36,719 bases of DNA. Source: Bacteroidales bacterium (GTDB lineage: Bacteria; Bacteroidota; Bacteroidia; Bacteroidales; P3). The first letter of the stretch is position 1, and every line of letters begins with the position of its first letter. The notes beneath the pieces were generated by a model. That model was not told the origin of the DNA and made no database searches. It worked only from the letters and a program-made list of their open reading frames with translations. Made by a program: the position numbers and the translations under genes. This document shows positions 1 to 36,719 of the stretch, piece after piece. The stretch spans positions 1 to 36,719 of the forward strand of contig JAKSMP010000022.1 in assembly GCA_024400505.1 (NCBI GenBank), in the 5' to 3' direction.

Positions 1-3000
1 CGGGGCAGATAGCGGTGGTGAAGGTGATAGCATCGCTCCAGTCGCCTTCGAGGAGGTCAGAGCCGCAGAGAGCGCGAACAGCTACGTTGTAGGTGACACC
101 AGCGGTGAAACCAGAAACGGTAGCGGGATGAGCGGAAACGCGATAGATGCTGTCGAAACCACCGGCGAACCAAACGTGGATGTCCCAGTTGGACTCAGCG
201 CCGTTAACAGTCCAATCGATGGTAGCTTCAGCGTTGGTCATGTTGCTAGCGGTGAGTGCAGAAGGAGCAAAGCAAGGCAGACTGTCGGTAGCGAAAGTCT
301 CCATGGTCCAGTCGGAGTAGCCAAGGCTGTCAGCGGAGCAATCCTGACGTACACGTACAGTGTAGTGAGTAGCGGGATTGAGACCGGTGAAGGTGTAGCT
401 GTTGCCCATCACATCGATTTCGGTGGGCCAAGCGCTAGCAGCAGATTCCTTGATAGCTACCTGATAGTTGGTACCATTGCCAACCCAGTTGACAGTAGCA
501 GTGTTGTAGGTGTAGTTGACGTCGGTGATGACGGGATTACCACAAGAAGCACCGCAAGAGATGAACTTCATATCAGCCACGAAGCTACCAGTACTAGTGG
601 TACCACCTGCTGCGCTAGGATTGGTGACAGAGTAAGCAGAGCCATCCTGATAGGAGTAGTGGGTCATGACGTTGGTGGTGGCGTGGCTGTTGAAGGAAGC
701 GCCACTTAGATAGGAACCATGACGACGATTGACGGTAACGAGCAAGCTGCTGTGGCCGTCCCAAGTGAAGGTGGTATCGAGACCGGTGACATGCCATCCG
801 CCAGTGGTATAGCAGAGGTCGGCATCATGCAGCACTTGTACGAAGTTGTGAGTAGCATCAGGCACAATCCAAGTGGAGCTGAGGCTGGTCTCAGGAACGT
901 TGGCAAAGTACACATCCATATGGGTGTAGTAGTTACCCTGTGAGCCATCCACAGAGCTGAATGCCCAAGCGGTAACAGGCTGAGTCATGCCAGCGAGTGT
1001 AGCAGAGTCAACAAGGGACTGAACGAAACCATAGTTGTAGAAGCTATAGCCAAGAGGAGCATAGGTGGTGGTAGATGCACTTGAGGAAGGATCGTAGCTC
1101 AAGAACTCATTAGCGTTGTCGCACATAGCGGTCTGGAGAATGACGTGAGACCAATCGGAAGTATCGCCAACGGTGCAGATCTTGCGCACGCGAACTTCAT
1201 AGTTAGCCATAGCGCTGAGACCACTGATGGTGATGTAGTTGTTGGTGGTGGTGAGGACGGTGCCGGTGGTGAAACCGGGAGTGCCGTAAGCCACCTGGAA
1301 TTCCACCACGGTAGCAGTATCCCAAATCACATGGAGCTGAGAGCTGCTGCCTGCCAAAGCAGTGTTCTGACGAACATTGTTGGGACGGATACAAGTGGGA
1401 GCGAAATCGAGTGTGATATCATCCACATAAGCATACCAGCTGGAGGCAGGACGATCGGCGCGGATAGCCACGTAACGGCCAGTGCCAGTGTAGGCAGCCA
1501 GAGGCACCTCGAAGAGAGCCCAGTCGGTGTTGGAAGCATCCAAAGTGTCAACAGCCACAAAGGTGGTGATGTCGTTGGGGTTGGTCATCACACCCACTTT
1601 GAACTCGGGCTGATAGCTGGAGCTAGAAGCCTTAGCCCAGAAGTTGAGCTGGAGAACATTGGTGTTGATAGTAGAATCGAAAGGAGGAAGAACGATCACC
1701 TGATAGTCGCCATAAGAGCCAGTGGTGGTGGTGTTGTACCAGTAGAGACCCTTGCTACCACCAGTGGTGTGGTTGTAGGTAGTGGAGGAGCTCACATAGG
1801 GATAACCGCCATAAGAGGTACCATTGTTCAAACGAGTCCAGCAAGGAATGAAGTCGGAACCACTGGTGCTAGAACCGGTAGCATAAGCCTCGAAGTCCTC
1901 GGTGTAGGGGATAGCCACATTGCCGCAAGGAGTGCGGAATGGATAGGGAGCCCACATGCTGGTGTCGCCTTCGCCGCAGATAGCACGTACACGGAAAGTG
2001 TAGGGAGTATTGGGGTTGAGGCCAGTGATGGAGCAAGAGGTGTCGAAGGTGGTGTTGATGGTGGTGCCATCGATAGTCCACTGCCATTCAGTAGCCGAAC
2101 CTTGTTCGGTCCAAGTCATATCAATACCAGTCTGACTGAGGTTGGAAGAAGTAAGGTTGATGGGCTTGGGACAGGTGAGCTGTACGAACTGAACATTGTC
2201 GATAGCAGGAGCAGGCATAGTACCTACAGAACCATCGCAACGGAAGCCGAAAGCAAGGTGATAAACGCCAGGATTGGAGATATGAACATCACCTTCCTGA
2301 GTCTGCCAAGAAGAAACGAGGTTGAGTTTCTGACCGCCGTCAAGGGCAATCCAAGTGGCAGGAGTAGAGGTAGCGTTCAAGCCTGAGGGGAGAGCAGTAC
2401 CGGCAACGAGATCCTCGGTAACGGGAACGAGGGCTGCACGGATGTAGTCAAGGGTGCTTTCGCCGTAGCATTCCCAATCGAAGGAGAATGCGTAATCGCC
2501 AGCAGCGGGTACATTGATATCGCAGTATGCCCACACGGTGGTGATGCTGGAGATATCATAAGAGTGAGAAGCACCATTGTTGTTGGAAATGTAAAGACCT
2601 CTAGTGCCAGCATTGTAAGCAGCAGTGCCGATGTGCCACTGGTTGGTCTGAGTGCCGTTGGCCAATGACCAATAAGTGTCGGCAGATGCGTTTTCGAATG
2701 TAGCATTCAAAGGCAGGGATACATAAGCATTAGCGGTACGGAAAGTAGCCATTTCGGTAATGGAGGAGCCACCACCGCAGTCAGGAGTGACGTAAATGTC
2801 ATACTGAGTGTTGGTGTTGAGACCATTGATAACGAAAGGCAGAGAGGTAACAGTGGTAGAAACGCCAGTGCCAAGCACGAAGTTGTGCACGCCGTACTCT
2901 ACGTTCCAAGAAGTTTCTTCGCCATTGGAGACCCAAGCCACGGTGAGCATGTTGCTGTCAACACCTTCAACATGGATGTTGGTGACAGGAGGACAATCGG

Positions 3001-6000
3001 GGATAAGGTCAAGAGTGAAGTCATCGGCATAGACATACCACAAACCGGTAGAACGATGGCCCATGACGGCGATGTGCTGACCATAACCAGTGAAGTTGGA
3101 GAAGTAGGTAGTGTACTCGTCCCAGTTGGTGGTGCTGCTCACATGGATAGTGTCAACACCCTGGAAGGTGGTAGGATCGTTCCAGTCGCTCAACACACCC
3201 ACATAGAGCACGGGGCTGTAGCTGGTGCTAGAAGCCTTGGCCCAGAAACTGAGCTGAACGGTATTGAGAGGAATCTCGTTGGTATCGATACCAGGGAGAA
3301 CAACCATTTCGTAGTCGCCATAAGTGCCAACGGTGGTGGAGTTGTACCAATAGAGACCCTTGGTGCCACCAGCAGTGTGGTTGTAGGTGGTAGAAGCACT
3401 TACATAAGGATAGCCGCCATAGGAAGTACCATTGTTGTGGCGGGTCCAGCAGTTAACGAATGGGGAACCAGTGGTGGAAGTACCAGTGGTTTCGTTCTCG
3501 AAGTCCATTACATAGGGGAGAGAGTCGATGTCGCTGCAAGCGGTGCGGAAAACGGTGTAGGCAGAGCCACCCACCATGCCGCCGCAATCAACAGTGATAA
3601 CGACATTATATTGAGTATTGCCAGAGAGACCCATTACAGTGGTAAGGGTGTCGGTGGTGTTGACAACGATGGGGTCACCATTGCCAGTAGGAGTGCAAGT
3701 GATGGTCCAAGAAGAAGCGGTACCCACCTCGGTGAAGGAGATATCAGCAGAGGTCTGGGTGATGTTGCTCACCACGACGTTTTCAACAGGAGGACAATCG
3801 GGGATGAGTTCCAGAGTCACATCATCAACATAAGCATACCAGCTGCTGGTGGAGCGATCGGCCTTGATGGCCACATTTGCGCCATAGCCAGTGAAGCCGC
3901 TGAATTCAACAATAAATTCATCCCATGCAGTGTTGCCATTGATGGTGATGGTGTCAACGGGCTGGAAGGTGGTGATGTCGGTAGGATCGGAAAGAACGCC
4001 AATCTTGAATTCAGGATAATAGCTGGTGCTGGAAGCCTTAGCCCAGAATTTGAGCTGAACAGTGTTCATGGCCACAGCGTCGGTGTCGAGAGCGGGGAGA
4101 ACAATACACTGATAGTCGCCATAGGTGCCAACGGTGGTGGTGTTGTACCAATAGAGACCTGCGCCACCGCCCACGGTGTGGTTATAGGCGGTAGAGATGC
4201 TCACATAGGGATAACCACCCGAGGAGGTACCATTGTTCAGATGGCCCCAGCAGGGGATGAATGCAGAACCAGTGGTGCTGGAACCAGAGGGATAACCCTC
4301 GAAATTCTCGACATAGGGGAGAGAAGTGAGTGCGCCACAAGCAGTGCGGAAGCTGAAGTCGTAGGAGCCACCAAGATCATCGCCGCAGTCAACAGTGATA
4401 GTCACATTGTAAACGCTGTTAGCAACCAAGCCAGAGAGGTAAGCATCGGTGGTGGTAGCATAGATGGTAACTGCGCTGTCGGCAGGATTGCCACGACGGT
4501 TGTAAACAACAGTCCAAGCAGTAGCATCGGCAACTTCGGTCCAATGCAATTCAGCATCGGTAGCAGTTACATTGCTAACATATACATCGTCAACACGGGG
4601 GCAATCGGGAGCCACTTCCAAGCGGATATCGTCAACATAAGCATACCAGCTGCTAGAAGGACGATCGGCACGGATAGCTACATAAGAGCCATTGCCAGTG
4701 TAGTTGCGGAAATAGGAAAGGTATTCGGTGAAGGTGGTGGAAGTGCCACAGTCAACGGTATCAACAGGAACAAAAGTGTTGATATCTTCGGGGTTGGACA
4801 TCACACCAACGGTGAAAATAGGATGATAGGAAGTAGAAGAAGCCTTGGCCCAGAAAGTGAGCTGAAGGGTGTTGATGGGATACTCATTGGTGTCAACACC
4901 GGGGAGAACGATTACCTGATAGTCACCATAGGTGCCAGTGGTGATGGAGTTGTACCAATAGAGGCCATAAGAACCACCAGTGGTGTGGTTGTAGGTGGTG
5001 GAATTGCTAACATAAGGATAACCGCCGTAGGAGGTACCATTGTTCAGACGATTCCAGCAGGAGATGAAAGCAGAGCCAGTGGTGCTAGTGCCAGTGGGAC
5101 GGCCTTCGAAGGTTTCCACGAAGGGGAGCGAATCCAATGCCACACAAGGAGTCTTGGCAGTGAGGATGTAAGACAAGGTAGTGTCGCTGCAGAGAGCAGA
5201 TACACGGAACTGATAGGTGGTGTTGGCATCGAGGCCCATGATAGTGGCATAGGTGTCGGTGGTGCTGCTTTCGGCATTGGTCCACGCACCAGAGGTGCCC
5301 TGACGGTAGTCAACATCCCAAGCAGTCTCATGATAGCCAGGAATCCACTCGAGGTCAATCTGGTTAGCTTCAATGCTGCTGACACTTGCTACAGGAGCAG
5401 CACATTCCATGGCCACCATACATTCGCCCACATAGAAGTGGATAGATGCACGGTAGTTGTAGTTGGATAATGCGCTACCCGAGGTGAGGTTGCTAGCGGT
5501 ATAAGCAGTATTGTCTTGATAGCGGGTGCGAGATTTGTTGGGAGCATCCACATAGTAGCCAGTGAGGCTGGTAGAAGCGGTGTGAGAAGAGCCAGAGGGC
5601 TGGTTCATAAAGGTGGTGAGCATGATGCTGCTAGCACCGTCCCACATGAACTCAGTATCAAAATCATAGTGCTGCCAGCCGTTGGTGTTTGCGGGGTGAG
5701 ATGCAGGACCGTAAACCTGAGTGTGGCCGGTGAGGCTGGTAAAGGTGCCAGAGGTGATGGTGGTCTCGTTGCTGTTGCCCATGTAGATGGTCAACTCTTT
5801 GGCATAGGTGCTACCAGTGAAACCGAGGTCGATACCACTAATGGGGCCTGCAGACATACCTGCAGCTTGCAACTCGGCAGCGGTATAGATGGTCTGGTAA
5901 GCGGTATTACCCCAAGAGCTGTAAGCAATACAGCCAGAGATACCAGTGGAGGAGTTGGTGAAAATCACTTCATCCACGCTAGTAGTGTCACGCTCTAAGC

Positions 6001-8542
6001 AGGGCAAGCCAGCAGTGGCGAAAGTGATAGCAGCTTCGGAACCTACAGAACCATCCTCGCAAGTGGCCGACACGCTAACGGAGTAGTTGGTGCCAGCATC
6101 CAAGCCGGTGAGAGCGATACGGGGTTCGGTGGTGGAGTAAGTAGCGGCAGTGGAGGTAGCAACATCTTCAACAACTACATTGTAGCCAGTGATGGTGCCT
6201 GCACCAGGACGATTGCCCCAAGCAATAACTGCGGAACCGGGGGTGACAGCCTGAACATCGACATCGCAAACCTCGGGGCAGGGGGGAATGTTCTCCAGTT
6301 TGAAGTCATCAACAGTAGCATACCAAGAAGAGGTGGGACGAACAGCCTTTACTGCAACATAGTTACCCACGCCAGCAAAAGAGTTGAAGGGAACGATGAA
6401 TTCAGTATAGTCGGTGCCGTTCACATTCACGGTGGCCACTTCCTGGAAGGTGGTGATGTCGGTAGGATCGGTCATCACACCCACATAGAATACAGGATGG
6501 TAAGAGGTGCTGGTAGCACGAGCCCAGAAACGGAGCTGAGTGCCAGTGATAGCAATGGCATCGGTGTCCAAACCGGGGAGCACCACGCACTGATAGTCGC
6601 CATAGGTGCCGGTAGTGGTGGCGTTATACCAGTACAGACCCTTGGTGCCGCCAGTGGTGTGGTTGTAGGCACTGGAGCTGGACACATAGGGATAACCACC
6701 ATAGGAAGTACCATTGTTCAAATGATTCCAGCAAGGAACGAATGCAGAACCAGTGGAGCTGCTACCCGTGGGATAAGCTTCAAAAGTCTCCTCATAAGGG
6801 AGGCTGGTGAGCAAACCACAAGCGGTGCGCAAGCTGGTCATGGCACTGTGGGAAGAGTCGCTGCCACCACAGATGGTGCGAACATATACATCATAAGAAG
6901 TATTGGAGGTGAGGCCGGTGAGGGTAATGGTGGTGGTGGAAGCGGCGAAGACGGTGGTGTCATTCTCGGACACGCACACAACCTCATAGTCGCCAGCTTC
7001 GGAAGCATCAACCCAAGAGATGGTGGCGCCATCGGTGGTCACATCCTGCACAGCCAAATGAGCGGGAGTGGCGCAAGTGGGAGCCAAATCAACGGTCACA
7101 TCATCCAAATAGGGGTAGGAATAAGAACCATCGGGAGAAAGGAAAGCAATGTAAGTGCCGTTGCCGGTATAGCCGGTGAAGACCACTTCTTTCTGTTCCC
7201 AAGTGTTCAAAGCACTGCAAGACACTTCGGCAATAGTGTCGAATGTGGTCAGATCGTTGGGGTTGCTCATCAAACCCACATACATCACATGGGGGTAAGA
7301 GGTGTTGTTCTTGTACATCCAGAAATAAACAGCCAAGCTGTCGATAGCGGTGGCAAACTGAGGCATTACAGCATAGGTCCAAGAAGTGTTGGAGGAATAC
7401 ATGTAAAGAGACTTGGTGCCGCTATGGTGCTGGCTGGTGCTGGCATAGGGATAGTTGGTGGTATAGTTGGTGTGCTTGTCCCAGCAGTTGACCAAAGGAT
7501 CAGCCACAACGGTGGAGAAGGTCTCAAAATCCTCGGTATAGGGGATATTGAAAGCCAGACAAGGAGTGCTCACCTGGATGGTTCTGGCCATACTGGTGTC
7601 GCCATTGGAACAAAGGCCAGACACAGAAAAGGTGTAGTTGGTGTTTTCGGTCAGTCCAGTGAAAGAGACGCTGTTGGTATTTTCAACATTGTTATACACA
7701 ACGGAGTCGCCCTGAGTGAGCACAACAATCCAGCTCTGAGCATCGGAAGTGTCAACCCAAGTAACATCGAAACCTACAGCAGTCAAGTTGCTAATGGCAA
7801 CTGAAGTAGGACGAGGGCAAGAATAGTTAGGCAACGAGAAGGTGTAGTAACGGCCTTCAGAGGGCCAGTTGCCTGAGGCGATAGAGGCCGAGCTACCATT
7901 AGTGAAAGCGGTAGCCACATGAGTCTCACTCACCACCCAGCCGCTGGAGGCGTTCTCGCAAAGGCCCACCTGGCGGGATACTGCAGGAGCAACGCTGGGA
8001 GCCACACCATAAACCACTTCTACAGTACCATTGTGGTAGAGGTGCACCTGCCATTTGTACAGGTTCGTGCGGGTAGTGGTGGTGTAAGTACCCATGCAGA
8101 ACTCAATCACACCCAACGAGTCGCCATTGGCATTCTCGGTATGGATGTAACGCACATAGTGAGAGTTGTCGCAGTAACCGTCGCAACCAAAGAAGTTAAT
8201 CTTGGGGTTGTTGACAGATGCGTTGGCCGAGCTGAACGGGGTAGTGTAGTTACTCGTACCCGTAACAGTCGAGCCAAAACGAACGTTACCGTCGGCATTG
8301 ACGGAGAATTGGGTGTACATACCCTCACCAAAGGAGAAAGTAAAACCCAGATTGTGCACTGTGGATACGCCATAGTCTTGGGCATTGGGAGCAATAAGCA
8401 AAGTGGCGGTTGAGGGAACCGTAATCCACTTGTTTGCATCCACGCCGGTAGCAAAAGCGTAATCCGTCAGCGACTGTGCATTTGATGCCCAAGGCAGCGC
8501 GAGTACTACCAGGAGCAACAGTCTTTGTAGATGTTTTACCAT
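1..8542 (-). CDS. Giant secreted multidomain FN3/MAM-like surface protein, C-terminus off the window
   Basis: The reading frame is open from an ATG at 8542 to the left edge, giving 2847 residues with no stop. The N-terminus is a clear signal peptide (basic start, leucine-rich core, cleavage after SNAQ at about residue 23). A globular beta domain follows (about 24-230), then alternating fibronectin type III domains and MAM-like jelly-roll domains. The jelly rolls carry a repeated signature: CW, NNGTSYGGYPYVS, GLYWYN, GDYQ, FWAKASSTSY, DITTF, SSWYAYVDD. The signature Cys falls at residues 353, 604, 1162, 1431, 1698 and 2234. Two other domain types interrupt the array (about 900-1080 and 1940-2120). 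The domains are typical of Bacteroidota cell-surface or secreted adhesins and T9SS cargo. The sorting domain would lie beyond the left edge, so T9SS export is inferred from the paralogue at 14230-20721. The ligand is unknown. A consensus promoter sits about 100 nt upstream. Confidence 0.9.
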   Translation of the reverse strand, partial: MVKHLQRLLLLVVLALPWASNAQSLTDYAFATGVDANKWITVPSTATLLIAPNAQDYGVSTVHNLGFTFSFGEGMYTQFSVNADGNVRFGSTVTGTSNYTTPFSSANASVNNPKINFFGCDGYCDNSHYVRYIHTENANGDSLGVIEFCMGTYTTTTRTNLYKWQVHLYHNGTVEVVYGVAPSVAPAVSRQVGLCENASSGWVVSETHVATAFTNGSSASIASGNWPSEGRYYTFSLPNYSCPRPTSVAISNLTAVGFDVTWVDTSDAQSWIVVLTQGDSVVYNNVENTNSVSFTGLTENTNYTFSVSGLCSNGDTSMARTIQVSTPCLAFNIPYTEDFETFSTVVADPLVNCWDKHTNYTTNYPYASTSQHHSGTKSLYMYSSNTSWTYAVMPQFATAIDSLAVYFWMYKNNTSYPHVMYVGLMSNPNDLTTFDTIAEVSCSALNTWEQKEVVFTGYTGNGTYIAFLSPDGSYSYPYLDDVTVDLAPTCATPAHLAVQDVTTDGATISWVDASEAGDYEVVCVSENDTTVFAASTTTITLTGLTSNTSYDVYVRTICGGSDSSHSAMTSLRTACGLLTSLPYEETFEAYPTGSSSTGSAFVPCWNHLNNGTSYGGYPYVSSSSAYNHTTGGTKGLYWYNATTTGTYGDYQCVVLPGLDTDAIAITGTQLRFWARATSTSYHPVFYVGVMTDPTDITTFQEVATVNVNGTDYTEFIVPFNSFAGVGNYVAVKAVRPTSSWYATVDDFKLENIPPCPEVCDVDVQAVTPGSAVIAWGNRPGAGTITGYNVVVEDVATSTAATYSTTEPRIALTGLDAGTNYSVSVSATCEDGSVGSEAAITFATAGLPCLERDTTSVDEVIFTNSSTGISGCIAYSSWGNTAYQTIYTAAELQAAGMSAGPISGIDLGFTGSTYAKELTIYMGNSNETTITSGTFTSLTGHTQVYGPASHPANTNGWQHYDFDTEFMWDGASSIMLTTFMNQPSGSSHTASTSLTGYYVDAPNKSRTRYQDNTAYTASNLTSGSALSNYNYRASIHFYVGECMVAMECAAPVASVSSIEANQIDLEWIPGYHETAWDVDYRQGTSGAWTNAESSTTDTYATIMGLDANTTYQFRVSALCSDTTLSYILTAKTPCVALDSLPFVETFEGRPTGTSTTGSAFISCWNRLNNGTSYGGYPYVSNSTTYNHTTGGSYGLYWYNSITTGTYGDYQVIVLPGVDTNEYPINTLQLTFWAKASSTSYHPIFTVGVMSNPEDINTFVPVDTVDCGTSTTFTEYLSYFRNYTGNGSYVAIRADRPSSSWYAYVDDIRLEVAPDCPRVDDVYVSNVTATDAELHWTEVADATAWTVVYNRRGNPADSAVTIYATTTDAYLSGLVANSVYNVTITVDCGDDLGGSYDFSFRTACGALTSLPYVENFEGYPSGSSTTGSAFIPCWGHLNNGTSSGGYPYVSISTAYNHTVGGGAGLYWYNTTTVGTYGDYQCIVLPALDTDAVAMNTVQLKFWAKASSTSYYPEFKIGVLSDPTDITTFQPVDTITINGNTAWDEFIVEFSGFTGYGANVAIKADRSTSSWYAYVDDVTLELIPDCPPVENVVVSNITQTSADISFTEVGTASSWTITCTPTGNGDPIVVNTTDTLTTVMGLSGNTQYNVVITVDCGGMVGGSAYTVFRTACSDIDSLPYVMDFENETTGTSTTGSPFVNCWTRHNNGTSYGGYPYVSASTTYNHTAGGTKGLYWYNSTTVGTYGDYEMVVLPGIDTNEIPLNTVQLSFWAKASSTSYSPVLYVGVLSDWNDPTTFQGVDTIHVSSTTNWDEYTTYFSNFTGYGQHIAVMGHRSTGLWYVYADDFTLDLIPDCPPVTNIHVEGVDSNMLTVAWVSNGEETSWNVEYGVHNFVLGTGVSTTVTSLPFVINGLNTNTQYDIYVTPDCGGGSSITEMATFRTANAYVSLPLNATFENASADTYWSLANGTQTNQWHIGTAAYNAGTRGLYISNNNGASHSYDISSITTVWAYCDINVPAAGDYAFSFDWECYGESTLDYIRAALVPVTEDLVAGTALPSGLNATSTPATWIALDGGQKLNLVSSWQTQEGDVHISNPGVYHLAFGFRCDGSVGTMPAPAIDNVQFVQLTCPKPINLTSSNLSQTGIDMTWTEQGSATEWQWTIDGTTINTTFDTSCSITGLNPNTPYTFRVRAICGEGDTSMWAPYPFRTPCGNVAIPYTEDFEAYATGSSTSGSDFIPCWTRLNNGTSYGGYPYVSSSTTYNHTTGGSKGLYWYNTTTTGSYGDYQVIVLPPFDSTINTNVLQLNFWAKASSSSYQPEFKVGVMTNPNDITTFVAVDTLDASNTDWALFEVPLAAYTGTGRYVAIRADRPASSWYAYVDDITLDFAPTCIRPNNVRQNTALAGSSSQLHVIWDTATVVEFQVAYGTPGFTTGTVLTTTNNYITISGLSAMANYEVRVRKICTVGDTSDWSHVILQTAMCDNANEFLSYDPSSSASTTTYAPLGYSFYNYGFVQSLVDSATLAGMTQPVTAWAFSSVDGSQGNYYTHMDVYFANVPETSLSSTWIVPDATHNFVQVLHDADLCYTTGGWHVTGLDTTFTWDGHSSLLVTVNRRHGSYLSGASFNSHATTNVMTHYSYQDGSAYSVTNPSAAGGTTSTGSFVADMKFISCGASCGNPVITDVNYTYNTATVNWVGNGTNYQVAIKESAASAWPTEIDVMGNSYTFTGLNPATHYTVRVRQDCSADSLGYSDWTMETFATDSLPCFAPSALTASNMTNAEATIDWTVNGAESNWDIHVWFAGGFDSIYRVSAHPATVSGFTAGVTYNVAVRALCGSDLLEGDWSDAITFTTAICP
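1390..6810 (-). repeat. Intragenic array of near-identical jelly-roll plus FN3 modules
   Basis: The Cys-Trp codons of the jelly-roll module give anchors whose low coordinates are 1838, 3446, 4247, 5054 and 6728, with a more diverged copy at 7481. Neighbouring full copies are 801 and 807 bp apart. The two longer gaps (1608 and 1674 bp) are close to twice that, and each holds a different domain type. Short DNA stretches around the anchors are nearly identical between copies, which suggests recent duplication or gene conversion. Such an array can also collapse or expand in assembly. Confidence 0.8.
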
Positions 8543-8643
8543 AACAAATACGTTTTGGAGTTAATAATAAAGTGAATTAAAAAGTTATCTATCATAATGT
8601 TGCAAAAACATAATAATTATATTAAAGTCTAACAAATGAACTG

Positions 8644-8674
8644 CAAATATAGCATTTTTATACAGAACCGCAAA
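8644..8674 (-). promoter_or_regulatory. Bacteroidetes-type promoter for the giant surface protein gene
   Basis: On the minus strand there is TTTG (8674-8671), a 19-nt spacer, then TATATTTG (8651-8644). This matches the -33/-7 consensus. Transcription would start near 8640, leaving an AT-rich 5' leader of about 98 nt before the ATG at 8542. Confidence 0.7.
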
Positions 8675-9034
8675 ACAGCGATTATTTATTTAACATTTCC
8701 CCTTCATCCGAAAGCTACCATTTAATAACACTCACCCAATTCAAAACGACCCCACAATGAAGATATTTTATTGGAACAATTACAACAACTTACGAAATAT
8801 TGCCATGATTTGGAACAAGAACAGCAACAATTGCAAAATCATCTCTTATTTTCATCTACATTTTAGACTCTCTACTCATCGCTCTGATAACTCACCTCCG
8901 CCTCACCTTCGCCTATGCCACACTTATCCCCCACCCTCGGCGTTTTCTGCCCCTAGCATAAGTAAACAAAATGAAGCTGACCAAGCCAAAGAATCTGCTT
9001 TACAGCTGAGAAAACCATTCATTGACGATTGGTT

Positions 9035-9068
9035 TTTGGTATTTACTTAAAATTTATTCGTATATTTG
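9035..9068 (+). promoter_or_regulatory. Promoter of the lpxK-cutC-transglutaminase operon
   Basis: TTTG at 9035-9038 and TATATTTG at 9061-9068 are separated by 22 nt, slightly longer than the usual 19-21. The predicted start is near 9072, about 54 nt before the lpxK ATG. Confidence 0.6.
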
Positions 9069-9125
9069 CAATGTGGATAAAATGCCACGGCATAATGCTA
9101 TTAATTAATACTCAATATATCAACT

Positions 9126-10226
9126 ATGTCATTTCGCAGCACTATTTCATGGATTCTCTTCCCGCTGACCATGTGGTATGGTATGGGAGTCCGTTTTCGC
9201 AATTTTCTCTTCAACATCGGAATTAAGAAACAAGTGGCTCCGCCAGTCACCACCATTGGAGTGGGCAACATCTGTGTGGGTGGGGCAGGCAAAACTCCTC
9301 ATGTGGAGTATCTATTGCGCTTGCTCTCCGACCAATACCCCACCGCATTGCTCAGCCGGGGTTATCACCGCAGCACCTCGGGTTTCCAGGTTGATGATGG
9401 CACCCATTCTGCTACCAAATTGGGCGATGAGCCTGCCATGATTGCAACAAAATTCCCCCATGTGCAGGTGGCTGTATGCGAGAAGCGCCTCACCGGTGTT
9501 TCCAAACTTTTGGCACAGGAGAAAGCACCTCGCCTGATTGTTCTGGACGATGCTTTCCAGCACCGCTATGTAAAACCCACCATCAACATCCTCCTCACCG
9601 AGTATGGCCACCCCTATTTTGCCGACCATGTGATGCCCTTCGGCAATCTGCGAGAGCCTCGCAGTGCTCGGTTCCGTGCCAACATTGTGATTGTCACCAA
9701 TTCGCCCGAGAATCTCAACCCCATAGAGCGTCACTCTTTCATCAACCAGCTCGACTTGCAGCCCTATCAAAAGGTATTCTTCAGCTATATCCACTACTGC
9801 AACCCCCAGCCACTGATGGGCGGCGCATCGCTGCCACTGAGCAGCCTGGACAGCGCACTAATTGTCACCGGTATCGCCAATCCAGACCCCATGGTGGCAC
9901 ACGTCAAAGGCCACTGCCAAACACAGCATCTACGTTTTGCCGACCACCACAACTTCTCGGCCAACGATATCAAGCACATCCGCAAGCAGTTTGATCAGCT
10001 GCAAGGCGAGCGCAAGGTGATTCTCACCACCGAGAAAGATGCAGCCCGACTGCGCCTGCTGGCCGACAAAGACCTACTCACCGGCCTGCCCATCTACAGC
10101 CTTCCCATCGAGGTGCGCATACACGAAAACAAGGAATACAACTTGGACGAGACCATACAGAAAATTGTCTTGGAAAACAACCTCTTCCAAGAGAAAATGC
10201 AAAAGACACCATTGTTCAAGAATTAA
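9126..10226 (+). CDS. lpxK: Tetraacyldisaccharide 4'-kinase LpxK (lipid A biosynthesis)
   Basis: LpxK phosphorylates the 4' position of tetraacyldisaccharide-1-phosphate to make lipid IVA, at the inner face of the cytoplasmic membrane. The 366-residue protein has the normal family length. An N-terminal hydrophobic segment (about 8-30) is followed by the family's P-loop context, VGN...VGGAGKTP with GGAGKTP at 52-58. Further along come a conserved LDDAFQHR-type motif (about 139-146) and ILTTEKDAARL (about 299-309). The ATG at 9126 is the natural start, since this N-terminal amphipathic/hydrophobic region is typical of LpxK. It is the first gene of a three-gene operon, with cutC only 7 nt downstream. 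Expression is probably constitutive because lipid A synthesis is essential. Confidence 0.96.
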   Translation: MSFRSTISWILFPLTMWYGMGVRFRNFLFNIGIKKQVAPPVTTIGVGNICVGGAGKTPHVEYLLRLLSDQYPTALLSRGYHRSTSGFQVDDGTHSATKLGDEPAMIATKFPHVQVAVCEKRLTGVSKLLAQEKAPRLIVLDDAFQHRYVKPTINILLTEYGHPYFADHVMPFGNLREPRSARFRANIVIVTNSPENLNPIERHSFINQLDLQPYQKVFFSYIHYCNPQPLMGGASLPLSSLDSALIVTGIANPDPMVAHVKGHCQTQHLRFADHHNFSANDIKHIRKQFDQLQGERKVILTTEKDAARLRLLADKDLLTGLPIYSLPIEVRIHENKEYNLDETIQKIVLENNLFQEKMQKTPLFKN

Positions 10227-10233
10227 AGGATTC

Positions 10234-10911
10234 ATGACTATTGAGATTTGTTCCAATTCACGCCAGTCGGCCATTAATGCCCAAGCCGGCGGAGCCGACC
10301 GAATAGAGCTATGCCACAACCTGGAGATAGGTGGCACCACCCCCACGGCCGAAGACATAGCCTACTGTGCCCAACAACTCAAAATACGCACCCATGTGCT
10401 GGTGCGTCCCCGTGGTGGGGATTTCTGCTATTCGCCCGAGGAGTTCGACCTCATCTGCCAACAGGTGGAGATGTGCCGCCAATGCGGTGCTGCCGCTGTG
10501 GTGGTGGGTTTTCTCACCCCCGACGGAATGATTGATGAGGAGAAAACGCGCCATATCGTGTCGCTGGCTGCGCCCATGGAAGTCACGTTCCACCGCGCTT
10601 TCGACGAAATGAAGCAAGCCCCCCTTGAAGCCCTAGAGGCTGTGATCCGCTGTGGATGCCACCGCATCCTCACCTCGGGCTGCCAGCCCAGTGCCGAGCT
10701 GGGCATCCCCACCATCAAGCAGCTGGTGGACCATGCGGGTGGACGCATCACAATCCTGGCTGGTGCCGGGGTAACGCCGCTGAATGCCTCACGTATCCTC
10801 AGCCAGACGGGGGCCAGCGAGATTCACGGTTCCTGCAAAGAGACTCTCCCCGATGGTTCTTTCCAAACCAGTACCAAAATCGTACAACAATTAATTGAAA
10901 GCATTAAATAA
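10234..10911 (+). CDS. cutC: CutC family protein (copper homeostasis protein/TIM barrel)
   Basis: This is a cytoplasmic TIM-barrel protein of 225 residues. CutC has been linked to copper tolerance, but its biochemical activity remains uncertain, so only the family call is firm. It begins MTIEICSNS and carries the family signatures: ADRIELC (21-27), GGTTP (33-37), VRPRGGDF (57-64), FHRAFD (119-124), ILTSG (145-149), GAGV (177-180) and EIHGS (196-200). I chose the ATG at 10234 rather than the upstream frame extension because homologues start here and because it lies 7 nt after the lpxK stop. An AAAGGA sequence at 10225-10230 could serve as ribosome binding site. The next gene starts 3 nt after its stop. 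Confidence 0.94.
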   Translation: MTIEICSNSRQSAINAQAGGADRIELCHNLEIGGTTPTAEDIAYCAQQLKIRTHVLVRPRGGDFCYSPEEFDLICQQVEMCRQCGAAAVVVGFLTPDGMIDEEKTRHIVSLAAPMEVTFHRAFDEMKQAPLEALEAVIRCGCHRILTSGCQPSAELGIPTIKQLVDHAGGRITILAGAGVTPLNASRILSQTGASEIHGSCKETLPDGSFQTSTKIVQQLIESIK

Positions 10912-10914
10912 CCA

Positions 10915-13542
10915 ATGAAACGGATTCACTATTTTATCCTTGTCGCCGCCCTGCTCACCCTGGTGGGCTGCAACCGCGACCCCCACTTTATCACCAATCG
11001 CACATATCGCAACCAAGTGCATGCCGACTTCCTGCAACGTCAAGAATTGGCTGCCGGCCGTGCCGACGCCCTTTTCTCGGGCATGGACACCCTCAGCCGT
11101 CGCGACAGAGAAGCGTTGGAGTTTCTCTACGCCTATATGCCTTACAGCGACCTGGCCGATTACGACTATACCTTCTACCTCCAGCAAGTGCGCACCGCAT
11201 TTGAAGCACGCGAAACATTTAGCTGGGGCAAGTCTATCCCCGAAGATATTTTCCGTCACTTTGTGCTTGTTTATCGTGTCAACAACGAGAACCTTGACAG
11301 TGCCCGCATGGTGATGTTCCGCGAGCTGAAAGAGCGAGTGAAAGACCTCACAATGGAGGAGGCCGCTTTGGAGGTGAACCACTGGTGTCACGAGTATGTG
11401 GCTTACCGAGCTGCCGATGCCCGCACCTCTTCACCCCTGGCCACCATGCGCACCTCGTTGGGCCGTTGCGGCGAAGAGAGCACCTTCACCGTCACCGCCA
11501 TGCGCGCCGTGGGCATCCCTGCCCGCCAGTGCTACACCCCTCGCTGGGCCCACTGCGACGACAACCACGCCTGGGTAGAAGTGTGGGTGGATGGCGAGTG
11601 GAAGTTCCTCGGAGCCTGCGAGCCCGACCCACAGCTCAACATGGGCTGGTTCTCGGTGCCCAGCACCCGCTGCCTGATGGTGCATAGCAAGGCTTTTGGC
11701 CGCTATCACGGCGACGAGGAGGTGGTCAAGGAGACCGGCCTCTACAGCGAGCTCAACCTCCTCAGCCATTATGCACCCACCCAGAAGGTGACCGTCACCG
11801 TCAACAACGCCGATGGCTCCTTGGCCAAGGATGCTCAGGTGAAGTTCAAGATGTATAACTACGCTGAATACTACACCCTTGCCACTATGAATGTGGACGA
11901 ACAGGGCAAAGCCTCCCTCACCACCGGATTGGGCGACCTACTCATCTGGGCCACCGATGGCAAGACTTTTGGCTATTCCAAGATTGATGTCCGTCAACAA
12001 AGCGAAATCGCCATCGTACTGAACCACCACGAGGGCGAAGAATATACCGTGGACATGGACATTGTGCCTCCTGCCGCTGGCGATGCCAAGGTGACCCCTA
12101 CCGACGAGGAGACCAAGGCCAACGAGATAAGAAAACTCCAGGAAGACTCCATCCGCAATGCCTATATGGCCACCTTCCCCACTCAGGAGAATTACCTTCA
12201 GTTAGTTGACAAACACGACTGCGGCGCTGGCATCTTCACAGATGCACAGCTGTGGGAGATTATCCAGAAATCGGAAGGCAACTATGCCGAGGTGATTAAG
12301 TTTATCAATAATTATTTCTGTAGAACAAGGGCATTCGACCACATTTATGACTACTTGAAGTCATATTCTGATAAGGATTTGCGCGATGTACCCGCAGAGA
12401 TGTTCGAAGCTCAGCTTACTGATTTTGACTTTGGTAAAACTACCCAGGCAGGTCGCATCATCGAAGTCTCGTATGATGTCTATAAGCAGGGCATCATGCC
12501 AGCCCGCATCAGCAACGAGCTTATCCGCGACTGGCGCAAGCTCTTAGCCGAAAAACTTCAAGGCATCACCGATGTAGATGTGCTGAAACAGTGGACCATC
12601 CAAAATATTGCTGTGGACGATACCGGCAACTACTACAACTGCCCCATCTCGCCCATGGGTGTCTATCAGTTGCGCCATGCCGATGCACACAGCCGCGACA
12701 TCTTCTTCGTGGCTGCTTGCCGCTCGCTGCTCATCCCTGCTTACCTTGATAATGCAACCAACACTATCTTCATCTACCGCAACAACGCATGGGAGAAACT
12801 GACTTTTGCTGCCGAAACACCCGTACAACCCACCGCCAAACTGACCCTCACATACCAAGGCAGCGACCCCAAAGTGCCGGTGTATTACCCCCACTTTACT
12901 ATCCAAAAGTTTGAGGATGGCGACTTTGTGACTTACGATTTCGAGGACGACCCCCGCATGGCCACATTCCCCGCCACCATCGCCGTGGAGCCCGGCTACT
13001 ACTGCCTCAGCACCGGTCGCCGACTGGATGACTGCAGCGTGCTTTCGCACATGGAATTTTTCAACGTATCCAACGATGGCACCATCACTCGTGAAATTAT
13101 CCTGCGACAGGACACCATGCAGCACCGCGTTTTTGGTCAGCTGGATCCCAATATGCCTATGGGCATGAGCACCCTGGCCGACTATGCTGGCGACAAGGGT
13201 ATGATATTCTGTTTCCTTGGCGACTATCGCGAACCCAGCAAACACTTGATCAAAGAACTCCAATCACTCCAGAAAGACTACAAACAGTGGGGCGGCATGA
13301 TTCACATGGTGGCACCTGCCAGTGCACAGGCTCCCAGTTTCAACTTGGTGAATACCGACTACGACATCAGCCAACCTGGCAACGAACTGGAGAAACAAGT
13401 GATCAAAGCCTTGGCCCTCGACCTTCGCGGCGACTACCCCTTGGTGGCACTGGTCAACAACCGAGGCGAAATCATGTTCTTCAATCATGGCTATCGTATC
13501 GGCCTTGCCGAGATGATGCTCAAGAAAACAACAAACATTTAA
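10915..13542 (+). CDS. Transglutaminase-like lipoprotein with C-terminal thioredoxin-like domain
   Basis: The 875-residue protein starts with a lipoprotein signal (LLTLVGC, Cys19), so it is probably anchored in the outer or inner membrane facing the periplasm. The transglutaminase/protease-like core has a visible catalytic triad: Cys185 in GRCGEES, His218 in DNHAWVEVW, and an acidic residue near 236-238 in CEPDP. Beta-sandwich segments follow at about 289-390 and 660-740. The C-terminal 130 residues look like a thioredoxin/peroxiredoxin fold (IFCFLGDY, YPLVALVNNRGEI) but lack the CxxC pair, so redox activity is unlikely. Members of this family in Bacteroidales are usually of unknown substrate; cleavage or remodelling of peptides or glycopeptides is possible. 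It is the last gene of the lpxK operon and is followed by a strong hairpin terminator. Confidence 0.85.
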   Translation: MKRIHYFILVAALLTLVGCNRDPHFITNRTYRNQVHADFLQRQELAAGRADALFSGMDTLSRRDREALEFLYAYMPYSDLADYDYTFYLQQVRTAFEARETFSWGKSIPEDIFRHFVLVYRVNNENLDSARMVMFRELKERVKDLTMEEAALEVNHWCHEYVAYRAADARTSSPLATMRTSLGRCGEESTFTVTAMRAVGIPARQCYTPRWAHCDDNHAWVEVWVDGEWKFLGACEPDPQLNMGWFSVPSTRCLMVHSKAFGRYHGDEEVVKETGLYSELNLLSHYAPTQKVTVTVNNADGSLAKDAQVKFKMYNYAEYYTLATMNVDEQGKASLTTGLGDLLIWATDGKTFGYSKIDVRQQSEIAIVLNHHEGEEYTVDMDIVPPAAGDAKVTPTDEETKANEIRKLQEDSIRNAYMATFPTQENYLQLVDKHDCGAGIFTDAQLWEIIQKSEGNYAEVIKFINNYFCRTRAFDHIYDYLKSYSDKDLRDVPAEMFEAQLTDFDFGKTTQAGRIIEVSYDVYKQGIMPARISNELIRDWRKLLAEKLQGITDVDVLKQWTIQNIAVDDTGNYYNCPISPMGVYQLRHADAHSRDIFFVAACRSLLIPAYLDNATNTIFIYRNNAWEKLTFAAETPVQPTAKLTLTYQGSDPKVPVYYPHFTIQKFEDGDFVTYDFEDDPRMATFPATIAVEPGYYCLSTGRRLDDCSVLSHMEFFNVSNDGTITREIILRQDTMQHRVFGQLDPNMPMGMSTLADYAGDKGMIFCFLGDYREPSKHLIKELQSLQKDYKQWGGMIHMVAPASAQAPSFNLVNTDYDISQPGNELEKQVIKALALDLRGDYPLVALVNNRGEIMFFNHGYRIGLAEMMLKKTTNI

Positions 13543-13559
13543 TATTATTTGCACAAAAG

Positions 13560-13590
13560 AAAAAGGATGACTATGCCATAGTCATCCTTT
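13560..13590 (+). terminator. Rho-independent terminator of the lpxK operon
   Basis: A perfect GGATGACTA/TAGTCATCC stem with a 5-nt loop is flanked by A-runs on the left and an eight-T run on the right, 20 nt after the transglutaminase gene stop. Confidence 0.9.
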
Positions 13591-13714
13591 TTTTATTCAA
13601 CAAAAAGGCGAAAATTGTCAAGCGAATTGGCAAACCCGCCACCCACATGACAAGTATTTTAGTTTAACCAAGGAAAAAGTGACAAGCGATTTCAGGAAAA
13701 GACATCGTTGTTCC

Positions 13715-13786
13715 TTCGATGCCGCTTCGATGATCCTTCGATGATCCTTCGATGATCCTTCGATGATCCTTCGATGGGCTTCGATG
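13715..13786. repeat. 11-bp tandem repeat array (TTCGATGATCC)
   Basis: Four perfect head-to-tail copies of TTCGATGATCC occupy 13726-13769. A variant copy precedes them (TTCGATGCCGC, 13715-13725) and two shorter variants follow (13770-13779 and 13780-13786). TTCGAT cores in the opposite orientation lie at about 13799-13805 and 13843-13850. Every perfect unit contains a GATC. Confidence 0.9.
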
Positions 13787-14000
13787 AAAAGGTATTTGGA
13801 TCGAAGAAGGAGCCTAGTGGCATAGAATAATCATCCTTCCTGCATCGAAGCAGCTCCCTAGGAGGAATCTAGCCTCTTGCCTACCGAATCAAACAACCAT
13901 CAATTATACAACCAAGATTGATGCTTTTCTCAACGGTGATGGTATTTCCGCTAGCCCATAAATAGTGCTACAGGGACCCCCTATAGTTCGCAGTCACAGA

Positions 14001-14054
14001 CCATATATCTCACGACGAGCAACCATATATCTGCTGACTGTAAACCATATATCT
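14001..14054. repeat. Three CCATATATCT boxes with exact 22-bp spacing
   Basis: CCATATATCT occurs at 14001-14010, 14023-14032 and 14045-14054, each start 22 bp from the next (two DNA helical turns). Downstream of copies two and three the match extends to CCATATATCTGCT. The regular phasing resembles a protein-binding iteron or operator cluster. Confidence 0.8.
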
Positions 14055-14174
14055 GCTTGGGAAAAACTGCAAAACCAACTTGGGGCGACAACATAAGAAA
14101 CAATTTTACCTAGCCATACAACTAAGGACCAACTACTTAGAACACACAAACAGAAACCTCACTTATAACAAAGA

Positions 14175-14209
14175 AATAGGGCGAGAATCAAAACGATTCT
14201 CGCCCTATT
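14175..14209 (-). terminator. Terminator of the 2163-residue surface protein gene
   Basis: A perfect 15-bp inverted repeat (14175-14189 with 14195-14209, loop 5 nt, GC-rich core GGGCGAGAATC) lies 20 nt beyond the stop codon at 14230. It is followed on the minus strand by a T-rich stretch. Confidence 0.85.
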
Positions 14210-14229
14210 ATCAGTGGGTCAATTACACC

Positions 14230-17200
14230 CTATCGGACGATGAGTTTCTTGACGGTGTTGATGCTTGGAGATACTACACGCACATAGTAGGCTCCTTGTG
14301 AGAGCTGCGAGGTGGGCAATACGACATGTTCGGTGCCAGCAGGCATCTGATGGGTGATGACTGTGCGTCCAGCAAGATCCACTACAGTGATGGTCACTGT
14401 TCCATCGGCGGATGGGAGGGAGAGCTCAACATCGCCCGAAGTGGGATTGGGGAAGAGTTGCACGCGGAAATCGTCGGTGGCAGAATGGATGGCACTATAG
14501 GGGGTGACAACACGAACTGCGTTGGACCAGTGCTCACTCATAAAGTTGTCGCCACACTTAGCACGAACATAGATGTCGTAATCGGTCTCGCCGCAAAGTT
14601 GGTCGAGGCGATAGGGATGGTGGTCGGTGAAGATGGAGAATCCCTCGCCAAGGTTGAAGCCATGGGGACCCCAAGAGACTTCCCATTCCTCGGCACGGCC
14701 ACCCTCTACCCAATCAAGGACCACACTGTTGCCTTGGAGATCGGAGTAAGTGAGGTCGGTGACATCGGGGCAAAAGTCGGTAGTGAAGGAGATGGTGTCG
14801 CTCCACTCACTGGGATCGTCGAAGTTTTGACAAGTGGCCTGCACCGCAGCATAATAAGTGGTGGCAGCGGAAAGGTTGTTGACCGAGGCATGTGCGCCAT
14901 AGGCGTTGACCACTTTGTCGTAGGCAGTGTTGAAGACATGGAGACGATAGCTAATATTGTTCTCTTCGGGATTCCAATAGAGTGTGGCCTTCTTGTTGGT
15001 GACTTCGGTGAGACGAAGACCCATGGGCGAAAGGCAAGGAACGTCGCTGGGGTTGAATGTGCCGAGAGCATAGTTGGAGATATCGGCAGAGTCGCAGTAC
15101 TGACGCACACGATAGACATACTCAGTATTGGGATAGGCGTTGTCGATAACGAAGAAGGTGTCGGTGAGTGTGATGTTGTTTACAATCCATGACGAGGTGG
15201 CCTCACGGCGATAGCTGAGTTGGTAGCGCTCGCCAGTATTGTACCAACGGAGAGTGACACTAGCCGGACGAATGATGGGTGCACGCAGGATAGGATTAGG
15301 ACAACTATTGGCAGGGCAGAACTCGAATTTGAGTTGATTGCGCATGCTGAGGGAAGTTCTGGATCCAGAGAACTGAGAGAGCGCAGTAGCCGAAGAAGCA
15401 TCGGGGTTGTCGCTATCAGAGTAGTAAGAAATGGCAGTAATGTCGTTGGTTTGGTCCACTTGGAATCGATAGGCATCACCATTGTAGGATCCGCTATTGT
15501 CATCAACAGCTATCACGAGGTTGGAATGGCCATCATACTCAAATGGATAGTTGAAGTTGATACGATTCCACCCCTGAGTGCACGAGAGAGAACCCGTGTA
15601 AACGAGCTGGAAAGTGGCAGGATCGACAAAGTCGCTGACCGATGAGAAGGATGATAGCGTGGTGTGAGCCACATAGATGGAACAGGAAGTCTTGGCTGAG
15701 TTGGCAGCTGTGTGTGCATACTTGAAAGAGAGTGCAACCAACTGACCCGAGCCATGTATTTCACTGCCAGGAATGATCTGCTGGGAGTAGGAGTAGCGAT
15801 AGTAGTTGGACACCGGCAGATTGACATTGGTGAGGGAGTTGGAGGATGCAAGCGAATCAATTGTTCCGCCGTTGCAAGCAAGGGTATTGAACGAGAAAGC
15901 ATCGGAGATACGAGAGCTATCTTCGCTGCTGCACACGCGGCGAACCTGAATGGTGTATCGGGTGTCGGGATCGAGATCGGAGAGGTGGATGGAGTTGGTG
16001 GTGGTAGTCTGGTTGGAGACAATGGTACCTTGGTTGCGGCAAATCACACGATAATTAGCATTGGGATCGCCAAACCATGCCACATCTGCAAAGACATTGC
16101 CCAAGCGCGCCACTCGAAGGTTGGTGGGTGCAGGACACTGAACATAGTCGATGCTGATGTCATCCACTGCGCCGGGTTGTCCCACCACAGCTTCGGTACC
16201 AGTGGCTTGATTGAACCAGAAGAATACCAAGCGATGAACACCGCCAATGGAATCAATGGTGTAGGTATAAGTGTTCCAGTTGGTGTTGACATGGACAATG
16301 GCCATGTAGGAAATTTCCTGAATGCTGCCCCATGGGGAAGTGATGCCTTGGTTGGAGGCTACCACGGGAGCATCGGAATCGACCATGAACACAGCCAAAC
16401 CATCATAGCCAGCAGTGGTGGTGCCACCTGCTTTTGCACGGAAGGTGATGCGAACAGCGGTATCGGCAGCACCAAAATCAATGTCGCGGTAAGCAGCAGC
16501 GTTGACAATCTGATTGTAATTGGTGCTATTGGTGCGACCTGTATCGGCCGAGATGAACATGCTGTAGCGGCCAGTGGCATCAAATCCATTGGTGCCGTTG
16601 CCGGCAGCAGTATCGCGATACCAGTTGATGGATGGATAGTTGGTATTGGTCTGCCAATTGGTCCACTCGTTGGATGTTTCAAAATCGTAGAAATAAGGCA
16701 CGGTGGCAGGAACCTGCATGGTGGAGAACTGGCAAGAAGCTACAGCCCACTCTGAGGTGTCGGACTCGGAACAGATATTGCGCACGATGAACTCATACGG
16801 AGTGGCGGGTTGGAGACCCGTGACAACGAGAGGATTGCTGGTGGTGGTAAGCAGTGTGCCAGTGCCACGCACAAAGCCTGCAGGGCCGTATTCTACTTGA
16901 TAAGCGATGGGATACTCGCGGTCGGCCCAAGTAAGGGTGGCAGAGGTGGTGGCAATATTGCGAGCAGAAAGGCGATTGGGCGATTGGCAGCTGGGCAACA
17001 AATCCACAACCACACGAGAAATATTGAATGTATTATAATAAATGGTGGCGCCAGTGGCACTAGTGCCCAAGGTGGACACAAAGGTGATGTAGCGGCCAGC
17101 ACCGACTAATGAGGCGAAAGAGGCCTCATAGGTGGTGGGAGTAGAGGTGACTTGAATGGTGTCGGCAGGAATGAATGTTGAGAGGTCGCCAGGGGTAGAG

Positions 17201-20200
17201 CATACGCCCACAATCACCTGATGGGTATAAGAGGTGCTGGTGGTGGCAGGTGCCCAAGCATCAAAATAGACATGCAACGTCTCAATAGGATAGGAAAGAC
17301 TGTCAACCTCGGGGAGTGAAGCATAGGTGGGAGTGGTAGAATAGCTATAGAAGTAGAGGTGGCGATCAGTGACAGAGCCCTGGTCGTTGGTGACATTCTG
17401 GATATAGGGGTAGGAAGAATAGCCACCGCAGGTCCAACAGTCGGGGCGCACGCCAGTACCGGCACCCCAACTCATGAAGTCCTCGGTATAGGGGAGAGAA
17501 TCAATGGCGGAGCAAAGCGTGCTGAAGGACTGGACGAAAGACCAGTTGGAGGTGTCGAAAACCGAGCAGAAAGCACGCACATAAACGTCGTAGCGGCTGG
17601 AGTGGGCAAGGCCATACAGACTGACACTATCCTCATTGAGCACAAATAACGAGACTCCTTCGCCACGATTGAAGCCTGATGGTCCATACTCAATCTCAAA
17701 AGAGGAGGCTGCAGTATCAACCCAATGGACTGTGGCACTAGTGGGAGTGATGGTGCTGAAGGTGACATCAGTGGGACGAGGACAAGCTGAGGTGTGCTCA
17801 ACTAAGAGGTCATCGAGATAGAGATAATTGCTACCGCTGACAGCCAAAGCGATGTACTGTCCTTGGCCCGTGTATGCGGTTAGAGGCACTTCATAACGGT
17901 CCCATCTGCTGGTGGCAGTGGTGGTGATGGTGGCCAAACTGGTGAAGGTGCTATAGTCTTCGGGGTTGGTCATGGCACCGACCTCAAGCGTGCGGTTGGC
18001 AGAAGTGGCGTAAAGCGAGAAACTGACAGAAAGCGTATTGAGACTATCGGCCATGGCAGGAAGTGCCAAATAGCTGTAGTATGAGCTACCAGGAGCATAC
18101 ATATACATGGATTTTGAGCCACTGCTAGCATAGCTTGAAGAGAGATAGGGGTAGCTGCTGCTAGTGTAGTTGCTACCGCGATGCCAACAGCTGGTGATGG
18201 GGGAACCCGAAGTGGATGCTGCTACAAAGTTCTCGAAATCCTCGGAGAATGGAAGGTCGGTGAGTGGCACACAAGAAGTGGTGGCCTGAACTATGGCAGC
18301 AATGCTGTCGCCACCGCAGTCGGGGGTCACACGGAAATAATAGGTGCGCATGGGGATAAGCTCAGCAAAGGTGAAGGCACGGTCGGTAATGCCGGTGGCA
18401 GCAGAGATCCAGAGGGTGTCGGAATCCATGCGGTAATCAAGATCCCACGAGGTCTCGTTAAATCCAGGAGCCCACATGATGGAGACACTATCGGAAAGCA
18501 CTTGGGTGACTACCACATTGGGCATGGCGCAAGTGGCAGTTGTGTCGCAAGGACGGATGAAACTAATGTTGGGGCGGTAAGTGCTCACACCAGTGCTGCT
18601 GTAGTTGGTGGTGTAGTTGGATGTGGTGTAGGCCGTACCATCTTTGTAGGCCCAAGTGGTGCGGTTGGTGCCGCAGCTGGTGCTATAGGCATAGAAACCA
18701 GAGCTGCTATGGCTAGCACCTGCAGGTTGGTTGACAAAAGAGGTGACAACCACATTGGAAACACCATCCCAGATGAAGGGGGTATTGAAATAATATTCAA
18801 TAGTGCCCACATCGGTGGTGTGACGAGGTCCACGGTAATATTCGGTAAGACAGCTAGCAATTGGAGAATAGCCGGAGAAGGAGTTGACAGAGGTCTGACC
18901 CATGTGGATAACCAATTCTTTCTCGTAGCTGCCAGCGGTATTCCAAGTGTAGGTAATGCCATTGATGGGACCAGCAGTGAGGCCCATGGCGTTGAGGTCG
19001 GCAGGAGTGTAGATGCTTTGACAGAAAGTGTTGCCCCAAGAGGAGTTGACGGGAACACTGGTGGTGAGACTAGTGCCATTGCCCGACTGGGGGGTGACGC
19101 CACCTGCCAAACAGCGGGTGAAGAATGAGGCAGAATCGCCAGCAATAGTGTCGGTGCCACAGATGCTGCACACATAAGCCGTGTAATGGGTTGTGGGGTT
19201 AAGACCCGAGAAGAAATAACTGAGTTGGCTGGTGGTGTCGATGAAAAGGGGCTCAGAAGCATCGTCGTTGCGCAACGTCACTACATAATAAGCCGGATAG
19301 GAATTGGCACCAACCAAATCCCAACTAAAGAGTGCCGAAGCTCCCATGACGTTGGAAACCTCAACCGCATTGATATAGCGGCATGTGGGGGCAGCTACAC
19401 AGCTAACGCTGAGTTCGAAGCCGGCATTATTGACGCTACCATCGGACGTGAAGCGAATGGTAAGCGGACCTGAAGCGGAACGAATAGTAGGAACGATTTG
19501 ACTGGTACCCTGACCTTGATAAAGGAGTGCGCCAGATGCTGATGCACCATCGTAGATATAGAGATGGTCGCAGCAGCTCTCGGTGTTAAGGATGCCGCTG
19601 ATGAGAACAATGCTATCGGGGCTGGAAGGATAGATGACCAAAGTGGCATTGGCATTGTGGGAATAGTTGCCAGCAGGGCCACCATCGTCGTAAATCATGC
19701 CGCCACAAGCATGGATGCTATAGCTGCCAGTTGTCGGCAAATTATAGGCACCCGGGGTGACTTGGATGGGACCTTCCCAACCGCTGAACTCTGTGCCGCA
19801 ATCGGTACGGAGGTAAACATCATAAACGCCACCAGCCAACATGGAGGTGCAGACGTAAAAGGTGTCGGAAACAAACTCGATATGCAGCATGCTGTCGATG
19901 GGCGTGCCCACTGTATCAAAACGGAGTTCCCATGAGCCTGTGCCCATAGCAGGAGTCCAAACGAAAGCGACGCTATCGGGTTGGGAGAAAGACGTGCATG
20001 TGAAATCGATGGGGCGTAAGCAGTAGTTTTCAATACGGAGGAAGCTGACAGTAAGTCCGGGGGCAGGCACATTGGTGCCACCCAAAGACAAAGGTGATGC
20101 CACCATGCTGGGCACAAGGGACGACCATGGACCAGCTGCAGAAAGCACATGATTTCCGGTTTGCTCGCCCAAGAAAACATAGGCTTGGGCATTGCTGGAA

Positions 20201-20721
20201 GAGGTGCATGTGTCATAGATGAAATCCACATCGCCATTCTCGTGGAGACACACTTGGAAAGAGCAAGTAACGCTCTCGCCATAGGGGCGCACATGATCAT
20301 ACTCAACGATCACAACGCGGCTGGGAGCATAGCCCTGAACCTCGTAATAGACCTGGCCGCCACCTGAAGTAGCATCGAGGTCGAAATCCATGCCCAACGG
20401 AGAGATAATGGACATACCACTGGTGTGGGGATCAAAACCCGACGCAGCAGGATTGGCTGAGCCAATGCCAATTTGTCCGTTGGACGAGACCATGATACTA
20501 CTACAAGTATCTTGGCCCAAGATGAAATCGAAAGGCAATGGGAGAGACTCGGATACATCATCTCCTTGAAGGGAGGTGAGCTGAGTACCCGAAGCAGCTA
20601 TAGATGAATAGCCACCCATTGATGAGCTGAAAGCGTAGTCACTTACATACACTTGAGCTCGGGACACAAACGGCAAAAGCATTGCCGCTAGAATCAAGAA
20701 AAAGCGTATTGACTTATCCAT
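14230..20721 (-). CDS. Secreted CUB/FN3/MAM-like surface protein with T9SS sorting domain
   Basis: This complete 2163-residue protein has a signal peptide (residues 1-22, cleavage after SRAQ). Its domains run: N-terminal beta domain (about 25-230), FN3, a CUB domain (about 338-441, with CDHLYIYDGAS and LTIRFTSD), FN3, a Cys-containing beta domain (about 545-725, SSWGNTFCQSIYT), then alternating FN3 and MAM-like jelly rolls, and three final FN3 domains. The last 80 residues are a T9SS type A domain: LFPNPTSGDVELSL, VTVVDLAGR-like segment, QGAYYVRVVS, KKLIVR. T9SS carries such proteins across the outer membrane and usually attaches or releases them after cleavage of this domain. Domain order and many motifs match the giant gene at 1-8542, so the two are probably paralogues. 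CUB, FN3 and MAM-like folds suggest binding to glycans or proteins; no catalytic domain is apparent. Confidence 0.93.
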   Translation of the reverse strand: MDKSIRFFLILAAMLLPFVSRAQVYVSDYAFSSSMGGYSSIAASGTQLTSLQGDDVSESLPLPFDFILGQDTCSSIMVSSNGQIGIGSANPAASGFDPHTSGMSIISPLGMDFDLDATSGGGQVYYEVQGYAPSRVVIVEYDHVRPYGESVTCSFQVCLHENGDVDFIYDTCTSSSNAQAYVFLGEQTGNHVLSAAGPWSSLVPSMVASPLSLGGTNVPAPGLTVSFLRIENYCLRPIDFTCTSFSQPDSVAFVWTPAMGTGSWELRFDTVGTPIDSMLHIEFVSDTFYVCTSMLAGGVYDVYLRTDCGTEFSGWEGPIQVTPGAYNLPTTGSYSIHACGGMIYDDGGPAGNYSHNANATLVIYPSSPDSIVLISGILNTESCCDHLYIYDGASASGALLYQGQGTSQIVPTIRSASGPLTIRFTSDGSVNNAGFELSVSCVAAPTCRYINAVEVSNVMGASALFSWDLVGANSYPAYYVVTLRNDDASEPLFIDTTSQLSYFFSGLNPTTHYTAYVCSICGTDTIAGDSASFFTRCLAGGVTPQSGNGTSLTTSVPVNSSWGNTFCQSIYTPADLNAMGLTAGPINGITYTWNTAGSYEKELVIHMGQTSVNSFSGYSPIASCLTEYYRGPRHTTDVGTIEYYFNTPFIWDGVSNVVVTSFVNQPAGASHSSSGFYAYSTSCGTNRTTWAYKDGTAYTTSNYTTNYSSTGVSTYRPNISFIRPCDTTATCAMPNVVVTQVLSDSVSIMWAPGFNETSWDLDYRMDSDTLWISAATGITDRAFTFAELIPMRTYYFRVTPDCGGDSIAAIVQATTSCVPLTDLPFSEDFENFVAASTSGSPITSCWHRGSNYTSSSYPYLSSSYASSGSKSMYMYAPGSSYYSYLALPAMADSLNTLSVSFSLYATSANRTLEVGAMTNPEDYSTFTSLATITTTATSRWDRYEVPLTAYTGQGQYIALAVSGSNYLYLDDLLVEHTSACPRPTDVTFSTITPTSATVHWVDTAASSFEIEYGPSGFNRGEGVSLFVLNEDSVSLYGLAHSSRYDVYVRAFCSVFDTSNWSFVQSFSTLCSAIDSLPYTEDFMSWGAGTGVRPDCWTCGGYSSYPYIQNVTNDQGSVTDRHLYFYSYSTTPTYASLPEVDSLSYPIETLHVYFDAWAPATTSTSYTHQVIVGVCSTPGDLSTFIPADTIQVTSTPTTYEASFASLVGAGRYITFVSTLGTSATGATIYYNTFNISRVVVDLLPSCQSPNRLSARNIATTSATLTWADREYPIAYQVEYGPAGFVRGTGTLLTTTSNPLVVTGLQPATPYEFIVRNICSESDTSEWAVASCQFSTMQVPATVPYFYDFETSNEWTNWQTNTNYPSINWYRDTAAGNGTNGFDATGRYSMFISADTGRTNSTNYNQIVNAAAYRDIDFGAADTAVRITFRAKAGGTTTAGYDGLAVFMVDSDAPVVASNQGITSPWGSIQEISYMAIVHVNTNWNTYTYTIDSIGGVHRLVFFWFNQATGTEAVVGQPGAVDDISIDYVQCPAPTNLRVARLGNVFADVAWFGDPNANYRVICRNQGTIVSNQTTTTNSIHLSDLDPDTRYTIQVRRVCSSEDSSRISDAFSFNTLACNGGTIDSLASSNSLTNVNLPVSNYYRYSYSQQIIPGSEIHGSGQLVALSFKYAHTAANSAKTSCSIYVAHTTLSSFSSVSDFVDPATFQLVYTGSLSCTQGWNRINFNYPFEYDGHSNLVIAVDDNSGSYNGDAYRFQVDQTNDITAISYYSDSDNPDASSATALSQFSGSRTSLSMRNQLKFEFCPANSCPNPILRAPIIRPASVTLRWYNTGERYQLSYRREATSSWIVNNITLTDTFFVIDNAYPNTEYVYRVRQYCDSADISNYALGTFNPSDVPCLSPMGLRLTEVTNKKATLYWNPEENNISYRLHVFNTAYDKVVNAYGAHASVNNLSAATTYYAAVQATCQNFDDPSEWSDTISFTTDFCPDVTDLTYSDLQGNSVVLDWVEGGRAEEWEVSWGPHGFNLGEGFSIFTDHHPYRLDQLCGETDYDIYVRAKCGDNFMSEHWSNAVRVVTPYSAIHSATDDFRVQLFPNPTSGDVELSLPSADGTVTITVVDLAGRTVITHQMPAGTEHVVLPTSQLSQGAYYVRVVSPSINTVKKLIVR

Positions 20722-20758
20722 ATTGTTAATAATTAATTATTAATTTAATTTGAATGTG

Positions 20759-20766
20759 CAAAGATA
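20759..20766 (-). promoter_or_regulatory. -7 element for the 2163-residue surface protein gene
   Basis: The minus strand reads TATCTTTG followed by CA, a consensus -7 box, about 40 nt upstream of the ATG at 20721. I see no clear -33 TTTG at the expected distance. Confidence 0.5.
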
Positions 20767-20799
20767 CAAATTTTTTTTTATTATATCACTATTTTTTAC

Positions 20800-20807
20800 T
20801 AAATTTG
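20800..20807 (+). promoter_or_regulatory. -7 element for the C25 peptidase transcription unit
   Basis: TAAATTTG followed by C matches the -7 consensus and would place the transcript start near 20811, about 23 nt before the ATG at 20834. The -33 region is T-rich but not a clean TTTG. It is back to back with the minus-strand box at 20759-20766. Confidence 0.5.
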
Positions 20808-20833
20808 CATCTTATTAAAAATAATAAGCGAGC

Positions 20834-23644
20834 ATGGCTACTGAGAACACTAAGAGGAAATTTGGCCTATTACTACTGGCGCTATTTGTAGTATGTGGTA
20901 ACTGCCTGGCACAAACCACCATCACAAAATCTGGCACCGCGGTTGAGCCTGCACACCGAATTTGGAACAATCCACAAAGATTGACCAAAAGTCCGAGCCC
21001 TTTGTGGGATGCCAGCGCAGGCACATATCTAATCGTGACACCCACAGACTTAATGCCATTGCTGAAAACGTTTATCAATTGGAAAAGCCAACAAGGGTTC
21101 AACGTAGAAACGATGATAATGGAAACAAGCGAAGGCGACAGCATAAGACAAAAGCTTATCGCACGATACCACTCTTCTACACCACTGACTCCTGCCCAAA
21201 AATATGTGTTGTTGATAGGCGATGTGGACAAGCTGGAGGCCATAACGGGCAAGCACAAGCCTAGTGGACTGAATACTCACCGAACCGACTTGTACTACGG
21301 AGAATACACGGGCGACTATATTCCAGAGGCTTTGGTAGGTCGATTGGCGGTACGGGATTCGACTGAGCTAAAAATTGAACTGGAGAAAATTATCAGTTAT
21401 GAGAAAGGACTTTTTGCCCGAAGCAAAAATATATTGCTGGCCGCAGGGCATGAGCAACGAAGCTCGGCACCAATATCCACCAACGGGCAGGTGAATTATC
21501 TTTCCAAAATGATGGCAGACTCGATAGAGCGAGCAGACACCATTTGTTTCAGAAATATCGAAGGCGACACCTGTGCTGACTCACTAAGAGCAGCTCTGGG
21601 GACAGCACTGAGCCTGGTGAACTACACCGGGCACTGCTTGAGAACTGGATGGAACAACCCGAGTGTGACACAAGCCACATTTGACTCTATAAGCAATCCT
21701 ATCCCCACTGTATTTGTGAACAATTGCTGCCTATCAAACGCCTTCAATGGGGATTGTTTCGGCGAGCAACTGATGCGCATGCCGATTGGAGGTGCGGTGG
21801 CCTCCTTGGGAGCCACCAATGAAACCCTTTGGGATGAGGATTATTATTGGGCCATTGGTGCAAAATACCCACTTACTATAAACCCCACATACGATGACGA
21901 TACACCAGGAGCATTCGACCAATTGTGGCAGGGCGGGCAATATGACTATGATAACGTATCCATCGGAGCACTGAACTATGCCGGTTGCAGCGCAGTGAGT
22001 ATGGCAGGGTCGCCCTATGATGCATTCTATTGGGAGATATACAATCTGCTTGGCGACCCGTCAATGACTCTATTTTTGGACGCGCCCGACACGCTGTTCA
22101 TATCCATGGCAGACACCATTTATGCTGGCGCTTCAACAATACGAGTCAACACCCTCCCCTATGCCAGAGTGTCCGCCACACAGGATGAACGGTTGCGGGG
22201 AACAGCCTTGGCAGATGCCACGGGCCTGGCCGAGGTTCATCTCAAGCAAATGCTGATGGGCGACAGCATAACACTCACAGCATATCGACCTGGCGATATT
22301 TACGCCCAGAGGGTAATTCCAATTGAAGTGCCAACGGGAGGAATGATTGCCGCTGAGGTGGCTGTGAATAACTCGGGCAGCAGCATCACATTCTTTTTAC
22401 ATCACGTTGGGAATACAGTCCCATTGGGAGAGAAATTATTTTTCTACCAAGACTCATTAGATATTAGCCTGGGCGCACAAATGCGCAGAAGTATAAGTTA
22501 TGATATCCCCCACTTGGCCAATGGTGAATGTGACACGCTAAGTATTGACACGTTGCACCTAGAATGGGGTAAATACCCCTATTTGGCAGCACACCTGGCT
22601 ATGATTCACCAAGGAGACACTTATGCCGTACAGCCCATCATGGCACCACTAATGGACAAGAGTCCTAAGCTGCAACAATTGAGGATTGGCGACAACACCA
22701 AAAATTTGAAACCTGCTGAGCCTTTTGTATTGGAAGTGACATTGAGCAACGAGGCAGATTCCGTATGCTCAGCTATTAGCAACCCGACAACCGATAATCA
22801 GGTCACTTACCTTCTTCCGATAGTGGCAAGTGATAGTCCAATAGGCACTCAAATAGACTTCAGCCCACATTTAGGGAAATGGAGCAAAGATTACTCGGGC
22901 TGGATTATCCACCACCAAGCCATAGAGGATTGGGAAAGCGGTGATTGGACAAACTATCCCTGGGGAACAGGCGATGCCTGGCCATGGATGATGGACAACA
23001 CAAAAGCGCATACAGGACTATTCTCTGTGCGATCCCACCCTATCCACGACAACCAGAGATCAATCTTAACCCTCTCCATTACTACGCTGACAGATGATTC
23101 AATCAGTTTCTATCTCCAAGTGGACAGCCAATCGGGTGACTGGTTGTATTTCTATGTGGACGGTATCAATAGAGGGCGATGGAATGGGGGAACTGATTGG
23201 ATGAGATATGCAAGACTGATACCCGCTGGCAAACATTTGCTACAATGGGTATATCAAAAAGACGCTTCGGGAGCAGCATCAGACGATTGCGCAAGAATTG
23301 ACGACATTCGACTGCCACTGGCATGGTGGGACAGGCCATGCGGAGCCAACGTAATAGATTCTAGTAATACTGTAGGCGTGGCAACGATTGACCCCACGCC
23401 AATAGCACTAGATATACACCCTGTGCCCGCACGGGAAAAGATAATTATCACGAGTGAACCTGATAATAAAAACAGATGGATAACCATTTACGACAATTAC
23501 GGAAGGTGCTTGGAAAAAATAATATTTCCCAAAAATTGCCAGTCCATACAATATTCCACCTCAAATCTACGTTTAGGAATATATACTGTGACTTTGAAAT
23601 CCGATTATGGGTGTAAAAGTCAGAAAATAATAGTGACACGATAA
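20834..23644 (+). CDS. Gingipain-family (C25) cysteine peptidase-like T9SS cargo protein
   Basis: The 936-residue protein has a signal peptide (about 1-27) and a C25 domain at about 60-420. Family landmarks are visible: YLIVTP (65-70), LLIGDVD (126-132), DLYYGEYTGDYIPEALVGRL (152-171), and the active-site region NYTGH (His267) followed by NNCC (Cys298/Cys299). In most relatives the His is followed by Gly; here it is Cys268. A central beta-rich part follows, with an EDWESGDWTNYPW segment resembling MAM-like/choice-of-anchor domains. The tail is a T9SS type A domain: DIHPVPAREKIII, ITIYDNYGRCLEK, LGIYTVTLKSD. The protein is probably secreted or surface-attached and proteolytic. It lacks the porV partner expected beside the T9SS sortase PorU, so a cargo role fits better. 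DUF4271 starts 7 nt downstream. Confidence 0.88.
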   Translation: MATENTKRKFGLLLLALFVVCGNCLAQTTITKSGTAVEPAHRIWNNPQRLTKSPSPLWDASAGTYLIVTPTDLMPLLKTFINWKSQQGFNVETMIMETSEGDSIRQKLIARYHSSTPLTPAQKYVLLIGDVDKLEAITGKHKPSGLNTHRTDLYYGEYTGDYIPEALVGRLAVRDSTELKIELEKIISYEKGLFARSKNILLAAGHEQRSSAPISTNGQVNYLSKMMADSIERADTICFRNIEGDTCADSLRAALGTALSLVNYTGHCLRTGWNNPSVTQATFDSISNPIPTVFVNNCCLSNAFNGDCFGEQLMRMPIGGAVASLGATNETLWDEDYYWAIGAKYPLTINPTYDDDTPGAFDQLWQGGQYDYDNVSIGALNYAGCSAVSMAGSPYDAFYWEIYNLLGDPSMTLFLDAPDTLFISMADTIYAGASTIRVNTLPYARVSATQDERLRGTALADATGLAEVHLKQMLMGDSITLTAYRPGDIYAQRVIPIEVPTGGMIAAEVAVNNSGSSITFFLHHVGNTVPLGEKLFFYQDSLDISLGAQMRRSISYDIPHLANGECDTLSIDTLHLEWGKYPYLAAHLAMIHQGDTYAVQPIMAPLMDKSPKLQQLRIGDNTKNLKPAEPFVLEVTLSNEADSVCSAISNPTTDNQVTYLLPIVASDSPIGTQIDFSPHLGKWSKDYSGWIIHHQAIEDWESGDWTNYPWGTGDAWPWMMDNTKAHTGLFSVRSHPIHDNQRSILTLSITTLTDDSISFYLQVDSQSGDWLYFYVDGINRGRWNGGTDWMRYARLIPAGKHLLQWVYQKDASGAASDDCARIDDIRLPLAWWDRPCGANVIDSSNTVGVATIDPTPIALDIHPVPAREKIIITSEPDNKNRWITIYDNYGRCLEKIIFPKNCQSIQYSTSNLRLGIYTVTLKSDYGCKSQKIIVTR

Positions 23645-23651
23645 GCAAGTT

Positions 23652-24479
23652 ATGATACAGACCGACAGTCTTCTTCCATACACACCTCCGGCCGACACGG
23701 CTCAGTCCCACGAAGGTTATCTCTGCGTGTATGATTCGCTCTTTACCCCATTGGAACAAGCCGAACCGGTTATTCGCAAAAGCCTCTTCACCCACCATCA
23801 ATTGCAAGTGAAAACCAGCCACGAGATTACCATCAACAGAACCCATGCCCCGGGATGGATGCTAGGGTTGATTGCGATATCCATTCTTTTGGTTTGCATA
23901 TTCTTGCGCAACAAGCAAATCAGGCTTATAAACCTGGTGCAAGCTGCGCTGGACCACCGAGCACTGGACCGACTGCTGAGAGACACAAACCTCACCCACC
24001 CTATGGATTTATCACCTGTGGCCCTCATTGCTTTGCTCCCACTATCGCTGATTGGATACCACTGCCTGCTTTCTCACTCTAGCAACCCACTCTATGACAT
24101 TCTCCATTATTTATTATTCCTGCTATTGGTAATAGTCATATACTTTACCCGAAACGGACTATTACGGCTATTGGGCGGAGCATTCTACAATTCCGAATCC
24201 GTGGGCGTGTATATAGCCAATAACTATATCTACCATTTCCTATATGGCATTGTGGCTACAGCGATGGCGTTCTTTGTGTGCTATACAGGCGATGCTAGCA
24301 ATACCTTTGCCGTTATCTTCTGCGGAATTATCGGTGTTTTGCTTCTCTTCAGGTTTTTCAAAGGAATGCAAATAATTTTAACACTTTCAAAATCTTCAAA
24401 ATTGTTTTTATTTTACTATCTTTGCATCCTCGAAATTGTGCCAATGGCAATCGTTGCAAAGATTGCAATTTCGTATTAG
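23652..24479 (+). CDS. DUF4271 integral membrane protein
   Basis: This 275-residue protein has a hydrophilic, probably non-membrane N-terminus (1-65) followed by about six membrane segments (near 68-86, 121-140, 150-168, 193-211, 217-234 and 251-270). The C-terminal signature, LFLFYYLCILEIVP (251-264) followed by a Lys near 270, is characteristic of the DUF4271 family of Bacteroidota. Its function is unknown. Its position directly before hemD and rnpA is, from memory, a common Bacteroidales arrangement. It starts 7 nt after the C25 peptidase gene, so the two are probably cotranscribed here. The last 60 bases contain a second -7 element that could drive hemD separately. Confidence 0.85.
   Translation: MIQTDSLLPYTPPADTAQSHEGYLCVYDSLFTPLEQAEPVIRKSLFTHHQLQVKTSHEITINRTHAPGWMLGLIAISILLVCIFLRNKQIRLINLVQAALDHRALDRLLRDTNLTHPMDLSPVALIALLPLSLIGYHCLLSHSSNPLYDILHYLLFLLLVIVIYFTRNGLLRLLGGAFYNSESVGVYIANNYIYHFLYGIVATAMAFFVCYTGDASNTFAVIFCGIIGVLLLFRFFKGMQIILTLSKSSKLFLFYYLCILEIVPMAIVAKIAISY
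24417..24424 (+). promoter_or_regulatory. Possible internal -7 element ahead of hemD
   Basis: TATCTTTG followed by CATCC matches the -7 consensus inside the 3' end of the DUF4271 gene. The start would be about 83 nt before the hemD ATG. There is no clean -33 box at the normal spacing. Confidence 0.4.
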
Positions 24480-24510
24480 TTAGTAAATTGTGGAAAAGAA
24501 AAACAGTTTC

Positions 24511-25503
24511 ATGAAAGTCAAAAAAATCCTCATTTCGCAGCCCGAACCGGCAGATTTGGAGAAATCTCCCTACAAAAACCTGATTACAAACCACGGTGTT
24601 GACATTACTTTTTACAAATTTTTTGAGGTAGTTGGACTTACCGCTTCCGAATTCCGCAAAACACGCATCCACCTTACTGAATATACTGCTGTAATTTTCA
24701 ACAGCAAGAATTCTATTGACCACTTTTTCCGTTTGGCCAAAGAGTTGCGCGAGGTGATTCCTGACACAATGAAATATTTCTGTTCATCTGAGGCAATCGC
24801 TCTCTATCTGCAGAATTATATACAATACAGAAAACGTAAGATTTTCTTCGGAAATCAATATTTTAGCGATCTCGTTGAAATATTGGGAAAGCATCGTGAC
24901 GAAAAGTTCTTATTCCCCTGCTCCGATGAGAAACAGACTGAATATACGAAACTATTAGATAAATCTAAATTCAAATACACCAAAGCCACGATGTACACCT
25001 CGGTACCTCGAGACTTAAAACAATTCGACCTCACCAAGTTTGACCTCGTGTGCTTGTTCTCCCCTATTGGAGTAAGATCACTGATCAAAAATTTTCCTGA
25101 TGTGGCCAAAATGGGTGTAAATATTGCAGCCTTTGGTACCTCAACTCACGCCGCCCTTAAGGCAGCAGGTATAAAGCTCACCGTGGCTGCACCCACCAAA
25201 ACATCGCCTTCGATGGCTATGGCTGTGGAGAACTACATTACTGGCAAAGGACAAGACGACCAGGTAATCACTCGTCCCAACGCTAAAAAAGAGACACACA
25301 CAACCCGCGGCACATCTACTACTTCCTCAACAACGACGCGCAAACCCAAATCAGTTTTTGCCAACAAAGCCAAATACAAACAGCTCCAAGAAGAGCGTAA
25401 AGCTCAAGCAGCAGCACGCCGTGCAGAACGTCAGGCTGCAAAGGAAGCTAAAGCAGCGGCTGAGGCTAAAGCAGCGGCTGAACTGAATCAAAAAGCAGAA
25501 TAA
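24511..25503 (+). CDS. hemD: Uroporphyrinogen-III synthase family protein (HemD) with Ala/Lys-rich tail
   Basis: HemD closes hydroxymethylbilane into uroporphyrinogen III in tetrapyrrole synthesis. The protein starts MKVKKILISQPEP, the usual opening for Bacteroidetes HemD. I therefore prefer the ATG at 24511 (330 residues) to the GTG at 24490. The catalytic domain covers about 1-245, with the duplicated fold implied by AVIFNSKNSIDHFF (about 68-81), KYTKATMYTSVPRD (about 151-164) and FSPIGVRSLI (about 182-191). A low-complexity tail of about 75 residues follows: Thr/Ser-rich, then charged and Ala-rich, likely helical, ending in a duplicated AKAAAE unit. The tail is not needed for catalysis in ordinary HemD. 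rnpA begins 22 nt downstream. Confidence 0.88.
   Translation: MKVKKILISQPEPADLEKSPYKNLITNHGVDITFYKFFEVVGLTASEFRKTRIHLTEYTAVIFNSKNSIDHFFRLAKELREVIPDTMKYFCSSEAIALYLQNYIQYRKRKIFFGNQYFSDLVEILGKHRDEKFLFPCSDEKQTEYTKLLDKSKFKYTKATMYTSVPRDLKQFDLTKFDLVCLFSPIGVRSLIKNFPDVAKMGVNIAAFGTSTHAALKAAGIKLTVAAPTKTSPSMAMAVENYITGKGQDDQVITRPNAKKETHTTRGTSTTSSTTTRKPKSVFANKAKYKQLQEERKAQAAARRAERQAAKEAKAAAEAKAAAELNQKAE
25447..25482 (+). repeat. 18-bp tandem duplication in the hemD tail
   Basis: GCTAAAGCAGCGGCTGAG (25447-25464) is followed at once by the same sequence with one change at its last base (25465-25482). It encodes two copies of AKAAAE. Confidence 0.85.
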
Positions 25504-25524
25504 TACTTATACCATAAAGCCACC

Positions 25525-25944
25525 GTGTACTCGTTTCCCAAACAAGAGCATCTCTGTAGCAAGAAACTCCTTGACGAGCTCTTCAATCGCGGCCATCGTT
25601 TTATGGTATTCCCTTATAGCGTTCATTGGGCATTATGTCAAGCAGATGAGCTACCACCTCAAGTGGTAGCTCAAGTGCTTATTGCCACTTCCAAAAAAAA
25701 GTTTCATCATGCTGTGGACCGCAATCATGTGAAACGTCTCACCCGTGAATGTTACCGCCTTCACAAACCAGAATTAATTCATTATCTTCAAGACAATGGC
25801 CACAAACTACTCTTGGCGATCAACTACATACACCCACAGGTATTTAACTACTCGACGCTCTATCGCAAATTTGACAAACTAATCCCTCAGCTGATTAGAG
25901 AGATAGACAAAACCATCTCGAAAAACGCCTCATGCACCCAATAG
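25525..25944 (+). CDS. rnpA: Ribonuclease P protein component
   Basis: RnpA is the small basic protein that binds RNase P RNA and helps it mature tRNA 5' ends. The 139-residue product shows the family core, [20 protein letters not shown] (56-75), the RNA-binding RNR-type motif. The N-terminal [17 protein letters not shown] stretch also matches the family. This supports the GTG at 25525 as start, because the next Met lies inside the conserved domain. The gene overlaps the start of yidD by 13 bases, the classic rnpA-yidD arrangement. Confidence 0.95.
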
Positions 25945-26216
25945 TACGCTGCTGGCAGTGGCTATGTCATGGGATCTATACTGCCTGGAAATTGTTTAGC
26001 AAATTATTAGCTCGATTGATGTTGGGCCTAATATGGATTTACCGCAATTGCATTTCCCCTTTTACCCCACCTGCATGCAGATATACTCCTACATGCTCTC
26101 AATACGCTGTTGAAGCGATTCGTAAGTATGGGCCTTTTAAAGGTGGTTGGTTGGCATTTAAGCGCATTCTACGATGCAATCCATGGGGAGGATCGGGGCA
26201 TGACCCAGTACCCTAA
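25932..26216 (+). CDS. yidD: Membrane protein insertion efficiency factor YidD
   Basis: YidD is a small protein at the inner membrane that helps YidC insert membrane proteins. The signature is complete: [11 protein letters not shown] (49-59), [15 protein letters not shown] (65-79) and [14 protein letters not shown] (81-94). With the ATG at 25932 it has 94 residues and overlaps rnpA. A shorter start at Met30 ([11 protein letters not shown]) would give a more typical family length, so the first 29 residues are uncertain. Confidence 0.93.
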
Positions 26217-26260
26217 AACAAATTGACAAATTCAATGATAGGGTCACTCTCTACAAAATA

Positions 26261-26289
26261 AAAATAGGCCGCCTAAGGCGGCCTATTTT
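26261..26289. terminator. Bidirectional terminator between convergent operons
   Basis: A perfect 13-bp inverted repeat (26261-26273 with 26277-26289, loop TAA) has AAAA on one side and TTTT on the other. It can serve the yidD end on the plus strand and the repeat-protein gene (stop at 26307) on the minus strand. Confidence 0.92.
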
Positions 26290-26306
26290 ATAATATACGG
26301 TAAATA

Positions 26307-28727
26307 TTAATACTCTCTAACAAGGCGAACAGAGCAACCAGTGGAATAATTCATAGTGTTCTGCATAGCGTTGTCGCCAGCACCAATGTGGAAAGAATAA
26401 GCGTGGGAACCATCGATATGAGAGGAAGTCCAATAGTTACCCAGTGCATTAATACTAGAAGTGCTGCTACCATTGCGGCTACCAGCAGCGGGCAGGAAAA
26501 CTGCACCAGCAGCCTCCATAAGAGCCCAATCTTCGGCACTATAAACATTAGTGAGGAATGAGTCATTAGTGTTGACAAAGGTCAAACCAGCAGGGCAAGT
26601 CCAGTTGTCAGGAAGTAAAACATATCCAGCAGTGCTTACAACAGTGGCCATACCTCTGAGCATAGTAGCATTGGGACGGAGAGTTAACAGGTAAGTCCAC
26701 TCGCTATAGGTGAGAGTGCGCCAAATACCGGCCTGATTGCCACCATTGATAATACGGTTGTAGAAACCCCAGTCGGCATTAGCATAAAGGCCAGAAAGGT
26801 CATCGCCATCGGTGGATTCGGTGTATTCACTATCATTAGTAGAAGTTTCATAGGGCATGTAACGACCTGCACCGCCATCCCAGCCACTGGTACCATAACC
26901 GAATAAGTCAACCCAAGAATTGCAATAAGCCATCATCACAACATTATTATTGGCGCTACCGGCGATATCATACTGATTGGTGGAGAAACGCCAAGTCTTT
27001 ACACGAGGACGATACTGGAGATTGCCTTGAGAGAACTTAACACGATTGGTAGTGCTTACACTGAAAATGCCAGGAAGGGAACCTTGAATTTCGGGATGTT
27101 CAAGTTCAAAAATACGGTCATTAGCACGATCCAACTGGCTCTGGAGTTCGCTAACAACAGAATCCATAACGTGGTTGATAGAGTCGATACGACCATTGAG
27201 TATTACTACACGGGCATCAACATAAGCTTTATTGACTGCATCCTGAGGATCCACAGGAGTGGAGAGGTTGCGAATACGACTATTTGCACGGTTATTGATA
27301 AGAAGCACATCAGCAAGCCCCTGAGATTCGCCAGTGATGAAACCAAGGTCATTATTGAATTGGCTGAGATTGGTGGGGCGACCAGTGATGCTGTCCCAAG
27401 ACATGGTAGTGGGATGATGAACAACAGCATAGGAACCACCAGTGAGACGGATGGTATCGCCATTTTGAGAGAGAGCGATATCGTTTGCTGTGAGGTAGCC
27501 TAAATCATTATTGAACTGGCTAAGATTAATTGGACGACCAGTAATGCTATCCCAGGGCATGGTGGTGGGGTGATCAACAACTACATAACTATTACCGAAG
27601 AAAATGGTGTCGCCATTGCTGGTGATGCTAAGGTCATTGAAGAACTGGCTTAAATTAGTAGGACGGTTGGAGATACTATCCCAAGAAACAGAACTGTTAC
27701 CTGAGGGAAGAATAACATAGCTACCACCGGTAAGGAACAGTGTATCGCCATGACGAGTGAGCTCAAGTGACAAATCGTTGGTGAACTGACTGAGACTGGT
27801 AGGACGTCCAGTGATGCTATCCCAAGGCATGGTAGTGGGGTGGTGAACTACAACAAAACTACCATCAGTAAAGAAGATGGTATCACCGCTCTGGCTAAGT
27901 GAGAGGCCTAAATCATTGACAAATTGACTAAGGTTGGTAGGACGGTTTACAATACTATCCCACTCAATAGTGCCATTATTGGAAGGCAATACAATATAAC
28001 TACCACCTGTCAAGAAAATGGTATCACCGTGACGGGTAAGGAAAATGTCGTTAGCGGTAAGGAAGTTCTGATCGTTGAAGAACTGGCTGAGCATGGTTGG
28101 ATGGCCAATGATACTATCCCAAGGCATGGTAGTGGGGTGATGAACTACAACATAGCTACCACCAGTGAGTCGAATAGTATCATCACTTTGAGTAAGTGCA
28201 ATATCATTAGCGGTAAGGAAGTTCAAATCGTTGAGGAATTGACTAAGACGAGTAGGTGCGTTGCGCAAGCTATCATAACGGAAACCCCAATTACGGAAAT
28301 AAGGATCACGCTCATTGTAGTTAACTACAGATTCTGCAAAATTTGCATACTGAGCATAAGGAACTGACATGATCTTCTGAGCAGTAGAAAGCGAGTAGTC
28401 AGCGCCACCTTGAGGGTCAAGTTCGGATACAAGGAAATAGGGACCATTACCCCATTCAATGGATGAGAATTGACTATTACCCTCGCCAACATTAATAGTG
28501 AAAAGACCATTATCATTGGTACTAATACGTTCAACCTGGGTATAAACCACAGGGCCATTCTCGTCATATTGGCGAATAGTGATTCGCACACCAACTGCAC
28601 GTCTGTTCATCAGCTGACCTGCAGTATTTCGAGCCACGGCTTGATAGGTAAAGCCCTTAGGCACCTGTGCATACACGGTGCAGCTGAAGGACAAAATCAA
28701 AAGTAAAACGGTTAAAATCTTCTTCAT
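26307..28727 (-). CDS. Tail-fibre-like repeat surface protein with FISUMP-type C-terminal domain
   Basis: The 806-residue protein has a signal peptide (1-21). A Bacteroidetes-type N-terminal domain follows (about 22-130; PKGFTYQAVARN, MSVPYAQYA). Next come seven repeats of about 45-55 residues (150-465), centred on WDSIxxRPTNLSQFxNDL and GDTIFLTGGSYVV. A phage-tail-fibre-like element, PVDPQDAVNKAYVD (491-504), leads into a predicted coiled coil (505-545). The C-terminal domain (about 555-806) resembles the FISUMP/DUF1566 lectin-like fold: WVDLFGYGTSGWDG, EWTYLLTLRPNA, GNYWTSS, GCSVRLV. The layout suggests a trimeric fibre with a binding head, displayed on the cell surface. No T9SS domain is seen at its end. 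It lies 12 nt after the small T9SS-sorted protein gene, in the same operon. Confidence 0.85.
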   Translation of the reverse strand: MKKILTVLLLILSFSCTVYAQVPKGFTYQAVARNTAGQLMNRRAVGVRITIRQYDENGPVVYTQVERISTNDNGLFTINVGEGNSQFSSIEWGNGPYFLVSELDPQGGADYSLSTAQKIMSVPYAQYANFAESVVNYNERDPYFRNWGFRYDSLRNAPTRLSQFLNDLNFLTANDIALTQSDDTIRLTGGSYVVVHHPTTMPWDSIIGHPTMLSQFFNDQNFLTANDIFLTRHGDTIFLTGGSYIVLPSNNGTIEWDSIVNRPTNLSQFVNDLGLSLSQSGDTIFFTDGSFVVVHHPTTMPWDSITGRPTSLSQFTNDLSLELTRHGDTLFLTGGSYVILPSGNSSVSWDSISNRPTNLSQFFNDLSITSNGDTIFFGNSYVVVDHPTTMPWDSITGRPINLSQFNNDLGYLTANDIALSQNGDTIRLTGGSYAVVHHPTTMSWDSITGRPTNLSQFNNDLGFITGESQGLADVLLINNRANSRIRNLSTPVDPQDAVNKAYVDARVVILNGRIDSINHVMDSVVSELQSQLDRANDRIFELEHPEIQGSLPGIFSVSTTNRVKFSQGNLQYRPRVKTWRFSTNQYDIAGSANNNVVMMAYCNSWVDLFGYGTSGWDGGAGRYMPYETSTNDSEYTESTDGDDLSGLYANADWGFYNRIINGGNQAGIWRTLTYSEWTYLLTLRPNATMLRGMATVVSTAGYVLLPDNWTCPAGLTFVNTNDSFLTNVYSAEDWALMEAAGAVFLPAAGSRNGSSTSSINALGNYWTSSHIDGSHAYSFHIGAGDNAMQNTMNYSTGCSVRLVREY
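27333..28280 (-). repeat. Seven degenerate tandem repeats in the fibre-like protein
   Basis: Protein units of 45-55 residues carry WDSI..RPTNLSQF.NDL, often LTANDIALTQ, then GDTI.LTGGSYVVVHHPTT. Two alternating sub-types are visible, ending in HHPTT or in LPSGN/LPSNN. This suggests an ancestral duplication of a two-unit block. Confidence 0.85.
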
Positions 28728-28739
28728 ATTAATATTTTA

Positions 28740-29261
28740 TTATTTTGCTTTGATAATTTTGTAAACGTTCATCTGGGTTTTATCAGCATTGTAAACCTGG
28801 AGCATATAACTGCCTGCGGGGTACGATTGAAGGTCGATCTGTTCCTGACCTCCCTGATAAGAACCTTGGTAGATGACTTGACCGTTTGTATTATACAGCG
28901 TGTACTTCAAAAGTTCCATTTCCTGATTTGACTCAATAATCACATGATCATAAGTTGGATTGGGGAAGATGGACATGTTGACATGCAACGGATCAATATT
29001 TTCGTAGCGCTCATTGTCACGTGGTGTGAAAGGTTGTTGAACACCTTCAGTATATGATTGAGTAATGTTAACCACAGTGATTGCACGAGCTACAGAAGTT
29101 TGGGTTGCGATTTGCCCAGCACTAAAACTTAGAATCGCACTGTTGTTCTGTGCATCGCCACCACAGAAGGTAATGGCGGACTGAGCACGAAGACCAAACA
29201 TACATCCTGCAAAAATAAACACAAAAAGCAATGTGAATCTTGATAGATTACTATTTTTCAT
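28740..29261 (-). CDS. Small secreted protein with T9SS type A sorting domain
   Basis: The 173-residue protein has a signal peptide (about 1-27). A short domain (28-78) follows, containing ILSFSAGQIATQ and YTEGVQQPF; this motif occurs in many small Bacteroidota T9SS proteins. The remaining 75 residues are a T9SS type A domain: IFPNPTYDHVII (98-109), YTLYNTNGQVIY, PAGSYMLQVYN, KIIKAK. It is probably exported across the outer membrane and may act as a base or partner for the fibre-like protein encoded just downstream. It follows the OmpA-fusion gene by 11 nt. The precise role is unknown. Confidence 0.85.
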   Translation of the reverse strand: MKNSNLSRFTLLFVFIFAGCMFGLRAQSAITFCGGDAQNNSAILSFSAGQIATQTSVARAITVVNITQSYTEGVQQPFTPRDNERYENIDPLHVNMSIFPNPTYDHVIIESNQEMELLKYTLYNTNGQVIYQGSYQGGQEQIDLQSYPAGSYMLQVYNADKTQMNVYKIIKAK

Positions 29262-29272
29262 TTTTCAATTTA

Positions 29273-30736
29273 TTAATATTTTCCAGCAGATTCATCAGTA
29301 AGTTTAACACCCACATTCAAGACCTCAATTTCCACGCGGCGATTCTTTTCATGGCCTTCCTCAGTACCGCTCTCATCAATCGGGAAATGTTCACCATAGC
29401 CCTCAGGAATTAGACGATCGCGACTGATACCGAGAGAAGCAAGAAATTCGACAACAGATTTAGCTCGTTCAAGCGAAAGCCAATCATTATACTCGTCGGA
29501 ACCTCGGCTGTCTGTATGACCCATAATTTTGACTCGCATTTCTGGGAATAACTTCATCATCTGTGCCACGTCTCTTAATGGAGGTTTGGAAACGTCTCTT
29601 AAAATTGCTTTATTAAAGGCGAAATGAATATTGAACAAACAGATACGTTTGTCGCTAACATCTTCACCTAATACTAGGTAAGCCATGAATTCTTTAATAC
29701 TATAGCAATCTTTGACAACATAATTATCACGTGATACTATAGGCACATTCGGTTCTTCGGGGCAGACCGTATCATACTGTATAATAGTGTCATGAACAGG
29801 AGATTCAACCACAATGTAAACAGTGTCATGGATTGAATCGGAAACAATTAAAGTATCTGTTCTCTGAACGATTGGTTTTTCTGTATTTTTCTTCCAACTA
29901 CCATCAATTGGGAATCCCAATCTCATAGCAACCTCAATGCCTCTATTCTTACGGGCACCTTGCCAAAGGTCTTTTGAAGCTAATGGGTTATCAATAATTG
30001 AACGATCAGATTCAATTACATTAGGATTAGCATATCTTTCTCTGTTGGCAAAGGTATTAAGAAATCCCATATTGTAGCCACCTTCCAAAGAAACCATTAT
30101 AGGATAACCTTTAGCTTTAATAAGGTAGTCAAAACCTGCACCAAACATTACAGAAGCATCAATATCTCTTACATTGGCATTGGTACTTTGAACTGTAACT
30201 CCGTCAAAGTAATCAATTTCATCACGATAGTAAACACTTCCATCAAATGCCATGCCAACTTGAGGTACAACCATCAAATATGGAGAGACCCTAGAATGCT
30301 TAAAACGAATATTTAATGTGAGGGGAAGTCTAAAATCAATATATTTGGTTTCAAAACTATATTTTACATCACACCAAGTCAAAGAATCTCCTCTTGAGAT
30401 ATAAGTAACTTCTGGACGGATTGAGAATGGACTATTTCCCAATTGGAATTGACCATAAATACCTATTATACCAAAATACTGGGGATGATGCTTATAAACA
30501 TCATAATAACCGATATTGTCAACATCAGAAAAAACGATATTAGAATAATTAACGCCTCCACGAATACCCAAAAGATGTTTGGGGAAATTATATACTTTAC
30601 GTTCTTTCTTTTGTTTGACTGGAACAGAGATAGTTGTATCAGTCCTTGTGGAATCAATCTTTACTGAATCTGTTTGAGCATTAGCAAAACTACATGTAGC
30701 AGCTAATAGAATGCACGATAAAAATAAACGCTTCAT
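29273..30736 (-). CDS. Outer-membrane beta-barrel protein with C-terminal OmpA peptidoglycan-binding domain
   Basis: From the ATG at 30736 the protein has 487 residues. The signal peptide MKRLFLSCILLAATCSFANA supports this start over a GTG 21 bases upstream. Residues 50-278 form a PorT-like outer-membrane barrel with alternating strands (GIRGGVNYSNI, FSIRPEVTYISRG, DFRLPLTLNIRF, PYLMVVPQVGMAF, MVSLEGGYNMGF). A linker (280-345) contains repeated HDT/YDTV motifs. The OmpA domain (about 365-473) has GHTDSRGSDEYN (406-417), LSLERAKSV and NRRVEI, which bind peptidoglycan. The fusion can tie an outer-membrane pore or platform to the cell wall. In this operon it may anchor the T9SS-sorted and fibre-like partners. 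Base composition is clearly more AT-rich than in the lpxK region. Confidence 0.9.
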   Translation of the reverse strand: MKRLFLSCILLAATCSFANAQTDSVKIDSTRTDTTISVPVKQKKERKVYNFPKHLLGIRGGVNYSNIVFSDVDNIGYYDVYKHHPQYFGIIGIYGQFQLGNSPFSIRPEVTYISRGDSLTWCDVKYSFETKYIDFRLPLTLNIRFKHSRVSPYLMVVPQVGMAFDGSVYYRDEIDYFDGVTVQSTNANVRDIDASVMFGAGFDYLIKAKGYPIMVSLEGGYNMGFLNTFANRERYANPNVIESDRSIIDNPLASKDLWQGARKNRGIEVAMRLGFPIDGSWKKNTEKPIVQRTDTLIVSDSIHDTVYIVVESPVHDTIIQYDTVCPEEPNVPIVSRDNYVVKDCYSIKEFMAYLVLGEDVSDKRICLFNIHFAFNKAILRDVSKPPLRDVAQMMKLFPEMRVKIMGHTDSRGSDEYNDWLSLERAKSVVEFLASLGISRDRLIPEGYGEHFPIDESGTEEGHEKNRRVEIEVLNVGVKLTDESAGKY

Positions 30737-30817
30737 ATTCAAGTATTTGATATTCACCTTTCAAAATATTAGATGAATAATCAACAATATAATTAGCAAA
30801 ATAATAATGAACAAAAA

Positions 30818-31471
30818 CTATAATTTATGAGCTAGACTATCTCCATCATTCCAAATACGATAAGTACCTATTTCGGGGACTTGAGAAGAATAGAAAAGCG
30901 ATCTACCCCATTTATCTAAAACCACATAGGAATATTGACAATTTTTAAGCCCTCCATCTTGTACAATACCTGAAATTGCAGTTGCGAGCTTACACCAATA
31001 CAACGTATCGCCACGAGAATCCAACTTTGTCACAAGAGGTGTGCTATACATGGTAAAACTACTATCATGACCGATTAATCTTGCATATCTTCTATCGCTA
31101 TAAACTGTATCTTGCTGTATTTCGAAATATTCAATAAAACCTCTCTGCTTCTGATTTGAAAACTCAAATGTCAAGTCATAGAAATTGTTCACATATTCAT
31201 CAGAGGCATACGCCAAAACCATGGGAGACATTTTATATCTACCCTCTAATCTGCCATCAAGTATTTCACTATTGAACACACCCTCATTAATTACGAATCC
31301 GTGTGCCTGCATTGAATCTTGAATATCAAGAGCAATTACAGAATCAGGAATTGTTCGCTGTGGTACTGGTAATACCAAGGTTTCTGAGCCTTCTTTCTGA
31401 CAAGAAACACTAAATAAAGGCAATATTGCAACACTCATTATTGCAGATAACCTTTTAATTATCTTAAACAT
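30818..31471 (-). CDS. Hypothetical lipoprotein, first gene of the fibre/OmpA operon
   Basis: I do not recognise this 217-residue protein. It has an N-terminal signal with a probable lipidation Cys (FSVSC, Cys24), a loose match to the lipobox that is common in Bacteroidota. The mature part looks beta-rich with scattered aromatic residues (FYDLTFEFSNQ, YSYVVLDKWGRSLFYSS). It is the first gene after a strong promoter and precedes the OmpA-fusion gene by 81 nt with no terminator between them. A periplasmic or surface accessory role in the same assembly is a guess from position. Confidence 0.75.
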   Translation of the reverse strand: MFKIIKRLSAIMSVAILPLFSVSCQKEGSETLVLPVPQRTIPDSVIALDIQDSMQAHGFVINEGVFNSEILDGRLEGRYKMSPMVLAYASDEYVNNFYDLTFEFSNQKQRGFIEYFEIQQDTVYSDRRYARLIGHDSSFTMYSTPLVTKLDSRGDTLYWCKLATAISGIVQDGGLKNCQYSYVVLDKWGRSLFYSSQVPEIGTYRIWNDGDSLAHKL

Positions 31472-31501
31472 AAATCAAATTATATAATTAATAAACTTGT
31501 G

Positions 31502-31532
31502 CAAAATTACGAATTTTAATTCAGCTAACAAA
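31502..31532 (-). promoter_or_regulatory. Promoter of the lipoprotein-OmpA-T9SS-fibre operon
   Basis: The minus strand shows TTTG (31532-31529), 19 nt, TAATTTTG (31509-31502), an exact consensus match. The predicted start near 31498 gives a leader of about 27 nt before the ATG at 31471. Confidence 0.75.
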
Positions 31533-31560
31533 TTATTTATGATAATTTATATATTTAATA

Positions 31561-31600
31561 TATTATGCAGGATTCGAGAGTAACCGAATCCTGCATAATA
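31561..31600 (-). terminator. Long hairpin after the peptidase gene, probable terminator
   Basis: A perfect 16-bp inverted repeat (31561-31576 with 31585-31600, 8-nt loop) lies 17 nt beyond the stop of the S9 peptidase gene. The sequence downstream on the minus strand is AT-rich rather than a pure T run. Confidence 0.75.
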
Positions 31601-31616
31601 CATTTTGGCTAAATAA

Positions 31617-33770
31617 TTACTTTAAATAAGTCTCGTAATAGTCAAACATTTTCTCGTAGAGATGTAACCTATCGTAACCTCGAACATTATGTTCATGATG
31701 AGGATAAACAAAATAATCGACCTGCTTGCCCGCCTTGATACATGCATCAATAAACTCAATACTATGTTGCCAAACCACAGTATTATCCTCAGCACCGTGA
31801 ATGACAAGAAGGCGACCCTGTAAGTCCTTAGCTTTTGATGTAAGGCAATTTTTAGCATAGCCTTCGGGATTCTCTTGTGGAGTGTCCATATAACGCTCTC
31901 CATACATGATTTCGTACCACTTCCAGTCAATAACTGGGCCACCGGCGCAACCAACTTTGAAGATCTCAGGATGAGCCAACTTAAGGCTAATGGTCATAAA
32001 GCCACCAAAGCTCCAACCTTCTACACCCATTCGATCTTTATCGACAAAGGGCAAAGATTGGAGAAATTTGACACCTTCCATCTGGTCAGCCATCTCGATT
32101 GTGCCAAGCTGGCGATGCGTGCAGCTTTCAAACTCAAAGCCACGGTTGTCTGTTCCGCGATTGTCAACGGTGAATACCACATATCCTTGCTGGGCAAGGA
32201 AAGTGAAATAAAGATTGCCACCACCCAGCCAAGTATCAGTGACAAGCTGACTGTGGGGACCACCATAGACATATACAAGGGTAGGATATTTCTTGCCAGG
32301 TTCCATGTGAGGAGGAGTGATGAGTCGGTAGTAGAGGTCGGTCTTGCCGTCAGCGGCCTTGATGCTGCCCATCTCAATGCCGGGCATGGCGTAGTCGGCC
32401 AAGGGATTGCTGAGCTGATAGAGGGTGGTAAGTTCTTTGCCTTTGACGATATCGATGACCTTGGCGGTACCGGGGTTTTCAACACTGTTATAGATGTCGA
32501 TCATTGTGGTGCCGGCAGGGTTGATGATGACTGTGTGGGTGCCCTTGGCGGGGGTGAGAAGAGTCATTTGGCCTGTGGCCAGGTTGACTTTGTATGCAGC
32601 TCGGCCTGTGGCACTCTCTTTGTTGGCATAGATGAAAATATTTTCGACCTTGGCATCGAAACCTATAAAACCTTCGACCTCATAGCTGCCCTTGGTGACC
32701 TGTTTGAGGAGCTGTCCATCGGTATTGTAGAGATAGAGATGTTTGTAACCATCGCGAAGACTGAACCAGAGGAACTGATCAGGGTGACTCGGAACGAAAA
32801 TCATAGGGTCGCAAGGCTCAATATAGCGTGAATTTGCTTCTTCGAAGAGTATGGTATCGAACTCTCCATCGGTCACATTGTAGCGTTCAAGCCACATATG
32901 GTTTTGCTCACGGTTTATTTTTGCGATATAAAGGTAATCCTCTAGGGGTGACCAACTGAGATTGGTGAGATAGTTTTCTCTCTCATCAATGCTCTCATCG
33001 CGACGGCTGTCAAGGTATAAAACAGAATCTTTAGCTACATTATATATGCCCACGGTAACCTCATGGCTCTTCATACCAGCCATGGGGTATTTGAAAGGTT
33101 GTTCGCGAGCGATGCGAGCTGTGGTGTTCACCATGGGATAGTCAGTAACCATGGACTGATCCATGCGATAGAAAGCAAGGAGATTACCTTGGGGTGACCA
33201 AAAGGTGCCTTTATTAATGCCGAACTCGTTGCGATGTACGGACTGTCCATAAACGATGTCTTGATCGGATTCGTTCGTAATTGCAATGGATTTTCCGGCG
33301 TTGAAAACAAAAAGATTGTTGCCCATGGTGTAGGCGGTTTTGAATCCTGATTGCTCAACATCGTGGTTACAAGCATCCTCATCAGTGGGATAGTTGGCCA
33401 TGCATGCAAGGGTTTTCTTGGTCAAATTGTATTGCAGGATTTTACCAGCAGTGCTGAAACGAACTTCCTTGGCATTGACAAATTCAATGGAAGGGACATA
33501 GGTCAAGTTGTCCATGCTAGCAGCTGACATAGCCTTGTTGAGCTGGCTAAGTGTGAGAATTGGCTTCACCTTACCCGGCTGGCCGTAATAGACCACGGTG
33601 TCTTGAACATAGGCAGTCTGGTTGGTGCTGCCGACGAACTGCAACCCTCTTATAGTAGGACGAGGATACAAAGTTCCAGTCATAAGTTGCTTAGAACTAA
33701 GCATCTTATTCTGCGCAAAAACGCTGACTGAGATAGCCAGCGTCAGAGCTAAAAAGATATATCTTTTCAT
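31617..33770 (-). CDS. S9 family peptidase, prolyl tripeptidyl-peptidase (PtpA)-like
   Basis: The 717-residue serine exopeptidase has a signal peptide (1-19), so it acts in the periplasm or at the surface. An N-terminal beta-propeller (about 40-470) precedes an alpha/beta-hydrolase domain. The catalytic triad is visible: Ser587 in GWSFGG, Asp662 in HGAEDN and His694 in HEHNVRG. The GGPVIDW...YEIMYGERY and QENPEGY stretches recall Porphyromonas prolyl tripeptidyl-peptidase more than dipeptidyl-peptidase IV, so release of Xaa-Xaa-Pro tripeptides is the likely activity. This subfamily choice is from memory of the motifs. It helps asaccharolytic Bacteroidales use peptides. It starts 10 nt after the GT2 gene and may be cotranscribed with it. 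A hairpin follows. Confidence 0.9.
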   Translation of the reverse strand: MKRYIFLALTLAISVSVFAQNKMLSSKQLMTGTLYPRPTIRGLQFVGSTNQTAYVQDTVVYYGQPGKVKPILTLSQLNKAMSAASMDNLTYVPSIEFVNAKEVRFSTAGKILQYNLTKKTLACMANYPTDEDACNHDVEQSGFKTAYTMGNNLFVFNAGKSIAITNESDQDIVYGQSVHRNEFGINKGTFWSPQGNLLAFYRMDQSMVTDYPMVNTTARIAREQPFKYPMAGMKSHEVTVGIYNVAKDSVLYLDSRRDESIDERENYLTNLSWSPLEDYLYIAKINREQNHMWLERYNVTDGEFDTILFEEANSRYIEPCDPMIFVPSHPDQFLWFSLRDGYKHLYLYNTDGQLLKQVTKGSYEVEGFIGFDAKVENIFIYANKESATGRAAYKVNLATGQMTLLTPAKGTHTVIINPAGTTMIDIYNSVENPGTAKVIDIVKGKELTTLYQLSNPLADYAMPGIEMGSIKAADGKTDLYYRLITPPHMEPGKKYPTLVYVYGGPHSQLVTDTWLGGGNLYFTFLAQQGYVVFTVDNRGTDNRGFEFESCTHRQLGTIEMADQMEGVKFLQSLPFVDKDRMGVEGWSFGGFMTISLKLAHPEIFKVGCAGGPVIDWKWYEIMYGERYMDTPQENPEGYAKNCLTSKAKDLQGRLLVIHGAEDNTVVWQHSIEFIDACIKAGKQVDYFVYPHHEHNVRGYDRLHLYEKMFDYYETYLK

Positions 33771-33780
33771 TATAGTACTA

Positions 33781-34506
33781 TTAATAATTTTTCCAATTAC
33801 GCATACGTAGGTTGAAAACTCCGAAGAAGGCCTCTTTAAAAATCTTCATACTCATCTTAGAGGTACCGAGCACACGATCGGTGAAGATGATGGGCACTTC
33901 GTAGATATTAAAACCAAGTCGGGTAGCGGTATATTTCATTTCAATCTGGAAGGCATAACCGACGAACTTAACCTTATTGAATTTCATTTTCTCCAACACC
34001 CTTCTATTATAGCAGACATAACCTGCAGTGGCATCCATAACCTTCATTCGGGTAACCATACGGACATATACCGAAGCAAAATATGACATCAACAAACGCC
34101 CCATAGGCCAATTGACAACACTAATTTTGCCATCCACATAACGAGACCCAACCACTACGTCCCCTTTACCTGCTGAGCAAGCCTCATACAAACGAGGCAA
34201 ATCTTCGGGATTGTGAGAAAAGTCGGCATCCATTTCAATCATGAACTGATAGCCATGCTCTAATCCCCAACGGAATCCATCCAAGTAAGCAGTACCAAGA
34301 CCTAGTTTTCCTTTACGCTCTTTAATAAAGAGTCTATTCGGAAATTCATGCATAAGACGCTTGACAATATCGGCTGTGCCATCAGGAGAATTGTCTTCAA
34401 TAATAAGCATATCAAAAGACTTATCTAAAGAAAACACCTTACGGATGATATTCTCTATATTTTCTTTCTCATTATATGTGGGTGTAATGATAAGTGTATC
34501 ATTCAT
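33781..34506 (-). CDS. GT2 polyprenol-phosphate mannose synthase-like glycosyltransferase
   Basis: The 241-residue protein (ATG at 34506, preferred to a TTG nine codons upstream) is a soluble GT-A enzyme of the dolichol-phosphate mannosyltransferase type. It opens LIITPTYNEKENI. It has EDNSPDGT (37-44), GLGTAYLDG (69-77), the metal-binding DAD (93-95) in EMDADFSHNPEDL, and GSRYVDG. It lacks the C-terminal membrane segments of larger relatives. The expected reaction is transfer of mannose or a related sugar from GDP-sugar to polyprenol phosphate at the membrane, supplying periplasmic glycosylation. It lies 23 nt after the S26-VanZ gene and 10 nt before the peptidase gene. Bacteroidales often carry such an enzyme as a housekeeping gene, so its part in the upstream system is not certain. 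Confidence 0.9.
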   Translation of the reverse strand: MNDTLIITPTYNEKENIENIIRKVFSLDKSFDMLIIEDNSPDGTADIVKRLMHEFPNRLFIKERKGKLGLGTAYLDGFRWGLEHGYQFMIEMDADFSHNPEDLPRLYEACSAGKGDVVVGSRYVDGKISVVNWPMGRLLMSYFASVYVRMVTRMKVMDATAGYVCYNRRVLEKMKFNKVKFVGYAFQIEMKYTATRLGFNIYEVPIIFTDRVLGTSKMSMKIFKEAFFGVFNLRMRNWKNY

Positions 34507-34529
34507 AATATCAATATTTTTTATTACTT

Positions 34530-35369
34530 TCAATTATTACGATTAACCTGTTGAGAGACAATCTTATTATGTCTAACAAGCATAGAAAGAATACCAAGCC
34601 AACCCAAAATATTCCCAACACAATTAGCAACCAAATCATTTACATCATATCCCCTATAGGGCAATATGGCTTGTCCAAATTCTGTGATAAAACCGATAAT
34701 GAGGGCGGAAATCAATATGCGCCACGCACGTTTGTCCAACCAGTCAGCTAAAAAAAGTGGACATACGACATATATACACGCATGCAAAAGATGATCTAAT
34801 CGAAGACCAAAGATATGGTTGTTCAATACTAGTCCTAGACCATTCAGAGGTGCCCACATTAATATGGCAAGCAGGATGAAATAAAGAGCTGCCAAACGCT
34901 TACGACCCTCTTGATTGAATAGCTTTACAACAAACTGCTTTGTGCGTTTACGTCGCAAGACTCTGCGGGAATCGGTCCTAAACTGATCTGACTCAACTGA
35001 AATAGATATACCATCTTTTTTTTCAAGAATCGTCAACTTTGCAAGTACATCTTCTCTTGAAACACGTTCATAATGGTAGCAATTGTCTCCTTGAAACACG
35101 AGCACATCACCATCAATACGCATCAAACGATGAATGATGAAATGGCCATTTAACACAAACATATAAATTTCAAATGGAACACAATCCTCATCATCAGACA
35201 TTGGTCGAAGTGTAATTTTATCACCATCCCCATGTATCAATGGCAACATACTAGTACCACCAAACATCATTTTTACAGCTTTACCCTCTTTAAGAAGTTC
35301 ACACATCTCTAAAAGGATAAAATTGTGTATATCATTCGGAAGTGTAATCGATGTCTTTTCTTGTTCCAT
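34530..35369 (-). CDS. S26 signal-peptidase-like domain fused to a VanZ-like membrane domain
   Basis: This 279-residue protein joins two domains. The N-terminal part (about 15-120) is S24/S26-peptidase-like: GGTSMLPLI with the candidate nucleophile Ser40, IIHRL with His80 where classical signal peptidases have Lys, and FQGDN (92-96). Ser-His pairing is the pattern of the archaeal/ER-type signal peptidase branch. After a basic linker (134-158), the C-terminal part has about four membrane helices and the VanZ signature: LDHLLHACIY (191-200), ITEFGQAILPYRGYDVNDL (228-246) and ANCVGN. No membrane helix precedes the peptidase domain. The start is the ATG at 35369, 2 nt after the stop of the kinase-like gene. 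Cleavage of a peptide substrate with a linked membrane function is a plausible inference; the activity is untested. Confidence 0.85.
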   Translation of the reverse strand: MEQEKTSITLPNDIHNFILLEMCELLKEGKAVKMMFGGTSMLPLIHGDGDKITLRPMSDDEDCVPFEIYMFVLNGHFIIHRLMRIDGDVLVFQGDNCYHYERVSREDVLAKLTILEKKDGISISVESDQFRTDSRRVLRRKRTKQFVVKLFNQEGRKRLAALYFILLAILMWAPLNGLGLVLNNHIFGLRLDHLLHACIYVVCPLFLADWLDKRAWRILISALIIGFITEFGQAILPYRGYDVNDLVANCVGNILGWLGILSMLVRHNKIVSQQVNRNN

Positions 35370-35371
35370 CA

Positions 35372-36253
35372 CTATTTAATGGGGCCGAATATTGCATTGT
35401 GGCTAGTCCAAGCAGCTGCCTCATCAGGCAAACACTCCAAATGGAATACAGGAACACATTCCAAGACATTAGACAACAAACCCATTAATAAATCTTGGAA
35501 ATGCTGATCTTGGGACAATGCTGGAGGAAATGAAGGATGAACTGAGGCAAAAGCGGACAGAATATTTTGACGATGAATCTTATTATACGGAGCCTGAGAC
35601 AATCTAATTGCAGCTGCCAATGGGAAACGCAATTGATGATAGCAATGAGTTTTGCCACTCCAAGGTGATCCATATACCACTGCCTCGCCATTTTCGAATG
35701 CGAGCACAGGGCTATCGTCATTCAACAAATGCGTATCAGGAATGTGGTTCAACCAAAGACGAGTGTGGGTACTTTTACCTGTACCAGATTCGCCTAAACA
35801 AAGTACGGCTTTACCTTGATGCACTACACATGAAGAATGTATTAGCACCATATTACTAGAAGCCGACATCATACCAAGCGCCATCCACAAAGCGAAACGA
35901 AGATGCATTGGATTACGGCCACATGTACCTTCTACTACGTTACTGCCAATCTTATACCGCATATACAATGGGCAATCATCAGGAGAAGCGACCAAGCTCA
36001 TCGAAAAATAATAGACATCATCTTTCTTAAAAAAGAAACTATTCGTGTCAGTCTCATTATCTTCTATTTCATAAAGCTTCTCACTATCGGCAGGAATAGA
36101 AAAAGTATGGCCGAACACAACCTTCCATTCAGGCTCTTGATCTTCAACACAAAAAACAGGAAAACCTGGAGTATTCTTCAGAGCTGCGCATTCAACATCA
36201 CCTTCAACTTGGAAAAGATGACCAGCAATTGAATATGTGAGTTTATCTGCCAT
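35372..36253 (-). CDS. HPr kinase-like P-loop protein
   Basis: The 293-residue protein resembles the HPr kinase/phosphorylase C-terminal domain found as a stand-alone protein in gene clusters with PqqD. It shows LIHSSCVVHQGKAVLC (137-152), a Walker A motif GESGTGKST (154-162), LLNDDSPVL (176-184) and YGSPWSGK (194-201). The N-terminal 110 residues form a separate beta-rich part. Some homologues phosphorylate serine residues of lasso-peptide precursors, so a peptide kinase role is possible. No HPr or PTS gene is visible nearby, which argues against a role in carbon control. The gene starts 8 nt after pqqD-like and ends 2 nt before the S26-VanZ gene, so translation is probably coupled. Confidence 0.87.
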   Translation of the reverse strand: MADKLTYSIAGHLFQVEGDVECAALKNTPGFPVFCVEDQEPEWKVVFGHTFSIPADSEKLYEIEDNETDTNSFFFKKDDVYYFSMSLVASPDDCPLYMRYKIGSNVVEGTCGRNPMHLRFALWMALGMMSASSNMVLIHSSCVVHQGKAVLCLGESGTGKSTHTRLWLNHIPDTHLLNDDSPVLAFENGEAVVYGSPWSGKTHCYHQLRFPLAAAIRLSQAPYNKIHRQNILSAFASVHPSFPPALSQDQHFQDLLMGLLSNVLECVPVFHLECLPDEAAAWTSHNAIFGPIK

Positions 36254-36261
36254 ACAAATAA

Positions 36262-36534
36262 TTATTCAGCTAGTAGCAAACCATTTTCCTGAAGAACCAT
36301 TACCCAAGACTCAGCATCCTTACGAGCTACAGATTCTTCGACTTCATAATTATCCAATAAAACATTTACAGCATCATCAACAGTAAAATCCTTTGACAAC
36401 AAAGAATTCCACATAAGAAGAGCAGAATCGTTGAATGCAATTACGCGTGTCATGTCGGCACTTGATTTGCCTTGTAACAAAATGATATTCTCGCCCGCCA
36501 CAGTACGGACCTTAAAAATAGGATTAATTTTCAT
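36262..36534 (-). CDS. PqqD family peptide-recognition (RRE-like) protein
   Basis: The 90-residue protein, from the ATG at 36534, fits the PqqD family. It has an N-terminal beta hairpin with a winged-helix layout (FKVRTVAGENIILL, 7-20; FNDSALLMWNSL, 34-45), then FTVDDAVNVLL (50-60) and a C-terminal helix ending ENGLLLAE. PqqD-like domains bind leader peptides and present them to modifying enzymes. An upstream in-frame extension to 36570 is unlikely, because the promoter lies directly before this ATG. The gene heads a tight operon with the HPr-kinase-like and S26-VanZ genes. No radical SAM, cyclase or precursor gene is seen in the window. Confidence 0.87.
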   Translation of the reverse strand: MKINPIFKVRTVAGENIILLQGKSSADMTRVIAFNDSALLMWNSLLSKDFTVDDAVNVLLDNYEVEESVARKDAESWVMVLQENGLLLAE

Positions 36535-36538
36535 GATG

Positions 36539-36571
36539 CAAAGATACAACTTTTTTTTGAAATAATACAAA
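36539..36571 (-). promoter_or_regulatory. Consensus promoter with almost no leader before the PqqD-like gene
   Basis: On the minus strand TTTG (36571-36568), 21 nt, TATCTTTG (36546-36539) matches the Bacteroidetes consensus. Only CATC separates the -7 box from the ATG, so transcription should start at or next to the first codon. Confidence 0.75.
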
Positions 36572-36591
36572 TATTTAATAACAAAAAACTT

Positions 36592-36666
36592 ATGAAACGT
36601 GTTTATCAGCTAGAAAAAGCCCCAAAAAGAGAACTACTGCAACATTTAAAACGAGTCATTTCATAA
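36592..36666 (+). CDS. Possible 24-residue basic peptide, divergent from the PqqD-like operon
   Basis: An ATG at 36592 opens a 24-codon frame rich in Lys, Arg and Leu (it begins MKRVYQLEKAPK) and ends at TAA 36666. I recognise no family and see no promoter matching the consensus. It could be chance. It is listed only because small basic peptides can be substrates of PqqD/kinase systems. Confidence 0.15.
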   Translation: MKRVYQLEKAPKRELLQHLKRVIS

Positions 36667-36719
36667 AGAAAATAAAGAAAATAATCAAAAATAGGTCGAG
36701 ACCTTAAGTGCTCCATACA

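Follow-up and report, generated by a model that had tools for sequence, protein, structure and literature searches.

Linear polyphosphorylated peptides (LPP; lppA/K/B/S/D/N) are called restricted to Bacillota in the discussion of Popov et al. 2026 (PMC13381572). In that paper, LppB holds the leader through N33, D70 and F74, the spacing from P-13 to T-1 of LppA amounts to 12 residues, the full precursor motif reads YxxPxVLxHQxIxFETxxS, and LppK did not accept Thr. Phosphorylated lasso peptides of the paeninodin/pseudomycoidin type combine an RRE-guided leader with a kinase carrying His-Lys-Asp-Asp, a residue set described as typical of lasso kinases in PMC9266682. Searches of open-licence PMC papers turned up nothing on LPP-like systems in Bacteroidota, and the string 'bacteroid' is absent from the main text of PMC13381572.

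Here we analyse a Bacteroidales locus whose pqqD-hprK-S26/VanZ triplet is, in our judgement, likely a trans-acting maturation unit for small, LPP-like ribosomal peptides. This reading would extend an LPP-like RiPP family that was called Bacillota-only in 2026 to Bacteroidota, including Bacteroides, Phocaeicola and Prevotella, and would provide a concrete list of substrates among the short orphan ORFs of this phylum.

Results

The window, i.e., the whole stretch of DNA analysed, is an entire contig of 36719 nt and covers 185 nt upstream of pqqD. Five minus-strand ORFs follow each other in the order pqqD, HprK-like, S26-VanZ, GT2 and S9 with gaps of 8, 2, 23 and 10 nt, confirming the layout given in an earlier, sequence-only reading of this DNA. 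The features are as follows.

36539..36571, minus strand: promoter motif TTTG-N21-TATCTTTG, a pattern match that stops four bases short of the pqqD ATG
36262..36534, minus strand: pqqD, a discrete RRE of 90 aa with ATG start (PF05402, E 4.2e-11, over cut-off)
35372..36253, minus strand: HprK-like kinase of 293 aa (His139/Lys160/Asp179/Asp180)
34530..35369, minus strand: S26-VanZ gene with ATG start; an in-frame GTG lies at 35372
34998..35369, minus strand: S26 (Sec11/SipW-type) leader peptidase domain, edge approximate (Ser41/His81/Asp96/Glu102, numbered from the GTG at 35372)
34575..34880, minus strand: VanZ part (PF04892, E 2e-7, over cut-off), four hydrophobic stretches with a basic stretch ahead of the first
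33781..34506, minus strand: GT2 glycosyltransferase with ATG start (PF00535 Glycos_transf_2, E 7.6e-25)
31617..33770, minus strand: S9 dipeptidyl-peptidase-like protein (DPPIV_N, PF00930, 3.3e-68; Peptidase_S9, PF00326, 1.2e-47)

TTTG-N21-TATCTTTG is of the Bacteroidota promoter type. The window contains 6 such sites against 0.85 expected, so that one of them taken singly is no more than mild evidence of a promoter. Comparison with plasmids yielded no near match for the window, and a defence system was rejected as a candidate, the sole PADLOC match having E 0.065.

The PqqD protein is predicted to be an RRE that binds the YxxP leader motif. Its profile matched the lasso RRE TfuB1 (6jx3; 7e-6), and its residues N35, D73 and W77, retained in 26, 27 and 26 of 27 aligned rows, correspond in order and near-spacing to the three leader-holding residues of LppB as given in PMC13381572. 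The kinase scored under cut-off against single families (Hpr_kinase_C, 12.1 bits; TIGR04352 HprK_rel_A, 15.4 bits), and its profile recovered P-loop proteins and no HprK among solved structures; given these weak scores, it owes the HprK label to its catalytic residues, the His-Lys-Asp-Asp set shared with LPP and lasso kinases, which are invariant across 42 aligned homologues. Similarly, the S26 domain scored under cut-off against Peptidase_S24 (15.8 bits) and is so named because of a SEC11C profile match (3.8e-6) and of catalytic residues (Ser41/His81/Asp96/Glu102) that are invariant in 35/35 aligned homologues. The proposed fusion of a Ser-His S26-like domain to VanZ was thus borne out, and neither the kinase nor the peptidase appears catalytically dead across the family. 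With SipW/Sec11 signal peptidases, the domain shares the Ser-His pair, the GD box and the match to SEC11C/A profiles; it differs in its missing N-terminal anchor, predicted cytosolic location, C-terminal VanZ part and linkage to an RRE and a kinase. Judging by box spacing, Glu102 presumably occupies the position expected for the third catalytic Asp. In LppS, a leader peptidase of the same SipW/Sec11 type, the third acid is Asp93 according to PMC13381572.

The pqqD-hprK-S26 set is a conserved unit across Bacteroidales, and locus surveys found the association kept outside close relatives. Among the 79 named loci listed as best matches in the locus scan, 76 have S26 and 49 have PqqD no more than 6 kb from the kinase gene. 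In locus L071, kinase and S26 form a single ORF. Conservation of the unit and the invariant active sites support the idea that its three genes carry out tailoring and processing within a peptide system. Two forms can be distinguished. All 23 VanZ-fused loci among the best matches listed carry PqqD, and none of the 23 has an exporter. In loci of the window's genus, the peptidase is fused to VanZ, the precursors are encoded in trans, and exporter and NTase are not beside the unit; a search of the 6 kb around the window's unit recovered neither, and a single-sequence search, which remote copies may escape, found no NTase within 6 kb of any VanZ-type locus. Two PF14907 genes, candidates for the NTase role, are located elsewhere in the window's genome, where the closest match to the exporter has 28% identity. 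Exporter-type loci in Bacteroides, Phocaeicola and Prevotella additionally comprise an ABC exporter, an NTP_transf_5 enzyme and a short precursor; among the 48 such loci in the best matches listed, an NTase was found in 18, a precursor in only 17, and 25 are without PqqD within 6 kb. The window's unit has in common with LPP a discrete RRE, an HprK-like kinase and a SipW/Sec11-type leader peptidase. The fuller loci, of which L113 and L144 look capsule-like by eye, further resemble LPP loci in carrying both NTase and ABC exporter, whereas the window's unit departs from them in lacking a neighbouring NTase and MsbA-like exporter and in its VanZ fusion.

GT2 and S9 are probably adjacent genes outside the system, as had been suspected. 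Half of the genus loci (18 of 36) have a GT2 homologue within 1 kb after S26-VanZ and, because the unit occurs without GT2 in the others, both genes were set aside as system parts; flanking S9 homologues are present at 19 of 41 loci.

An ordinary envelope system, in which a signal peptidase-VanZ protein has exported proteins as its substrates and PqqD and the P-loop protein are regulators, would accord with VanZ being a membrane domain, with the resemblance of S26 to Sec11 signal peptidases and with a search of the window that found no precursor. We nevertheless consider this explanation improbable. Hydropathy shows no N-terminal hydrophobic stretch in the S26 domain, and the 30 aa of the basic stretch ahead of the first VanZ helix include 11 K/R and 1 D/E, which together suggest that the domain is located in the cytosol. 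Moreover, the VanZ-less relatives cluster with exporters and, in the 17 loci mentioned above, with precursors, and kinase and precursors co-occur across genomes.

This co-occurrence has exceptions. By Fisher tests that treat genomes as independent despite shared ancestry, on tables that include some genomes contributing rows to the query alignments, the association in the genus (n = 59; 50 genomes with kinase and precursor, 2 with kinase only, 2 with precursor only, 5 with neither) reaches 8e-5, or 5e-4 at a precursor cut-off of 0.01, and that in the order set (n = 295; strong kinase in 18, precursor in 11, 7 shared) reaches 2.6e-7. Genus exceptions are G025 and G029, with kinase and no precursor, and G006 (19 precursors, 72% completeness) and G033 (1 precursor), without strong kinase; in G005 and G016, precursor matches fall solely in the E range from 0.01 to 0.1. 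In the order set, 11 of the 18 strong-kinase genomes are without precursor, and 4 of the 11 precursor genomes are without strong kinase (G085, with a weak kinase, G213, G286 and G340).

The precursors are peptides of ~35–90 aa with the leader motif YxxPx(V/I)...ExGFxxS. The window's genome encodes 15 candidates, dispersed over 13 contigs. Of the precursors, 22 were aligned, and 99 of 102 readable distinct frames match YxxP-x9-ExG(F/Y/I/L)xx(S/T/A), with Ser in 92 of the 99 and Thr, which LppK did not accept, in 6, an invariance that is partly by choice because the rows were first selected with patterns already requiring parts of the motif. The nearly invariant Ser sits four residues past the invariant Gly, which itself lies 12 residues from Pro. 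Checked against the LPP motif of PMC13381572, the family agrees in part: it retains YxxPxV, the 12-residue distance between Pro and the predicted cut, a Ser just past the cut and a variable core; unlike in LPP, HQxIxFET is replaced (VExGFxxS vs. HQxIxFETxxS), and the precursors are dispersed in trans, most of them with a lipoprotein partner. pN/pS ratios of 0.17 in the leader and 0.16 in the core, from 13 pairs that are few and not independent, are signs of purifying selection.

A lipoprotein gene, scored by a loose pattern rule, lies directly downstream of 14/15 precursors in the window's genome, 35/43 in other genomes of the genus and 32/44 elsewhere, against a background of 13–15% (17/116 genes; 515/4000 random positions). 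In one set of seven lipoproteins, DUF285 was over cut-off in three; in another set of ten, no family was over cut-off. The pairing of peptide and lipoprotein genes, the position of the peptides away from the triplet in genomes of the window's genus and the 19 peptides of G006, where no kinase was detected, would also fit short YxxP peptides that are upstream regulatory ORFs or lipoprotein assembly partners unrelated to the triplet. However, the same peptide-lipoprotein pair adjoins PqqD, NTase, ABC, kinase and S26 genes in Bacteroides, Phocaeicola and Prevotella, where the full clusters examined hold precursor, lipoprotein and enzymes together. In addition, the motif equals the RRE-bound leader motif at the same spacing, and 5 of the 7 genus genomes without strong kinase are also without peptide. 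We therefore regard an unrelated role of these peptides as unlikely.

Lasso pathways also contain PqqD, an HprK-like kinase and YxxP leaders, but a degenerate or undetected lasso pathway is highly improbable and was set aside, as the B2 family PF13471 was over cut-off in 0/59 genus genomes including the window's, with one sub-threshold fragment containing stops. Rather than the lasso peptides mentioned in the sequence-only reading, LPP are thus the closer described system. Similarities to phosphorylated lasso peptides extend to the NTase of the fuller loci, whereas the window's genus has a Sec11-type peptidase instead of B2, and the conserved Ser lies near the start of the core and not at its end, by comparison with PMC9266682.

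Discussion

Taking the triplet as an LPP-like maturation unit, we infer a course of leader binding, phosphorylation and cleavage that would begin in the cytosol, where PqqD would bind YxxPx(V/I) of the precursor. The HprK-like kinase would then place one or more phosphates on the nearly invariant Ser, and the S26 domain, presumably tethered by VanZ on the cytosolic side of the inner membrane, would cut off the leader, the probable site being between Gly and the next Phe (ExG|FxxS). Both the scissile bond and the phosphorylation site are proposed by analogy; cuts after GFA or after Ser were dropped in favour of ExG|F because of its fixed spacing to the LPP cut. One triplet would serve the approximately 15 precursor genes of the window's genome, and because 14 of these 15 immediately precede a lipoprotein gene, the mature peptide and its partner lipoprotein probably act together in the envelope.

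More tentatively, the clusters with an exporter in Bacteroides and its relatives could represent a self-contained form of the system, while the VanZ type could mature up to ~20 dispersed phosphopeptides, each with a dedicated surface lipoprotein, as matched pairs for display, adhesion or self-recognition; we find this plausible without favouring it. A single modification locus for many scattered, mostly lipoprotein-paired precursors would be an unusual layout, and the role of LPP-like peptides would become testable by gene removals in ordinary gut isolates.

The precursors had no match in NCBIfam, and one member matched an unrelated Pfam family at E 0.05. Regular-expression hunts for short ORFs were mostly noise, the first of them giving the peptide of L069, and it was the exporter-type loci that made the precursor family recognisable.

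The window locus and its contig

The sequence-only reading had placed five genes in a minus-strand row, encoding a PqqD-like protein, an HprK-like kinase, an S26 domain fused to VanZ, a GT2 glycosyltransferase and an S9 peptidase, and both their order and the gaps of 8, 2, 23 and 10 nt were reproduced when the ORFs of the window were read again. One further feature lies at the head of the row:

36539-36571: promoter motif TTTG-N21-TATCTTTG, found by pattern match and ending four bases before the pqqD ATG at 36534

Judged from this spacing, the pqqD transcript may be nearly leaderless. The window is the whole contig of a 2.09 Mb genome that is 73% complete, and the stretch upstream of pqqD therefore falls outside view. 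In half of the genus loci (18 of 36), S26-VanZ is followed within 1 kb by a same-strand GT2 homologue; of the 18 loci that show none, two extend only a short way downstream. The contig also carries minus-strand genes for very long, apparently secreted proteins (2-8542, 14230-20721 and 26307-28727), whose repeats were judged by eye.

Domain identity and active sites

Kinase residues H139, K160, D179 and D180 are invariant in 42 of 42 aligned rows and correspond to the His-Lys-Asp-Asp set described for lasso kinases in PMC9266682; against solved structures, the kinase profile matched P-loop proteins only. The S26 profile matched SEC11C (3.8e-6) and SEC11A (7.8e-6), and S41, H81, G95, D96 and E102 are kept in all 35 aligned homologues. 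The PqqD profile found the lasso leader-binding protein (RRE) TfuB1 at 7e-6. Its N35 (conserved in 26 of 27 rows), D73 (27 of 27) and W77 (26 of 27) resemble in order and near-spacing, as read by eye rather than by alignment, the residues N33, D70 and F74 that hold the leader in LppB, the RRE of the linear polyphosphorylated peptides (LPPs) of Bacillota (PMC13381572). Ahead of the first of four hydrophobic stretches, S26-VanZ has 11 K/R and one D/E over 30 residues, which suggests that the S26 domain would lie on the cytosolic side. In one related locus (L071, 8885-10518) a single ORF encodes kinase and S26, and PqqD lies directly downstream; this naturally occurring fusion supports a common task for both domains.

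Distribution and two layouts of the unit

Kinase homologues occur in 41 of 47 same-genus relatives, the window's own genome left out. By profile search, matches at E < 1e-95 are present in 52 of the 59 genomes of the genus, that of the window among them, and a 53rd (G033) has weak matches only. When the genome collection was scanned using the kinase alignment, the best 79 distinct loci were kept out of at least 546 relatives, a selection that biases the sample to close kin. Among these 79, S26 lies within 6 kb of the kinase in 76, PqqD in 49, the VanZ fusion in 23, an ABC exporter in 48 and a nucleotidyltransferase (NTase, PF14907) in 18; VanZ and exporter are mutually exclusive there, and eight loci have neither. 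Among the window and 119 loci (n = 120, some being the same contig fetched twice) the counts are 115, 88, 59, 50 and 19 in the same order. Exporter and NTase were searched with single sequences, so that remote copies could escape.

Two layouts can be distinguished. Type A, found in Bacteroides, Phocaeicola, Prevotella and others, comprises in its full form a precursor, a lipoprotein, PqqD, NTP_transf_5, an ABC exporter, the kinase and S26; proteins of one such locus (L069) matched PF14907 at 3.9e-33 and ABC_tran at 7.6e-32. Type B, that of the window, consists of PqqD, kinase and S26-VanZ. All 23 type-B rows of a 74-row kinase tree fall inside one 25-row branch with less than full support (96/75), its remaining two rows being of neither type.

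A precursor family and its co-occurrence with the unit

Short ORFs of type-A loci led to a precursor family in which Y, P, E and G are invariant across 22 aligned members, rows chosen by patterns that already required parts of the motif. A search with this alignment found 15 precursors on 13 contigs of the window's own genome (E 2e-11 to 4e-3). Of the 59 genus genomes, 52 carry at least one precursor at E up to 0.1, two of these having none at 0.01 or better, and the largest set in one genome numbers 22. The pattern YxxP-x9-ExG(F/Y/I/L)xxZ fits 99 of 102 readable distinct frames, Z being Ser in 92, Thr in six and Ala in one. Across 13 comparable pairs, some of them not independent of each other, replacement changes are rarer than silent ones in leader (pN/pS 0.17) and core (0.16). 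These low ratios support the view that the frames are truly coding.

Among the 59 genus genomes, 50 have kinase and precursor, two kinase only, two precursor only and five neither (Fisher 8e-5, or 5e-4 when the precursor threshold is tightened to 0.01; shared ancestry ignored). Across 295 genomes of the order, 18 have a kinase at < 1e-30, a line chosen after the list was seen, 11 a precursor at 0.01 and seven both (p 2.6e-7, shared ancestry again ignored); at the search's own 0.001 line kinase matches rise to 72, the 54 weaker ones mostly covering part of the model. As a caveat, a few query-alignment rows derive from the genomes in these counts. Direct linkage is seen in 17 of 48 exporter-type loci among the best 79 of at least 546 relatives, which contain a precursor. 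However, no precursor was detected in 11 of the 18 strong-kinase order genomes, and a strong kinase is missing from four of the 11 precursor-bearing ones; both counts speak against a link between unit and precursor. Neither kinase nor precursor was found in the three genomes searched of another genus of the family. Of the 59 genus genomes, 46 carry PF14907; the family is missing from five of the seven without a strong kinase versus eight of the 52 others (p 0.004).

Comparison with linear polyphosphorylated peptides

According to PMC13381572, a SipW-like enzyme cleaves the LPP leader in an RRE-dependent manner after T-1, Y-16 and P-13 are the binding residues, and an HprK-like kinase polyphosphorylates Ser3. 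In the Bacteroidales precursors, Pro and the invariant Gly are exactly as far apart as P-13 and T-1; because of this spacing, we place the putative leader cut between ExG and FxxS, and the Ser of FxxS would receive the phosphate. By this analogy the window system may work like LPP. Unlike LPP, its cluster shows neither NTase nor exporter within 6 kb in single-sequence searches, and we therefore regard it as a variant of LPP rather than a true member. The own genome has two PF14907 copies on one contig (L264, 2760-3812, in a region capsule-like by eye, and L265, 5467-6546), possible trans-acting partners for the putative phosphorylated peptides; its best homologue of the type-A exporter shows 28% identity. 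PMC13381572 calls LPPs restricted to Bacillota, although by its own account only 'most' matches of its peptidase search came from that phylum; we found no report of LPP-like systems from Bacteroidota in the open-licence PMC literature.

Lipoproteins adjoining the precursors

An ORF with a lipobox-like pattern starting from 60 nt before to 300 nt after the precursor stop accompanies 14 of 15 own-genome precursors, 35 of 43 from other genomes of the genus and 32 of 44 from elsewhere (one of these 44 a masked row). The background, drawn from stretches fetched around precursors, is 17 in 116 for genes and 515 in 4000 for random positions. The rule is loose, missing plain lipoproteins in two loci (L113 and L144) and passing one false case in L069. 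The 14 own-genome ORFs start at -47 to +31 nt from the precursor stop. Lipoprotein N-termini are alike by eye, with SCQK(D/E) followed by FxAxxE..KTxLxG..W..GD; DUF285 matches three of seven C-termini, and ten further C-termini gave no family match over the cut-off.

Three loci of one genome (L224, L226 and L227) carry an identical 27-residue core, from FEGS onward, after three different leaders; the adjoining lipoproteins are related to each other yet distinct. This arrangement suggests that cores have been shuffled or that gene conversion has taken place. Another locus (L228, 327-7923) has four precursor genes, three being near-copies that adjoin near-copies of one lipoprotein, and suggests recent duplication of peptide-lipoprotein pairs. 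The sole own-genome precursor with no downstream lipoprotein (L211, 5999-6196) is followed, as next large gene, by one for an M1 peptidase that carries a Por secretion tail, and a lone precursor in L191 resembles this case.
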